A stretch of 55,919 nt of DNA from an uncultured Oscillibacter sp. (lineage in GTDB: Bacteria; Bacillota; Clostridia; Oscillospirales; Oscillospiraceae), in NCBI GenBank assembly GCA_946551795.1, contig CAMNRF010000006.1, positions 1-55,919 on the forward strand. The letters are read 5' to 3'. The notes below the pieces were generated by a model. That model had not been told where the DNA came from. It did not search any database and was given only the letters and a program-made list of their open reading frames with translations. Position 1 is the stretch's first letter. Each line of letters begins with the position of its first letter. Of this stretch, positions 1 through 55,919 are shown in pieces. A program made the translations under genes and the position numbers.

Positions 1-3451
<3,451 letters not shown>

Positions 3452-3546
3452 AAACACTTACCTCCTATAAATCGCTGCCCTGCGGCAGCATTTTACCAGA
3501 CACACGGACCCCGGGGCGGTCACCCCCCGAAGCCTCATGCGCCGCC

Positions 3547-3575
3547 ATTATATCACAGGTTGTCTGGGCTGTAAA
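3547..3575 (-). promoter_or_regulatory. Sigma-A promoter for nifJ
   Basis: Reading the minus strand, TTTACA (3575-3570) and a perfect TATAAT (3552-3547) are separated by 17 bases. The predicted transcript starts about 100 bases before the nifJ ATG, leaving a GC-rich leader. Confidence 0.75.
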
Positions 3576-3666
3576 CTGGCACTTTGTTATTTTTTGCACA
3601 AGAATTTCCCTTTTCTGCGGATGGGACAAAACGTCCCTGGTTTTTTTGGCACTTTTTCAAAAAGTG

Positions 3667-3696
3667 TTTCCCATGGAAACAGGTTTGTGATATAGT
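3667..3696 (+). promoter_or_regulatory. Extended -10 promoter for yifB
   Basis: TATAGT at 3691-3696 is preceded by TGA, giving an extended -10, with a weak TTTCCC -35 at 3667-3672 (18-base spacer). It lies 33 bases before the ATG and directly before the GGGAGGTG ribosome site. Confidence 0.55.
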
Positions 3697-3728
3697 GGTG
3701 AAAAACTGGAACGGGAGGTGCCTCTTCC

Positions 3729-5246
3729 ATGGTGGTGAGCGTGCGGTCCCTGGGGCTGAATGGAATATCCGGATATGAGGTCAGCGCGGAGTGCTTTCTC
3801 TCCGGCGGCCTGCCCGCCTTTGACGTGGTGGGCCTGCCGGACACCGCCGTGCGGGAGGCCCGGGAGCGGGTGCGGGCGGCGGTGAAGAACTGCGGCGCCA
3901 AATTCCCCGTCAGCCGCATCACGGTAAACCTGGCCCCCGCGGGTCAAAAGAAGGCGGGGACCTTTTACGACCTGCCCATCTTTGTGGGAATCCTGGCCGC
4001 CGCCGGGGAGCTGCCGCCCCCGCCGCCGGACGCGGCCTTCCTGGGGGAGCTGTCCCTCACCGGGGCGGTGCGGGGCGTCCACGGCGTGCTGCCCATGGCC
4101 CTGCGGGCCCGGGAGAGCGGCATCCGGCAGCTGTTCGTCCCGGCGGAGAACGCCGCCGAGGCCACATTGGCCGGAGGATTGACGGTCTACGGCGTGGCGG
4201 ACGTCCGGTCCCTGGCGGCCCACCTCCGGGGCCAGGCGCCCCTCTCCCCCGCCCCGGTCTGGGAGCCCCCGGGAGACGAGGACGCCCTGCCGGACCTGCG
4301 GGACGTGATGGGCCAGGAGAACGTGAAGCGGGCGCTGGAGATCGCCGCCGCCGGCGGCCACAACCTGCTGATGATCGGCTCCCCCGGGGCGGGCAAGTCC
4401 ATGCTGGCAAAGCGCCTGCCCTCCATCCTGCCGGACCTGAGCCGGGCGGAGGCGTTGGCCACCTCCGCCATCTGGTCCGTGGCGGGTATGATGGACCCCC
4501 GGCGGCCCCTGCTGGTCCGCCGGCCCTTCCGCGCGCCCCACCACACCACCTCCGCCCCCGCCCTGGCGGGGGGCGGGCCCAACCTGCGGCCCGGGGAGAT
4601 CTCCCTGGCCCACAACGGCGTGCTGTTTCTGGACGAGCTGCCGGAGTTCCGCCGGGACGTGCTGGAGGCCCTGCGCCAGCCCCTGGAGGACGGGGAGGTC
4701 ACCGTGGCCCGGGTAGGGGGCACCCTGCGTCTCCCCGCCCGGTTCCAGCTGGTGTGCGCCATGAATCCCTGCCGCTGCGGCTGGCGGGGGCACCCCGACC
4801 GGCGCTGCACCTGCACGGACCGGGAGGTGGCCAAATACGTGGAGAAGATCTCCGGCCCCCTGCTGGACCGTATCGACCTCCACGTCACCGTCCCCTCTGT
4901 GGAGTACGAGGCCATGCGCCGCCGGGAGACGCCGGAGCCCTCCGCCGCGGTAAAGGCCCGGGCGGAGGCGGCCCGGGCCCTCCAGGCCCGTCGGTTCGCC
5001 GGGACGGACATCACCTGCAACGCCCGGATGTCCCCGGCCATGGTGGGGGCGTTCTGCCGGCTGGACACAGCGGGGGAAAAGCTCCTGAAGGCCGCCTTTG
5101 AGCGCCTGGGCCTCACGGCCCGGTCCCACGACCGGGTGCTGCGGGTGGCCCGCACCATCGCGGACCTGGAGGGGGAGGCGGACATCGGAGCCGCCCATCT
5201 GGCGGAGGCCATCCAATATCGAAATACGGATATTTTAAAGGGATAA
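3729..5246 (+). CDS. comM: YifB/ComM family Mg-chelatase-like AAA+ ATPase
   Basis: A 505-residue AAA+ ATPase of the YifB/ComM family; ComM of Gram-negative bacteria is a helicase that promotes branch migration during natural transformation, and the Bacillota members are less studied. Domains: an N-terminal ChlI/Lon-protease-like fold (about 1-165; SRITVNLAPA motif), then an Mg-chelatase AAA+ core with Walker A GSPGAGKS at 217-224 and Walker B VLFLDELPEF, followed by a Cys-rich insertion (NPCRCGW...RCTC) that probably binds a metal, and a C-terminal lid domain. Length is typical. The ATG at 3729 follows GGGAGGTG with good spacing. The gene is monocistronic: it has its own promoter and ends in a strong hairpin. 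Family is certain; a role in DNA uptake here is inference. Confidence 0.93.
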   Translation: MVVSVRSLGLNGISGYEVSAECFLSGGLPAFDVVGLPDTAVREARERVRAAVKNCGAKFPVSRITVNLAPAGQKKAGTFYDLPIFVGILAAAGELPPPPPDAAFLGELSLTGAVRGVHGVLPMALRARESGIRQLFVPAENAAEATLAGGLTVYGVADVRSLAAHLRGQAPLSPAPVWEPPGDEDALPDLRDVMGQENVKRALEIAAAGGHNLLMIGSPGAGKSMLAKRLPSILPDLSRAEALATSAIWSVAGMMDPRRPLLVRRPFRAPHHTTSAPALAGGGPNLRPGEISLAHNGVLFLDELPEFRRDVLEALRQPLEDGEVTVARVGGTLRLPARFQLVCAMNPCRCGWRGHPDRRCTCTDREVAKYVEKISGPLLDRIDLHVTVPSVEYEAMRRRETPEPSAAVKARAEAARALQARRFAGTDITCNARMSPAMVGAFCRLDTAGEKLLKAAFERLGLTARSHDRVLRVARTIADLEGEADIGAAHLAEAIQYRNTDILKG

Positions 5247-5248
5247 CC

Positions 5249-5285
5249 AAAAGGAGGGCCGCCTGCAAAGGCGGCCCTCCTTTTG
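5249..5285 (+). terminator. Rho-independent terminator after yifB
   Basis: A 15-bp perfect stem (AAAAGGAGGGCCGCC paired with its complement, six-base loop) ends in TTTT. It insulates yifB from the efflux operon. Confidence 0.85.
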
Positions 5286-5334
5286 TGTGTCTCCGAATTC
5301 ACGAAATCTTAACAGATCTCCCCGGAAAATGGGA

Positions 5335-5397
5335 TTGACAGCTTGCCGCCCCCCGTGTATAATCAGTGACAATCTGTCATAAAGTGACAAAGTGTCA
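5335..5397 (+). promoter_or_regulatory. Consensus promoter with two TetR-type operators
   Basis: TTGACA (5335-5340) and TATAAT (5358-5363) are both perfect, with a 17-base spacer. Starting four bases downstream are two palindromes of identical design, TGACA-N3-TGTCA, at 5367-5379 and 5385-5397, with centres 18 bp apart. They cover the predicted +1 and early transcript and end 21 bases before the regulator ATG. This arrangement fits autorepression by the TetR protein encoded next; the assignment of operator to protein is inferred from position. Confidence 0.8.
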
Positions 5398-5418
5398 TTT
5401 CCTGGGAGGAGGGAGCAT

Positions 5419-6060
5419 ATGTGTACGGAGACGTTCCTCCGCCTGCCGGAGGAGAAGCGGGGCCGCTTCCTGGAAGCGGCCTGGGGCGAATTTACACGGG
5501 TGAAATTCGCCGACGCCTCCATCAATCAGATCGTCCGGCACGCGGGAATTCCCCGGGGGAGCTTTTACCAGTACTTCACCGATAAGGAGGATCTGTTCGC
5601 CTATCTTCTCCAGGCCGTGCGGGAGCAGTTTGTCCAGCTCTTCGCCCGGCTGCTGGCGGAGAACGGCGGCGATATTTTCCGGATGCAGCTGGCGGCCTAT
5701 GACTGCATCAGCCGGGAGATGGACCCCGGGCAGCTGCGGGACCGGTTCATCCAGGTGATCCGGCTGAATCCGGGCATGGATCTCAAGCGGCTGATCATCG
5801 GAGACCCGGACATCTCCGCCGCGCCCCTGATGGAGAAAATCGACCTCTCGGCGCTGCGGAGGAAGGACCCCGCCTTTGTGCGCAGCACCGTGCTGCTGAC
5901 CTCCATGGTCATGGTGCCCGCCGTCATGGACAGCCTGACCTGCCCGGAGCGGCGGGACGAGCGGCGGCGGGAGATGGAGGAGCAGCTGGAGATCATCAGA
6001 GACGGGGCCTGCCAGAGAGGCATGTGCCCGTGGAAAGAGCATAGGAGGAAGCAGGTATGA
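5419..6060 (+). CDS. TetR/AcrR family transcriptional regulator
   Basis: A 213-residue TetR-family repressor. The N-terminal 60 residues carry the family helix-turn-helix, including SINQIVRHAGIPRGSFYQYF, the classic recognition-helix region; the remainder is an all-helical ligand/dimerisation domain. The start chosen is the ATG at 5419, preceded by GGAGGAGGG; an ATG-like start further upstream would fall inside the operator. The stop codon overlaps the start of the next gene (ATGA), so regulator and efflux genes are translationally coupled. It most likely represses this operon through the two palindromes just upstream and is released by a pump substrate; the ligand is unknown. Confidence 0.92.
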   Translation: MCTETFLRLPEEKRGRFLEAAWGEFTRVKFADASINQIVRHAGIPRGSFYQYFTDKEDLFAYLLQAVREQFVQLFARLLAENGGDIFRMQLAAYDCISREMDPGQLRDRFIQVIRLNPGMDLKRLIIGDPDISAAPLMEKIDLSALRRKDPAFVRSTVLLTSMVMVPAVMDSLTCPERRDERRREMEEQLEIIRDGACQRGMCPWKEHRRKQV

Positions 6061-7457
6061 GACAAAGAGTCATTGCCCTTCTGCTGGCGCTGGCGGTGCT
6101 GGCGTCGGTGTGCGCCGTGTCCGCCCTGGCGGAGGAGCGCGCCGCCCCGGCGGAGTCCGCGGAGACGGCGGAGCCCGTCCCGGAGGGAGAGAGCGCCGCC
6201 GGAGACGGGGAGGCCGCCGGAGAGGAAGAGGCTGCGGAGGAACCCGTCCCCACCCCGGCGGGACCGGACCTGGCGGAGAACGTCACCATCCAGCCGGACC
6301 CCCTGGGAGAGGTGAGCTTTGCCAATGTGGAGCGCCGGATGCGGGAGAACAACCTTCAGCTTCTGGCCCTGGAGCAGAGCGTGCTGTCCATCGAGGACAT
6401 TGATTACGACAAGCTCTACGACAAGCTCTGGCACCAGCTCAACGACCTTGCCCAGGCTCAGTGGGGGCTGGTACAGGCCTCCAGCGCCATGCGCTCCCTG
6501 AGCCAGATTCCGGGCTCCGGCGTCACTTACAGCGACTATGAGTACCACAGCACCTATGACCAGCTGGACCGGGCCTATGACGCCGTGCGGGAGCAGTTCG
6601 ACGCCATCGTGGACGGCGACATGCAGAAGGACAACGCCGACGTGGTCCGCCAGCTGAACAACCTCCAGGACCAGATCGTCATGGCGGGGGAGTCGCTGTA
6701 CGCGGCCCTGACGTCCATGGAGGGCCAGGAAGCCGCTCTCCGGCGGCAGCTGGAGGGATTGGACCGCACCGTGGAGGAGATGGAGCTGCGGTACCAGCTG
6801 GGCCAGATCTCCGCCATGCAGCTCGCGGAGGTGAAGTCCGGCCGGACCGCCCTGGAGAGCGGCCTGGCCACCCTGGGGATGAACGTGAAAAACTACAAGC
6901 TCCAGCTGGAGATGCTCATCGGCGCGGAACAGACCGGGGAGATCGCCCTGGGCCCCCTGCCGGAGGTGACGGCGGAGCAGCTGGCGGAGATGGACCTGGA
7001 AAGGGACCTGGCCGCCGCCAAGGAGCGGAGCTACGAGCTCTACGACGCGGAGAAGACCCTGGAGGACGCCCGGGACCAGTACAAGGAGGACGCCGACAAC
7101 TGGGCCTACAGCGAAAAACAGATGGAGTACCGCAACGCCAAGCGCACCTGGCAGGCGGCCCAGTATACATACAACAACACCGTGCAGAACTACGAGCTGA
7201 AATTCCGCACCCTCTACGCCCAGGTGGGGGACTACCACCAGATCTGGGAGGCCGCCAAGGTGTCTCTCGCCTGTGAGCAGTCGTCCTACGCCGCCTCGGA
7301 GCTGAAATTCCAGCAGGGGACCATCTCCCGCAACGCCCTGCTGACGGCGGGAGACGACCTGCGAGAGGCGGAGGAGAAGGTCCGCTCCGCCGCGGGAGAC
7401 CTGTTTTCCACCTACAACACCTACTGCTGGGCCGTTCAGCACGGCATCCTGAATTGA
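6057..7457 (+). CDS. TolC-family-like coiled-coil efflux protein
   Basis: A 466-residue secreted protein. Residues 1-25 form a signal peptide ending at an Ala-rich cleavage region; 26-85 is a low-complexity Ala/Glu/Pro linker; the rest is long amphipathic helices with the TolC repeat signature ELRYQLGQISAMQLAEVKSG, and heptad-rich segments such as ETAEKTL-like DAEKTLEDARDQYKEDA. It shows no obvious alternating beta-barrel strands. In diderms the TolC family forms the outer-membrane duct of tripartite pumps; in a Gram-positive host the protein would lie between membrane and wall, perhaps bracing the adaptor and pump. It overlaps the regulator stop codon by 4 bases and is followed within 11 bases by the adaptor gene. 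Family assignment is good, function inferred. Confidence 0.8.
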   Translation: MRQRVIALLLALAVLASVCAVSALAEERAAPAESAETAEPVPEGESAAGDGEAAGEEEAAEEPVPTPAGPDLAENVTIQPDPLGEVSFANVERRMRENNLQLLALEQSVLSIEDIDYDKLYDKLWHQLNDLAQAQWGLVQASSAMRSLSQIPGSGVTYSDYEYHSTYDQLDRAYDAVREQFDAIVDGDMQKDNADVVRQLNNLQDQIVMAGESLYAALTSMEGQEAALRRQLEGLDRTVEEMELRYQLGQISAMQLAEVKSGRTALESGLATLGMNVKNYKLQLEMLIGAEQTGEIALGPLPEVTAEQLAEMDLERDLAAAKERSYELYDAEKTLEDARDQYKEDADNWAYSEKQMEYRNAKRTWQAAQYTYNNTVQNYELKFRTLYAQVGDYHQIWEAAKVSLACEQSSYAASELKFQQGTISRNALLTAGDDLREAEEKVRSAAGDLFSTYNTYCWAVQHGILN

Positions 7458-7468
7458 GGAGGACATCC

Positions 7469-8644
7469 ATGAGCAGATCGAGAAAAACCGCCGCGCTTCT
7501 GCCGGCGCTGGCCCTGGCGCTGGCCCTGACCGCCTGCGGCGGGGAGGCGGCGCGGGACGGGGACGAAAATCCGGAGGCGGCGGGTGTCGCCGTCCAGGTG
7601 GAGACCGTGGTCCAGGACACCATCGCCGCGGAGAACAGGGTCTCCGGCAAGATCTCCGCGGACAACGAGACCGTCATCATGATCGCCTCCACCGCCAAGT
7701 GCACCGCCGTGTACTTCGAGGCCGGCGACCAGGTGGAGGCCGGGGACATCCTCTGCACGCTGGAGCTGGGCAGCGCCCTGGCCAACTACAACGCCGCCCG
7801 CATCGGCTACAACGGCGCCGTCCAGAGCTACAACGACCAGAAGGCCGTTCTGGACAAACAGGTCCAGCTGGCGGCGGACAATGTGAGCAACACCCGGGCC
7901 CTCTTCGAGATCGGCGCCGCCTCCCAGCTGGAGGTGGACCAGGCGGAGCTGAACTACTCCAACGCCGTGGCGGGGCGGAACTCCGCCCTCACCCAGCTGG
8001 AGTCCGGCATCCAGAGCGCCAAGTCCGGCCTGGAGCAGCTGGACACCGCCCTGGAGAACGTGGACGCCGACGGCAACGTCATCGCCCCCATGGCGGGGAC
8101 GCTGGTGACCATGAGCGCCGTGGAGAACAGCTTCATCTCCAACTCCATGCCCCTGGCGGTGATCGACGGGCCGGACCAGATGAAGGTCTCCGTCTCCGTG
8201 TCCGAGGCCCTGGTGCCCAAGATCACCATCGGCGCCCAGGCGGACGTGTACGTCAGCGCCGTGGACGAGAGCTTCTCCGCCGTCATCCGTTCCGTGGAGC
8301 AGGCGGCCAATGTGCAGACCCGGCTCTACACCGTCACCCTCACCGTCCCGGCGGACGTGGGAGGGCTGCTCTCCGGCATGTTCGCCGACGTGACCTTCTT
8401 CACCGACGTCTCCCAGAACGCCGTGGTGGTGCCCACGGAGTCCATCCTCACCAGCGGCGGCGTGCAGTACGCCTACGTGGTGGAGGACGGGACCGCCCGG
8501 TATGTGGAGGTCACCACCGGCCTCACCGGCAACGGCGTCACCGAGGTGACCAGCGGCCTTGCGGCGGGGCAGCAGCTGGTGACCGTGGGCCAGGCCTACC
8601 TCCACGAGGGGGACCCCGTCCGGGTGGTCTCCGGGGAGGGTTAA
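7469..8644 (+). CDS. RND efflux adaptor (HlyD/membrane-fusion family) lipoprotein
   Basis: A 391-residue membrane-fusion protein that links an RND pump to an exit protein. The N-terminus is a lipoprotein signal with lipobox LTAC (Cys 23). A barrel-sandwich (lipoyl-like) half-motif appears at residues about 50-95 (KCTAVYFEAGDQVEAGDILCTLE), then a helical hairpin, the second half-motif (NVIAPMAGTLVTMSAVENSF), a beta-barrel and a membrane-proximal domain. The ATG at 7469 is chosen because GAGGAGG precedes it by five bases; an upstream in-frame start would destroy the signal peptide's positively charged N-terminus placement. It sits between the TolC-like gene and the pump gene, 6 bases from the latter. 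Confidence 0.9.
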   Translation: MSRSRKTAALLPALALALALTACGGEAARDGDENPEAAGVAVQVETVVQDTIAAENRVSGKISADNETVIMIASTAKCTAVYFEAGDQVEAGDILCTLELGSALANYNAARIGYNGAVQSYNDQKAVLDKQVQLAADNVSNTRALFEIGAASQLEVDQAELNYSNAVAGRNSALTQLESGIQSAKSGLEQLDTALENVDADGNVIAPMAGTLVTMSAVENSFISNSMPLAVIDGPDQMKVSVSVSEALVPKITIGAQADVYVSAVDESFSAVIRSVEQAANVQTRLYTVTLTVPADVGGLLSGMFADVTFFTDVSQNAVVVPTESILTSGGVQYAYVVEDGTARYVEVTTGLTGNGVTEVTSGLAAGQQLVTVGQAYLHEGDPVRVVSGEG

Positions 8645-8650
8645 GGCCCC

Positions 8651-11600
8651 ATGAGTGTTTCAAAGTTCTGTATCCAGCATAAGGTGGCCACCCTCCTGGC
8701 GGTGATCATGATCACCGTGTTCGGCCTGGTGTTTGCCACCCAGCTGCAGATGGCCCTGATGCCGGAGATGGAGGCCCCCATGGCCATGGTGGTCTGCTAC
8801 TACAACGGGGCCAACCCCAGCGACATCGAGGAGCTGATCACCCGCCCCCTGGAGTCCGCCGTCATGTCGGTCTCCGGCGTGGACGAGGTCTCCTCCACCT
8901 CCGCCGACAGCATGTGCCAGCTCCAGATCACCTATGTGGAGGGCACGGATCTGGACATCGCCGCCACCAAGCTGCGGGAGCAGTTTGACCGGCTGAGCCT
9001 GCCGGAGGACGCCATCGACCCCGTCATCGTGAACCTGAACCTCAGCGAGCTGATGCCCACGGCCATGGTGGCCCTGGCGGGGGACGATCTGGCGGAGCTC
9101 CAGGCCCTGGCGGAGGACACCGTGGCCCCGGCCCTGGAGCGCATCGACGGCGTGGCCCAGGTGACGGTCAACGGCGGCGTGACCCAGAAGATCGCCGTGG
9201 AGCTGGACGCCACCCGGGCCGCCGGCCTGGGGCTCTCCACCGCTCAGGTCTCCCAGTTCCTGGCGGGGCAGAACCTGCTCTACCCCGGCGGCAGCATGGA
9301 GAACGGCTCCAAGACCCTCACCGTCAGCACCGACGCCAAGTTCCAGTCCGTGGAGGACGTGGCCAATATGCTCCTCACCCTGCCCACCGGCGGCGTGATC
9401 CGCCTCAGCGAGGTGGCGGACGTGGCTCTGGAGACGGAGGCCTCCGACGCCTCCGCCAAGGTGGACGGCACCGCCTGCGTGGTTCTCCAGATCTCCAAGC
9501 AGTCCGGCGCCAACGAGGCCGCCGCCGCCAAGGCCGTGGAAAAGCGCCTGGCGGAACTCCGGGAGGAGAATCCCTCCATCGTGTACAGCGTGCCCTACAG
9601 CGCGGCGGAGTACATCGACATGTCCGTCAGCGCCGCCTTCCAGAACATCCTCCAGGGCGTGCTGCTGGCCGCCGTGGTGGTGTTCCTCTTCCTGCGCCGG
9701 GGCGGCGCCACCATGACCATCGTGGTGTCCATGCCCGTGTGCATCCTGACGGTGTTCATCCTGATGAATGCCATGGATCTGACGCTGAACATGATGACCC
9801 TGGGCGGCGTGGCCATGGGCGTGGGCATGATCGTGGACAACTCCATCGTGGTGCTGGAGAACATCTACCGCTTCGCCGCCGAGGGCCGCGACCGCATGAG
9901 CGCCTGCGTGGACGGCACCAAAGAGGTCACCACCTCCGTGCTGGCCTCCACCCTCACCACCCTGGCGGTGTTCGTCCCCCTGGGGATGGTGACGGGCCTC
10001 GCGGGCATGATGTTCCGGGACTTCTGCCTCACCATCGCCTCGCTGATTTTCGCCTCCCTGGTCATCGCCCTGGCCCTGGTGCCCCTTCTGTGCTACATGC
10101 TGCTGGACGAGGAGAAGGTCCGCCGCCAGCGGCTGAGACAGGCGGAGAAAACGCCGAACGCCGTCCTGGCCAGAATCGGCGGCTGGATCAAACGGCTCTA
10201 CGCGTTCTACCTGCGGACCCTGGACTACTTCGTCCACCACCTCAAGGCCGGGATGCTGGCCTCTGCGGCGCTGGTGATTGTCTTCGCCGTGCCGGTCTTC
10301 GCCACCACCATGGTGCTGATGCCGGACATGGACCAGGGGCAGGTCACCGTCAGCGTCTCCATGCCCATCGGGTCGGAGATGGAGGAGTCCGCCGCCATCG
10401 CGGACCGCATCTCCGCCATCGCCCGGGAGGAGATTCCGGAGCTGGAGGAGCTGTACTACATCGCCCAGGACGAGTCCGTCACCCTGATGCTGAACCTGAC
10501 CAGCAAGGGCCAGCGCAGCCGCAGCAGCTTCGACATCGCCGACGGCCTGCGCCCCCTGCTGCAGGACATCGCCGGATGCGAGATCACCGTGGACGCCTCC
10601 AGCACCATGGGCATGATGGGCGGCAGCGACATCAGCCTGGACATCACCGGCGTGGACTACGCCACGCTCTCCATGATCGCCGACGACCTGGCGGCCCGAA
10701 TCGCCCGGCTGCCGGACGCCATCGACGTGCAGTCGTCCCTGGCGGAGCAGGTGCCCCAGGTGAAGGTCACCGTGAACCGGGAGGCGGCGGCCCAGTACGG
10801 ACTCACCGCGGCCTCCATCGGCATGGCGGTCCGCTCGGAGCTGACGGGCAGCACCGCCACCACCGTCATGATCTCCAACCGGGAGCTGGACGTGGTGGTC
10901 CGGGGCGACGGCAGCGCCAAGGAGAGCCTGGACGCCCTGCGCTCCATGCCCGTTACCACCGCCCTGGGCGGCACGGTGCCCCTGGGCTCCGTGGCGGATG
11001 TGTCCGTGGTCCAGGAGCCCCAGAGCATCTCCCGGGTGAACCAGTCCCGGCAGGTGCGGGTCACCGGCTCCACCCTCAGCGGCGACACCACCGCCATGAC
11101 CCGAGAGATCCGGGCCATTCTGGCGGACTACCAGATGCCGGAGGGATATACCGCGGAGATCAGCGGCAGCTATGAGAGCATGATAGAGAGCTTCTCCGAC
11201 CTGCTGCTGGCCCTGCTGGTGGCCCTGGGCCTGGTGTATTTCGTGCTGGCAGCCCAGTTCGAGTCCTTCCTGATGCCGGTGATCGTCATGATGATCCTGC
11301 CGGTGGCCTTCGCTGGGGCCCTCTTCGCCCTGCCCCTGTGCGGAAAGGACCTCTCCATCATCTCCCTGGTGGCCCTCATCATGCTGGCGGGCACGGTGGT
11401 CAACAACTCCATCATCCTGGTGGAGTACATCAAGATCCGCCGGGAGATGGGGGAAACGCGGGAGACCGCCATTCTCAACGCCTGTCCCCTGCGCATCCGC
11501 CCCATCATGATGACCACCCTCACCACGGTGCTGGCCATGGTGCCCATGGCCGCGGGAATCGGCGAGACCAACGAGCTGATGAGCGACATGGGCGTGGTGA

Positions 11601-11752
11601 TGATCAGCGGCATGGTGATCTCCACCGTGATCACGCTGGTGTTCACCCCCGTGTTCTACTCCGTCATCGACGATTTGAGCCACATTTTCCGCCGCCGGAA
11701 GAAGGCCCTCCCCCAGGCGGAAGAGGAGCCCGCCCCCGCCGGCGCGCAGTGA
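8651..11752 (+). CDS. RND-family efflux pump, HAE1/AcrB-like
   Basis: A 1033-residue proton-driven exporter with the standard duplicated RND layout: TM1 near residues 13-33, a large periplasmic-type loop, TM2-6 (about 335-480), TM7 near 535, a second large loop, and TM8-12 to about 1005. The first repeat carries the family motif GVAMGVGMIVDNSIVVLENIYR, including the Asp of the proton relay; the second repeat has the expected LVALIMLAGTVVNNSIILVEYIK counterpart. Length is exactly that of AcrB-class pumps. It is the last gene of the TetR operon and ends in a strong hairpin. Substrate cannot be read from sequence; the regulator and adaptor point to drugs, bile acids or fatty compounds. Confidence 0.95.
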   Translation: MSVSKFCIQHKVATLLAVIMITVFGLVFATQLQMALMPEMEAPMAMVVCYYNGANPSDIEELITRPLESAVMSVSGVDEVSSTSADSMCQLQITYVEGTDLDIAATKLREQFDRLSLPEDAIDPVIVNLNLSELMPTAMVALAGDDLAELQALAEDTVAPALERIDGVAQVTVNGGVTQKIAVELDATRAAGLGLSTAQVSQFLAGQNLLYPGGSMENGSKTLTVSTDAKFQSVEDVANMLLTLPTGGVIRLSEVADVALETEASDASAKVDGTACVVLQISKQSGANEAAAAKAVEKRLAELREENPSIVYSVPYSAAEYIDMSVSAAFQNILQGVLLAAVVVFLFLRRGGATMTIVVSMPVCILTVFILMNAMDLTLNMMTLGGVAMGVGMIVDNSIVVLENIYRFAAEGRDRMSACVDGTKEVTTSVLASTLTTLAVFVPLGMVTGLAGMMFRDFCLTIASLIFASLVIALALVPLLCYMLLDEEKVRRQRLRQAEKTPNAVLARIGGWIKRLYAFYLRTLDYFVHHLKAGMLASAALVIVFAVPVFATTMVLMPDMDQGQVTVSVSMPIGSEMEESAAIADRISAIAREEIPELEELYYIAQDESVTLMLNLTSKGQRSRSSFDIADGLRPLLQDIAGCEITVDASSTMGMMGGSDISLDITGVDYATLSMIADDLAARIARLPDAIDVQSSLAEQVPQVKVTVNREAAAQYGLTAASIGMAVRSELTGSTATTVMISNRELDVVVRGDGSAKESLDALRSMPVTTALGGTVPLGSVADVSVVQEPQSISRVNQSRQVRVTGSTLSGDTTAMTREIRAILADYQMPEGYTAEISGSYESMIESFSDLLLALLVALGLVYFVLAAQFESFLMPVIVMMILPVAFAGALFALPLCGKDLSIISLVALIMLAGTVVNNSIILVEYIKIRREMGETRETAILNACPLRIRPIMMTTLTTVLAMVPMAAGIGETNELMSDMGVVMISGMVISTVITLVFTPVFYSVIDDLSHIFRRRKKALPQAEEEPAPAGAQ

Positions 11753-11753
11753 A

Positions 11754-11791
11754 AGCGTCCCCCCGGAAGCAGCCGCTTCCGGGGGGACGCT
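11754..11791. terminator. Bidirectional terminator between the RND operon and tmk
   Basis: A 17-bp perfect stem (AGCGTCCCCCCGGAAGC and complement) with the four-base loop AGCC sits two bases after the pump stop codon and three before the tmk stop codon, serving both convergent genes. Confidence 0.8.
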
Positions 11792-11794
11792 GCT

Positions 11795-12427
11795 CTAGTC
11801 AAACAGATGGGCGGCGGCGGCCCAGACCCGCTCCGCCACGGTCTCCGCGTCCGCGTCCGCGTCCACGGTCAGCACGGTCTCCGTGTCCCGCAGCCGCTGG
11901 AAGGCCTCCAGGTACTTCTCCCGGGTGGCGGTGAGACGGTCCTCCCTCTCAAAGAGCTCCGTGTGGGACCGGTTCCGGCCGATCCGCTCCAGCGCCCGGG
12001 AGACGGGCACGTCTAAAAAGATGGTGGCGTCGGGCCGCAGCAGCTCCGCGCTGAGGCGGTTGCTCTGGATAAGCCAGTCCAGATCCACCTCCACGCCCTG
12101 GTAGGCGTAGGAGGAGAAGTAGTACCGGTCCGTCACCACGGTGACGCCGCTTCGCACCTGCCGTAAGATCCCGTCCCGGGGGTTCACCAGGTGGTCCAGC
12201 CGGTCGGCGGTGAAGAGCCCCGCGATGACCCGTCCGTCCGCCGCCATCCGCCCGGTGAGAATCTGCCGGAGCATGGCTCCCACAGGGCCGTCGGAGGGCT
12301 CCTGGGTGCCGCGGCACTGGACGCCCCGTTCCCGGAGGCGCTCCAGCAGCAGCTGGAGCTGGGTGCTCTTTCCGGAACCGTCGATGCCCTCCAGGGCCAG
12401 GAAGCGGCCCTTTTTCTGTTCGTTCAT
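11795..12427 (-). CDS. tmk: Thymidylate kinase
   Basis: Phosphorylates dTMP to dTDP for DNA synthesis; cytosolic. The product is 210 residues, the normal length. The P-loop ALEGIDGSGKST lies at the N-terminus, the DRYYFSSYAYQG motif (DRY/H region of the family) near residue 95, and the LID region with ERIGRNRSHTELFE near 145. The start at 12427 is chosen because a GAGGT ribosome site precedes it and because the kinase fold begins immediately; extending upstream adds unconserved residues. It stands alone, convergent with the efflux pump and divergent from serC, rather than in the tmk-holB cluster common in Bacillota. Confidence 0.95.
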   Translation of the reverse strand: MNEQKKGRFLALEGIDGSGKSTQLQLLLERLRERGVQCRGTQEPSDGPVGAMLRQILTGRMAADGRVIAGLFTADRLDHLVNPRDGILRQVRSGVTVVTDRYYFSSYAYQGVEVDLDWLIQSNRLSAELLRPDATIFLDVPVSRALERIGRNRSHTELFEREDRLTATREKYLEAFQRLRDTETVLTVDADADAETVAERVWAAAAHLFD

Positions 12428-12595
12428 AGAATGACCTCGCTTTTTCGTTTGACCCATTTTACCACAGTTCCGCTCCGGCTTCAAGCGGTACGGCCATTGG
12501 AAAGGCTCTCTCCCAAGCGGCCGGTGCTGAAAGCCCGGGCCGGAGATTCCGGCAGGGCGGCCCCAGGCCGCCTGCCGCCGCCGAATCTGAAAATC

Positions 12596-12668
12596 TTTCT
12601 AACAGTTAGAAAAATTTTTATAAGGTTGACCATTTTTCTGTTGAATATTTTTAAATTTATGATATACT
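12596..12668 (+). promoter_or_regulatory. serC promoter with an upstream palindrome
   Basis: TTGAAT (12641-12646) and TATACT (12663-12668) have a 16-base spacer. At 12596-12612 is a perfect 8-bp inverted repeat around one base (TTTCTAAC-A-GTTAGAAA), a plausible protein-binding site 28 bases before the -35. A second small inverted repeat (CGGT...ACCG) lies in the leader near 12682. Confidence 0.55.
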
Positions 12669-12739
12669 GAATGATAGATTTCGGTTATTTTGACCGAGGA
12701 CATGGGAACTATCTATTTTGAAGTCTGGAGGAACGCAGT

Positions 12740-13828
12740 ATGAAATACAACCGCACGTATAACTTCTCCGCAGGTCCGGCCATGATGCCGGAGCCGGTCC
12801 TTGAGGAAATCGCCGCCGAGATGCTGAACTACCGGGGCAGCGGCATGTGCGTCATGGAGATGAGCCACCGCTCCAAGGTGTTTCAGCAGATCCGGGACGA
12901 GGCCGAGGCCGACCTCCGGAAACTCATGGGCATCCCCGACAACTACAAGGTCCTCTTCGTCCAGGGCGGCGGCACGGTGCAGTTCGCCATGGTCCCCATG
13001 AACCTGATGAAAAACGGGACAGCCTGCTACGTGGAGACCGGCGCCTGGTCCAAGAAGGCCATCAACGAGGCGAAGAAGTACGGCGAGGTGAGGATCGCGG
13101 CCTCCTCCGCCGACAAGAACTTCTCCTACATCCCCGACTGCTCCGACCTGGACATTCCGGAGAACACGGACTACGTCTACATCTGCGAGAACGAGACCAT
13201 CAACGGCACCACCTACTTCCACCTGCCCAACACCAAGGGCAAGGTCCTGGTGTCCGACCAGTCCTCCATGTTCCTCTCCCGGCCCTGCGACGTTTCGAAG
13301 TACGGCCTGATCTGGGCCGGCGTGCAGAAGAACGTGGGCCCCGCCGGCATGGCGGTGGTCATCATCCGGGAGGACCTGCTGCGGGACGACCTGCCCAAGT
13401 TTGTGCCCACCTACATGAGCTACAAGACCCACGCCGACAACGACTCCCTGTACAACACCCCCAACTGCTGGGCCATCTACTGCTGCGGCAAGGTCTTCAA
13501 GTATCTGCTGGATAACGGCGGCCTGGAGGCCATGGCGAAGCGGAACGAGGAGAAGGCGAAGATCCTCTACGACTTCCTGGACGCCAGCAGGCTCTTCACC
13601 GGCGCCGTGGTGAAGGAGGACCGCTCCCTCATGAACGTGCCCTTCGTCACCCCCAGCAAGGACCAGGACGCCGACGTGGTGGCCGCTTCCAAGGCGGCGG
13701 GCTTTGACAACCTCAAGGGCCACAAGAGCGTGGGCGGCCTCCGGGCGTCCATCTACAACGCCATGCCCAGAGAGGGCGTGGAGGCCCTGGTGGACTTCCT
13801 CAGGAAGTACGAGGCGGAGCACGCCTGA
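12740..13828 (+). CDS. serC: Phosphoserine aminotransferase
   Basis: A PLP enzyme that transaminates 3-phosphohydroxypyruvate to 3-phosphoserine, using glutamate; second step of serine synthesis and also active in the pyridoxal-5'-phosphate pathway. The product is 362 residues, the normal length. Family landmarks: YNFSAGPAMMPEPVL at the N-terminus, the substrate-binding MEMSHRS, the VQGGGTVQFAMVPMNL segment, and the PLP-lysine region GLIWAGVQKNVGPAGM (Lys in VQKN). GGAGG lies nine bases before the ATG. It is followed 190 bases later by serA in the same direction, so the two form a serine unit. Confidence 0.96.
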   Translation: MKYNRTYNFSAGPAMMPEPVLEEIAAEMLNYRGSGMCVMEMSHRSKVFQQIRDEAEADLRKLMGIPDNYKVLFVQGGGTVQFAMVPMNLMKNGTACYVETGAWSKKAINEAKKYGEVRIAASSADKNFSYIPDCSDLDIPENTDYVYICENETINGTTYFHLPNTKGKVLVSDQSSMFLSRPCDVSKYGLIWAGVQKNVGPAGMAVVIIREDLLRDDLPKFVPTYMSYKTHADNDSLYNTPNCWAIYCCGKVFKYLLDNGGLEAMAKRNEEKAKILYDFLDASRLFTGAVVKEDRSLMNVPFVTPSKDQDADVVAASKAAGFDNLKGHKSVGGLRASIYNAMPREGVEALVDFLRKYEAEHA

Positions 13829-14018
13829 GAATCCGGCTGGAACCGGCGGACGGGACGGCCAGGGGGCCGTCCCCCGCGGGATGTTTCCAACCGCAGGGGC
13901 CGCCGCCCTCGGCGGCCCGTCTCCCCCGGCAGCACGCCCATCCCCCAATGGGCGGTTCACCCTTGCGCTGTCGGTGCCCCTGGGGTGCACCGAGAACGAA
14001 TGAAAGGGGTACTTAATT

Positions 14019-14933
14019 ATGTTAAAGCGAGTTCTGGTCACCGACGGAATGGACGCCTCCGCCGTGGAGAAGCTCCGGGCGGACGGATATGAGGTGGTGG
14101 AGCAGTTCTACGAGCCCGACGCCCTGGGGGCAGCCCTGCGGGACTTTGACGCGGTGATCATCCGCTCCGCCACCAAGATCAAGGAGCCCCAGATCGACGC
14201 CGCCAGGGACAGCCGCCTGAAGCTCATCATCCGGGCCGGCGTGGGCGTGGACAACATCGCCGTGAAGTACGCGGAGAGCGCGGGCATCGCCGTGCGCAAC
14301 ACCCCCCGGGCCTCCTCCAACGCCGTGGCGGAGCTGGCCATGGCGCTGCTGTTCTCCTGCGCCCGGAACATCTCCATCGCAGGCCACACCATGCGGGAGA
14401 ACAAATGGGAGAAGAAGGCCTACTCCAAGGGCTTTGAGCTGGAGGGCAAGACCATGGGCGTCATCGGCTACGGCCGCATCGGGCAGATGGTGGGCAAAAA
14501 GGGCCAGGCCCTGGGCATGAAGGTCCTCTCCACCGTCCACCGGAGCAAGCCCGAGGGCTGCGAGTGCGAGACCATGAAATTCGTCTCCATGGACGAGCTG
14601 CTGACCGGGTCCGACATCATCGTCCTCTGCGCCCCCGGCGGCGACAGGGCCCTGGTGGACGCGGAGTCCCTGGGGAAGATGAAGGACGGCGTGGTGATCA
14701 TCAACGTCTCCCGGGGCAGCAACGTGGACGAGGCCGCCCTCCTGGACGCCCTGAACAGCGGCAAGGTCCGGGCGGCGGGCCTGGACGTGTGGATGAGCGA
14801 GAAGGACCCCAACTGGGCCCTGGCCCAGCATCCCGCCGTCTCCTGCACGCCCCACATCGGCGCGGGCACCAAAGAGGCCCAGAAGCGCATCGGTGCGGAG
14901 CTGGTGGACATCGTGGAGCACTTTGAGACCTGA
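14019..14933 (+). CDS. serA: D-3-phosphoglycerate dehydrogenase, short form
   Basis: Oxidises 3-phosphoglycerate to 3-phosphohydroxypyruvate with NAD, the first step of serine synthesis and the substrate source for SerC upstream. It has 304 residues, so only the catalytic and Rossmann domains are present: IIRAGVGVDNIAV, the Rossmann glycine motif GVIGYGRIGQMVG near 150, the NVSRGSNVDEAAL segment, and the terminal PHIGAGTKEAQ with the catalytic His. There is no ACT domain, so feedback inhibition by serine through that domain is not expected. The start follows GAAAGGGG by several bases. A hairpin terminator follows. The 2-hydroxyacid dehydrogenase family is broad, but the neighbouring serC makes SerA the best call. 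Confidence 0.92.
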   Translation: MLKRVLVTDGMDASAVEKLRADGYEVVEQFYEPDALGAALRDFDAVIIRSATKIKEPQIDAARDSRLKLIIRAGVGVDNIAVKYAESAGIAVRNTPRASSNAVAELAMALLFSCARNISIAGHTMRENKWEKKAYSKGFELEGKTMGVIGYGRIGQMVGKKGQALGMKVLSTVHRSKPEGCECETMKFVSMDELLTGSDIIVLCAPGGDRALVDAESLGKMKDGVVIINVSRGSNVDEAALLDALNSGKVRAAGLDVWMSEKDPNWALAQHPAVSCTPHIGAGTKEAQKRIGAELVDIVEHFET

Positions 14934-14952
14934 TATTTCAAACGGCGCAAGA

Positions 14953-14986
14953 AGCCCCGCCCGTTGGAGTTCCAACGGGCGGGGCT
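14953..14986. terminator. Bidirectional terminator between serA and the PAP2 gene
   Basis: A 16-bp perfect stem (AGCCCCGCCCGTTGGA and complement) with a two-base loop lies 20 bases after serA and 22 before the convergent gene's stop. Confidence 0.75.
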
Positions 14987-15007
14987 GTTCGCTGTCCGTC
15001 CAGGCCG

Positions 15008-15727
15008 TCAGGATTCGTTAAAGCGATTGAGGAGCTTTTGATACCGCCGCCGGTACGCCGGCGTCTTCCGCTCCGTCTCCTCCCGGGAGAGGCGGAAGGC
15101 CGGAGAGGCCCGGTAGACGGGCCGGGCCGCCAGAGCTCCCAGCAGCAGCCCGCCCACTGCATCCAGCACGGAGTGCTGCTTGATGAGCACGGTGGAGAGA
15201 CAGATGGCCGCGGCCAGCAGCGCCGTTCCCGCCCGCAGGCGCTTTCTCCGCTCCAGGGCGCGGCAGTCCCACACCGCCAGGGCCGCGCCCATGGACCCCA
15301 GCACATGGACAGAGGGAAAGACGTTGGTGTTTGTGTCCACGCGGTAGAGCCCCGCCACCAGGGCGGTGAGGAGGTTTTCCCGGGGAAAGGCCGCCGGACG
15401 CAGGTCCTGCCCGTTGGGCACCAGCAGCCACACCAGCGCGCTGAGGAAAAAGGTGGTGCCCAGAAACACCATATACCGCCGGAAGGCGGCCCGGTCCCGG
15501 TACAGCAGGTACAGCCCCGTGATTACCAAAAGAGGATACCACAGGCAGTAGGGAATGACAAACCACTCGCAGAAGGGGATATGGGCGTCAACGGGCAGCT
15601 GGGTGGCCCAGTACCGGCCCACGGGCATCCGCTCCAGAGCCAGGAACAGCAGCAGGTAGAGGGGCAGCCACAGGGCGTATTTCAGATCCCGCCAAGGCAG
15701 GCGGCGGATGGGGTCGGGGAGGTGCAT
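15008..15727 (-). CDS. PAP2-family membrane phosphatase
   Basis: A 239-residue polytopic membrane protein with about six hydrophobic segments (for example WLPLYLLLFLAL at residues 20-31). The PAP2 signatures are present: PSVHVLGSMGAAL (the second, SxH motif) and STVLIKQHSVLDAVGG (the third motif with catalytic His and Asp). Enzymes of this type remove phosphate from phosphatidic acid, undecaprenyl pyrophosphate or phosphatidylglycerophosphate; the exact lipid is not readable. The start at 15727 is chosen for its AGGTGA ribosome site and for beginning just before the conserved PDPIRRLPWRD segment; longer starts add an unlikely N-terminus. It is monocistronic. Confidence 0.85.
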   Translation of the reverse strand: MHLPDPIRRLPWRDLKYALWLPLYLLLFLALERMPVGRYWATQLPVDAHIPFCEWFVIPYCLWYPLLVITGLYLLYRDRAAFRRYMVFLGTTFFLSALVWLLVPNGQDLRPAAFPRENLLTALVAGLYRVDTNTNVFPSVHVLGSMGAALAVWDCRALERRKRLRAGTALLAAAICLSTVLIKQHSVLDAVGGLLLGALAARPVYRASPAFRLSREETERKTPAYRRRYQKLLNRFNES

Positions 15728-15824
15728 GGCATCACCTGGTTTTCCTTGATTTGGTTTACCATAACACATCTGTTCCGTCGAAAACATGAATAAACTGCGA
15801 ACAATCTATGAATTTTGCCCAAAG

Positions 15825-15854
15825 AAATTCCCGGAGCGGCGCTCCGGGAATTTT
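15825..15854. terminator. Hairpin at the end of the BMP transporter operon
   Basis: A 13-bp perfect stem (AAATTCCCGGAGC and complement) with loop GGC lies about 65 bases after the last permease gene on the minus strand. U-tracts on either side are weak (TTTC), so termination is plausible rather than certain. Confidence 0.5.
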
Positions 15855-15920
15855 CACACTAATTTTACGCAAAATTATTTGGTTTTCGGAACACAGGTCT
15901 ATGGAGTTCTCAACGGACCG

Positions 15921-16916
15921 CTACCGGTCCTCCCGGAAGTAGGCAAGCCCTAAGCTGGCGGGGGGCTGCTTTTCCTTGTTGTTGCGCATGCTGGAGGCAA
16001 TCAGCACGATGACCGTCACCACATAGGGCAGGATCTTGTAGAGCTGGGTGGGGATGAAGGGAATCACCAGCCGGAGGTACAAAATCATCAGCGCGCCGAA
16101 GAGCACGGAGCCCCAGATGGCGGCCAGGGGCCGCCACATGCAGAAGATGACCAGGGCCACCGCCAGCCAGCCCACGCCGCTGAGGCCCTCGTGGTTCCAC
16201 ACGCACCCGGCGATGGTCATGATGTACACCATGCCGCCCACGGCGGAGATGCCGCCGCCGATGACGGTGGACAGGTACTTATACCGCTCCACGTTGATGC
16301 CCGCCGCGTCCGCCGTGGCGGGGGACTCCCCCACAGAGCGGAGGTAGAGGCCCGTCCGGGTGCGGTTCAGGAAGAAGAACATCCCCGCCGCCAGGATCAG
16401 CCCCAGGTAGAAAAACACGCTGTTGCCGAAGAGCACGCCGCCCACCGCGGGGATCTTCTGGAGGAAGGCGGGGAAGGGGGAGTTCTGGAAGAAGCCCTTC
16501 AAAGTGTTGCCGATGGCGATGTAGCCGTTCTCCCGGACCCGCATATACTCGCCGATGAACTGGCCCACGCCGGTGCCGAAGATGGACAGGGCCAGGCCGG
16601 TGACGTTCTGGTTGGCCCGGAGGGTGGTGGTGAGGAAGCTGAAAATCAGCGAGGCAAAGGCCCCCGCCAGAAAGGCGCACAGGATGCCCACCAGCACGGC
16701 GATGAAGCCGTTGGCCCCGGCGCCCGCCGCCTTCTCGTAGTAGAACACGCCGCCCAGGCCCAGGGCGCCGCCCATGAACATGATGCCCTCCACGCCCAGG
16801 TTCAGGTTGCCGGACTTCTCCGTCAGGATCTCCCCCAGGGTGCCGAAGAGCAGGGGCGTCCCGTAGGTGATGGCGGCGATGATCAGGGCCAGGAACAGAC
16901 TCAGGAAATTACTCAT
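15921..16916 (-). CDS. ABC importer permease 2 of a BMP-type nucleoside/purine system (YufQ/PnrE-like)
   Basis: A 331-residue integral membrane permease of the BPD_transp_2 (RbsC/YufQ) family with about nine hydrophobic segments and the family motif GVEGIMFMGGALG near residue 42, plus AAGINVERYKYLSTVIGGGISAVGG in the cytoplasmic loop that contacts the ATPase. It is the last gene of the four-gene importer and its start codon overlaps the stop of permease 1 by 4 bases (ATGA), indicating translational coupling. Permeases of this pair import nucleosides or purine bases; the adjacent purine-type catabolic genes support such a substrate here. Confidence 0.9.
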   Translation of the reverse strand: MSNFLSLFLALIIAAITYGTPLLFGTLGEILTEKSGNLNLGVEGIMFMGGALGLGGVFYYEKAAGAGANGFIAVLVGILCAFLAGAFASLIFSFLTTTLRANQNVTGLALSIFGTGVGQFIGEYMRVRENGYIAIGNTLKGFFQNSPFPAFLQKIPAVGGVLFGNSVFFYLGLILAAGMFFFLNRTRTGLYLRSVGESPATADAAGINVERYKYLSTVIGGGISAVGGMVYIMTIAGCVWNHEGLSGVGWLAVALVIFCMWRPLAAIWGSVLFGALMILYLRLVIPFIPTQLYKILPYVVTVIVLIASSMRNNKEKQPPASLGLAYFREDR

Positions 16917-18004
16917 GACTTCGCCGCCTCCTTATGACTGTTTTTCCGGAAGATCAGCTTGTAGTTGATGAAGAACTCACACCCCAGCATACAGAAGAGG
17001 AGGATGCCGGTGATGATGTCGGAGATGGAGGTGGGCACCGCCATGCGGGTCTGGAGGGTCTCCGCGCCCTTGCTCAAAACCGCCAGCAGCATGGAGATGG
17101 CCACCATGGCGAAGGCGTTGAGCTGGCTGAGCCATGCCACGGTGATGGAGGTGAAGCCCACGCCGCCGGCCACGCCGTCGTACAGGGTGTTGTTGGCGCC
17201 GGAGGCCACGATGAACCCCACAATGCCGCTGATGGCCCCGGAGAGGAACATGGTGCGCATCATCACCCTTCCTACGTTCATGCCGGCGTAGCGGGCGGTG
17301 TTGACGCTGTCGCCGATGACGGCGATCTCATAGCCGTGCTTGGTGTGGTTCATGTACACGTGCATAAAGACCACCAGCACCAGCACGATGATCCAGCCGC
17401 AGTGGACCCCCAGCACCCGGGGAAGACACGCGGCCTTGTCAAACTGGGGGATGATCTGGGAACCCTTGCGGCCCTCCCAGGGGCCGCCCTGGAGCCAGCG
17501 GACCACGCCGATGATGATGTAGTTCATCATCAGGGTAAACAGCGTCTCGTTGGTGTTCCACCTGGCCTTGAAGAAGGCGGGGATCAGCGCCCACACGCCG
17601 CCGGCAACGGCTCCGGCCAGACCCATGACGACCAGCAGCACAGGGGAGGGCAGCCGGTCCGCCCAGAAGAGGGCGAAGTAGCTGGCGGCCACGGCCCCGG
17701 CGGTGATCTGACCCTCGGCGCCGATGTTCCAGAAGCGCATCTTGAAGCAGGGGGCGATGGCCAGGGCGCAGCCAAGCAATGGGACGGCGATTTTGATGGT
17801 CTGCCGGATGGCGCTCTTCTTGCCCAGAGCCCCGGAGATCATGGTGCCGTAGGCGGTGACGGGGCTGGCCCCCGCCAGGCCCATCACCAGGGCCCCCAGC
17901 AGCAGGGCGAAGAGGATGGACCCGAACCGGATGCACCAGACCTTCCAGCCCTCCATGCCGTCCCGCTTGGCAAGACGGATCAGAGGTGTCTTTTTCTCCT
18001 TCAT
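16913..18004 (-). CDS. ABC importer permease 1 of a BMP-type nucleoside/purine system (YufP/PnrD-like)
   Basis: A 363-residue permease of the same superfamily as its partner, with a cytoplasmic N-terminal stretch, an early membrane segment (FGSILFALLLGALVMGLAG), and the family motif FWNIGAEGQITAGAVAA near residue 92, followed by the loop YAGMNVGRVMMRTMFLSGAISG that docks to the ATPase. The two permeases probably form a heterodimer. The gene begins directly after the ATPase stop codon with no gap. Confidence 0.92.
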   Translation of the reverse strand: MKEKKTPLIRLAKRDGMEGWKVWCIRFGSILFALLLGALVMGLAGASPVTAYGTMISGALGKKSAIRQTIKIAVPLLGCALAIAPCFKMRFWNIGAEGQITAGAVAASYFALFWADRLPSPVLLVVMGLAGAVAGGVWALIPAFFKARWNTNETLFTLMMNYIIIGVVRWLQGGPWEGRKGSQIIPQFDKAACLPRVLGVHCGWIIVLVLVVFMHVYMNHTKHGYEIAVIGDSVNTARYAGMNVGRVMMRTMFLSGAISGIVGFIVASGANNTLYDGVAGGVGFTSITVAWLSQLNAFAMVAISMLLAVLSKGAETLQTRMAVPTSISDIITGILLFCMLGCEFFINYKLIFRKNSHKEAAKS

Positions 18005-19549
18005 CTATGCCCCCTCCTTTCCGCCCAGGCGGGTCATCAGCAGTCCGATCTGATCCTTGGTGGCGGCGCGGGCGTCCACCACGCCGCTGACCTGTCCGCC
18101 GCAGAGCACCAGAATGCGGTCGCACAGCTCCAGCAGCACGTCCAGGTCCTCGCCCACGTAGATCACCGCCACGCCCTTCATCTTCTGCTCCGTCAGGAGA
18201 TTGTAAATGGTGTAGGAGGTGTTGATGTCCAGTCCCCGCACGGCGTAGGCGGTCATGAGGACCGAGGGGGCGCTGGCGATCTCCCGGCCCACCAGCACCT
18301 TCTGCACGTTGCCGCCGGACATCCGGCGGACGGGGAACTCAGTGCTGGGGGTCACCACCTCCAGCTCCTTCCAAATCTCCATGGCCAGGGCGTTGGGGTC
18401 CCTGCGGTTGACAAAGACGCCCTTGCCCTTTTTCCAGGAGCGGAGCATCATGTTCCCCGTCATGCCCATGGACCCCACCAGGCCCATGCCCAGCCGGTCC
18501 TCGGGGACGAAGGCCATGGCCACGCCGGCCTTTTTGATCTGCATGGGGGTCCTGCCCACCAGGTTTGAGGGCTCCTTTCCCTCGGGGGTGTAGGTGATCT
18601 CCCCGGCGGCGACGGGATAGAGGCCGGAGATGGCCTCCAGCAGCTCCCGCTGGCCGGAGCCGGCGATGCCGGCCACGCCCAGAATCTCGCCGCCCATGGC
18701 GGTGAAGGAGACGCCGTCCAGCCTCTTCACGCCCTCGCCGTCCAGGCACGTGAGGTTTTTGACCTCCAGCCTCGGCACGGGCGTTTCGTATTGGGGCCGG
18801 TGGATGTTCAGCGTCACGGCGTGGCCCACCATCATGTCCGTCAGGGCCTGGGGGCTGGTCTCCGCGGTGTTGACCGTGCCGATGTATCTGCCCTTGCGCA
18901 GCACCGCCACCTTGTCGGAGAGGGCCATGACCTCGTGGAGCTTGTGGGTGATGATGACGATGGCCTTGCCGTCGTCCCTCATGGCCCGCAGCACGTCGAA
19001 GAGTCTGTCGGTCTCCTGGGGGGTGAGGACGGCGGTGGGCTCGTCCAGGATCAAAATCTCCGCCCCCCGGTAGAGGACCTTGACGATCTCCACCGTCTGC
19101 TTCTGAGACACGGACATATCGTAGATCTTCTGGGCGGGGTCGATGTCAAAGCCGTACCGCTGGCAGATGTCCCGGACCCTGCCCTCGGCGGACTTCATGT
19201 CCAGCCTGCCGCCCTCCTCCAGCCCCAGGACGATGTTCTCCGTGGCGGTGAACACGTCCACCAGCTTATAGTGCTGGTGGATCATGCCGATGCCGTTGGC
19301 GAAGGCGTCCCTGGGAGAGCGGATGGAGACGGGCCGGCCGTTTACGAAGATCTGGCCCTCGTCGGGGAAGTAGATGCCGGAGAGCATATTCATCAGCGTG
19401 GTCTTGCCGCTGCCGTTCTCCCCCAGGAGGGAGAGGATCTCCCCCCGGTTCAGCTTGAGGTCGATGCCGTCATTGGCCACCACCTCGCCGAAGCGTTTGG
19501 TGATGCCCTGAAGTTCAATGGCGCAAACAGTTTTTTCCAAGGCTGTCAT
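18005..19549 (-). CDS. BMP-type ABC importer ATPase with two nucleotide-binding domains (YufO/PnrC-like)
   Basis: A 514-residue duplicated ATPase. Domain 1 has Walker A GENGSGKTT, signature LSVSQKQTVEI and Walker B ILILDEPTAVL; domain 2 has the degenerate Walker A GIAGSGQRE usual for the second half of sugar/nucleoside importers, signature MSGGNVQKVL and a Walker-B region in which the usual EPTRGLD reads AYAVRGLD. The second site is therefore probably not hydrolytic. The ATG at 19549 sits almost on top of its AGAAAGG site; a TTG at 19540 would have better spacing and is a real alternative. It is separated from the binding-protein gene by 313 bases of hairpins. Confidence 0.93.
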   Translation of the reverse strand: MTALEKTVCAIELQGITKRFGEVVANDGIDLKLNRGEILSLLGENGSGKTTLMNMLSGIYFPDEGQIFVNGRPVSIRSPRDAFANGIGMIHQHYKLVDVFTATENIVLGLEEGGRLDMKSAEGRVRDICQRYGFDIDPAQKIYDMSVSQKQTVEIVKVLYRGAEILILDEPTAVLTPQETDRLFDVLRAMRDDGKAIVIITHKLHEVMALSDKVAVLRKGRYIGTVNTAETSPQALTDMMVGHAVTLNIHRPQYETPVPRLEVKNLTCLDGEGVKRLDGVSFTAMGGEILGVAGIAGSGQRELLEAISGLYPVAAGEITYTPEGKEPSNLVGRTPMQIKKAGVAMAFVPEDRLGMGLVGSMGMTGNMMLRSWKKGKGVFVNRRDPNALAMEIWKELEVVTPSTEFPVRRMSGGNVQKVLVGREIASAPSVLMTAYAVRGLDINTSYTIYNLLTEQKMKGVAVIYVGEDLDVLLELCDRILVLCGGQVSGVVDARAATKDQIGLLMTRLGGKEGA

Positions 19550-19604
19550 CCTTTCTGAAAGAGCTCTTGCAGGCAGAGCGCGAAGCGCAGATAAAAGTTT
19601 AGGG

Positions 19605-19668
19605 CCGCCCTTTTCAAAGGGCGGTGGGGTCCAGGGGCAAAGCCCCTGGGCGCGCCGCGCACGGCGCG
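19605..19668. repeat. Triple-hairpin intergenic element
   Basis: Three perfect hairpins stand in tandem: CCGCCCTTT/AAAGGGCGG (19605-19624), CCAGGGGC/GCCCCTGG (19631-19649) and CGCGCCG/CGGCGCG (19651-19668). It lies inside the 313-base gap (19550-19862) between the ATPase and binding-protein genes, where no gene is seen. The regular architecture looks like a dispersed REP-type intergenic repeat; genome-wide copy number cannot be seen here. Confidence 0.6.
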
Positions 19669-19814
19669 AAACTCCAACCCCCGTATAAAAGCAAAGCAAA
19701 AAAACCTCAAGAGAAAGCGCCTTTGCCGTCCCCAGGGCGGCAAACAGCGTCCCCCGCCGACCGTCCGCAGAGGCGGTGGTCAGGATGCAGAGGGCCAGCG
19801 CCCCATAGAAGAAG

Positions 19815-19836
19815 AGGGGCCCCCGCAGGGGCCCCT
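19815..19836 (-). terminator. Attenuator hairpin after the BMP lipoprotein gene
   Basis: A 9-bp stem (AGGGGCCCC and complement, loop CGCA) lies 27 bases downstream of the lipoprotein stop on the minus strand, followed by a moderately T-rich stretch. It may stop most transcripts so that the binding protein outnumbers the membrane subunits. Confidence 0.5.
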
Positions 19837-19862
19837 ATGGAGTTCTTTTTGCCGTTTTGAAA

Positions 19863-21140
19863 TTAGCCGAACGCTTCGTTCAGCCGCTCGATCCCGTCGA
19901 TAGGCAGGTTAAAATACGGAGCGGACTGGAAGTAGGACTCGTGGAAGGCGCCGTCGAACACGGCCTCCTCGGAGTCGGGGGTGAAGTCGCCGTCGGTGTC
20001 CAGGGCGAAGGCGCTCTCCAGCTTCGCGCCCTGGATGGTGAAGGTGCTGGTGTCGAACACCTGCAGCTTGCCGGAGCGGAGCTGCTCCTCCACCTCGGCC
20101 AGCTTCTCAGCGGTGCCGGGGGCGGCGATGGCCTCGTTGAGGTCCGTCATGACCACGGCGCCCTCGTCCATGCCGTGGCACCAGTCCTGATCGAAGCTCT
20201 CACCGTTGGCGACGGCCTCGATGGCGTACTCAAAGTAGGGGGCCCAGTTGATCCGGGTGCCGATGAGGGACGCCTCGGGGGCAACGGAGATCATGTCGTT
20301 GTTGTAGCCCGTGTGATAGACGCCCTTGCTCTGGGCGGTGGTGGCGGGGGTGGTGTTGTCGGAGTGCTGGGAGATCATGACGCAGCCCATGTCCGCCAGG
20401 GCGGAGGCGGCGTTGGCCTCCTCGGTGGCGTCGGACCAGGAGCCCACGAACTGAACCTTCATGGTCACGCTGGGGCACACGCTCCGGGCGCCCAGGAAGT
20501 AGCTGGTGAAACCGGAGACCACCTCGGCGAAGGAGAAGGCGCCAACGTACCCGATGACGGCCTTGTCGGCGGTGATGGTCCCCTCGTCGATCATCTGCTG
20601 GAGCTTCATGCCCGCCACAATGCCGGCCAGGTAACGGCCCTCGTAGATGTTGGCAAAGGCGTTGTGGGTGTTGTCCCGGCCGTCGTTCCAGGAGCCCTGG
20701 TTGGTGCAGGCGATAAACTCCACCTCGGGATAGTCGTCCACCACCTTGAGCATATGGTCCTCAAAGCCGAAGGAGTTGTTGATGATCAGCTGGCAGCCGT
20801 CGTCCGCCAGCTCGATGTTGGCGTCCTCGCAGCTCACATCCTCCTTGATGTTCCACTTGGTGACCCACTTCACGGTGATGCCCTTGGCGGCCAGGGCCTC
20901 GGTGGCGGCCTCCTTGCCGCGGATAAAGTTGTAGGTGTAGCCCTGGTCGTTCTCGTCGCCGATGCAGATCAGGCCCACCTTCACGGTCTTGGTCTCGGGG
21001 GCGTCACTGCCCTGATCGCCGGCGGGCTCAGAGGTGTTGCTGTCGGCGGGCGGGGTGGTCTCACCGCCGCTGCCGCCTCCGCAGGCGGCCAGGCTCAAAA
21101 CCATCACCAGGGACAGCAGGATTGCAAGAAACTTCTTCAT
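19863..21140 (-). CDS. BMP-family (PnrA-like) substrate-binding lipoprotein
   Basis: A 425-residue lipoprotein: signal MKKFLAILLSLVMVLSLAAC with lipobox Cys 20, a Gly/Ser/Thr-rich linker to about residue 50, then a periplasmic-binding fold of the BMP/Med family (VKVGLICIGDENDQGYTYN start of the first lobe; AVIGYVGAFSFAEVVSGFTSYFLGA hinge segment). PnrA-type members bind purine nucleosides; others bind different ligands. It is the first gene of the importer, preceded by AAGGAGG and its own promoter, and is read in the same direction as the two PLP-enzyme genes just upstream. Confidence 0.93.
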   Translation of the reverse strand: MKKFLAILLSLVMVLSLAACGGGSGGETTPPADSNTSEPAGDQGSDAPETKTVKVGLICIGDENDQGYTYNFIRGKEAATEALAAKGITVKWVTKWNIKEDVSCEDANIELADDGCQLIINNSFGFEDHMLKVVDDYPEVEFIACTNQGSWNDGRDNTHNAFANIYEGRYLAGIVAGMKLQQMIDEGTITADKAVIGYVGAFSFAEVVSGFTSYFLGARSVCPSVTMKVQFVGSWSDATEEANAASALADMGCVMISQHSDNTTPATTAQSKGVYHTGYNNDMISVAPEASLIGTRINWAPYFEYAIEAVANGESFDQDWCHGMDEGAVVMTDLNEAIAAPGTAEKLAEVEEQLRSGKLQVFDTSTFTIQGAKLESAFALDTDGDFTPDSEEAVFDGAFHESYFQSAPYFNLPIDGIERLNEAFG

Positions 21141-21208
21141 TCTGGTTTTCCTCCTTAAAAGTAAATGTGGAAAGGAACCAGATGGGGCAGAACGCTCCCA
21201 TCACCACC

Positions 21209-21237
21209 ATCATACAGGAATCGGCTGGAAAATACAA
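21209..21237 (-). promoter_or_regulatory. Promoter of the BMP importer operon
   Basis: On the minus strand, TTGTAT (21237-21232) and TATGAT (21214-21209) are separated by 17 bases, about 70 bases before the lipoprotein ATG. No purine-riboswitch fold was recognised in the short leader. Confidence 0.55.
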
Positions 21238-21311
21238 TCAAATTTTTCTTGTTTTTGGCAGAAATGCGGCGCTTTTTTGCCTCAAATTTCTAAGGTATTA
21301 CCAAAAGCGGA

Positions 21312-22553
21312 TCAATCCGGGACGATCTGCCGCTCGGCGAAGGCCGAGAGCAGGCGGTCCATGTCGGAGGGGATGGAGATGGGCTCACCGCAGGACTTGA
21401 TGGCGTTGGCCACGTCCTTGAGGCCGTTGCCCGTCACCACGCTGACCACGGTGTCGTCTCTCCCGATAACGCCGGATTCGCAGAGCTTCCGCACCCCCGC
21501 CGTGCCGGTGACGCCCGCCGGCTCGCCGAAGACGCCGCAGGTGCGGCCCAGCAGCTTCTGGGCGTCCATAATCTCCTCATCGGAGACGTTGACCACCAGA
21601 CCATTGGACTCCCGAATAGCCAAAAGCGCCTTGTCCGCGTTCCGGGGTACGCCCACGGCGATGGAATCCGCCAGGGTGTTTTCCTCCATGGGACGCCAGT
21701 CCTCCCCGGTCTCAATGGCCCGGTTCAGCGGGCAGCACCCGGCGGCCTGGGCGGAGATCAGGCGGGGAAGGCGGTCGATAAAGCCGATGGCGTACAGGTC
21801 CTTGAGGCCCTTCCAGAGCCCGGCGATGGTGCAGCCGTCGCCCACGGAGATGGCGATGTAGTCCGGCGCCTGCCAGTCCAGCTGCTCCATGATCTCCAGA
21901 GCCACGGTCTTCTTGCCCTCGGAGAGATAGGGGTTGATGGCGGCGTTGCGGTTGTACCAGCCCCACCGGTCAATGGCCTGCTTGGAGAGCTCGAAGGTCT
22001 CCTCGTAGCTGCCCTGGACGGAGACGACGGTGGCGCCGAAGGTCATCAGCTGGGCCACCTTGCCCTTGGGGGCCCGGGAGGGGACAAAGATGTAGGTGGC
22101 AAGGCCCGCCGCCGCGGCGTTGCCCGCCAGGGACGAGGCGGCGTTGCCGGTGGAGGAGCAGGCGATGACCTTCGCCCCGGCCTCCCGGGCCTTGGCCACC
22201 GCCATGGCGCTGGCCCGGTCCTTCAAAGAGGCGGTGGGGTTCTGGCCGTCATCCTTCACCCACAGGCGCCTCAGACCCAGCAGCTCCGCAAGGCGGGGCT
22301 CCTCGTACAGGGGGGACCAGCCCACCCGCAGGGGCGTGGGCTCCGTGCTGTCCTCGATGGGCAGCAGCTCCCGGTAGCGCCACATGGACCGCTCCGGCCG
22401 GGCGGCCAGCTTCTCCCTGGTCAACCGCGTCTTGATGTACTCATAGTCGTAGACGATGTCCAGGATGCCGCCGCATTCGCAGGTGGTCAGGTCCGGCGTC
22501 GCCGGGTAGGTTCTGCCGCAACGAACACATTTTCCATATTTTACATGTTTCAT
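21312..22553 (-). CDS. Threonine-synthase-like PLP enzyme with N-terminal zinc ribbon
   Basis: A 413-residue fold-type-II PLP enzyme of the threonine synthase/dehydratase family. An N-terminal zinc ribbon is formed by Cys 9, 12, 25 and 27; the PLP lysine is Lys 111 in NPTASLKDRA; the Asn-loop SSTGNAASSLAG follows near 150 and the phosphate-binding Gly loop SVGDGCTIAG near 250. Canonical threonine synthase makes threonine from O-phosphohomoserine, but no thrA/thrB partner is nearby; instead it lies in a unit with another PLP enzyme and a YheO-like regulator opposite ygeY-ygeW. A catabolic amino-acid lyase role is therefore possible. The start at 22553 follows GGAGGAG. Confidence 0.82.
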   Translation of the reverse strand: MKHVKYGKCVRCGRTYPATPDLTTCECGGILDIVYDYEYIKTRLTREKLAARPERSMWRYRELLPIEDSTEPTPLRVGWSPLYEEPRLAELLGLRRLWVKDDGQNPTASLKDRASAMAVAKAREAGAKVIACSSTGNAASSLAGNAAAAGLATYIFVPSRAPKGKVAQLMTFGATVVSVQGSYEETFELSKQAIDRWGWYNRNAAINPYLSEGKKTVALEIMEQLDWQAPDYIAISVGDGCTIAGLWKGLKDLYAIGFIDRLPRLISAQAAGCCPLNRAIETGEDWRPMEENTLADSIAVGVPRNADKALLAIRESNGLVVNVSDEEIMDAQKLLGRTCGVFGEPAGVTGTAGVRKLCESGVIGRDDTVVSVVTGNGLKDVANAIKSCGEPISIPSDMDRLLSAFAERQIVPD

Positions 22554-22585
22554 GTTGTCTCCTCCGTCAAAATTTGGGGAGCTGT

Positions 22586-22632
22586 ATTCCTTCGGAATCC
22601 GGCCCACGGGGGCGGGATGGGGGCATCCCGCC
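22586..22632. other. Hairpin-rich gap between the two PLP-enzyme genes
   Basis: Two perfect hairpins lie in the 139-base gap: ATTCC/GGAAT near 22586-22598 and GGCGGGATG/CATCCCGCC at 22611-22632 (loop GGGG). They may adjust relative expression of the two genes; no gene is present in the gap. Confidence 0.45.
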
Positions 22633-22692
22633 GCGGGCGGGGACGGGGGATACCGCGCCTCGGGCGCGGGACGGGAGTTGCCCGGCCGCGCC

Positions 22693-24168
22693 TTACAGGC
22701 TCTTCAAAACTCCACTCTCCTCATTAAACGCGTTAATGAGTTCATCCAACTCCTTCGCCTGGGCGTGAACAGCATCCCAAGTCCCCTCGGTGTCATACCA
22801 AAGGGCGTTCAGGTCGTGCATATCCTTCCCCTGCTGCTCCACCCAGGTGTAGTATTTCAGGTGGTGCACCCGCTTGCGGTCGGCGTAGGTCATCTCAATC
22901 AGGTTGTCGGTCTTGAGCCCCAGCATGTGCAGGTTGTGGTCCAGCTCCGCCGCCTGGGCGGTGTAAGCCCCGTACTGCTCGTTCAGCTCGGCGATGCGGC
23001 TGCCGTACATCACGGCGCTGTCGGTGAGGACCGTGCCCACCACGTCCCGCTCCGTGAGCTCGTAGTACTTGGCCATCTTGATGCAGCAAAGGACGTTGGC
23101 GATGCCGCTGATGCCAAGCCACGTCAGCTTCTCCACCAGCTCGCCGTCCAGGCCCAGGACCTCCCTGAGGTACTTCTGCCCCTCGGGGGTGTTGAACAGG
23201 CGCAGCAGGCGCTGGCTGTCCTCGTCGTCAATGGCGATGGCCATGTCGCTGTTTTTCACATTGTGAATCCAGGGGATGTGCTTGTCGCCGATGCCCTCGA
23301 TCCGGTGGCCGCCGAAGCCGTTGTTCAGGATGGTGGGGCACTGGAGGGCCTCGCCCACCGCCAGCTTCAGGTGGGGATACAGCTCCTTGAGGCGGTCGCC
23401 CGCGCTCATGGTGCCGGCGGAGCCGGAGGTGAAGGCGGCGGCGGCGAAACGGTCGCCGGGGCGCTTGACGGCCTCGAACACATCCGCCAGGGCGTTGCCG
23501 GTGACGTTGTAGTGCCACAGGGGATTGCCCATCTCCTCAAACTGGTTGAAGATCATGTACTGGGGGTCCCGTTTCAGCTCGTTGGTCTTGTCGAAAATCT
23601 CCTTGACGTTGGACTCACAGCCGGGGGTGGCGATGACCTCGGCGCCGATCTCGTGGAGCCAGTCGAACCGCTCCTGGCTCATCTCCGCCGGGAGGATGGC
23701 CACGCCCTGGGCCCCCAGCAGCCGGGAGTTGAAGGCGCCGCCCCGGCAGTAGTTGCCGGTGGAGGGCCACACGGCCTTGTGGATGTCCACGTCAAACTGG
23801 CCCGTCACCAGGCGGGGGGCCAGGCACCCGAAGGAGGCCCCCACCTTGTGGCAGCCCGTGGGGAACCACTTGCCCACCATGGCGATGATCCGGCAGGGCA
23901 CGCCGGTGAGGGCGGGGGGCAGCTCGATGTAGTTGGGCACGGCCTGGAAGAGGCCGCCGGACTCTCTGGCCTCGTTCTTCCAGGTGATGCGGAACAGGTT
24001 CATGGGGTCCACGTCCCAGAGGCCCAGGGTCTTGAGGCGGCTCTGCACCTTCTCCGGGATGGTCTCCGGGTGCTGCATCTGGGCGATGGTGGGGATGACG
24101 ATGCCGTTCTCCTTTGCCTTTTTGATGTTGTGGGCCAGGCCCTGCTTGTTGACGGAAAGGTCGATCAT
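22693..24168 (-). CDS. Fold-type-II PLP-dependent enzyme, function unknown
   Basis: A 491-residue protein of the tryptophan-synthase-beta superfamily. The PLP lysine is Lys 108 in WFPTGCHKVGASFG, a Gly/Ser phosphate loop FTSGSAGTMSAG lies near 245-256, and the C-terminal 100 residues are a helical extension absent from threonine dehydratases. It does not show the sequence of the 2,3-diaminopropionate ammonia-lyase YgeX. Its ATG overlaps the regulator's stop codon (ATGA), so it is controlled and translated together with that regulator, and it faces the ygeY-ygeW-arcC operon. By position it could be a non-orthologous lyase of the same pathway; the substrate is not readable. Confidence 0.85.
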   Translation of the reverse strand: MIDLSVNKQGLAHNIKKAKENGIVIPTIAQMQHPETIPEKVQSRLKTLGLWDVDPMNLFRITWKNEARESGGLFQAVPNYIELPPALTGVPCRIIAMVGKWFPTGCHKVGASFGCLAPRLVTGQFDVDIHKAVWPSTGNYCRGGAFNSRLLGAQGVAILPAEMSQERFDWLHEIGAEVIATPGCESNVKEIFDKTNELKRDPQYMIFNQFEEMGNPLWHYNVTGNALADVFEAVKRPGDRFAAAAFTSGSAGTMSAGDRLKELYPHLKLAVGEALQCPTILNNGFGGHRIEGIGDKHIPWIHNVKNSDMAIAIDDEDSQRLLRLFNTPEGQKYLREVLGLDGELVEKLTWLGISGIANVLCCIKMAKYYELTERDVVGTVLTDSAVMYGSRIAELNEQYGAYTAQAAELDHNLHMLGLKTDNLIEMTYADRKRVHHLKYYTWVEQQGKDMHDLNALWYDTEGTWDAVHAQAKELDELINAFNEESGVLKSL

Positions 24169-24812
24169 AATGGTTTGTCCTCCTCCAGTTTTGTGTCGAT
24201 ATAGGAATACAAGGTGTACTTAGAGATCCCGAAGTATTTGGCGACCTTGTCGCCGGACTTGGTGACCAGGAACGCGCCGTTCTGGTTCAGGAATTGGATG
24301 GCCCGGACCTTGTCGTCCTTGTTCATCAGCGCCACGGGCTTGCCCACCAGCGCCACGGACTGCTGGATCAGCTCCTCCAGCAGGTCGTTGATGTTGACGA
24401 TCTTCTCCGGCTCGGAGGGCTGGGGCCCCTCGGTGGAGACCAGGCCGTGGAGGGCGCTCTCCACCATCAAGAGGGCGGAGATGTCGTAGTTGATGGCCAG
24501 GATCGCCGAGACCTTCCCCTTGCTGTTGCGGATGTAGACCGTGGAGGATTTCAGGATCTTGCCGTCCGGGGTCTTCATCAGGTAGGACAGGTGGTCCTTG
24601 GGCTCGGGGTCGTTGGTCTGCAGCTGCTCCATCACCACGTGGGACGCGCCGTCCCCCACCTTCCGCCCGGAGACGTGGCCGTTGATGATGGCCACGATGC
24701 TGTGGTCCGGGTTCCGGCTCAGGTCGTGGATCACCACCTCGCAGCTGCTGCCGAACTGGGCCGCGATGCCCGCCGCCACCTGCTTGAGCAGTTCCAGTTT
24801 TCCGGTTTCTAT
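24165..24812 (-). CDS. YheO-like PAS/HTH transcriptional regulator, possible ATA start
   Basis: A YheO-family regulator: an N-terminal PAS-like domain (CEVVIHDLSRNPDHSIVAI...; ILAINYDISALL) and a C-terminal helix-turn-helix (GDKVAKYFGISKYTLYSYI) close to the end. About 215 residues with the start proposed here. The only standard start in the frame is a GTG at 24779, which lies inside the conserved LLKQVAAGIAAQFG helix and has no good ribosome site; an in-frame TAG closes the frame at about 24860. An ATA at 24812 lies seven bases after AAGAGGGG and restores the expected N-terminus. It is the first gene of the minus-strand unit and probably senses a pathway metabolite for both divergent operons. 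Confidence 0.8.
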   Translation of the reverse strand: METGKLELLKQVAAGIAAQFGSSCEVVIHDLSRNPDHSIVAIINGHVSGRKVGDGASHVVMEQLQTNDPEPKDHLSYLMKTPDGKILKSSTVYIRNSKGKVSAILAINYDISALLMVESALHGLVSTEGPQPSEPEKIVNINDLLEELIQQSVALVGKPVALMNKDDKVRAIQFLNQNGAFLVTKSGDKVAKYFGISKYTLYSYIDTKLEEDKPL

Positions 24813-24869
24813 GAAATATCCCCTCTTTCCTATGGCAAAGTTTATATAAACGCTCTATTACACTTCAAT

Positions 24870-24965
24870 ATAATATCACACTTTTTGTATAAAGCAACAC
24901 TTTTTCAAAAAAATTTTTTGGTTTTCAAAAATTTTGTTTGACAACAGGGAATCTTGTGATATGAT
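24870..24965. promoter_or_regulatory. Divergent AT-rich control region of the purine-type cluster
   Basis: On the plus strand TTGACA (24938-24943) and TATGAT (24960-24965), 16-base spacer, drive ygeY. On the minus strand TTGCTT (24897-24892) and TATTAT (24875-24870) could drive the regulator. Between them lie two direct-repeat pairs: ACACTTTTT at 24878 and 24897 (19 apart) and TTTTCAAAA at 24902 and 24922 (20 apart), candidate binding sites for the YheO-like regulator. The AT-richness is striking against the GC-rich surroundings. Confidence 0.65.
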
Positions 24966-25021
24966 AAAGCTGTAAGCGACAGAGAGGAAGCTGTAAAAAT
25001 AATTTTATGGAGGGCTGTATC

Positions 25022-26434
25022 ATGGATTTTGAAGCGATCAAAGCGGCGGCGGAAGGCTACAAGGCCGAGATGTCCCGGTTCCTGCGGGACATGATCTCCC
25101 ATCCCAGCGAGAGCTGCGAGGAGAAGGACGTGGTGATGTGCATCAAGGCCGAGATGGAGAAGCTGGGCTTTGACAAGGTGGAGATCGACGGCCTGGGCAA
25201 CGTCATCGGCTGGATGGGCCAGGGCGAGAAGATCATCGCCATCGACTCCCACATCGACACCGTGGGCATCGGCAACATCAACAATTGGGAGTCCGACCCC
25301 TACACAGGCTTCGAGACCGAGGACATCATCTACGGCCGGGGCGGCAGCGACCAGGAGGGCGGCATGGCCTCCGCCGTGTACGGCGCCAGGATCATGAGGG
25401 ATATGGGCCTCATTCCCGAGGGCTACAAGATCATGGTGGTGGGCTCCGTGCAGGAGGAGGACTGCGACGGCATGTGCTGGCAGTACATCGTCAACAAGTA
25501 CTTCGCGGGTCCCGAGGACGCCCGCAGCAAGATCGAGTTCGTCATCTCCACCGAGCCCACCGACGGCGGCATCTACCGGGGCCACCGGGGCCGCATGGAG
25601 ATCCGGGTGGACGTGAAGGGCGTCAGCTGCCACGGCTCCGCCCCGGAGCGGGGCGACAACGCCATCTACAAGATGGCCGACATCCTCCAGGACGTCCGGG
25701 CCCTGAACGAGAACGGCGACGGCCCCTCCAACAAGGTCAAGGGCCTTGTGAAGATGCTCAACGAGGAGTTCAACCCCGAGCACTACGAGGACGCCCGCTT
25801 CCTGGGCCGGGGCACCTGCACCACCAGCCAGATCTTCTACACCTCCCCCAGCCGCTGCGCCGTGGCGGACAGCTGCGCCATCTCCATCGACCGCCGCATG
25901 ACCGCCGGCGAGACCTGGGACTCCTGCCTGGAGGAGATCCGGCAGCTGCCCAGTGTGCAGAAGTACGGCGAGGACGTGAAGGTCAGCATGTACATGTACG
26001 ACCGTCCCGCCTGGACCGGCACCGTGTATGAGACCGAGTGCTTCTTCCCCACCTGGATCAACAAGGAGAGCGCCGCCCACGTCCAGGCCCTGGTGGACGC
26101 CCACCGCGCCCTGTGGGGCGAGGAGCGCATCGGCCACGCCGACGCCGATCCCAAGAAGGACGCCATGCACCTGCGCGCCGGCCGTCCCCTGACGGACAAG
26201 TGGACCTTCTCCACCAACTGTGTCTCCATCCAGGGGCGGTACGGCATCCCCTGCGTGGGCTTCGGCCCCGGCGCGGAGAGCCAGGCCCACGCCCCCAACG
26301 AGATCACCTGGAAGCAGGACCTGGTGACCTGCGCCGCCCTGTACGCCGCCGCCATTCCCCTCTACAAGCCGGAGAACAGAACCGCCGACGTGACGGAGTT
26401 CCGCCAGAGCCTGACGGACAACGACATCCAGTAA
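25022..26434 (+). CDS. ygeY: YgeY, M20-family peptidase-like deacylase/hydrolase of the purine-type cluster
   Basis: A 470-residue metallohydrolase of the M20 family, co-aligning with E. coli YgeY over its length (shared blocks FLRDM, PSESC, DEEDCDG-type [49 protein letters not shown]). Metal ligands are visible at His 77 and Asp 79 (DSHIDTVG), with EED and STEPTD acids and a C-terminal AHAPNE His. E. coli ygeY lies in the cluster for anaerobic purine/urate breakdown, where this hydrolase is thought to act on a ureido/amino-acid intermediate. The ATG at 25022 follows GGAGGG by seven bases; the in-frame ATG 15 bases earlier overlaps that ribosome site. Confidence 0.93.
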
Positions 26435-26462
26435 CCGTCTGAAACATAGAAGGGTGATTTTT

Positions 26463-26726
26463 ATGAAGGGCATGCGGCTTTGGAATCTGGTCTCCTGGGC
26501 GGTGGTGCTGTTCCTCTTCGTGCGGATGGCGCTGGCCGGAGCCCTTTCCCCCACCTCCATGAACTACTGGCACTATGGGGAGCTGCGGCTGATTTTCCTG
26601 CTGTTCCTCATGCACGCTATATCGTTCACGCTGATTCTGGGCGTCCTGAAAAAACTGGTGAACGAGCCGCCCGTCCCGCCTGCCCCAAAAGCTGAAGACG
26701 ACCCGTATGACGGCCTGGGGACCTGA
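26463..26726 (+). CDS. Small two-helix membrane protein between ygeY and ygeW
   Basis: An 87-residue protein with two hydrophobic segments (about 8-26 and 42-62) and a Pro-rich acidic tail (EPPVPPAPKAEDDP). It is 28 bases after ygeY and 34 before ygeW in the same direction, so it is co-transcribed. The ATG at 26463 follows GAAGGGTG; an in-frame GTG nine bases upstream overlaps that site. No family is recognised. Its position suggests a membrane-associated accessory of the pathway or importer, but this is only context. Confidence 0.7.
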   Translation: MKGMRLWNLVSWAVVLFLFVRMALAGALSPTSMNYWHYGELRLIFLLFLMHAISFTLILGVLKKLVNEPPVPPAPKAEDDPYDGLGT

Positions 26727-26760
26727 CCCCGCAAATAAAAACAATAAGGAGATATTCCAT

Positions 26761-27951
26761 ATGTCTAAGACCATCGAACTGGCGCAGCACCTGGAGAAGC
26801 TGCACACCAACAACATGTACAAGTCCGACTTCTACTGGACCTGGGACAAGACCGACGAGGAGCTGGACGCCATCTTCACCGTAGCCGACGCCCTGCGGGA
26901 CCTGCGGGAGCGGAACAAGTCCACCCGGATCTTCGACTCGGGCCTGGGCATCTCCATCTTCCGGGACAACTCCACCCGCACCCGCTTCTCCTTCGCCTCC
27001 GCCTGCAACCTGCTGGGCCTCACCGTCCAGGACCTGGACGAGAAGAAATCCCAGATCGCCCACGGCGAAACCGTCCGGGAGACCGCCAACATGGTCTCCT
27101 TCATGGCCGACGTCATCGGCATCCGGGACGATATGTTCATCGGCGAGGGCCACAAGTACCAGAAGACCTTCATGGACGCCGTGAAGGAGGGCTACCGGGA
27201 CGGCATCCTGGAGCAGCAGCCCACCCTGGTGAACCTCCAGTGCGACGTGGACCACCCCACTCAGGCCATGGCGGATATGCTGCACATCATCCACCAGTTC
27301 GGCGGCGTGGAGAACCTCAAGGGCAAGAAGCTGGCCATGACCTGGGCCTACTCCCCCAGCTACGGCAAGCCCCTGTCCGTTCCCCAGGGCGTCATCGGCC
27401 TCATGACCCGCTTCGGCATGGATGTGGTGCTGGCCCATCCCGAGGGCTATGACGTGATGCCCGAGGTGGAGGAGATCGCCCGCAAGAACGCCCAGGCCAC
27501 CGGCGGCAGCTACAGGAAGGTCGCCACCATGGAGGAGGCCTTCGACGGCGCCGACATCGTCTATCCCAAGAGCTGGGCCCCCTTCGCCGCCATGGAGGAG
27601 CGCACGAAGCTCTACCAGGCCGGCGACCAGAAGGGCATTGACGAGCTGGAGAAGAAGCTCCTGGCCCAGAACGCCAATTTCAAGAACTGGTCCTGCACCG
27701 AGGAGATGATGAAGCGCACGAAGGACGGCAAGGCGCTGTATCTCCACTGCCTGCCCGCCGACATCACCGGCCTCAGCTGCCCCGAGGGCGAGGTGGACAA
27801 CTCCGTGTTCGACCGGTACCTGGTGCCCCTGTACAAGGAGGCCAGCTTCAAGCCCTATATCATCGCCGCCATGATCATGATGAGCAAGGTAAAGGACCCC
27901 GTGTCCGCGCTGATGGCCATGGACGCCGGGAAGGCCCGAAAGGCCTTTTAA
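26761..27951 (+). CDS. ygeW: Knotted carbamoyltransferase YgeW
   Basis: A 396-residue transcarbamylase of the knotted YgeW family. Carbamoyl-phosphate binding motif STRT at residues 71-74 (FRDNSTRTRFSF), HPTQ in CDVDHPTQAMAD, and HCLPADITG near the C-terminus; long stretches such as KSQIAHGETVRETANM, TWAYSPSYGKPLSVPQG and EGYD are shared with E. coli YgeW. In the purine/urate cluster it is thought to run in the catabolic direction, transferring a carbamoyl group to phosphate so that carbamoyl phosphate can be used by the carbamate kinase encoded next. The ribosome site AAGGAG lies eight bases before the ATG. Confidence 0.95.
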   Translation: MSKTIELAQHLEKLHTNNMYKSDFYWTWDKTDEELDAIFTVADALRDLRERNKSTRIFDSGLGISIFRDNSTRTRFSFASACNLLGLTVQDLDEKKSQIAHGETVRETANMVSFMADVIGIRDDMFIGEGHKYQKTFMDAVKEGYRDGILEQQPTLVNLQCDVDHPTQAMADMLHIIHQFGGVENLKGKKLAMTWAYSPSYGKPLSVPQGVIGLMTRFGMDVVLAHPEGYDVMPEVEEIARKNAQATGGSYRKVATMEEAFDGADIVYPKSWAPFAAMEERTKLYQAGDQKGIDELEKKLLAQNANFKNWSCTEEMMKRTKDGKALYLHCLPADITGLSCPEGEVDNSVFDRYLVPLYKEASFKPYIIAAMIMMSKVKDPVSALMAMDAGKARKAF

Positions 27952-28027
27952 GGGGACTCCGTCCCCCTCTCCCCGCGCCGCGGGCGCCGGGAACCACTGA
28001 TTATTTTGGGAAGAGGTTGCACCAGTC

Positions 28028-28969
28028 ATGGGTAAACGTATCGTCATCGCCCTGGGCGGCAACGCCCTGGGCAAGAACCTGCCGGAGCAGATGATCGCGG
28101 TCAAGCAGACCGCCAGGGCCATTGTCGACCTGATCGAGCAGGGCCACCAGGTGGTCATCGCCCACGGCAACGGCCCCCAGGTGGGCATGATCCAAAACGC
28201 AATGACCGAGCTGACCCGCTCCGACCCGGAGAAGTACATCCCCTGCCCGCTGTCCGTGTGCGTGGCCATGAGCCAGGGCTATATCGGCTACGATCTCCAG
28301 AACGCCCTGCGGGAGGAGCTGCTGGACCGGGGAATCAGCAAGGGCGTGGCCACCGTGCTCACCCAGGTGGAGGTGGACCCCCAGGACCCCGCCTTCCAGA
28401 ATCCCACCAAGCCCATCGGCGCCTTCATGACGAAGGAGGAGGCCGAGACATTGGTGCGGGAGCGGGACTACCAGGTGGTGGAGGACGCCGGCCGGGGCTG
28501 GCGCCGGGTGGTGGCCTCCCCGATGCCCGTCTCCATCGTGGAGATCGAGTCCATCCGGGACATGGTGGACGCCGGTCTCGTGGTGGTGGCCTGCGGCGGC
28601 GGCGGAATCCCCGTCTTCAAGACCGGGGGGCACCACCTCAAGGGCGCGGCGGCGGTCATCGACAAGGACTTCGCCAGCGAGAAGCTGGCCGAGCAGCTGA
28701 ACGCGGACACCCTCATCATCCTCACCGCCGTGGAGAAGGTGGCCGTCAATTTCGGAAAGCCGGACCAGACGTGGCTGGACCACCTGACTCCGGAGGAGGC
28801 CCGGCGGTACGCCGCCGAGGGCCAGTTCGCCCCGGGCAGCATGTTGCCCAAGGTGGAGGCGGCGGTGAAGTTCGCCGAGTCCAAGCCCGGCCGCACGGCC
28901 CTCATCACCCTGCTGGAGAAGGCCAAGGCCGGCATCGCCGGAGAGACAGGCACCGCCGTCTCCCGGTAA
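28028..28969 (+). CDS. arcC: Carbamate kinase
   Basis: Converts carbamoyl phosphate plus ADP to ATP, CO2 and ammonia: the energy-yielding last step of several catabolic routes. The product is 313 residues, the normal length. Motifs: RIVIALGGNALG at the N-terminus, HGNGPQVG near 55, VASPMP and VVACGGGGIPV in the middle, DKDFASEKLAEQLNADTLIILT (kinase core) and the FAPGSMLPKVEAA substrate segment. Position directly after ygeW makes it the equivalent of E. coli YqeA rather than an arginine-deiminase-linked ArcC: no arcA/arcB is present. A hairpin terminator follows at about 29089. Confidence 0.95.
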   Translation: MGKRIVIALGGNALGKNLPEQMIAVKQTARAIVDLIEQGHQVVIAHGNGPQVGMIQNAMTELTRSDPEKYIPCPLSVCVAMSQGYIGYDLQNALREELLDRGISKGVATVLTQVEVDPQDPAFQNPTKPIGAFMTKEEAETLVRERDYQVVEDAGRGWRRVVASPMPVSIVEIESIRDMVDAGLVVVACGGGGIPVFKTGGHHLKGAAAVIDKDFASEKLAEQLNADTLIILTAVEKVAVNFGKPDQTWLDHLTPEEARRYAAEGQFAPGSMLPKVEAAVKFAESKPGRTALITLLEKAKAGIAGETGTAVSR

Positions 28970-29088
28970 TACGAATCTTCCATTAAACCGCGGCAGGGCG
29001 CGTTTCAGAAAGATCCGCGCGGCACGGCTTCGCCGGCAGAATAAAAAGCATTCCGCGTATCACCGGCAGACTGCGTAAAATTTTAAAA

Positions 29089-29163
29089 AGAGGGAAGGGC
29101 GGATCATCCGCCCCTTCCCTCTCTCCCAAAATCAGGGGCTGTCCTTTCTGGACAGCCCCTGAT
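29089..29163. terminator. Two terminator hairpins between arcC and the DUF4180 gene
   Basis: The first (29089-29123) pairs AGAGGGAAGGGCGGA with its complement, one bulged base, after a TTTTAAAAAG tract. The second (29131-29163) is a 14-bp perfect stem, ATCAGGGGCTGTCC and complement, loop TTTCT. Convergent arrangement: they serve arcC on the plus strand and the DUF4180 gene on the minus strand. The rest of the 224-base gap holds nothing recognisable. Confidence 0.7.
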
Positions 29164-29193
29164 GGCTCTGAACTCATATGCCGCCGCACGGTC

Positions 29194-29568
29194 CTACTGC
29201 CGTGCCTCCGCCAGTTTTCGGACGGCCTCCTCTTTGGTGGAGACGAAGAAGAAGTCGTGTCCGTTATTGGACTCATAGATAAAATCCCGCAGGGGTTTGC
29301 TGGTGTAGCGGGAGTAGTCGCCGTATACGGCGGCTTTTACGCGGTAGTTGATGAACTTCTGCAGAATCTCCCCGGCAACGCCGGTGCTGAGGATAAAGAA
29401 GTCCTCACAAATCAGGTCTTTATCGATGACGATCCGGGCGGCGCCCGTCTCGTATTTCACGGTCATCACCAGGTCCAAAGCGGACTGGACGTCTACAATG
29501 ACTTTCTCGTCGCTGGAGACAACCGCAAGATCTGTGCCGTGATCTCTTACGTGTTCAATTTTCATCAT
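29194..29568 (-). CDS. DUF4180 family protein
   Basis: A 124-residue protein matching the DUF4180 pattern: an N-terminal strand-rich part, the central segment IVIDKDLICEDFFILSTGVAGEILQKF and the C-terminal VYGDYSRYTSKPLRDFIYESN. No catalytic motif or membrane segment is evident; the function of the family is unknown. The start chosen (29568) lies ten bases after GGGAGG; a TTG nine bases further upstream and an ATG three bases downstream are alternatives. It is monocistronic, convergent with arcC and divergent from the thi operon. Confidence 0.85.
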   Translation of the reverse strand: MMKIEHVRDHGTDLAVVSSDEKVIVDVQSALDLVMTVKYETGAARIVIDKDLICEDFFILSTGVAGEILQKFINYRVKAAVYGDYSRYTSKPLRDFIYESNNGHDFFFVSTKEEAVRKLAEARQ

Positions 29569-29685
29569 AATGGTCAATTCCTCCCATATTCAGATTTGCG
29601 GCATTGACTCCAGTTGAGGAGAGAGTATAGCACAGGTTTTCCGCGCTGTCAATTCCCGTCTCCCGCGGCTTCCGCAAAAGAGCAC

Positions 29686-29714
29686 TTGCAAAGCCGGAAA
29701 AAACGGCGTATGAT
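29686..29714 (+). promoter_or_regulatory. Promoter of the thiE-thiD operon
   Basis: TTGCAA (29686-29691) and TATGAT (29709-29714) with a 17-base spacer, ending 15 bases before the riboswitch. Confidence 0.75.
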
Positions 29715-29728
29715 AGACCGTGTAAAAA

Positions 29729-29812
29729 AGGGGAGCCCGCCCGCGGGCTGAGAGGAAGCGCCGCTTCGACCCGGGACCTGATTTGGATCATGCCAACGTA
29801 GGGAAACAGCCA
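29729..29812 (+). ncRNA. TPP riboswitch (THI element)
   Basis: The conserved THI-box pieces are present in order: GGGGAGCCC, GGCTGAGAGGAAG, GACCCGGGACCTGATTTGGATCATGCC, and the closing AACGTAGGGAA. It sits between a consensus promoter and a terminator ahead of thiE, so thiamine pyrophosphate binding should promote early termination and switch off thiamine synthesis. Confidence 0.95.
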
Positions 29813-29819
29813 CGGAACT

Positions 29820-29858
29820 CCGCGGATATGCCGTACGCTGCGTATCCGCGGCCTTTTT
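29820..29858 (+). terminator. Expression-platform terminator of the TPP riboswitch
   Basis: A 12-bp stem (CCGCGGATATGC pairing with GCGTATCCGCGG, one G-U pair) with an eight-base loop is followed by CCTTTTT, 17 bases before the thiE ATG. It is the regulated stop of the thi operon. Confidence 0.88.
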
Positions 29859-29875
29859 ATGAGGAGGACACCACC

Positions 29876-30523
29876 ATGAACATCACCGGAGCGCAGCTGA
29901 GGCTCTACGCCGTCACGGACCGGACCTGGGCGGCGGATGAGGAGGCCCTCTTCCGCCAGATCGAGGCCGCCATCGACGGCGGCGCGTCCATCGTGCAGCT
30001 GCGGGAGAAACACCTGGAGGAGGCCGCCTTTCTGGCGGAGGCGGAGCGGTTCACCGCCCTGTGCCGCCGGAGGGGCGCCGTCAGCATCATCAACGACCGC
30101 GTGGACATCGCCCTCAAGTCCGGGGCCGACGGCGTCCACATCGGCCAGGAGGACCTGGCGGCGGGGGACGCCCGCCGGATTCTGGGGCCGGGGAAGATCA
30201 TCGGCGTCTCCGCCCACAGCGTGGAGGAGGCATTGCGAGCCCAGGCGGCGGGGGCCGACTACCTGGGGGTGGGGGCGGCCTTTGCCACCGGCACCAAGGC
30301 CGACGCGAAACCCATCACCCGGGAGACCATCCGCGCCATCACGGCGGCGGTGGACATCCCGGTGGTGGCCATCGGCGGCATCACCCGGGAGAACATTCTG
30401 GAGCTGAAAAACTGCGGCCTGGACGGTGCGGCAGTGGTGTCCGCCCTGTTCGCCCAAGTGGATGTGCGGGCCGCGGCGGCGGAGCTGCGGCGGCTTTGTG
30501 ACAAAATCGCGGAGGAGGACTGA
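29876..30523 (+). CDS. thiE: Thiamine-phosphate synthase
   Basis: Joins HMP-pyrophosphate and thiazole phosphate to make thiamine monophosphate. The product is 215 residues, normal for ThiE. Motifs: LRLYAVTDR at the N-terminus, VQLREK near 42, INDRVDIALKSGADGVHIGQEDL (pyrophosphate/Mg site), IIGVSAHS and GADYLGVGAAFATGTK, then VVAIGGITREN. The ATG at 29876 follows GAGGAGG; an earlier in-frame ATG would start within the riboswitch and is rejected. It is followed after 3 bases by thiD. Confidence 0.96.
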   Translation: MNITGAQLRLYAVTDRTWAADEEALFRQIEAAIDGGASIVQLREKHLEEAAFLAEAERFTALCRRRGAVSIINDRVDIALKSGADGVHIGQEDLAAGDARRILGPGKIIGVSAHSVEEALRAQAAGADYLGVGAAFATGTKADAKPITRETIRAITAAVDIPVVAIGGITRENILELKNCGLDGAAVVSALFAQVDVRAAAAELRRLCDKIAEED

Positions 30524-30526
30524 CCT

Positions 30527-31333
30527 ATGAGAACAGCACTGACCATCGCCGGCACCGATCCCAGCGGCGGCGCGGGCATCCAGGCGGACATCAAGACCAT
30601 GACCGCCAACGGCGTCTTCGCCATGAGCGCCGTCACGGCCCTGGTGGCCCAGAACACCACCGGGGTGAAGAGCATCGTGGAGTGCACCCCGGAATTCCTG
30701 GCGGAGCAGCTGGACTGCGTCTTCACCGACATCTTCCCCGACGCAGTGAAGACGGGGATGGTGTCCAGCATCGCCCTGATCGAGACCATCGCGGACAAGC
30801 TGAAAGCCTATGGGGCCAGGAATCTGGTGGTGGACCCGGTGATGGTGGCCACCTCCGGAGACCGGCTGATCTCCCGGGACGCGGTGGAGACCTTGAAGGC
30901 CCGGCTGCTGCCGATGGCGGCGGTGATCACCCCCAACATCCCGGAGGCGGAGCTCCTCTCCGGCCGGGAGATCCGCAGCGCCCGGGACATGGAGGACGCC
31001 GCCCGGGCCATCTACGACTGCTACGGCTGCGCCGTGCTGTGCAAGGGGGGCCACAACCTCAACGACGCCAACGACCTGCTGTGGCAGGCCTCAGGCGGCC
31101 AGTGGTTCCGGGGCCGCCGCATCGACAACCCCAACACCCACGGCACCGGCTGCACTCTCTCCAGCGCCATCGCCTCCAACCTGGCCAAGGGATACGGCCT
31201 GGCGGAGGCCGTGGAGCGGGCCAAGGCCTATCTCTCCGGGGCGCTGGCCGCCATGCTGGACCTGGGACACGGCCCCGGGCCCATGGACCACGCCTTCGAC
31301 ATCAAGCCGGAGTATCGGGAAGAGGCAAAGTAA
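30527..31333 (+). CDS. thiD: Hydroxymethylpyrimidine/phosphomethylpyrimidine kinase
   Basis: Phosphorylates HMP and HMP-P to supply the pyrimidine for ThiE. The product is 268 residues with AGTDPSGGAGIQADIKTM near the N-terminus, VVDPVMVATSGDRL near 103, the TPNIPEAELLSG segment and the HGTGCTLSSAIAS anion-hole/catalytic motif near 205. It starts three bases after thiE. No thiM or thiazole-synthesis genes are present, so the operon appears to be a salvage or partial branch. A strong hairpin ends the operon. Confidence 0.96.
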   Translation: MRTALTIAGTDPSGGAGIQADIKTMTANGVFAMSAVTALVAQNTTGVKSIVECTPEFLAEQLDCVFTDIFPDAVKTGMVSSIALIETIADKLKAYGARNLVVDPVMVATSGDRLISRDAVETLKARLLPMAAVITPNIPEAELLSGREIRSARDMEDAARAIYDCYGCAVLCKGGHNLNDANDLLWQASGGQWFRGRRIDNPNTHGTGCTLSSAIASNLAKGYGLAEAVERAKAYLSGALAAMLDLGHGPGPMDHAFDIKPEYREEAK

Positions 31334-31337
31334 AAAC

Positions 31338-31378
31338 AGACGCCCCGGCGGAGAAATCCGCCGGGGCGTCTCTTTTTT
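31338..31378 (+). terminator. Terminator of the thi operon
   Basis: A 15-bp perfect stem (AGACGCCCCGGCGGA and complement) with tetraloop GAAA, followed by CTTTTTT. It also lies at the end of the convergent nfo gene. Confidence 0.92.
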
Positions 31379-31380
31379 CA

Positions 31381-32280
31381 TCATTCCGCCTGCCGCCGCA
31401 TGAGGGCGATCTCCCTCTTGTAGCCTGGCAGCTCATTGGGGGTCTCCAGGCAGAAGGGCAGGCCCCGCAGCGCCGGATGGCGCACCACCCGGGCCAGGGC
31501 CTCCAGGCCGATCTCCCCCTCGCCGATACAAGCGTGCCGGTCCCTGCGGCTGCCGAGGGGATTTTTGCTGTCGTTGAGGTGGACGGCCTTCAGCCGGTCC
31601 AGGCCGATGATCCGGTCAAACTCCGCCAGCACGCCGTCCAGACCGCCGATGATGTCGTACCCGGCGTCGGAGACGTGGCAGGTGTCCAGGCACACGCCCA
31701 TCTTGTCTGGAACCTCCACCCGGTCCAAAATGGCCCGCAGCTCCTCGAACCGGCCCCCCACCTCGCTGCCCTTGCCGGCCATGGTCTCCAGCAGGACAGT
31801 GGTGTGCAGGTCGGGCGTCAGAATGGCGTTAAGGCCCCGGGCGATCAGGTCGATCCCCGCTTCAACCCCCTGGCCCACGTGGCTTCCGGGGTGGAAATTG
31901 TAGTACTGCCCCGGCAGATGCTCCAGCCGCCGCAGGTCGTCGGCCATGGTCTCCCGGGCGAACTCCCGGTTTTTCTCCTCCGCGCCGCAGAGGTTCAGGG
32001 TATAGGGGGCGTGGGCGATGACGGGGGCGAAGCGGTGCTCCGCCATCAGCTCCGCCAGGGCCGCCGCGTCGGCGGCATCCAGGCCCCTGGCCCGGCTTCC
32101 CCGGGGATTGCGGGTGAAGAACTGGAAGGTGTCCGCCCCCAGCTCCAGGGCCTGCCGCCCCATGGCGGCAAAGCCCTTGGAGGAGGACAGGTGACAGCCG
32201 ATGTGCAGCCTCCCGGCCTCCGCCGCAGCCTGGTTTTTTCCCCCGGCCGCCGGGGCCCTGCCGTCAATCCGTACCGCCAT
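31381..32280 (-). CDS. nfo: Endonuclease IV (AP endonuclease)
   Basis: A 299-residue metal-dependent endonuclease that nicks DNA 5' of abasic sites in base-excision repair. Zinc-site motifs of the family are visible: [92 protein letters not shown] and the terminal [10 protein letters not shown]. An N-terminal run of about 20 residues rich in Ala precedes the fold. The ATG overlaps the end of lgt by 17 bases and has GAGGAGG within lgt, so it is the last gene of the ymfF-ymfH-lgt-nfo operon. Confidence 0.95.
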
Positions 32281-33277
32281 GGGGCTCGTCCTCCTCCGCT
32301 GCCGCGGGTTCCTCCGGGGTCTCTGGTGCCGCCGGGCTCTCTGCGGGAGCCTCCGGAGCGGGCTCCGGATTTTCTCCGGCGGCCTCCGCCGCCTGCTGCC
32401 GGGCCAGCCGGTTCACCAGCAGGTCCTCCGCCCGGCACTTTTGGATGTGGATGCGGTAGAACAGCATGGCCGCCGCCACCGCCGCCATCACCAGGCTCAG
32501 GGCCTGGGACACCCGGATGGGCTGTCCCCAGAGGGTCCAGTCGAAGAGGTAGAGGCTGTCGGTCCGGAGGCCCTCCACCCAGGCCCGGCCCAGGCCGTAC
32601 CAGAGGAAGTAGAACCAGGTGTTCTCCCCGTCGAACCGGCGGCCCCCGGTGACGACAAACAGCATCAGCAGCAGTCCGATGAGATTCCACAGGCTCTCAT
32701 AGAAAAAGGTGGGATGGACCTCGATGTACTCCGTGGCGCTGGTCCAAAGGCGCATCCGCCAGGGCAGGTCCGTCAGTCCGCCGAAGGCCTCCCGGTTGAT
32801 GAAGTTGGCCCACCGGCCGATGATCTGACCCAGCAGCAGGCCCAGGACGCACAGGTCCGTCAGGGCCCCCAGCTTCAGCTTCTTGTGCCGGGCGTAGAAG
32901 ACGGCCAGCAGCGCCCCGGCGATCACCGTGCCGTAGATGGCCAGGCCGCCGTCCCAGATGGCGATCATGCGCCCCCAGTCCAGACTGCCGTCGGCCCTGC
33001 GGTAGAGGTCCAGATAGAAGATGACGTAGTAGATCCGGGAGCCCAGCACACAGCAGGGCACCCCCCAGAGGACCATGTCCAGCACATGGTCCTCCTTGAG
33101 TCCGAAGCGCGGTGCCTGCTTCATGCACAGCAGCAGGCCCATGAGCATGGCAAAGGCCAGAATGATGCCGTACCAGTAGATGCCGTGGCCGATGTGCAGG
33201 GCGATGGGGTCGGGGTTGAACGCCCAGTCCCCGAAGAGGCCGGGAAAGCTGATGGGCATGTCCTTTAACGCGGTCAA
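32264..33277 (-). CDS. lgt: Prolipoprotein diacylglyceryl transferase with an acidic tail
   Basis: Transfers diacylglycerol from phosphatidylglycerol to the lipobox cysteine of lipoproteins in the membrane; needed for the several lipoproteins encoded in this window. The product is 337 residues with about seven membrane segments, the Lgt signature [15 protein letters not shown] near the N-terminus and [14 protein letters not shown] near 160. After the last membrane segment there is a low-complexity Ala/Glu/Pro tail of about 45 residues, unusual for the family. The TTG at 33277 has AAGGAAAGAGC upstream; an ATG 18 bases later lacks a spaced ribosome site. Third gene of its operon. Confidence 0.93.
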
Positions 33278-33315
33278 AGTATCGCTCTTCCTTTCTTTTG
33301 TCCGGTGCGGATGGA

Positions 33316-34581
33316 TTATTTGGGCACGATCTCCGACAGCACCGCCCGCTCCTCCGTGATGTTCTCCGCCAGGAAGGACGCGATGTCGTCCCTGGTGATG
33401 GTCTCAAACACCTGGGGGAAGCGGAAGGGGTCATAGCCGTGGAAGTACCCCTCCGTCAGCGAGACGGCGATGTTCTCAAAGGAGTTCAGCCCCCGAAGGT
33501 GCTCGCCGAAGGCGGCCCGGCGCACCTGCTGGTAGAAGTCCTCGCCAATGCCGCCCTCCGCCAGGCGGCGGGCCTCCTTCTGGATCTCGGCGGCCGCCTG
33601 AGCGGCGTCCTTGCTGTCGCCGCCGGCGTAGAGGCAGGCCGCGCCGGGGAGCTGCTCAAAGTCCCCGCCGAAGCTGGAGTTGATGAGTCCCTGGCCGTAG
33701 AGCCGCAGGTACAGGGGGCTGGAGTCTCCCAGCAGGATGTCGCAGGCCATGCCGCCCAGGAGCGACGCGCGGAGGAAGTCCTCCCCGTCCCGGGGCGGGC
33801 GGCACTTGAAGGCCGCCAGGAACTGGGGGCTGGAGACCTCCATGGCGAGACTTGTCCTCTTTTCCGCCACGGCCTCCGGCTCCTCCCCGTAGTCCCGGGG
33901 AATCTCCGGCCCCCCCTCCCGGGGCAGGACACGGCGGGCGATGTCCGCGATGTGGATGGGGTCCACGTCCCCCACCACGGTCAGGATCATGTTGGAGGGG
34001 GTGTAGAAGGCCCGGTGGCAGTCGTACAGCGTCTCCGCCGTGATGTGGGAAATGCTCTCCACCGTGCCGGCGATGGGCACGGCGGCGGTGGAGCGGCTGT
34101 ACAGGGCCCGCATCATCCGGGCGTAGAGCTGCCAGTCCGGGTCGTCCTCGATCATGCGGATCTCCTGGCCGATGATGCCCTGCTCCTTGGCCACGCTCTC
34201 CTCGGTGAAGTAGGGGATGGAGACAAAGGAGAGGAGGATCTCCAGGTTCTCCTCGAAGTGCTCCGTGGAGCTGAAATAGTAGCCCGTCATGGCGTTGGCG
34301 GTGAAGGCGTTGGGCTCCGCGCCGTTTTTCGCCAGCTCCTGGAGGGCGTTGCCCTCCTTTGTGTCAAACATCTTGTGCTCCAGGTAGTGGGCGATGCCCG
34401 CCGGGGTGTCCAGCCAGCGTCCGCCCAGCTGAAAGCGGGTGTCCATGCCGCCGTAGCGGGTGGCGAAGAAGGCGTATTTCTTGGCGTAGCCGGGCTTTGG
34501 CACCACGCAGATTTGGAGGCCGTTGGGCAGGACCTCCCGATAGACGGACTCCCCCAGGCGCTGATAGAAGCTCTGATTCAC
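33316..34581 (-). CDS. M16-family metalloprotease, catalytic partner (YmfH-like)
   Basis: A 421-residue pitrilysin-type protease. The inverted zinc motif HxxEH is intact as HYLEHKMFD near residue 67, with a downstream Glu (in SVAKEQGIIGQEIRMIEDD) as third ligand. In Bacillus the YmfF/YmfH pair is linked to modification of elongation factor P; the same pairing here supports the call. The ATG overlaps the end of the partner gene by four bases. Domain 2 of the M16 fold follows to the C-terminus with no truncation. Confidence 0.88.
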   Translation of the reverse strand: MNQSFYQRLGESVYREVLPNGLQICVVPKPGYAKKYAFFATRYGGMDTRFQLGGRWLDTPAGIAHYLEHKMFDTKEGNALQELAKNGAEPNAFTANAMTGYYFSSTEHFEENLEILLSFVSIPYFTEESVAKEQGIIGQEIRMIEDDPDWQLYARMMRALYSRSTAAVPIAGTVESISHITAETLYDCHRAFYTPSNMILTVVGDVDPIHIADIARRVLPREGGPEIPRDYGEEPEAVAEKRTSLAMEVSSPQFLAAFKCRPPRDGEDFLRASLLGGMACDILLGDSSPLYLRLYGQGLINSSFGGDFEQLPGAACLYAGGDSKDAAQAAAEIQKEARRLAEGGIGEDFYQQVRRAAFGEHLRGLNSFENIAVSLTEGYFHGYDPFRFPQVFETITRDDIASFLAENITEERAVLSEIVPK

Positions 34582-35846
34582 TCCGCCGCCTCCTTTCCCC
34601 GCAGGAAGTACGCCGTGTCCAGGGACACGGTCTTCATGGCATTGAAAATGCGCTCCGGCGTGACCTCCCGCACCGCGGCGGCCAGGTCCTCCGGCGTCTC
34701 CTGGTTCCCGGTGGCCGCCTGGCCCAGGAAGAAGTTCTCCAGCTTGCCCTGGGAGTCCCCCATGGAGGCGTAGGCGTTGAGAAGGGTGCTCCGGGCGCCC
34801 TCCAGCTCCCAGTCCTCCAGCCGGCCCTCCTGCACGGCCCGGAGCTGGGTGCAGATCTCGTCGTAAGCCCTCTGGTAGTTCTCAAACTCGATGCCGGAGG
34901 ACACGGTGATGAGCCCCTTCTGCCGGTGGTAGACGGAGGAGGCGTAGTAGCAGAGAGACAGCTTCTCCCGCACGTTCAAAAAGAGCTTGGAGTTGCTGCT
35001 GCCGCCAAAGAGGGTGTTGCCCACCAGCAGCGCCGTGTGGTCGCCGCTGCCGCAGGCGAAGCCCATGCCCAGCTTCCCCTGGGTCACGTCCAGCTCCTCG
35101 GAGACGCTGTACACGCTCTCCCGGGCCGGGTGGACCGACGCCGGGGCGATGCCCTGGACGTCCTCCCTTGGCAGGGCGGCGAAGGCGGCCTGGAGGGCCT
35201 GCTCCACCCGCTCCCGGCTGGCGCTGCCGCTGTAAAAGAGCTCCAGCCGGGAGGAGGAGATCAGCCTGCGGTACAGGCCGTACAGCTTCTGGGGCTGGAT
35301 GCGCTCGGCGCTCTTGTCGTCCCCCAGACGGGGGATGCCGTAGGCCTCCCCGGCGCACATCTCCCGCAGGAGGCGGCCGTCGGCGTACTCCCGCTTGTCG
35401 TTGAGGATGCTGCGGATGGCGTCGATGAGGTTGGCCTTCTCACTCTCGAAATAGGCGGGGACGAAGCGGCCCCGCTCCGTGACGGGGTCGCACACCAGCT
35501 CCCCCAGGAGAGAGGCCACCGGCTCCAGCAACCGCTCGCCGCCGGGGGCGTAGCGGTCGTCGATGAGGCTGGCCACGAAGCCCACGCACTGGTTCTCCCC
35601 CTTTTTCCGCACCGTGCAGTCGATCCGCGCGCCGTAGAGCATATCCAGCCGGGCGGAGAGGGCCCCCATGTCCGGGCAGCTGACAGTGCCCCGCCGCAGC
35701 AGGGCGGGCAGCAGGGCACAGGCGGAGGCCGTCTCCCACCGGAGGGGCGTGACGAACTGGGCGGAGAGCAGGCTGGTCTTGAATTTCTGTGCCGGGTGGA
35801 AGGTGAGGTACACCCCGCCGGCGAGTTTCGTTCTGGTGACTTCCAA
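34578..35846 (-). CDS. M16-family protein lacking the zinc motif (YmfF-like)
   Basis: A 422-residue M16-fold protein without HxxEH: the equivalent position reads ALLPALLRRGTVSCPD. It is the non-catalytic partner of the protease encoded next, as in other split M16 pairs. A TTG start at 35846 is preferred because AAAGGAG precedes it by seven bases and the conserved TRTKLAGGVYLTF strand starts at once; longer frames would begin upstream of the promoter -10. It is the first gene of the four-gene operon ymfF-ymfH-lgt-nfo. Confidence 0.87.
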   Translation of the reverse strand: MEVTRTKLAGGVYLTFHPAQKFKTSLLSAQFVTPLRWETASACALLPALLRRGTVSCPDMGALSARLDMLYGARIDCTVRKKGENQCVGFVASLIDDRYAPGGERLLEPVASLLGELVCDPVTERGRFVPAYFESEKANLIDAIRSILNDKREYADGRLLREMCAGEAYGIPRLGDDKSAERIQPQKLYGLYRRLISSSRLELFYSGSASRERVEQALQAAFAALPREDVQGIAPASVHPARESVYSVSEELDVTQGKLGMGFACGSGDHTALLVGNTLFGGSSNSKLFLNVREKLSLCYYASSVYHRQKGLITVSSGIEFENYQRAYDEICTQLRAVQEGRLEDWELEGARSTLLNAYASMGDSQGKLENFFLGQAATGNQETPEDLAAAVREVTPERIFNAMKTVSLDTAYFLRGKEAAE

Positions 35847-35882
35847 GGTCTCAGCTCCTTTGTGGATAACGATACAGTTCGC

Positions 35883-35911
35883 ATTATAGTATATCTCGCG
35901 GGGAAATTCAA
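35883..35911 (-). promoter_or_regulatory. Promoter of the ymfF-ymfH-lgt-nfo operon
   Basis: Reading the minus strand, TTGAAT (35911-35906) and a perfect TATAAT (35888-35883) are spaced by 17 bases, 37 bases ahead of the TTG start. Confidence 0.8.
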
Positions 35912-35980
35912 ATTCTTTCTTTTGCTGTCTTTTTGTGGTATGCTGTCCGCAGACCAATGTCAGAGAGGACGGTGGCGCGT

Positions 35981-36400
35981 ATGGAGCGCAGAGAGGAGAT
36001 CATCCGGCTGTGGTTCCGGATGTGGCTGGAGAAAACGGACCTGGGGATCGCGGATATTTTTGATCCCGGCGCGGTCTACGTGGAGAGCTGGGGCCCGGAG
36101 TACCGGGGCCGGGAGAAGATCCGGCTCTGGTTTGAGGAGTGGAACACCCGGGGCACCGTCCGCCGGTGGGACATCCGGCGGTTCTTCCACAGCGGAGACC
36201 GGACTGCCGTGGAGTGGTACTTTGAAAACACCGTGGCCGGCGGGCGGGTGGAAAAATTTGAGGGGATGTCCCTGATCCGCTGGACCGGGACGGGAACAAT
36301 CGCCTTTTTGCAGGAGTTCGGGTGCAATGTGGACCGCTACGACCCCTACCGGGACGGCCCCGTGCCCCGCTTCCGGGAGGAGGGGGCCCGGTGGTTCTGA
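35981..36400 (+). CDS. NTF2/SnoaL-like protein
   Basis: A 139-residue protein of the NTF2-like cone-fold type: N-terminal helix MERREEIIRLWFRMWL, then YVESWGPEYRGREKIRLWFEEW and strand-rich VEWYFENTVAGGRVEKFEGMSLIRW. Such proteins are small-molecule binding or isomerase-like enzymes; none can be assigned here. An ATG 24 bases upstream (35957) is in frame but has no ribosome site; the one at 35981 has a GAGAGGAC. Convergent with the dipeptidase gene, separated by one base. Confidence 0.75.
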   Translation: MERREEIIRLWFRMWLEKTDLGIADIFDPGAVYVESWGPEYRGREKIRLWFEEWNTRGTVRRWDIRRFFHSGDRTAVEWYFENTVAGGRVEKFEGMSLIRWTGTGTIAFLQEFGCNVDRYDPYRDGPVPRFREEGARWF

Positions 36401-36401
36401 C

Positions 36402-37382
36402 TTATCCCAGCACCTGCCGGAACACCCGCAGGAAGTTCTCCCGGGCGATGAGCTCCCGCTCCCGGCGGCTCATGCCCAGCCTCTCCAGGCAGTCAAAGAG
36501 GTTTCCGATTCGGGAGGCGTCCTCCAGCCCCGCCGCGGCGTCGTTGTCCGGGGGACCCATGAACTCGCAGAAGTCGAAGCCGCAGCCCACGTGCTCCACG
36601 CCCATCACGTCCGCCATGTGGGCGGCGTGGCGGGCCAGCGTCTCCGCCGTCTGCTTTTCCCGGTCGGCGTGGATAAAGCCGTGGTGGACGTTGAGCCCCA
36701 CCACCCCGCCGGTGTCCCGGATGGCCCGGAGCTGATCGTCGGCCAGGTTCCGGCGGACATCGCACAGGGCCCGGCAGTCGGAGTGGGAGGCGATGACCGG
36801 CCCCCCGGCCAGGTCCATCACATCCCAGAACCCGCCGTCGTTCAGGTGGGACACGTCCACCACCATGTGGAGCTCCCGCATCCGCCGGACCACCGCCCGT
36901 CCCGCGGCGGTCAGCTTCTTCCGGGGATCGCCGCCCGCCCCCGTGGCCAGGGCGTTCTCCTCGTTCCACGTCAGCATCCCCAGCCGCACGCCGGACGCGT
37001 AGCTTCGGTCCAGGGCCTCCACGTCCGCCCCGAAGGCGGCCATGCTCTCCAGGCCCAGGAAGGCGTAGAGCTTCCCGGCGGCCCGGGCCGCCTCCGCCTC
37101 CTGAACCGTATGGACCAGCCGGATCTCAGTGCTCTGGGCCAGGTCCGCCCGGGTCTCATCCAGCAGCATGGAAAGGCGGGCGGGCTCGCTGTCCAGCTCC
37201 GGAATCCCCTCCCAAAAGGCGTGGTCCTCTCCCTCGCCGTACCAGAAGGCCAGCACCAGCCCCTCCACGCCGCCGGAGCGCAGGCGGTCCAGATGGCGGG
37301 TCTCCAGCACCCGCGCCTCCCCCGCCCGGCGGCGGCGGGCCACGTCATAGGGCAGGTCGGAATGGGCGTCAAAACAGGTCAT
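36402..37382 (-). CDS. Membrane-dipeptidase-family (M19) metallopeptidase
   Basis: A 326-residue zinc dipeptidase of the renal dipeptidase family. The HxD pair is in CFDAHSDLPYD near residue 5, the bridging region in VVDVSHLNDGGFWDV near 180-190, and the HSDCRAL motif follows. Bacterial members cleave dipeptides including D-amino-acid ones. There is no signal peptide with the chosen start (37382), which has an AGAGAGG ribosome site; the longer frame adds eleven residues of no value. Monocistronic. Confidence 0.9.
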   Translation of the reverse strand: MTCFDAHSDLPYDVARRRRAGEARVLETRHLDRLRSGGVEGLVLAFWYGEGEDHAFWEGIPELDSEPARLSMLLDETRADLAQSTEIRLVHTVQEAEAARAAGKLYAFLGLESMAAFGADVEALDRSYASGVRLGMLTWNEENALATGAGGDPRKKLTAAGRAVVRRMRELHMVVDVSHLNDGGFWDVMDLAGGPVIASHSDCRALCDVRRNLADDQLRAIRDTGGVVGLNVHHGFIHADREKQTAETLARHAAHMADVMGVEHVGCGFDFCEFMGPPDNDAAAGLEDASRIGNLFDCLERLGMSRRERELIARENFLRVFRQVLG

Positions 37383-37428
37383 ATCGAAAAAACCTCTCTT
37401 CAATTGAAATTCCAAAACCGGGTGCAGA

Positions 37429-37458
37429 TGGACATCCGAACACCCTGTATGCTATACT
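37429..37458 (+). promoter_or_regulatory. Promoter of tag
   Basis: TGGACA (37429-37434) and TATACT (37453-37458) have an 18-base spacer; GGGAGGAG follows before the ATG at 37496. Confidence 0.6.
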
Positions 37459-37495
37459 ATCCATAATAAACCGTGAAGTCAAGGGAGGAGCGCGT

Positions 37496-38047
37496 ATGGA
37501 ACCGATCCGCCGCTGCGGCTGGTGCAATCCGAACAACCCCCTGTATATCGCGTACCACGATGAGGAGTGGGGCGTGCCCCAGCACGACGACGGGAAGCTC
37601 TTTGAGCTGCTGGTGCTGGAGTCCTTCCAGGCGGGCCTCTCCTGGGAGACCATTTTGAACAAGCGGGAGGCCTTCCGCTCCGCCTTCGATGGCTTTGATC
37701 CGGAGGCCGTCGCGGCTTACGGGGAGGAGAGGACCGCCGCCCTGCTGGAGGACTGCTCCATCGTCCGGAACCGGCGGAAGATCGCCGCCGCCATCCGAAA
37801 CGCCGGGGTCTTTCTGGAAATCCAGGCGGAGTGGGGCTCCTTCTCCCGCTACATCTGGCACTTCACGGACGGGCAGGTGGTCTATGAGACGGGAAAGGCC
37901 AGCTCCCCTCTGTCGGACCGGGTGTCGGCGGACCTGAGACGCCGGGGCATGACCTTTGTGGGCACCACCATCGTCTACGCCTACCTGCAGGCCGTCGGCG
38001 TGATTCACTCCCACGACCCGGGGTGCTTCCTGCACCGGGAGGGATAG
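37496..38047 (+). CDS. tag: DNA-3-methyladenine glycosylase I
   Basis: Removes 3-methyladenine from alkylated DNA. The product is 183 residues, the normal length. Landmarks: zinc-binding N-terminus CGWCN with YHDEEWGVPQHDD, ELLVLESFQAGLSWETIL helix, and the helix-hairpin-helix region near RRRGMTFVGTTIVYAYLQAVG with the C-terminal HDPGC. The ATG follows GGGAGGAG by six bases. Confidence 0.96.
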   Translation: MEPIRRCGWCNPNNPLYIAYHDEEWGVPQHDDGKLFELLVLESFQAGLSWETILNKREAFRSAFDGFDPEAVAAYGEERTAALLEDCSIVRNRRKIAAAIRNAGVFLEIQAEWGSFSRYIWHFTDGQVVYETGKASSPLSDRVSADLRRRGMTFVGTTIVYAYLQAVGVIHSHDPGCFLHREG

Positions 38048-38125
38048 AGAGACGGTCCCCTGTCTATCCGCGCCGCCCCTCGGGGCGGGATCGAAAAAAA
38101 TTTCCCCCGGCGGCGGATTTCCCCC

Positions 38126-38154
38126 TTGACAACTGCCCCAAACTCCTGTAAACT
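38126..38154 (+). promoter_or_regulatory. Promoter of the ylxM-ffh operon
   Basis: Perfect TTGACA (38126-38131) and TAAACT (38149-38154), 17-base spacer, 50 bases ahead of the ylxM start. Confidence 0.75.
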
Positions 38155-38203
38155 GTTTCATGTTGTAAAGCCCCGAAACTTTACAGAAAAGGAGGCCGCT
38201 CCC

Positions 38204-38569
38204 GTGAAGAACCAGACCTACCGCATGACCATGCTCTACGACTTCTACGGCGAGCTGCTGACCGACCGGCAGAGGGAGTTCTTCGACCTCTACTACAACG
38301 AGGACCTGTCCCTGGCGGAGATCGCGGAGAACGCGGGCATCTCCCGGCAGGGCGTCCGGGACGTGATCGTCCGGGCGGAGGCCGCCATGCAGGAAATCGA
38401 GGACAAGACGGGGATCATCAAGCGGTTTGAGGCCCGCCGGCCCCATCTGGAGGCCATCTCCGCCGCCGCCGGCGAGATCAAAACCATCAACCGCCGGCGC
38501 CACGAGGACGCCCGCCTGGACGAGCTGGCGGAGCGCATCCTCGCCGAGGCCGCCGCGCTAGAGGACTGA
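38204..38569 (+). CDS. ylxM: YlxM-family putative DNA-binding protein
   Basis: A 121-residue helical protein with the YlxM signature MLYDFYGELLTDRQREFFDLYYNEDLSLAEIAE and a sigma-70 region-4-like helix-turn-helix (AGISRQGVRDVIVRAEA). It stands directly before ffh, as in most Bacillota; YlxM is thought to modulate the signal recognition particle. The start is GTG at 38204, ten bases after AGGAGG; upstream in-frame starts would fall on the promoter. Confidence 0.92.
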   Translation: MKNQTYRMTMLYDFYGELLTDRQREFFDLYYNEDLSLAEIAENAGISRQGVRDVIVRAEAAMQEIEDKTGIIKRFEARRPHLEAISAAAGEIKTINRRRHEDARLDELAERILAEAAALED

Positions 38570-38572
38570 GCC

Positions 38573-39943
38573 ATGGCATTTGAGGGACTGACTGAAAAAC
38601 TGAGCGCCACATTCAAGCGGCTGCGGGGCAAGGGACGCCTGACGGAAAACGACGTCCGGGAGGCCATGCGGGAGGTCCGCCTGGCCCTGCTGGAGGCAGA
38701 CGTGAGCTACAAGGTGGTCAAGGACTTTGTGGCCTCCGTCACGGAGCGGGCCGTGGGGACCGACGTGCTGGACAGCCTCACCCCCGCCCAGCAGGTGGTA
38801 AAGATTGTCAACGAGGAGCTCACCGCCCTCATGGGCGGCACCGGCGCCAAGATCTCCATGGCGGGCAGCGGACCCACCGTGGTGATGATGGTGGGCCTCC
38901 AGGGCGCGGGCAAGACCACCACCACCGCCAAGCTGGGCGGATTGATGCGAAAGCAGCTCCAGAAGCGGCCGCTGCTGGCCGCCTGCGATGTCTACCGCCC
39001 CGCCGCCATCGAGCAGCTGAAGGTGGTGGGCGGCCAGCTGGACCTGCCGGTCTTCGAGGAGGGCCGGGGGGACCCGGTGGAGATCGCCCGGAATGCCGTC
39101 CGCCACGCCCGGGACCACGGCAGCGACATGGTGTTTCTGGACACCGCCGGCCGGCTCCACGTGGACGAGGAACTGATGGACGAGCTCAAGCGGATGAAGG
39201 CCGCCGTCCACCCCAACGAGATCCTGCTGGTGGTGGACGCCATGACCGGCCAGGACGCGGTGAACGCCGCCTCCGCCTTTGACGAGGCCCTGGGCATCGA
39301 CGGGGTGGTCCTCACCAAGCTGGACGGTGACGCCCGGGGCGGCGCGGCGCTGTCCATCCGGGCGGCCACGGGCAAGCCCATCAAATTCGCCGGCACCGGC
39401 GAGAAGCTGGACATGATCGAGCCCTTCCACCCGGACCGCATGGCCTCCCGCATCCTGGGGATGGGCGATATGCTCTCCTTCATCGAAAAGGCGGAGGCCG
39501 CCTACGACGAAAAGCAGGCCGCCAAGCTGGAGGAGAAGCTCCGGAAAAACCGCTTCACCCTCCAGGACTACTACGACCAGCTCCAGCAGCTGCGGGGCAT
39601 GGGGGATCTCAGCCAGCTGGCGGGCATGATGCCCGGCGGGCTTGGCAGGCAGCTCCAGGGCGCCAGCATTGACGAAAAGCAGATGGCCCACACCGAGGCC
39701 ATCATTCTCTCCATGACCCCCCTGGAGCGGGAGAACCCCAAGGTCCTGAACGCCAGCCGGAAACGCCGCATCGCCGCCGGCTGCGGGCTGGAGGTGGTGG
39801 ACGTGAACCGCCTCCTCAAGCAGTTCGAGATGATGCAGGAGCTGACGAAGCAGTTCTCCCGGGGCCGGATGCCCGCCATGCCGGGGGTCCGGGGCGGCGG
39901 AGGCCGGATGCACGGCTTTGGCCGGAAGAAGCGTTTCAAGTGA
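38573..39943 (+). CDS. ffh: Signal recognition particle protein Ffh
   Basis: The SRP54 GTPase that binds signal peptides and 4.5S RNA and targets proteins to the membrane. 456 residues: N domain, G domain with GLQGAGKTTTTAKLG (P-loop), DTAGRLHVDEELM and TKLDGDARGG, then the methionine-rich M domain (LRGMGDLSQLAGMMPGG... and the terminal MPAMPGVRGGGGRM). The ATG lies three bases after ylxM. The SRP RNA gene is not in the window. Confidence 0.98.
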   Translation: MAFEGLTEKLSATFKRLRGKGRLTENDVREAMREVRLALLEADVSYKVVKDFVASVTERAVGTDVLDSLTPAQQVVKIVNEELTALMGGTGAKISMAGSGPTVVMMVGLQGAGKTTTTAKLGGLMRKQLQKRPLLAACDVYRPAAIEQLKVVGGQLDLPVFEEGRGDPVEIARNAVRHARDHGSDMVFLDTAGRLHVDEELMDELKRMKAAVHPNEILLVVDAMTGQDAVNAASAFDEALGIDGVVLTKLDGDARGGAALSIRAATGKPIKFAGTGEKLDMIEPFHPDRMASRILGMGDMLSFIEKAEAAYDEKQAAKLEEKLRKNRFTLQDYYDQLQQLRGMGDLSQLAGMMPGGLGRQLQGASIDEKQMAHTEAIILSMTPLERENPKVLNASRKRRIAAGCGLEVVDVNRLLKQFEMMQELTKQFSRGRMPAMPGVRGGGGRMHGFGRKKRFK

Positions 39944-40014
39944 CCCCGTGACACGATTTCAACCGTTCAGGTGAAATAATAAAACATTCAATGATTTTTG
40001 GAGGTAACAACATC

Positions 40015-40254
40015 ATGGTGAAAATCAGACTGCGCCGCATGGGCGCCAAGAAGGCCCCCTTCTACCGGGTGGTGGTGGCCGACTCCCGCTTCCCCCGGGA
40101 CGGCCGCTTCATCGAGGAGATCGGCACCTACAACCCCTGCGTCTCCCCCGCCGCCATCAACATCGACGCCGAGCGGGCCCAGGCCTGGATCAAGTCCGGC
40201 GCCCAGCCCACCGACACCGTCAGAGCTCTGCTGAAAAAAGTGGATGTCCTCTGA
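40015..40254 (+). CDS. rpsP: 30S ribosomal protein S16
   Basis: A 79-residue ribosomal protein: [24 protein letters not shown] then [11 protein letters not shown]. The ATG at 40015 is chosen from GGAGG eleven bases before; an upstream ATG adds residues absent from S16. It is followed 15 bases later by khpA. Confidence 0.98.
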
Positions 40255-40269
40255 TCCGGAGGACAGGAC

Positions 40270-40500
40270 ATGAAGGACTTGCTGCTCTACATCGCCAGGA
40301 ACCTTGTGGATAATCCCGACGCCGTCTCCGTCACGGAGATTCAGGGCGAGCAGGAGCTGACGTTGGAGCTGCGCGTCGCTCCCGACGACATGGGCAAGGT
40401 CATCGGCCGCCAGGGCCGGATCGCCAAGGAGATCCGCACCGTGGTCCGCTCCTACGCCCAGCGCACCGGCGTAAAGGTATCTGTGGATATTGTAGACTAA
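40270..40500 (+). CDS. khpA: KH-domain RNA-binding protein KhpA
   Basis: A 76-residue single KH domain with the GxxG loop VIGRQGRIAKEIR. In Bacillota it acts with KhpB (Jag) in RNA-based regulation of cell division and elongation. It normally sits between rpsP and rimM; here a terminator follows at once instead of rimM-trmD. Confidence 0.95.
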   Translation: MKDLLLYIARNLVDNPDAVSVTEIQGEQELTLELRVAPDDMGKVIGRQGRIAKEIRTVVRSYAQRTGVKVSVDIVD

Positions 40501-40501
40501 G

Positions 40502-40532
40502 AGGGAAGCGGCGCAAAGCGCCGCTTCCCTTT
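40502..40532 (+). terminator. Terminator after khpA
   Basis: A 13-bp perfect stem (AGGGAAGCGGCGC and complement, loop AAA) ends in TTT and closes the ylxM-ffh-rpsP-khpA operon. Confidence 0.85.
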
Positions 40533-40623
40533 GTATGCGTACCGCCCGGGACGGGCCCTCCCTCCCCTGGCGGACCCTTGGCCGCGCTGACGGCACACCC
40601 TATGGACATCTGGAGGAATGTAT

Positions 40624-41238
40624 ATGAAAAAACTGACCACTCTCCTGGCGCTGATCCTCTGCGCCGTGCTGGCGGGCTGCGGTCCCTCGGCCCCGCCCCA
40701 GGACAGCCAGGCCCCCGCCCCGCAGGACCCCCCGGGAGCCGCGGCGGCACCTTCCCCGGCGGAAGCGCCCGACAGTCCCGCACCCCCCGCCGATGAGCAG
40801 ACCGCCGCGCTGTACATCGGTACAAAGGCCGGGGGATTTTCCGAGTACCCGATGACCTATGAGGGGGAGCTGACCCCGGAGACGCTGATTCAGGGCATCG
40901 CGGATCTGACCGGCTGGGACCTGACTCTGGCGGAGCCCGTCGTCACAGGCAAGGGCGGCATGAGCGTGTGCCTGTCCGGAGAGTGCGCCCTGTTTGTTGG
41001 TCCGCCCGACCCGCAGAAGGAGGAGTTCTTTATGTTTGGCCTGGACGATCTGGCGGAGACGCTGCTGGACAGCATTCAAAAGACGCTGCAGATGGGCTTT
41101 ACCGGTGAGGGCGGAGACCCGGACGCACTGGACATCTGGTACTATCTGGAGGGTGAACAGCCCTTGGAGCTCCCCGGGCTGGGGCTGTCCTGGCCCCTGG
41201 ACCAGCCCTATCAGTGGGCCTCCGCCAGCGCCGGCTGA
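40624..41238 (+). CDS. Lipoprotein with a possible GerMN-like domain
   Basis: A 204-residue lipoprotein: signal MKKLTTLLALILCAVLAGC with lipobox Cys 19, a 40-residue Pro/Ala-rich spacer, then a domain from about residue 58. That domain (TAALYIGTKAGGF...YEGELTPETLIQGIADLTG...LLDSIQKTLQMGF...LDIWYYLEGEQP) has the strand-helix order and LYI/YLEG ends of GerMN domains of spore-germination and other lipoproteins; this is a pattern match only. The ATG at 40624 is chosen because GGAGGA lies six bases before it; the ATG six bases earlier overlaps that site. Confidence 0.75.
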   Translation: MKKLTTLLALILCAVLAGCGPSAPPQDSQAPAPQDPPGAAAAPSPAEAPDSPAPPADEQTAALYIGTKAGGFSEYPMTYEGELTPETLIQGIADLTGWDLTLAEPVVTGKGGMSVCLSGECALFVGPPDPQKEEFFMFGLDDLAETLLDSIQKTLQMGFTGEGGDPDALDIWYYLEGEQPLELPGLGLSWPLDQPYQWASASAG

Positions 41239-41297
41239 AAGGCCCCCGCGCCGCCGTCTCCCCTCTGAATCTCATTCTACAAAACAGGAGCACTGAC

Positions 41298-42602
41298 ATG
41301 AGTCCATCCGTCACCATCATCGTCCCCGTCTACAACGCCGAACCCACCCTCCGCCGCTGTGTGGAGAGCGTTTTGAACCAGGAGTACACTGATTTCGAGC
41401 TTCTCCTGGCGGACGACGGCAGCCAGGACGCCTCCGGCGCCCTCTGCGACGGGTTCGCCGCCGCGGACAGCCGGGTCCGGGTGTTCCACAGGGAGAACGC
41501 CGGCGTCTCCGCCGCCCGGAACCTCTGCATGGACCAGGCCCGGGGCCGCTACCTCCAGTTCCTGGACGCCGACGACTGGATCACCCCCAACGCCACCAAG
41601 CTGCTGGTCCGGGCCATGGAGGAACACCGGTGCGACCTGGTGGTCTCCGACTTCTACCGGGTGGCAGGAGAGCGGGTCTCCCACAAGGGGGACATCGACG
41701 AGCCGCAGGTCCTGACCCGGGAGGAGTACGCCGCCCATATGATGGAGAATCCCGCGGACTTCTACTACGGCGTCCTGTGGAACAAGCTCTACCGCCGGGA
41801 GATCGTGGAGGCCCACCGCCTCCGGATGGACCCGGCCATCAGCTGGTGCGAGGACTTCATGTTCAACCTGGAGTACATCCGCCGCGCCGGGACCTTTTTC
41901 GCCCTGCAGGTGCCCATCTACTACTACGTCAAAACCAAGGGCTCCCTCTGCACCCAGGGGATTGGCATCTCAAAGACGATCCAGATGAAGCTGACGGTGT
42001 TTGAGTACTACAACCAGTTCTACAAGACCGTCCTGCCGGAGGAGGAGTATGAGCGGCGCCGCCTGAAGATCTACCGCTTCCTCATCGACGCCGCCGAGGA
42101 CGGCGCGGTGCCGCCGGTGTCCGCGCGGCTTGGCAGTGAGCGGGTCCGGGTATCCCCCGGCGCCCTGGAGGGCCGGGGCCCCCTCTTCGACCTTCTCCGG
42201 GAGCGGAAGCTGCTGGACTACTGCCTGGAGCCCGCCGCCCTGAAAAACGGCCTCTCCCTCCAGGAGGCCCGGCTGCTGCTGTGCCTGCGGCAGTCCGGCG
42301 GCGGCACCCGGAGGGAGCTGGCGGATTTCACCGGGCTGTCCCGGGGCGCGCTGACCATGCTGCTGAACCGCCTGGAGGGCAGAGGGCTGGTCTCCGTCAG
42401 GGACCTCCGCCCGCCCCAGAGGCGGGAAAAGCGGCTGGAGATTGCCTTCCCGCCCGCAGCCGCTCCGATCCTGGCGGACATGGAGCGGGCCTGGGCGGAT
42501 TTCACGGCCGCGGAGCTCTCCGGTTTCAGCCGGGAGGAGCGGGCCCAGTATGAGCGGCTCTCCGAGCGGGTCCAGGAGAACATCCGGGAGGTGCTGCGGT
42601 AG
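41298..42602 (+). CDS. Family-2 glycosyltransferase fused to a MarR-type HTH domain
   Basis: 434 residues with two unrelated parts. Residues 1-240 are a GT-A family-2 glycosyltransferase: SVTIIVPVYNAEPTLRRCVESVLNQ, ADDGSQD near 39-45, the metal-binding LDADD at 89-93 and the acceptor-side WCEDFMFNLEYIRR near 183-196. Residues about 250-315 are a linker. Residues 318-434 look like a MarR winged helix: LSLQEARLLLCLRQSGGGTRRELADFTGLSRGALTMLLNRLEGRGLVSV, then an RRPPQRREKRLEIAF wing and a C-terminal dimerisation helix. The reading frame runs through without a break. The ATG at 41298 follows CAGGAG. It is preceded by the lipoprotein gene and ends in a terminator. Sugar substrate unknown. Confidence 0.85.
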   Translation: MSPSVTIIVPVYNAEPTLRRCVESVLNQEYTDFELLLADDGSQDASGALCDGFAAADSRVRVFHRENAGVSAARNLCMDQARGRYLQFLDADDWITPNATKLLVRAMEEHRCDLVVSDFYRVAGERVSHKGDIDEPQVLTREEYAAHMMENPADFYYGVLWNKLYRREIVEAHRLRMDPAISWCEDFMFNLEYIRRAGTFFALQVPIYYYVKTKGSLCTQGIGISKTIQMKLTVFEYYNQFYKTVLPEEEYERRRLKIYRFLIDAAEDGAVPPVSARLGSERVRVSPGALEGRGPLFDLLRERKLLDYCLEPAALKNGLSLQEARLLLCLRQSGGGTRRELADFTGLSRGALTMLLNRLEGRGLVSVRDLRPPQRREKRLEIAFPPAAAPILADMERAWADFTAAELSGFSREERAQYERLSERVQENIREVLR

Positions 42603-42635
42603 GCGGCTCTCAAATTTCCATCCGCTGTATTTTAA

Positions 42636-42700
42636 AGCGGCGCGCGGCGTCACCGTATAAACCCGGTCGACCGCCGCACGCCGCTCTTTTATTTTTTCAA
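42636..42700 (+). terminator. Terminator after the glycosyltransferase-MarR gene
   Basis: A 14-base arm AGCGGCGCGCGGCG pairs with its complement across a 22-base loop with one mismatch, followed by CTTTTATTTTTTC. Confidence 0.7.
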
Positions 42701-42802
42701 AAAAGGGGTCCTGCATAGAACCCAGTCCCGTTTTCAGCTCCGCCCCGGCGGCAGCCCTCCAATTGTTACCGCCGGGTGACTATGCCACAAAATTGTGCGT
42801 AC

Positions 42803-42831
42803 TTTACGCCGCGCTCCGATTCGGCTACAAT
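42803..42831 (+). promoter_or_regulatory. Promoter of the macrodomain-sirtuin pair
   Basis: TTTACG (42803-42808) and TACAAT (42826-42831), 17-base spacer. The predicted transcript has a leader of about 205 bases to 43041, in which no gene or known riboswitch was recognised. The gap from 42603 holds only the preceding terminator and this promoter. Confidence 0.6.
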
Positions 42832-43041
42832 TACCGCAGCGGCAGAGAATGGCGTCCCTTCCGCCGCATCTGCCGCGGCCGGTGAAAACGGCCTGTCCCC
42901 GCGTCACCGTCTCCCGTAAAATCAGCGGCACCCGCTGCCGCGTCTGTCCGGCAAATGCCGTGGAGAAACCGCGCCGCGGCATCGCCGCAGACCCATCTCA
43001 AAACCACGCAGCCCTCTCGTTTCACCTTTAGGAGGCCAATT

Positions 43042-43833
43042 ATGGAACGTTTTGAAAGAATCCAATACCTGAACCGGATTCTGCTGGAGGAAATGCCGGA
43101 GTACCGCGCTGAGGCGGCACGGTTCCCCCAGGAGGACGCCGCCCAGCGGCGGCTGTTCCGCAGCCTGATGAACGTCCGAGCCCCCAGGCCCTTGAATCCG
43201 CAGTTTTTGCAAGTGCAGGACGAGCTGCTGTCCGCCGAGCGGGAGGCCAAGGGCGTGGTGGATGCGGACCGTCTGCCGGTCTCACCCGCGGATTCCCGCA
43301 TCGCCATCTGGCAGGGGGACATCACCCGTCTGGCGGCGGACGCCATCGTGGACGCGGACAACTCCGCTCTGCTGGGCTGTTTCTGCCCCTGCCACGGCTG
43401 CATTGACAACGCCATCCACTCCGCGGCAGGCCTCCAGCTCCGGGACGAGTGCAGTCAGATCATGACGGCCCAGGGCCGCCCGGAGCCCGCCGGAAGGGCC
43501 AAGCTGACAAAGGGCTACAACCTGCCCGCGAAATTCGTCCTGCACACGGTGGGGCCCATCGTCCAGGGGCGGGTCTCCCGAAAGGATCGGGAGGAGCTGG
43601 CCTCCTGTTACCGCTCCTGTCTGGAGCTGGCGGCGGAGAAAAGCCTGCGGAGCGTAGCGTTTTGCTGTATCTCCACCGGGGAATTCCACTTCCCCAACCG
43701 GGAGGCCGCTGAGATCGCCGTGGAAACCGTCACGGAATTTCTCCGGCGGCCGACATCCATTGAGAAGGTGATTTTTAATGTTTTCAAGGATCTTGACGCG
43801 GAAATCTACCGCAGTCTTCTCAGAGAAAATTGA
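43042..43833 (+). CDS. Zinc-dependent macrodomain protein (protein-ADP-ribose hydrolase)
   Basis: A 263-residue macrodomain protein of the zinc-containing class found beside SirTM sirtuins, whose studied members remove ADP-ribose from proteins. An N-terminal helical stretch (1-80) precedes the macro fold: QGDITRLAADAIVDADNS near 91-108, zinc ligands Cys 113, His 118 and Cys 120 in LGCFCPCHGCIDNAIH, and FVLHTVGPIV near 175. The usual NAAN motif reads DADN, with the first Asn and the second Ala changed to Asp. The ATG at 43042 follows AGGAGG. It overlaps the sirtuin gene by 56 bases, so the two are coupled. Confidence 0.9.
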   Translation: MERFERIQYLNRILLEEMPEYRAEAARFPQEDAAQRRLFRSLMNVRAPRPLNPQFLQVQDELLSAEREAKGVVDADRLPVSPADSRIAIWQGDITRLAADAIVDADNSALLGCFCPCHGCIDNAIHSAAGLQLRDECSQIMTAQGRPEPAGRAKLTKGYNLPAKFVLHTVGPIVQGRVSRKDREELASCYRSCLELAAEKSLRSVAFCCISTGEFHFPNREAAEIAVETVTEFLRRPTSIEKVIFNVFKDLDAEIYRSLLREN

Positions 43834-44671
43834 GCGGCTGAAGACATCTCTTGCCGGTGCGGACGCGGTGGTGATCGGAGCGGGCGCGGGCCTCTCCGCC
43901 TCCGCGGGACTGACCTATTCCGGGGAGCGGTTCGAGAAGAATTTCGGGGACTTTATCGAAAAGTACGGCATCCGGGATATGTACTCCGGCGGCTTTTATC
44001 CCTTCCAGACGTTGGAGGAATACTGGGCCTGGTGGAGCCGCCAGATCCTGGTGAACCGCTATGAGCGGGCGCCGAAGCCGGTCTACGACGATCTGCTGGA
44101 GCTGGTGCGGAATCAGGACTACTTTGTCCTGACCACCAATGTGGATCATCAGTTCCAGCTGGCGGGCTTTGATAAAAAGCGGCTGTTTTACACCCAGGGG
44201 GACTACGGTCTCTGGCAGTGCTCGCAGCCCTGCCATCAGGAGACCTATGACAACGAGGACGTTGTCCGCCGCATGGCCGCGGAACAGCGGGATATGAAGA
44301 TCCCCACGGAGCTGATCCCCCGCTGCCCCAAGTGCGGCAGGCCGCAGACGCCGAATCTGCGGTGTGACAATACCTTCGTGGAGGACGCGGGCTGGCATCA
44401 GGCGGCGTCCCGCTATGAGGATTTCCTGCGGCGGCACAGGAGCGGACGGGTGGTGTATCTGGAGCTGGGCGTGGGAGCCAACACGCCTGTGATTATCAAG
44501 TTTCCCTTCTGGAAATATACCCATGAAAATCCGGACGCCATTTACGCCTGTATCAATCTGGGGGAGGCCGCCGCGCCGAGGGAGATCGCTGAACGATCCA
44601 TCTGCATGGACGCCGATATTGGCAGTGTGCTTGGGTCGCTGGTATCACACAGGCAAGATAATCCCGCCTGA
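43778..44671 (+). CDS. Class-M sirtuin (SirTM), macrodomain-linked protein ADP-ribosyltransferase
   Basis: A 297-residue sirtuin-fold protein. NAD-binding motif GAGAGLSASAGLTYSG near 34-49; TTNVDHQF at 119-126 with Asn 121; and YTQGDYG at 138-144 where the catalytic His of deacetylases is Gln 140. The N-to-Q spacing of 19 residues is the same as in the studied S. aureus SirTM (Asn 118, Gln 137), which ADP-ribosylates rather than deacetylates. A CPKC zinc pair lies near 183-186. The lipoate-related GcvH-L and LplA2 genes of extended SirTM operons are absent here. The start lies within the macrodomain gene behind GAAGGTG. Confidence 0.92.
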   Translation: MFSRILTRKSTAVFSEKIERLKTSLAGADAVVIGAGAGLSASAGLTYSGERFEKNFGDFIEKYGIRDMYSGGFYPFQTLEEYWAWWSRQILVNRYERAPKPVYDDLLELVRNQDYFVLTTNVDHQFQLAGFDKKRLFYTQGDYGLWQCSQPCHQETYDNEDVVRRMAAEQRDMKIPTELIPRCPKCGRPQTPNLRCDNTFVEDAGWHQAASRYEDFLRRHRSGRVVYLELGVGANTPVIIKFPFWKYTHENPDAIYACINLGEAAAPREIAERSICMDADIGSVLGSLVSHRQDNPA

Positions 44672-44913
44672 TGGCAAAACAGTTCGCATCTGGTTGCTTG
44701 CGCCGGTGTATACAAAAGGTCAGAAAATATTTTTTAATGATTTATAGCCGTTTTTACTCCGCTCCAGTTCCTTTCTGGCACTTCTTAAAAGCAGTCTTTC
44801 CACGTGTTCCACGTCTGTCTGTGGCAGTCTATGTAGTCAGGCCACAAGATAAGATTTGATCAGTATTTGATGCACCCAAACAATGAATAAAGGGTAATCT
44901 GCCATCAGGCGGG
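44663..44913. repeat. Segment bounded by a perfect 14-bp inverted repeat
   Basis: CCCGCCTGATGGCA (44663-44676) and its exact complement (44900-44913) bound 251 bases; the left copy contains the sirtuin stop codon. The interior and the gap on to 45188 (44672-45188 in total) hold no convincing gene; several short open frames there lack ribosome sites and family features. It may be a small inserted element or the scar of the island boundary. Confidence 0.5.
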
Positions 44914-45188
44914 CTGCTCCTTTAGTCCGTGCGGCCATTTGAAACATCTTTTGCGGGAGAGTGACTGCCGAAAGTTCTTATGAGATGTCGGCTGCTAATG
45001 CGAAGGGGTGGACGGGCTGCTGGAGCAGTTTATATAATGCTTATGCACGGTAAAGGAGCAGGCGGCCGCAAACAAGAGATAGACCGCCAACACCACACGA
45101 TTCCGAACCGAAGAAACCACAGATTAAAAGGCAAGCATTAAGCAGAAAGGGAAAGACAAGACACAAATCGAAGCCTGGTTCTTCCCCT

Positions 45189-46556
45189 TCAAGAAAGCGA
45201 CCTTTGAAATACCAAAATTGTTTTACACCCACTCTGCGGCGCACTTTCCATCTTCATTGTCCCGCCATGCGTCTCCACGATCTGCCTGACTAACAGCAGT
45301 CCCAGCCCATGCCGCAGGTCCAGCCGTTCGTCGGTGCTCTCCATGTAATGCGGCTTTTCCGTCAGTTCCCGCAGCTTTTCGGCGGACAGGCCCATGCCGC
45401 TGTCGGAGACAGTAAGGAAAACGGTGCTGTCCGAACAGTCAAGGCGCAGGGCGATGGTACAGCCCTGCGGGTTGTGATGGATGCTGTTCTGCACCAGATT
45501 GCTGATTGCCCGTGAGATCAGCCGCGCGTCACACTCTATGACCGCAGTTTCGGCGCCTTTTGAAATTTCCGTTTTCAATGAGTATTTTTCAGGAATACCG
45601 GCGTTGAGCAGGTCCGCCGCATAGGAGCGCAGCAGCTTGGACAGGCGCACCGGCTCCTTATGAAGCAGCTGCATTTCATACTCCAACTGCGATACCAGAT
45701 TCAAGTCCTGTACCAAGTCTTTGATCTTTGCGCTCTGCGCCCGAATAATCTCTGCCTCCTGCTGAATATTTCCGCTGGCTGCCGCGTCACTGGCAATCCG
45801 CCCGGCATACCCCATAATCATCGAAAGCGGGGTGCGTATATCGTGGGAAACGCCGCCGATCCAGTTGGCGCGGGCCTGGTTCTGTCTGCTCAATACCCGG
45901 GACGCCTGATTCACACTGTCTGCAATTTCCGACAGCTCGCCCCGAATCGATAAATTGACAGGTTTGCCGGCGGACAGCGTTTTGATAGAGGCCATAATCG
46001 GCTCCGTGTTTTTGGAAATCCTGCGTTTAGAAAAATAGTAGACCAAAAACAAAAGAAGGATGTCTATCGCCAAGATGCCGGTCAAAAAAAGCGGGAAAAG
46101 CCTGACCGCTCGTATCGGGAAATAGTTTCCCGTCAGCTTCATAAAGCTGTCTTTTGGATAGCCCAGCACCAGCAGGCCATTCTTCATGCTCCGCACAAAA
46201 ACGGGATAGTCCCGCAGATAGCCCTTTGAGAACACGGCCACATCCTGAATCGTGTACTGCGTCGGTACTTCCTCCGGCAAAGATGCTTCCCAAATACAGC
46301 GTCCGCTTGCATCCAGGAGCATGGCCCAAATATGATTGCGGTTTAATTCCTGTTCCCTTTCTTTTGATATGCCGGATGCCGACAGATCAGCGGCTACGGC
46401 CTCCAGCGTATTCGCCGGAGACGCCGCACCGTATTCCCGGAACACGATCCCTCCGAATGTGAACGCAAACGCCAGAATGTTGACGAGCAGGAGAGCCAGG
46501 ACAAACACGAAAAAGGAGAGAAGATATTTTGAAATATACTTTCCAAATGCTTTCAT
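45189..46556 (-). CDS. Sensor histidine kinase
   Basis: A 455-residue membrane kinase. TM1 spans about residues 12-35 and TM2 about 152-175 with an extracytoplasmic sensor of about 115 residues between; then HAMP-like segment, H-box GVSHDIRTPLSMIMGYA with phospho-acceptor His 238, N-box NLVQNSIHHNP and G-boxes DSGMGLSAEKL and GLGLLLVRQIVETHGG. It is three bases downstream of its response-regulator gene, both read away from the LanFEG-type transporter. A role in sensing a peptide antibiotic is inferred from that neighbourhood. Confidence 0.93.
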   Translation of the reverse strand: MKAFGKYISKYLLSFFVFVLALLLVNILAFAFTFGGIVFREYGAASPANTLEAVAADLSASGISKEREQELNRNHIWAMLLDASGRCIWEASLPEEVPTQYTIQDVAVFSKGYLRDYPVFVRSMKNGLLVLGYPKDSFMKLTGNYFPIRAVRLFPLFLTGILAIDILLLFLVYYFSKRRISKNTEPIMASIKTLSAGKPVNLSIRGELSEIADSVNQASRVLSRQNQARANWIGGVSHDIRTPLSMIMGYAGRIASDAAASGNIQQEAEIIRAQSAKIKDLVQDLNLVSQLEYEMQLLHKEPVRLSKLLRSYAADLLNAGIPEKYSLKTEISKGAETAVIECDARLISRAISNLVQNSIHHNPQGCTIALRLDCSDSTVFLTVSDSGMGLSAEKLRELTEKPHYMESTDERLDLRHGLGLLLVRQIVETHGGTMKMESAPQSGCKTILVFQRSLS

Positions 46557-46559
46557 TGG

Positions 46560-47261
46560 TTATTTCCTCGCCAGCAGCTTATAGCCCAGCCCCTTGACCG
46601 TCAGCAGGGAAACAGGCTTTGACGGGTCTGCCTCAATCTTCTCCCGGACGCGCCGCACATGGGCGTTCAAGCTGTTTTCATAGCCGAAGGGATTGCCGCC
46701 CCACAGGGCCTCGCAGAGCGTGTCCACGGTCACAATGCGGCCCTCGTTCTTCGCAAGGGTCTCCAGCAGCTTATGCTCCATCGCCGTCAGGGGAAGGATC
46801 TCACCGCCTTTGTTCACTTCAGCCCGGCTGAAATCCACCGTACAGCTATCCAGTTTCAAAACCGGCGCGTCCTCCTTGTAGCACCGGCGCAGAACCGCAT
46901 AGACCCGCAGCAGAAATTCCTGGGGCAGGAAAGGTTTTGCAATATAATCATCGGCTCCAAGGCCAAGTCCGGCCAGCTTGTCTGCCGCCTCGTCACGGGC
47001 GGTCAGAAAGATCACGGGAATATCCGTCCATGTGCGCATCTGCTCCATCAGGGAAAAGCCGTCCCCGTCCGGGAGCATCACATCCAAAATCGCCAGATCG
47101 GGCTTTTCCGATTGGACGGCGGCAATTCCCTCCTTCATATTGGCGGCGGTCACAAGATTCCGAAAACCCTCGTCCGTTAAAATAACCGTTACCATTTTCA
47201 AAAGCTCCGGCTCGTCGTCGACCAGCAGGAGCTTTTTGCTGTGCAAAAATGAATTGTCCAT
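46560..47261 (-). CDS. OmpR-family response regulator
   Basis: 233 residues: receiver with acidic pair VDDE and phospho-acceptor Asp 60 (LAILDVMLPDGDGF), the KPF switch Lys in DDYIAKPFLPQEF, and a winged-helix OmpR DNA-binding domain (SLNAHVRRVREKIEADPSKPVSLLTVKGLGYKL). It is transcribed with the kinase that follows. A TATAAT -10 lies 27-32 bases upstream of the ATG (47293-47288 on the minus strand), with only a weak -35, as expected of an autoregulated system. Confidence 0.95.
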   Translation of the reverse strand: MDNSFLHSKKLLLVDDEPELLKMVTVILTDEGFRNLVTAANMKEGIAAVQSEKPDLAILDVMLPDGDGFSLMEQMRTWTDIPVIFLTARDEAADKLAGLGLGADDYIAKPFLPQEFLLRVYAVLRRCYKEDAPVLKLDSCTVDFSRAEVNKGGEILPLTAMEHKLLETLAKNEGRIVTVDTLCEALWGGNPFGYENSLNAHVRRVREKIEADPSKPVSLLTVKGLGYKLLARK

Positions 47262-47328
47262 CGTGACGCCTCCTGTCTACCACTTTCATTATAGCATACG
47301 ACTTCAATTTTATGGACGGCTCTTTGAA

Positions 47329-47385
47329 AAAGTAAGGTAAAAGTAAGGACGGGAGAAAGTTAAAGTCAGGTTGACGCTGTACCAT
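47329..47385 (+). promoter_or_regulatory. Phased direct repeats in front of the LanFEG-type operon
   Basis: AAAGTAAGG occurs at 47329 and 47340, and AAAGTCAGG at 47362: offsets of 11 and 22 bases, one and two helical turns. The last copy ends ten bases before a TACCAT -10 (47380-47385) that lacks a good -35. This is the usual design of an OmpR-class activator site, here most likely for the adjacent regulator. The gap (47262-47408) also carries the divergent regulator promoter. Confidence 0.65.
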
Positions 47386-47408
47386 AGGGGGAGAAAGGAG
47401 ATGTGCCT

Positions 47409-48173
47409 ATGGACTGCATCATCACAACAGACCAGCTGACGAAACAATACAAAAATTTTACCTCCGTCAACAATTTGTCGCTCCATGTCCGCAGGGGCAG
47501 TATTTATGGTTTCCTTGGCCCCAACGGAGCAGGCAAATCCACCACCATGAAAATGCTCCTGGGGCTGACCGCCCCCACGAAGGGGCGGTTCACCATTGAC
47601 GGGAAGCCGTTTCCGGATGACCGGCTGGAGATCCTGCGGGAGATCGGCTCCTTCATTGAGGCCCCCTCGTTCTACGCCAACCTGACAGGCCGGGAAAACC
47701 TGGACGTGATCCGCCGGATTTTGGGGCTGGGTCAAAACGCCGTGGAGGAGGCCCTGGAGCTGGTGGGGCTGTCAGAGTTTGGTGACCGCCTCGCGAAAAA
47801 GTATTCCCTCGGCATGAAACAGCGGCTTGGCCTGGCCGGGGCTCTGCTGGGCCGTCCGCCCATCCTCATCCTGGACGAGCCGACCAACGGCCTCGACCCC
47901 TCCGGCATCCATGAGATCCGCAATCTGGTGAAGTCCCTGCCCGGCCTGTACGACTGCACCATCCTCATTTCCTCCCATATGCTGTCGGAAATCGAGCTGA
48001 TGGCGGACGACATCGGCATCCTCAATCATGGGCGACTGCTGTTCGAGGGCAGCCTGGAGGACCTGCGGCACAGCGCGCGGCAGGCGGAAATGTCCGCCGA
48101 CAACCTGGAGGAGGTGTTCCTCTCCATCGTGGAGCAGGACAACGCCGTGAGACAGCGGAGGACAAAGCTATGA
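47409..48173 (+). CDS. LanF/BcrA-type ABC transporter ATPase
   Basis: 254 residues, single nucleotide-binding domain: Walker A GPNGAGKST, signature YSLGMKQRLGLA, Walker B ILILDEPTNGLDPSG, and switch His in ISSHMLSEIE. The LGPNGAGKSTTMKMLLGL pattern and the tail DNLEEVFLSIVEQ are those of bacitracin/lantibiotic self-protection ATPases. ATG at 47409 is eight bases after AAGGAG. It overlaps the first permease by four bases. Confidence 0.93.
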   Translation: MDCIITTDQLTKQYKNFTSVNNLSLHVRRGSIYGFLGPNGAGKSTTMKMLLGLTAPTKGRFTIDGKPFPDDRLEILREIGSFIEAPSFYANLTGRENLDVIRRILGLGQNAVEEALELVGLSEFGDRLAKKYSLGMKQRLGLAGALLGRPPILILDEPTNGLDPSGIHEIRNLVKSLPGLYDCTILISSHMLSEIELMADDIGILNHGRLLFEGSLEDLRHSARQAEMSADNLEEVFLSIVEQDNAVRQRRTKL

Positions 48174-48895
48174 GGGCGCTGATGATCGAACTGCGGAAAG
48201 AGAAGCGGACTGGGGTAATCCCGGTGCTGCCGGCCGTCGGCGTTTTGGGCGCGGCCTATGCCTTTGTCAATTTTCTTGTCCGGAAAGATACGCTTCTCAA
48301 TCTGCCCCTTAACCCGATGGACGTACTGCTGACCCAGCTTTACGGCATGATCATGGTCCTGAACCTGTTCGGTATCGTGGTCGCCGCCTGCATGGTCTAC
48401 AATATGGAATTCAAGGGCGGCGCAATCAAAAAAATGTATATGCTTCCCATGAGCGTACCAGGGATGTATCTCTGCAAATTCCTGATCTTGACCGTTATGC
48501 TCTTCGCGGCGGTGGCTCTGGAAAATCTGGTGCTCATGAAAATCGGTATGAGCGATCTGCCGCAGGGGACGTTTGAGCTGGGGACGCTGCTCCGCTTTGC
48601 GGGGTATTCGTTTCTCACCTCCATGCCGGTGCTGTCCTTTATGGTGCTGATTTCCTCCCGCTTTGAAAATATGTGGGTTCCCCTTGGCGTGGGAGTTGCC
48701 GGTTTTTTAAGCGGGATGGCCCTGGCCTCGTCAGCCGCGGCGGTTTTGATGGTGCATCCGTTCATTGTGATGTTTAGGCCGGCGGTGGCTATGAGCGCAC
48801 AGCCGGATACGCTGGCGGTGCTGTTCGCTCTGGCCGAAACGCTCCTTTTTCTCGGCCTTGGGCTGTGGATGGCCAAAAATCTCCGCTATGAGTAA
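48170..48895 (+). CDS. LanE-type ABC-2 permease
   Basis: A 241-residue permease with about six membrane segments, beginning RALMIELRKEKRTGVIPVLPAVG and containing the characteristic NMEFKGGAIKKMYMLPMSVPGMYLCKFL loop of lantibiotic-immunity permeases. It overlaps the ATPase gene by four bases and precedes a second permease, giving the LanF-LanE-LanG order. Such complexes expel antimicrobial peptides from the membrane. Confidence 0.88.
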   Translation: MRALMIELRKEKRTGVIPVLPAVGVLGAAYAFVNFLVRKDTLLNLPLNPMDVLLTQLYGMIMVLNLFGIVVAACMVYNMEFKGGAIKKMYMLPMSVPGMYLCKFLILTVMLFAAVALENLVLMKIGMSDLPQGTFELGTLLRFAGYSFLTSMPVLSFMVLISSRFENMWVPLGVGVAGFLSGMALASSAAAVLMVHPFIVMFRPAVAMSAQPDTLAVLFALAETLLFLGLGLWMAKNLRYE

Positions 48896-48908
48896 AAGGA
48901 GGATTTGC

Positions 48909-49673
48909 ATGAATTTTTTTGATTTGCTCAGCATCGAGTTTATGAAAGTGAAACGCTCGAAGATGGTCCCCCTGATCTTTGCCGCCCCGCTGCTGGTCGT
49001 GGCCTCCGGGGTGGCGTCTCTCAGCCGGTACTTCACACCGGAGTACACCAACGCATGGCCCGCTATGTTCATTCAAAGCGCCCTGGTCTACGCCTACTAT
49101 CTGCTGCCGTTCAGCATGATCGTGGCCTGTGTCATGATCGCGGGCCGGGAGACGCAGAACAACGGCATCCTGAAAATGCTGGCCCTGCCGGTCAGCCGAA
49201 ACATCCTTTCCCTGGCAAAGTTTTTCGTTCTGATGTTCTATCTGTTCATGGAAATGGTTGTCTTTCTGGCGGTGTTCATAGCCGCCGGTATGGTGGCTAC
49301 CTCAACAATGGGCATTACAGAAGCCTTGCCCATTCTCTACCTCTTAAAGTGGTGTATCGGGCTGTTTCTGACGATGCTTCCGAGCCTCGCGGCGATGTGG
49401 GCGATCACAGTATTGTTTGAAAAGCCTCTGCTTTCAGTAGGACTCAATTTGCTGCTGGTGATTCCCGGCGTCCTGGCCGCCAACACGCCGCTCTGGATCA
49501 TTTATCCCTACTGTTACAGCGGCTATCTGGTGTCCTGCTCCCTGCATGATTTTACAGCGGAAACATCAAGCGCCGCTTTTGCCTTGATGCCGTTCCTGCC
49601 CTGTGCAGCCGCTGTATTCGCTGTTCTGCTTGCCCTGTCGGTCACACAATTTGGAAAAAAGGAAATGAGGTAA
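48909..49673 (+). CDS. LanG-type ABC-2 permease
   Basis: A 254-residue permease with six predicted membrane segments, starting MNFFDLLSIEFMKVKRSKM, with the loop AGRETQNNGILKMLALPVSRNILSLAKF paralogous to the loop of the first permease. The ATG at 48909 is seven bases after AAAGGAGG; the upstream frame overlapping the first permease is discarded. Partner of the preceding permease. Confidence 0.88.
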   Translation: MNFFDLLSIEFMKVKRSKMVPLIFAAPLLVVASGVASLSRYFTPEYTNAWPAMFIQSALVYAYYLLPFSMIVACVMIAGRETQNNGILKMLALPVSRNILSLAKFFVLMFYLFMEMVVFLAVFIAAGMVATSTMGITEALPILYLLKWCIGLFLTMLPSLAAMWAITVLFEKPLLSVGLNLLLVIPGVLAANTPLWIIYPYCYSGYLVSCSLHDFTAETSSAAFALMPFLPCAAAVFAVLLALSVTQFGKKEMR

Positions 49674-49677
49674 TTGT

Positions 49678-49977
49678 ATGGAAGTCACGAAAAGTAAGCA
49701 AAAGCTCAGTCTGGCGGCGCTGATTGTCAGTCTGCTGCCGCTTCTCACCCTTGTCCCGGTGTTTCTGAAAATTACCCTGCCGGATGGTGTACGCACAGTT
49801 TGGTCAGGCTGCAACATCGCCCTTGTGCTGTCGGGCCTCCTGCTCTCCGTAATCTGTGTGAAGAGCGGGGAAAGCCGGAGCGTCGTCAATATTGTGTCCA
49901 CGGTTATCAGCGCGGGGCTGGTACTGATGATGCTGGGGATTGCCGTCCTTGCCCTGGTTCTCAATTTCCTGCGGTAA
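49678..49977 (+). CDS. Small three-helix membrane protein of the LanFEG operon
   Basis: 99 residues with three hydrophobic segments (about 10-30, 45-62, 75-97), four bases after the LanG gene behind GAGGTAATTG. No family is recognised. Position at the end of an immunity-transporter operon suggests an accessory immunity peptide, by context only. Confidence 0.75.
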   Translation: MEVTKSKQKLSLAALIVSLLPLLTLVPVFLKITLPDGVRTVWSGCNIALVLSGLLLSVICVKSGESRSVVNIVSTVISAGLVLMMLGIAVLALVLNFLR

Positions 49978-50001
49978 TGTTGTTTTCTCGGCAGCACAGG
50001 C

Positions 50002-50031
50002 TTGCATTTGTAAGGACTTTCGAATTATACT
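50002..50031 (+). promoter_or_regulatory. Promoter of the second two-component system
   Basis: TTGCAT (50002-50007) and TATACT (50026-50031) with an 18-base spacer lie in the 88-base gap ahead of the response regulator. Confidence 0.55.
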
Positions 50032-50065
50032 ATGGCATATCCCAAACATGGAAAGAAGGTTCCGC

Positions 50066-50761
50066 ATGAGCAAGCTGCTGCTGTTGGAGGATGATTTGAG
50101 CCTGATCAATGGGCTCTCCTTTGCTTTTCAAAAGGCGGGCCATAAAGTGGAGGTTGCCCGCACGCTCCATGAAGCTGAAAACCTCTGGCAAGAGAGTACG
50201 TATGATCTGCTGGTTTTGGATGTCTCCCTCCCGGACGGCTCCGGTTTCGAGTTCTGCAAAAAGGTCCGGCAGACCTCCCAGGTCCCCATCATTTTTCTCA
50301 CCGCCTCGGACACGGAGACCAGCATCATCATGGGCCTGGACATGGGCGGCGATGACTACATTACAAAACCGTTCAAGCTGGCGGTCCTCATGTCCAGGAT
50401 CAACGCCATCCTCCGCAGGAGCCGGCATTTTCAGCAGACGCCCGGGGAATTGTGTTCCAATGGGATCACCCTCCACCTGCTGGAGGGCCGGGCCTATAAA
50501 AACGGCGTTCTTGTGGAGCTGACGGCGGCGGAGTACAGGCTCCTGCGGTTTTTCATGGAGCGGCCCGGCGTCATTCTCTCCGCGGAACAGATCATGGGCA
50601 ATCTGTGGGACTGCGACGGTAACTTTGTGGACGGCAATACGCTGGCGGTCTATATCCGCCGCCTGCGGGCAAAGATCGAGGACGACCCCGCCAGACCGGC
50701 GCGGATCATCACCATTCGCCGCATGGGATATAAATGGAACGCGGGAGGCGGGACGGAATGA
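50066..50761 (+). CDS. OmpR-family response regulator (second system)
   Basis: 231 residues: receiver with LLEDD acidic pair, phospho-acceptor Asp 52 (LLVLDVSLPDGSGFEF), DDYITKPFKLAVL switch, and OmpR winged helix (GNTLAVYIRRLRAKIEDDP...TIRRMGYKWN). Typical of BceR-like regulators that sit beside peptide-antibiotic ABC transporters. The ATG at 50066 follows GAAAGAAGG; earlier in-frame starts run back through the preceding gene. Overlaps the kinase by four bases (ATGA). Confidence 0.95.
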   Translation: MSKLLLLEDDLSLINGLSFAFQKAGHKVEVARTLHEAENLWQESTYDLLVLDVSLPDGSGFEFCKKVRQTSQVPIIFLTASDTETSIIMGLDMGGDDYITKPFKLAVLMSRINAILRRSRHFQQTPGELCSNGITLHLLEGRAYKNGVLVELTAAEYRLLRFFMERPGVILSAEQIMGNLWDCDGNFVDGNTLAVYIRRLRAKIEDDPARPARIITIRRMGYKWNAGGGTE

Positions 50762-51684
50762 ACTGGCTGACGCTTTTGCTTTCCTGCGCCCTGTGCGGCA
50801 TGGGAGCTGCCCTGGGGATGGCTGTCCGCCGCCTGCGTTTGCAGGAGCAGAGCATGGAAAATGCCGCCGCCCGCATCCGGGAGTACCTTCTGGACCGGCG
50901 GAAGGGCGGCATTGAGTGCGATGAGGAAGGGGCCATGTATCACCTGTTCCACGAGGTCAACTCCCTGGTGACCATTGCGGACGCCCACGTCGACAGCGAA
51001 CGGCAGGCCAGGGAATTTCTGCGGGACACCATCTCGGACATCTCCCATCAAATCAAAACGCCCATCGCCGCGCTGAACATTTACAACGGGATTCTCCAGC
51101 AGGAGGCGGAGGACACCGCCACCGTCCAGAAGTTCACAGCTCTCTCGGAGCAGGAGCTGGACCGGATCGAATCCCTGGTGCAGAGCCTCCTAAAGATGGC
51201 CCGGCTGGACGCGGGGGTAATCATCCTGGAGCAGCTGCCGGAAAATATTTCGGAGCTTTTGGAACATATCAAGGGGCAGTATTCCTTCCGGGCCGAACAG
51301 GAGGGAAAGGAGATCGGCCTGGAGGGGGACGAACAGGCCGTTCTTACCTGTGACCGGGTATGGCTGACCGAGGCCATTGGAAATCTGGTCAAAAACGCCC
51401 TGGATCACACCCACCAGGGGGACCATATTCTGATCCGGTGGCAGCAGTCGCCATGTCTGACCACAATCTCTGTGGAGGACACGGGAAGCGGTATCCACCC
51501 CGAGGACCTGTACCATATCTTCAAGCGGTTTTACCGCAGCCGGTTTTCCAAGGACACCCAGGGCGTCGGTCTGGGCCTGCCCCTGGCGAAATCCATCATC
51601 GAGGCCCACCAGGGCAGTATTGAGGTTTACAGTGAGCTGGGACACGGAACAACCTTTACAATCAATTTTCCCCAAACAGCCTGA
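50758..51684 (+). CDS. Histidine kinase with one N-terminal membrane helix (second system)
   Basis: 308 residues. Only one membrane helix is evident (about 3-22) and no extracytoplasmic sensor, then a helical linker, H-box ISDISHQIKTPIAALNIY with His 97, N-box GNLVKNALDHT, and G-boxes DTGSGIHPEDL and GVGLGLPLAKSIIEAH. A kinase this small probably takes its signal from the transporter or another membrane protein, as BceS-type kinases do, rather than sensing a ligand itself. It is followed by the ATPase/permease pair after a 195-base control gap. Confidence 0.93.
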   Translation: MNWLTLLLSCALCGMGAALGMAVRRLRLQEQSMENAAARIREYLLDRRKGGIECDEEGAMYHLFHEVNSLVTIADAHVDSERQAREFLRDTISDISHQIKTPIAALNIYNGILQQEAEDTATVQKFTALSEQELDRIESLVQSLLKMARLDAGVIILEQLPENISELLEHIKGQYSFRAEQEGKEIGLEGDEQAVLTCDRVWLTEAIGNLVKNALDHTHQGDHILIRWQQSPCLTTISVEDTGSGIHPEDLYHIFKRFYRSRFSKDTQGVGLGLPLAKSIIEAHQGSIEVYSELGHGTTFTINFPQTA

Positions 51685-51788
51685 AAGCTGTATCCAGGCT
51701 TCGCTGCCGCCGCTTTGGCTTGGATTACCTCCAGTTTACCAGAGCGAGATAAGGTTCTTTTGCTTACTTTTCTTTCAAGAAACGCAAG

Positions 51789-51841
51789 TGACAAAATTGT
51801 CATCCGCAATTCATCTGAGCGTAAGGTTTGAGTGCTATGAT
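51789..51841 (+). promoter_or_regulatory. Control region of the second ABC transporter
   Basis: A perfect 14-bp palindrome, TGACAAAATTGTCA (51789-51802), lies upstream of a TATGAT -10 (51836-51841) that has no consensus -35, as expected for activator-dependent transcription by the adjacent response regulator. Confidence 0.5.
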
Positions 51842-51879
51842 GCTCATACAGTCCAAGAAAAGAAAGGAGCATCACAGGT

Positions 51880-52563
51880 ATGGATTTGCTGCGAGTAGAA
51901 CATATCTGCAAAACTTACGGCAGCGGCGAGGCGGCGGTGCACGCCCTGAAGGACGTCAGCTTCTCGGTTCCCAAAGGGGAGTTTGTGGCGATTGTGGGTG
52001 AATCCGGCTCTGGTAAAAGTACACTGCTGAACATGATCGGCGCTCTGGACACTCCCACCTCCGGCAGGGTTTTCATCAACGGAAAGAACACCTTTGCCAT
52101 GAAGGAGAAGGCCCTCACCATCTTCCGCCGGAGGAACATCGGCTTTATCTTCCAGGCGTTCAACCTGATCCCGGAACTGAGTGTGGAGCAGAACATGATC
52201 TTCCCCCTGCTGCTGGACCACCAGCGGCCCAACAGGCGGTATCTGGAGGAGCTGCTGAGCGTCCTGGGCCTGGAACAGCGGCGGAACCATCTGCCCAGCC
52301 AGCTCTCCGGCGGACAGCAGCAGCGGGTGGCCATCGGGCGGGCGCTGATGACCCGGCCCTCCCTGGTGCTGGCTGACGAGCCCACCGGCAACCTGGATTC
52401 CCAAAACAGCGGCGAGGTGCTGGCCCTGTTGAAGGAGACCGCCCGGCAGTATGAGCAGACAGTCATCATGATTACCCACAACCCCAGCATCGCCCACACC
52501 GCGGACCGGGTGTTCCGGGTGTCTGACGGCGTGCTGACCGACCTCGGGGGGTGCCGGACATGA
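51880..52563 (+). CDS. ABC transporter ATPase of the MacB/BceA type
   Basis: 227 residues: Walker A GESGSGKST, signature LSGGQQQRVAIGRAL, Walker B LVLADEPTGNLDSQ, switch His ITHNPSIA. The DEPTGNLD motif and the HALKDVSFSVPKGEFVAIVGESG start are those of LolD/MacB/BceA ATPases that pair with FtsX-type permeases. The ATG is nine bases after GAAAGGAGC. It overlaps the permease gene by four bases. Confidence 0.95.
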   Translation: MDLLRVEHICKTYGSGEAAVHALKDVSFSVPKGEFVAIVGESGSGKSTLLNMIGALDTPTSGRVFINGKNTFAMKEKALTIFRRRNIGFIFQAFNLIPELSVEQNMIFPLLLDHQRPNRRYLEELLSVLGLEQRRNHLPSQLSGGQQQRVAIGRALMTRPSLVLADEPTGNLDSQNSGEVLALLKETARQYEQTVIMITHNPSIAHTADRVFRVSDGVLTDLGGCRT

Positions 52564-54380
52564 AAAGCTATTTGAGCCTGATCCCCATCTCCGCCAGGCG
52601 GAGGCGGCGGCAAAACCGCATGACCCTGCTGTGCATCATCTTCGCCGTGTTCCTGGTGACGGCAATTTTCAGTGTGGCGGATATGGGCGTCCGCATGGAA
52701 CAGGCCAGATTGACCGAGAAACACGCCCAGGATTTTTCCTTCGGGGCCATCATGGATACCTCTATGGGCCAAACGCTCTTTTTATCCGGCGTGGGGCTGT
52801 TCGTCCTGATCCTGCTTGCGGGCGTGCTGATGATCTCGGGCAGCATCAACAGCACCGTGGCTCAGCGGACAAAGTTTTTCGGGATGATGCGCTGCATCGG
52901 CATGAGCCGCCAGCAGTTAAAGCGGTTTGTGCGGCTGGAGGCCCTCAACTGGTGTAAAACCGCCATTCCCATCGGCGTGGTTCTGGGTACGGTCTGCACA
53001 TGGGTTTTATGCGCCATCCTGCGGTTTGTGGTCAAGGAGGAATTTACCGCCATCCCCCTCTTTGGGATCAGCCCCATCGGAATCATCAGCGGGGTTGTCA
53101 TGGGGCTGGTGACGGTGCTGCTGGCCGCCAGAGCGCCGGCGAAACAGGCGGCGAAGGTCTCTCCCATGGCGGCGGTTTCGGGAAACACAGAGAACACCAG
53201 CCGGGTGCGCCGGCCGGTCCGTGTCGGGGTGCTGCCTATTGAAATCTCCCTGGGCACCCACCACGCGATGTCCGCCAGGAAGAATCTGATCCTGATGACC
53301 GGCTCCTTTGCTTTGAGCATCATCCTGTTTTTGACCTTCTCCGTCCTGCTGGATTTTGTGGGCTATCTGCTGCCCCAGTCTGTTGCCGCCGCCGACATCA
53401 CGATTACCGATGAGGCCGGTGTCACCGGCATCAATTGTATTTCTCCGGAAACGGTAGAGACGATCCGTGGGATGGACGGCGTGAAAAATATTTTTGGAAG
53501 GCGAAGTATCTTTGATGTCCCGGCGGAGCTGGGACAGGAGGGCCTGCCCCGGGTGGTGGACCTGTTCTCCTTTGACGATTTTGACTTAACCGCATTGAAA
53601 AAGGACGGCAGGTTACGAAAGGGCAGCGACCTGTCCAAAGTCTACGGGGACAACGGCTCTGTACTGGTCATCTGCGATCCGGACGCCCCGCTCCGCAAAG
53701 GAGATACCATCCGGGTGGACGGCCAGGCGCTGAGCATTGCGGGACTGTTGAAACACGATCTATTCAGCGAGGACGGCCTCTCCCACGGCAGAGTTTCCAT
53801 CATTGCCTCCAGCGAGACCTTTGTCCGGCTGACCGGCGTGACCGACTACTCCACTGTGATGGTACAGACTGCGGGCGATGTGACAGATGGGGATGTTGCC
53901 GCCATAAGCGGGGTACTGGACGAAGGCACTGCTCTCCGGGATGAGCGGGAAGGGCGCACCTCCGGCACCTATACCGCCTTTGTGCTGTGCGTCTACGGCT
54001 TTTTGGCGATTATCGCGATGGTCACGCTGCTGAACATTATGAACAGCATCTCCATGAGCGTATCCGCTAAGAGCAGGCAGTACGGAGCCATGCGGGCTGT
54101 GGGCATGGAGGGCGGTCAGGTGACCAAAATGATCGCCGCCGAAGCCGTTACCTATGCACTAGCTGGCTGCGTGATCGGGTGCGTTGTGGGCCTTGTGCTT
54201 GGCAGAATGCTATACAGCCTTTTGATTGACGGACGTTTCCCCTATGCGGTATGGACCATCCCGGTTTCCCGCCTGCTCATTGTTGTGGTATTTGTCGCGG
54301 CGGCAACGCTGGCTGCCATTCATGCTCCCGCCAAACGGATGCGGGAGATGGCGGTGACGGAGACCATCAACGAATTGTAA
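52560..54380 (+). CDS. FtsX-domain ABC permease (peptide-antibiotic type)
   Basis: A 606-residue permease with two FtsX-type modules: TM1 near 24-44, then TMs near 77-96, 137-160 and 175-195 with RCIGMSRQQLKRFVRLEALN; a helix near 242-262; an extracytoplasmic domain about 270-460 (beta-rich, FGRRSIFDVPAEL region); and the terminal module with AMRAVGMEGGQVTKMIAAEAVTYALAG. The ATPase-coupling helices are visible in both GMSRQQL and GMEGGQV. It ends in a 17-bp terminator. With the ATPase and the two-component system upstream it forms a sensor-transporter set for bacitracin- or lantibiotic-like peptides; the ligand is not readable. Confidence 0.9.
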   Translation: MKSYLSLIPISARRRRRQNRMTLLCIIFAVFLVTAIFSVADMGVRMEQARLTEKHAQDFSFGAIMDTSMGQTLFLSGVGLFVLILLAGVLMISGSINSTVAQRTKFFGMMRCIGMSRQQLKRFVRLEALNWCKTAIPIGVVLGTVCTWVLCAILRFVVKEEFTAIPLFGISPIGIISGVVMGLVTVLLAARAPAKQAAKVSPMAAVSGNTENTSRVRRPVRVGVLPIEISLGTHHAMSARKNLILMTGSFALSIILFLTFSVLLDFVGYLLPQSVAAADITITDEAGVTGINCISPETVETIRGMDGVKNIFGRRSIFDVPAELGQEGLPRVVDLFSFDDFDLTALKKDGRLRKGSDLSKVYGDNGSVLVICDPDAPLRKGDTIRVDGQALSIAGLLKHDLFSEDGLSHGRVSIIASSETFVRLTGVTDYSTVMVQTAGDVTDGDVAAISGVLDEGTALRDEREGRTSGTYTAFVLCVYGFLAIIAMVTLLNIMNSISMSVSAKSRQYGAMRAVGMEGGQVTKMIAAEAVTYALAGCVIGCVVGLVLGRMLYSLLIDGRFPYAVWTIPVSRLLIVVVFVAAATLAAIHAPAKRMREMAVTETINEL

Positions 54381-54398
54381 AAAGCAAGTCTGAGAAAC

Positions 54399-54450
54399 TG
54401 AAAGAGTGCGTACAGCCTTGACGGGGTTCAGGACTGTACGCACTCTTTCA
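54399..54450. terminator. Hairpin after the FtsX permease
   Basis: A 17-bp perfect stem, TGAAAGAGTGCGTACAG and complement, with an 18-base loop. The T-rich 3' arm rather than a separate U-tract could stop transcription in either direction. Confidence 0.6.
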
Positions 54451-54476
54451 AATATCGACATAAAGGCGCAGGCAGC

Positions 54477-55028
54477 ATGATACGAAAATTGTTTTTTTCA
54501 GCGGTATTGATCCTGGCGATGATTGGTTTCGCAGGGTGTGACGCTGATTTAGGAGCCGGAATCATAAAAGAGCTTGAGAACAATCAAGATGGTATCCGGC
54601 AGGAATTCGGTGAGCTGTGGGACGCTTTCTTAGAGGAAGCCAACGAATGGTCAGAATCCGCTGCGACCTTTTCTATAACAGATGACCATGATTTAGTTGG
54701 AAACCGGGAAAAAGGCGTTGATAATTATGTTGGGACTTACGAAGCGGATTACAGTGAATTTGATGGGAAGGAATACATTTTTGGAGGTACATCACTCAAA
54801 CGGCAAGATGGAAGTGATTTGTGCGCGGTCTATTCTCTCACGATTCAATCCGGTAAGGCCCGGCTATACCGTATGGATGGCTGCGATGAGATAATCCTCG
54901 CGGATACTTCAAAAGAAGGAACATACGAGTTTGCGATTCATGCAGGAAAAAATTTTATTGTCCTGGACGGCACACAATTTACAGGAAGTTTGACGCTGAC
55001 AATTAACCCAGGAAATAGAGAAGAATAA
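54477..55028 (+). CDS. Small lipoprotein, function unknown
   Basis: 183 residues: signal MIRKLFFSAVLILAMIGFAGC (lipobox Cys 21), a helical Glu-rich stretch, then a beta-rich domain with YVGTYEADYSEFDGKEYIFGGTSL and a C-terminal GSLTLTINPG strand. No family is recognised. The codon usage is notably less GC-rich than the genes left of 44 kb. It follows the FtsX permease terminator and may be an accessory immunity lipoprotein, by context. Confidence 0.75.
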   Translation: MIRKLFFSAVLILAMIGFAGCDADLGAGIIKELENNQDGIRQEFGELWDAFLEEANEWSESAATFSITDDHDLVGNREKGVDNYVGTYEADYSEFDGKEYIFGGTSLKRQDGSDLCAVYSLTIQSGKARLYRMDGCDEIILADTSKEGTYEFAIHAGKNFIVLDGTQFTGSLTLTINPGNREE

Positions 55029-55034
55029 TGTTTT

Positions 55035-55196
55035 GTGAGGGACAGCAATCTAAAAACGACACTGAAATCGGGTATCTCCTTTGGGAGTGCGTTGGCAATG
55101 ATTATCAGCTATGTAAACTGGCGCTTTGTCGGCCGGGCAGTCGTTCATGGCCTGATGGGGTGGCTGTATGTGGGCTGCTACATCATCAAATACTAA
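55035..55196 (+). CDS. 53-residue putative membrane protein
   Basis: A GTG-initiated frame of 53 residues with two hydrophobic stretches (SFGSALAMIISYVNW and VVHGLMGWLYVGCYII), seven bases after the lipoprotein stop. The amino-acid pattern (KSGISFGSALAMIISY, HGLMGWLYV) is coherent for a small integral membrane protein and the frame is intact, though the ribosome site (AGAGAAG) is weak. Confidence 0.6.
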   Translation: MRDSNLKTTLKSGISFGSALAMIISYVNWRFVGRAVVHGLMGWLYVGCYIIKY

Positions 55197-55234
55197 AATT
55201 TTAGGACTGCGGCAACAGAGAGGGGGGCAATGCC

Positions 55235-55395
55235 ATGCTGAAAATTGCCTTTTTCTTGTTGGGTGTTTCCATCTGTGTATTTGCCTGGATCATGCTGTGT
55301 GAGCAAGGGCCTTGTGGAGCGGCGTTTTGCTGCTTGGGGTGTTGCTCTGCTTGGCAGTTACCATGTTTTTCCTCCTGTCGGAGTATGCGGATTGA
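55235..55395 (+). pseudogene. Frameshifted small two-helix membrane protein
   Basis: The ATG at 55235 (behind AGAGGGGGG) opens MLKIAFFLLGVSICVFAWIM, a membrane helix; near 55309 the frame must change by one base for the second half, LWSGVLLLGVLLCLAVTMFF then LLSEYAD and a stop at 55393-55395. Each half is a good membrane helix in its own frame, so one base appears to have been lost. A 21-codon frame at 55417-55482 (MNILVALLLLTWAV...) follows without a clear ribosome site. From 55483 to 55547 nothing is recognised. Confidence 0.55.
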
Positions 55396-55547
55396 CCGGC
55401 AGAGCATGATCTGCTTATGAACATTCTGGTGGCGCTGCTTCTTCTGACGTGGGCTGTACGCTTGTATTTCCTGTCATCCTGATCGTTACTCTTTAGCTTA
55501 ACGCCGGTCCTGTAGGGGGTTTCGTAGTTGGCGAGGCACGGACGGCG

Positions 55548-55678
55548 TTTGAAGAGTACATCTTTTCAGAGGGGAACTGATTGCTTATCTGGACTACTAT
55601 AACAACCGCAGAGGCAAACTGAAGCTCAATGGTTTGCCGCCAGCTATCCATAGACGCCAAGCCCTTTCTATCGCGTAA
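55548..55678 (+). pseudogene. IS3-family transposase (OrfB) remnant, C-terminal end only
   Basis: FEEYI at 55548 in one frame and ELIAYLDYYNNRRGKLKLNG...LPPAIHRRQALSIA in another (55574-55678) together match the end of IS3-family transposases (the YLDYYNNKR...LPP.. block). The frame break and the absence of the catalytic DDE region mark it as dead. A right-end-like sequence, GTCCATTATTTGGGG, follows near 55700-55714. Confidence 0.75.
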
Positions 55679-55714
55679 GCCCCTTTCTCTGTTGCCCTTG
55701 TCCATTATTTGGGG

Positions 55715-55919
55715 TGTGAACCGCCCCCCCCCAATAGATAGACAAAAGTGATAAAATAGAAAAAAGGGAGTGAGTATATGCCAAAGGGAGTGCCAAACAG
55801 GAGATATACAGCGGAATTTAAGACAAAGGTAGTCGAAACCATGCGTGCGGAAGGGCTGAGTTATAGTGAAGCAGGCCGCCGGTTTGGAATCGAGGCCCAT
55901 ACTTTGCTGCAGATCTGGG
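55715..55919 (+). mobile_element. Left end of an IS3-family element, cut by the window edge
   Basis: TGTGAACCGCCCCCCCC...AATAGATAGAC is a typical IS3-family left end with a nine-C tract, 63 bases before the first transposase frame. It begins at the edge of the remnant's right end, so it may have inserted into that older copy. The element continues beyond the window. Confidence 0.65.
55778..55919 (+). CDS. IS3-family transposase OrfA, C-terminus off the right edge
   Basis: 47 codons are visible: MPKGVPNRRYTAEFKTKVVE then EGLSYSEAGRRFGIEAHTLLQIW, the helix-turn-helix of IS3/IS911 OrfA proteins that binds the element's ends. The ATG is preceded by AAGGGAGTGAG. OrfB should follow by a programmed -1 frameshift outside the window. 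Confidence 0.85.
   Translation, partial: MPKGVPNRRYTAEFKTKVVETMRAEGLSYSEAGRRFGIEAHTLLQIW

Follow-up and report, generated by a model that had tools for sequence, protein, structure and literature searches.

A divergent Oscillibacter-like locus with a probable lower arm of reductive urate breakdown, a putative nucleobase-type importer and a conserved pair of PLP enzymes

Anaerobic urate breakdown by gut bacteria is relevant to gout. The reductive uric acid cluster of E. coli specifies XdhD-YgfM, YgfK, SsnA, HyuA, YgeW, YqeA, YgeY and YgeX (PMC12507026), and the chemistry of the pathway has been demonstrated for the enzymes of E. coli and C. difficile (PMC12507026, PMC12990295). The locus described here resembles that cluster in encoding YgeW, YgeY and carbamate kinase side by side, and its genome holds the remaining enzyme families. 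Unlike it, the locus possesses a YheO-type regulator and a sigma-70-like promoter, and adds a nucleobase-type ABC importer and a conserved pair of PLP enzymes. According to PMC6615313, the same enzyme families occur in Clostridiales as a DioR-linked ygeW-ygfK-ssnA-ygeY set, placed under one regulator and belonging to a sigma-54 system, in contrast to the YheO-type regulator found here.

The stretch of DNA analysed (the window, 55,919 nucleotides) lies on a contig, labelled C6, of a draft Oscillibacter-like genome. Its named genes span 15921-28969, with family scores well above the cut-offs in profile searches. On the plus strand are genes for YgeY, a 470 aa M20 hydrolase (25022..26434; TIGR03526, 591.6 bits, cut-off 321.5), the 396 aa carbamoyltransferase YgeW (26761..27951; TIGR03316, 765.3 bits, cut-off 500) and a carbamate kinase in the ArcC/YqeA role (28028..28969; TIGR00746, 389.7 bits, cut-off 358.25). 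All three exceed curated cut-offs, and the preliminary description had named them correctly. YgeY is the sole match in its genome, and YgeW the sole copy above the cut-off. This arm diverges from a minus-strand arm comprising a regulator, two PLP enzymes and a Bmp/ABC importer; the YheO type of the regulator, the presence of two PLP enzymes and the completeness of the importer were all confirmed by Pfam scores. The starts of YgeY and YgeW are refined ones, as are those of the importer ATPase (19549, -) and the ThrC-like enzyme (22553, -). Oscillibacter ruminantium is one culturable relative in which this cluster occurs.

We consider this locus, with a probability of about 0.82, to be the lower half of a reductive urate pathway with its own feed of purine base, accompanied by the PLP pair. 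The reading draws on gene identity, co-location, genome content and phyletic association, as observed in this analysis, and on reactions that would follow those of the E. coli and C. difficile enzymes. From the earlier overall interpretation the purine module, the importer and the divergent layout were retained, whereas the stand-alone character of the module and the PnrA type of the importer were not.

Hydantoinase, ygfK, ssnA, XDH and ygeX had rightly been called missing from the window, since their five models gave no match anywhere on contig C6 in a search of the genome at E ≤ 0.001. The suggested search for ssnA, ygfK, hydantoinase and xdh recovered all of these families on other contigs: ygfK at 1042 bits, interrupted by a contig end, ssnA at 539 bits, hydantoinase at 555 bits and a selenium-dependent XDH at 1319 bits. 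The last was found with TIGR03311, for which E. coli has no match above the cut-off, the E. coli XdhD-type model being a different one, TIGR03313. The ygeX gene is split between contigs C104 and C74, the ends of which overlap by 55 bases; its two pieces score 474 and 147 bits and singly fall below the cut-off of 532. Thus no enzyme family of the reductive urate pathway as published is missing from the genome, XDH being assigned by family only, and an incomplete pathway was rejected, the precise role of XDH aside. The genes are spread over at least five contig groups of the draft assembly, and upper and lower genes were not found together in a compact cluster of the E. coli type. The self-contained, rearranged module proposed earlier therefore gives way to a window holding the lower half only, with the other pathway genes on other contigs.

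The importer consists of two BPD_transp_2 permeases, encoded on the minus strand at 15921..16916 (permease 2; Pfam, 110 bits) and 16913..18004 (permease 1; 106.9 bits) by genes overlapping by 4 bases, a 514 aa double ABC ATPase (18005..19549, -; ABC_tran, 138.3 bits, two stretches) and a Bmp-family lipoprotein (19863..21140, -; PF02608, 92.1 bits, cut-off 24.1). The closest solved relatives of the lipoprotein are 3s99 (1e-44) and AtzT (4.1e-36), the other six solved chains among the matches listed standing at 1.5e-4 or weaker. The ligand of AtzT is guanine, and in 3s99, from Brucella, adenine is modelled (PMC6834077). The window protein retains their Tyr/Trp sandwich and their Ser and Glu contacts, while Asn218 and Asn220 of AtzT are replaced by His and Asp, a pair shared with 3s99 (PMC6834077). 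Its nucleobase-type pocket comprises Tyr68, Ser123, Glu206, Trp235, His259 and Asp261, and these six columns are invariant in all 31 binding proteins aligned. In sequence, then, the protein resembles nucleobase binders more than the nucleoside-binding PnrA. The PnrA-type assignment stands as regards the Bmp/PF02608 family but not as regards closeness to nucleoside binders, and a nucleoside-type importer was rejected on the closest solved relatives and the pocket. The predicted substrate is a purine base, most likely guanine or a related oxopurine.

An importer and cluster devoted to a different ureido compound or to an amino acid, urate being incidental, are highly unlikely. YheO-type regulators resemble DauR, and such a regulator would suit amino acid catabolism; in addition, NCBIfam models of B6 transporters match the importer, below their cut-off. 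Against this are the nucleobase-type pocket and the upper-pathway families in the same genome; some relatives, moreover, carry ssnA and ygfK no more than 20 kb from their copy of the cluster. This proximity supports the assignment of purine as substrate, made earlier as an inference, as do the pathway families in the genome. SsnA, YgeW and the CysK-like gene occur together in 9 of 80 named-genome loci (the best 80 of at least 594 confirmed relatives), and in a tenth locus of that set, L157, the YgeW match has just 34% identity. In seven loci the binding-protein gene has a guanine-deaminase-type gene directly beside it, as judged by ORF-based neighbour clustering. This clustering, which takes the longest non-overlapping ORF, is disturbed by antisense ORFs in GC-rich loci, and most neighbour counts were therefore taken from tblastn. 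Two genome collections were used, so the same organism may occur twice among the loci; kinship was addressed by a genus tally alone.

The regulator gene (24165..24812, -; PAS_6, 127.7 bits; HTH_22, 74.5 bits) probably starts with ATA at 24810-24812, or else with GTG at 24777-24779. Between the arms is a probable operator of two A/T blocks (24906-24920 and 24926-24936), a conserved element preceding ygeY. The pattern AAAAATTTT is present in 37 of 46 gaps, against a shuffle mean of 2.06; these gaps, alone among the locus sets, had been thinned from 51, and two exceeding 600 bases (L109 and L110) were excluded beforehand. It was absent from ten other stretches of the same genome. Next to it is a promoter-like site of ygeY (24938..24965, +), with TTGACA and TATGAT separated by 16 nt and 11 of 12 consensus bases. 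Since a scan of the region gave four sites against a shuffle mean of 2.1, the count by itself is not significant; a TTTGACA-type box before ygeY is kept in relatives. The divergent arrangement of the arms holds, and the proposal of one regulon is borne out in part, the conserved element being found upstream of ygeY only. The probable role of the YheO-type regulator is to control ygeY-ygeW-arcC by way of the A/T-block element. A limited literature search on the regulator did not name YheO, from which absence from print is not implied.

The two PLP enzymes are encoded by a conserved gene pair on the minus strand: a ThrC-like protein of 413 aa with four conserved N-terminal cysteines (21312..22553) and a CysK-like protein of 491 aa with a GIGDKH motif (22693..24168), in which Lys108 is the predicted PLP lysine. 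Both match PF00291, with PALP scores of 246.8 and 44.2 bits (Pfam cut-off 35). A published neighbourhood analysis marks YgeX by this same family (PMC12507026), so the pair could have been counted there as YgeX. Neither window enzyme matches the YgeX model TIGR03528 at E ≤ 0.001, at which the genome yields only the C104 and C74 pieces, and the amino-acid lyase step earlier ascribed to them stays conjectural. Among the papers listed by a literature search, none gave a role for the pair.

That the two are an ordinary threonine synthase and cysteine synthase lying beside a urate cluster by chance is quite unlikely. The ThrC-like protein does exceed two threonine synthase cut-offs (TIGR00260, 220.2 against 167.1; NF006050, 317.7 against 303), and some of the pairs are located among housekeeping-looking genes. 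However, all 109 ThrC-like sequences have A, L and D where two aligned solved threonine synthases have T, R and N, residues which we take to contact phosphohomoserine. The CysK-like protein is far under the cysteine synthase cut-offs displayed (at best 82.8 against 350.95), and its gene tracks ssnA. It shares the substrate loop, QF motif and core fold of cysteine synthase and cystathionine beta-synthase but is some 180 residues longer, and its GIGDKH stands where three aligned enzymes have GLGAGF or GIGAGF. Its predicted structure has medium confidence, the active-site loops being weak, and no geometry was therefore taken from it.

Across 250 genomes of the family the CysK-like gene follows ssnA, which accompanies it in 60 of 67 carriers; seven genomes have the CysK-like gene only, 14 ssnA only and 169 neither. 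By genus the same four classes number 30, 4, 8 and 64 of 106. Carriers were defined by matches of at least 56% identity, 166 genomes with weak matches (26-34% where listed) being excluded. Six carriers, spread over five genera, lack both ygeW and ssnA. Among the 68 genomes with ygeW and ssnA, 26 have the CysK-like gene with no YgeX detected, and 31 have both, on which ground the two were rejected as strict alternatives. Exclusivity was not significant (Fisher p 0.74 for all 68; 0.065 for genomes at least 90% complete). The YgeX set was drawn at E ≤ 1e-40 (60 genomes, 45 above the cut-off), and its lower scorers may include another subfamily.

A further explanation, that the CysK-like protein is an O-phosphoserine-dependent cysteine or selenium-related enzyme outside urate breakdown, appears unlikely. 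Its cysteine-synthase-like fold and substrate loops would fit, as would serC in the stretch of 9 of 100 loci examined (L080 among them), six of these also having serA. Yet serC was absent from all 67 stretches around the CysK-like gene in the family draw, and the gene tracks both ssnA and ygeW.

In the pathway that we favour, the ABC importer with its nucleobase-type binding protein would take up a purine base, which XDH, YgfK, SsnA and hydantoinase, specified by genes outside contig C6, would convert through urate and yanthine to 2,3-diureidopropionate. YgeW would phosphorolyse one ureido group to carbamoyl phosphate, from which carbamate kinase would form ATP, and YgeY would remove the second, leaving 2,3-diaminopropionate. 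The PLP pair would then probably act on this amino acid or its monoureido precursor, alongside or in place of YgeX, with the ygeY-ygeW-arcC arm probably governed by the regulator. More tentatively, and this is a doubtful though possible step, the pair may form an end module that yields serine or phosphoserine from either compound by PLP beta-replacement, instead of the pyruvate of YgeX. Were this so, operons joined to serC and serA would route carbon to glycolysis as 3-phosphoglycerate, sparing a phosphate bond, and the module would complete the pathway in those 26 of 68 genomes where the CysK-like gene is present but YgeX was not detected. The importer is a candidate for uptake and the regulator a candidate for control. 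If the pair completes the route in genomes without YgeX, the annotation of the pathway would change, as would the balance of carbon and energy in urate use by gut bacteria.

Profile scanning of the ten proteins encoded at 15921–28969 placed the products of ygeY (25022–26434), ygeW (26761–27951) and the carbamate kinase gene (28028–28969), all on the forward strand, above their NCBIfam cut-offs, which bears out the names that the preliminary description had given them. The regulator, two PLP enzymes and complete importer that it had also proposed were recovered in the Pfam scan, all on the reverse strand. The YheO-type regulator (24165–24812) contains PAS_6 and HTH_22 domains, the CysK-like (22693–24168) and ThrC-like (21312–22553) PLP enzymes both belong to the PALP family, and the importer comprises a Bmp binding lipoprotein (19863–21140), a double ATPase (18005–19549) and two permeases (16913–18004 and 15921–16916). 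A small ORF specifying an 87-residue, membrane-like product lies between ygeY and ygeW (26463–26726); no relative of it was found in 100 loci at an E-value of 1e-10.

The window is the whole of contig C6 of a 2.42 Mb draft genome (127 contigs, 85.7% complete). A profile search of this genome for ssnA, ygfK, hydantoinase and xdh, as the preliminary description had proposed, located all four families on other contigs: ygfK on C80 with its end on C113, ssnA on C80, D-hydantoinase on C31 and a selenium-dependent xanthine dehydrogenase (XDH; TIGR03311) on C41. ygeX was found on C104 and C74, and YgeY and an over-cut-off YgeW in the window only. The two genes that are broken, ygfK and ygeX, are each cut at contig ends sharing an overlap of exactly 55 bases, which makes breaks in the assembly the likely explanation. 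Every enzyme family of the reductive urate pathway is present in the genome, spread over several contigs. Enzymes of the same families from E. coli and C. difficile have been shown biochemically to constitute this pathway, in which YgeW, with phosphate, and YgeY strip 2,3-diureidopropionate of its two ureido groups and YgeX makes pyruvate (excerpts of PMC12507026); the order of ureido-group removal is disputed (excerpt of a commentary, PMC12990295). No E. coli protein exceeds the cut-off of TIGR03311, so the assignment of the first reduction step goes no further than family level. On C41 (locus L219) the selenium-dependent XDH adjoins a second XdhA–XdhB–XdhC set and a MocA homolog (35% identity).

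Gene neighbourhoods in relatives tie the window to urate. From a scan of named genomes the best 80 of 594 confirmed loci were kept and neighbours counted within the available flanks: ThrC-like in 58, YgeY in 35, YgeW and the regulator in 32 each, carbamate kinase in 27, Bmp in 19, SsnA in 12 and YgeX in 7, all lower bounds for the 80 because many contigs stop early. SsnA, YgeW and the CysK-like enzyme share a locus in nine of them (L092, L096, L101, L102, L105, L107, L123, L140 and L146); L157, with a YgeW match of only 34% identity, was left out of this count. Among the same best 80, L080, an uncultured Oscillibacter, has the most similar CysK-like gene (95% identity).

Across 250 genomes of the family, CysK-like orthologs were found in 67, ygeW in 69, ssnA in 74 and ygeX in 60. 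CysK-like and ssnA occurred together in 60 (CysK-like alone 7, ssnA alone 14, neither 169), and YgeX and YgeW in 39 (21, 30 and 160, respectively). Tallied by genus, CysK-like and ssnA gave 30 with both, 4 and 8 with one alone and 64 with neither, and YgeX and ssnA 23, 11, 15 and 57. Within this draw the CysK-like gene tracks the pathway more closely than does YgeX. Both ygeW and ssnA are missing from six CysK-like carriers, spread over five genera. CysK-like and YgeX are both encoded in 31 of the 68 genomes with ygeW and ssnA, CysK-like only in 26, YgeX only in 7 and neither in 4, the last being 68–87% complete. Within genus g11, two genomes carry YgeX without CysK-like and one the reverse. 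Mutual exclusion was not significant, either over the 68 (p = 0.74) or in those at least 90% complete (p = 0.065). A ThrC-like gene lies near the CysK-like one in 52 of the 67 stretches. PF00291, which marks YgeX in the Fig. 3g legend of PMC12507026 (seen in excerpt), also matches both PLP enzymes of the window, and this pair could therefore have been included in published counts of YgeX neighbourhoods. A literature search of titles and abstract openings, with most subscription papers outside its coverage, revealed no link of such a pair to the pathway; among the papers listed, the terms "ygeW" and "threonine synthase" occur together in one, a proteomics study (PMC3686733).

Among proteins of solved structure, the binding protein is closest to 3s99, in which adenine has been modelled, and to AtzT, a guanine binder (KD about 110 nM; excerpts of PMC6834077). 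The importer had been described as PnrA-type; its Bmp lipoprotein, ATPase and permease make-up stands, but these relatives hold bases, whereas PnrA, like BmpD, binds nucleosides (excerpts of PMC7093131). Hand mapping on the alignment indicates that the AtzT contacts Tyr45, Ser97, Glu165 and Trp194 are retained, whereas Asn218 and Asn220 are replaced by His and Asp, as in 3s99; none of the six columns varies among 31 binding proteins, that of the window and 30 others from the loci. In seven loci (L104, L105, L107, L108, L110, L114 and L123) the neighbour listed for the binding-protein gene is of guanine-deaminase type; the representative scores 351.5 bits, just under the 375.4 cut-off. Pocket and neighbour therefore make guanine uptake our leading guess, with urate itself also possible. 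In three genus-mates the importer adjoins carbamate kinase and the binding protein is only 43–45% identical to that of the window, which argues that importers have been exchanged or moved.

YgeY and the regulator are divergent in 52 of 147 loci. Among 46 thinned gaps between them, AAAAATTTT was present in 37 (mean of 50 shuffles, 2.06) and GTTTGACA in 33 (mean, 0.28). In the window two A/T blocks (24906–24920 and 24926–24936) run into a TTGACA-16-TATGAT promoter-like site, which is credible through conservation only, because the promoter scan gave 4 sites overall versus 2.1 expected. A pattern written from these sites matched 27 of 147 loci, always before YgeY, and had no match in ten further stretches of the window's own genome; since the sites themselves supplied the pattern, the number of matches is partly circular, the exclusive position less so. 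One member of the E. coli cluster, ygeV, is given as a sigma-54-dependent activator (excerpt of PMC2276186), and for Clostridiales the regulator listed over genes of this set is DioR, also of the sigma-54 type (excerpt of PMC6615313). To judge from the sequence, the regulator gene probably starts at ATA (24810–24812), a downstream GTG being possible. The aligned position is ATA in L080, L177 and L180, ACG in L082 and L098, ATC in L103 and L196, CTG or TTG in some other relatives and ATG in L101 among others; weak starts may hold the level of the regulator down. In L016 a different regulator (3816–4850; HTH and WYL-like by eye) lies directly upstream of ssnA–ygfK, and the upper arm may thus be separately controlled.

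Adjoining the importer, in the window (12740–14933) as in L080, are what we take, by family, to be SerC and SerA homologs. Of 100 loci, 9 have serC in the same stretch as the CysK-like gene (L080, L087, L090, L091, L093, L096, L125, L133 and L149), and six of these 9 have serA as well; seven of the eight other than L080 are labelled Lachnospiraceae. Measured between matches, serC and the CysK-like gene are less than 100 bases apart in L087, L090, L091 and L093, and serC and the ThrC-like gene less than 150 apart in L096 and L133. The link is lineage-bound, since none of the 67 CysK-like stretches of the family draw contains serC. L091 has a single same-strand run of YgfK, selenium-dependent XDH, YgeX, YgeY, YgeW, ArcC, CysK-like, SerC, SerA, a further gene (presumably DUF1015-like) and a second YgeX-like gene.

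The CysK-like protein retains the PSTGN substrate loop, QF motif and GSAGT phosphate loop, similar to those of cysteine synthases, and has GIGDKH where three aligned enzymes have GLGAGF (two) or GIGAGF (one); D295, K296 and H297 are conserved in 144, 142 and 143 of 144 sequences, respectively. The 50 best Foldseek matches listed for its structure model (pLDDT 78, pTM 0.82) are CysK- and CBS-type enzymes. The ThrC-like protein exceeds two threonine synthase cut-offs, and its family has Ala, Leu and Asp (109 of 109 sequences) in place of the Thr, Arg and Asn of two aligned threonine synthases, residues which presumably contact phosphohomoserine. The loops and fold of the one and the substitutions in the other suggest that the pair likely carries out beta-chemistry on a C3 amino acid.
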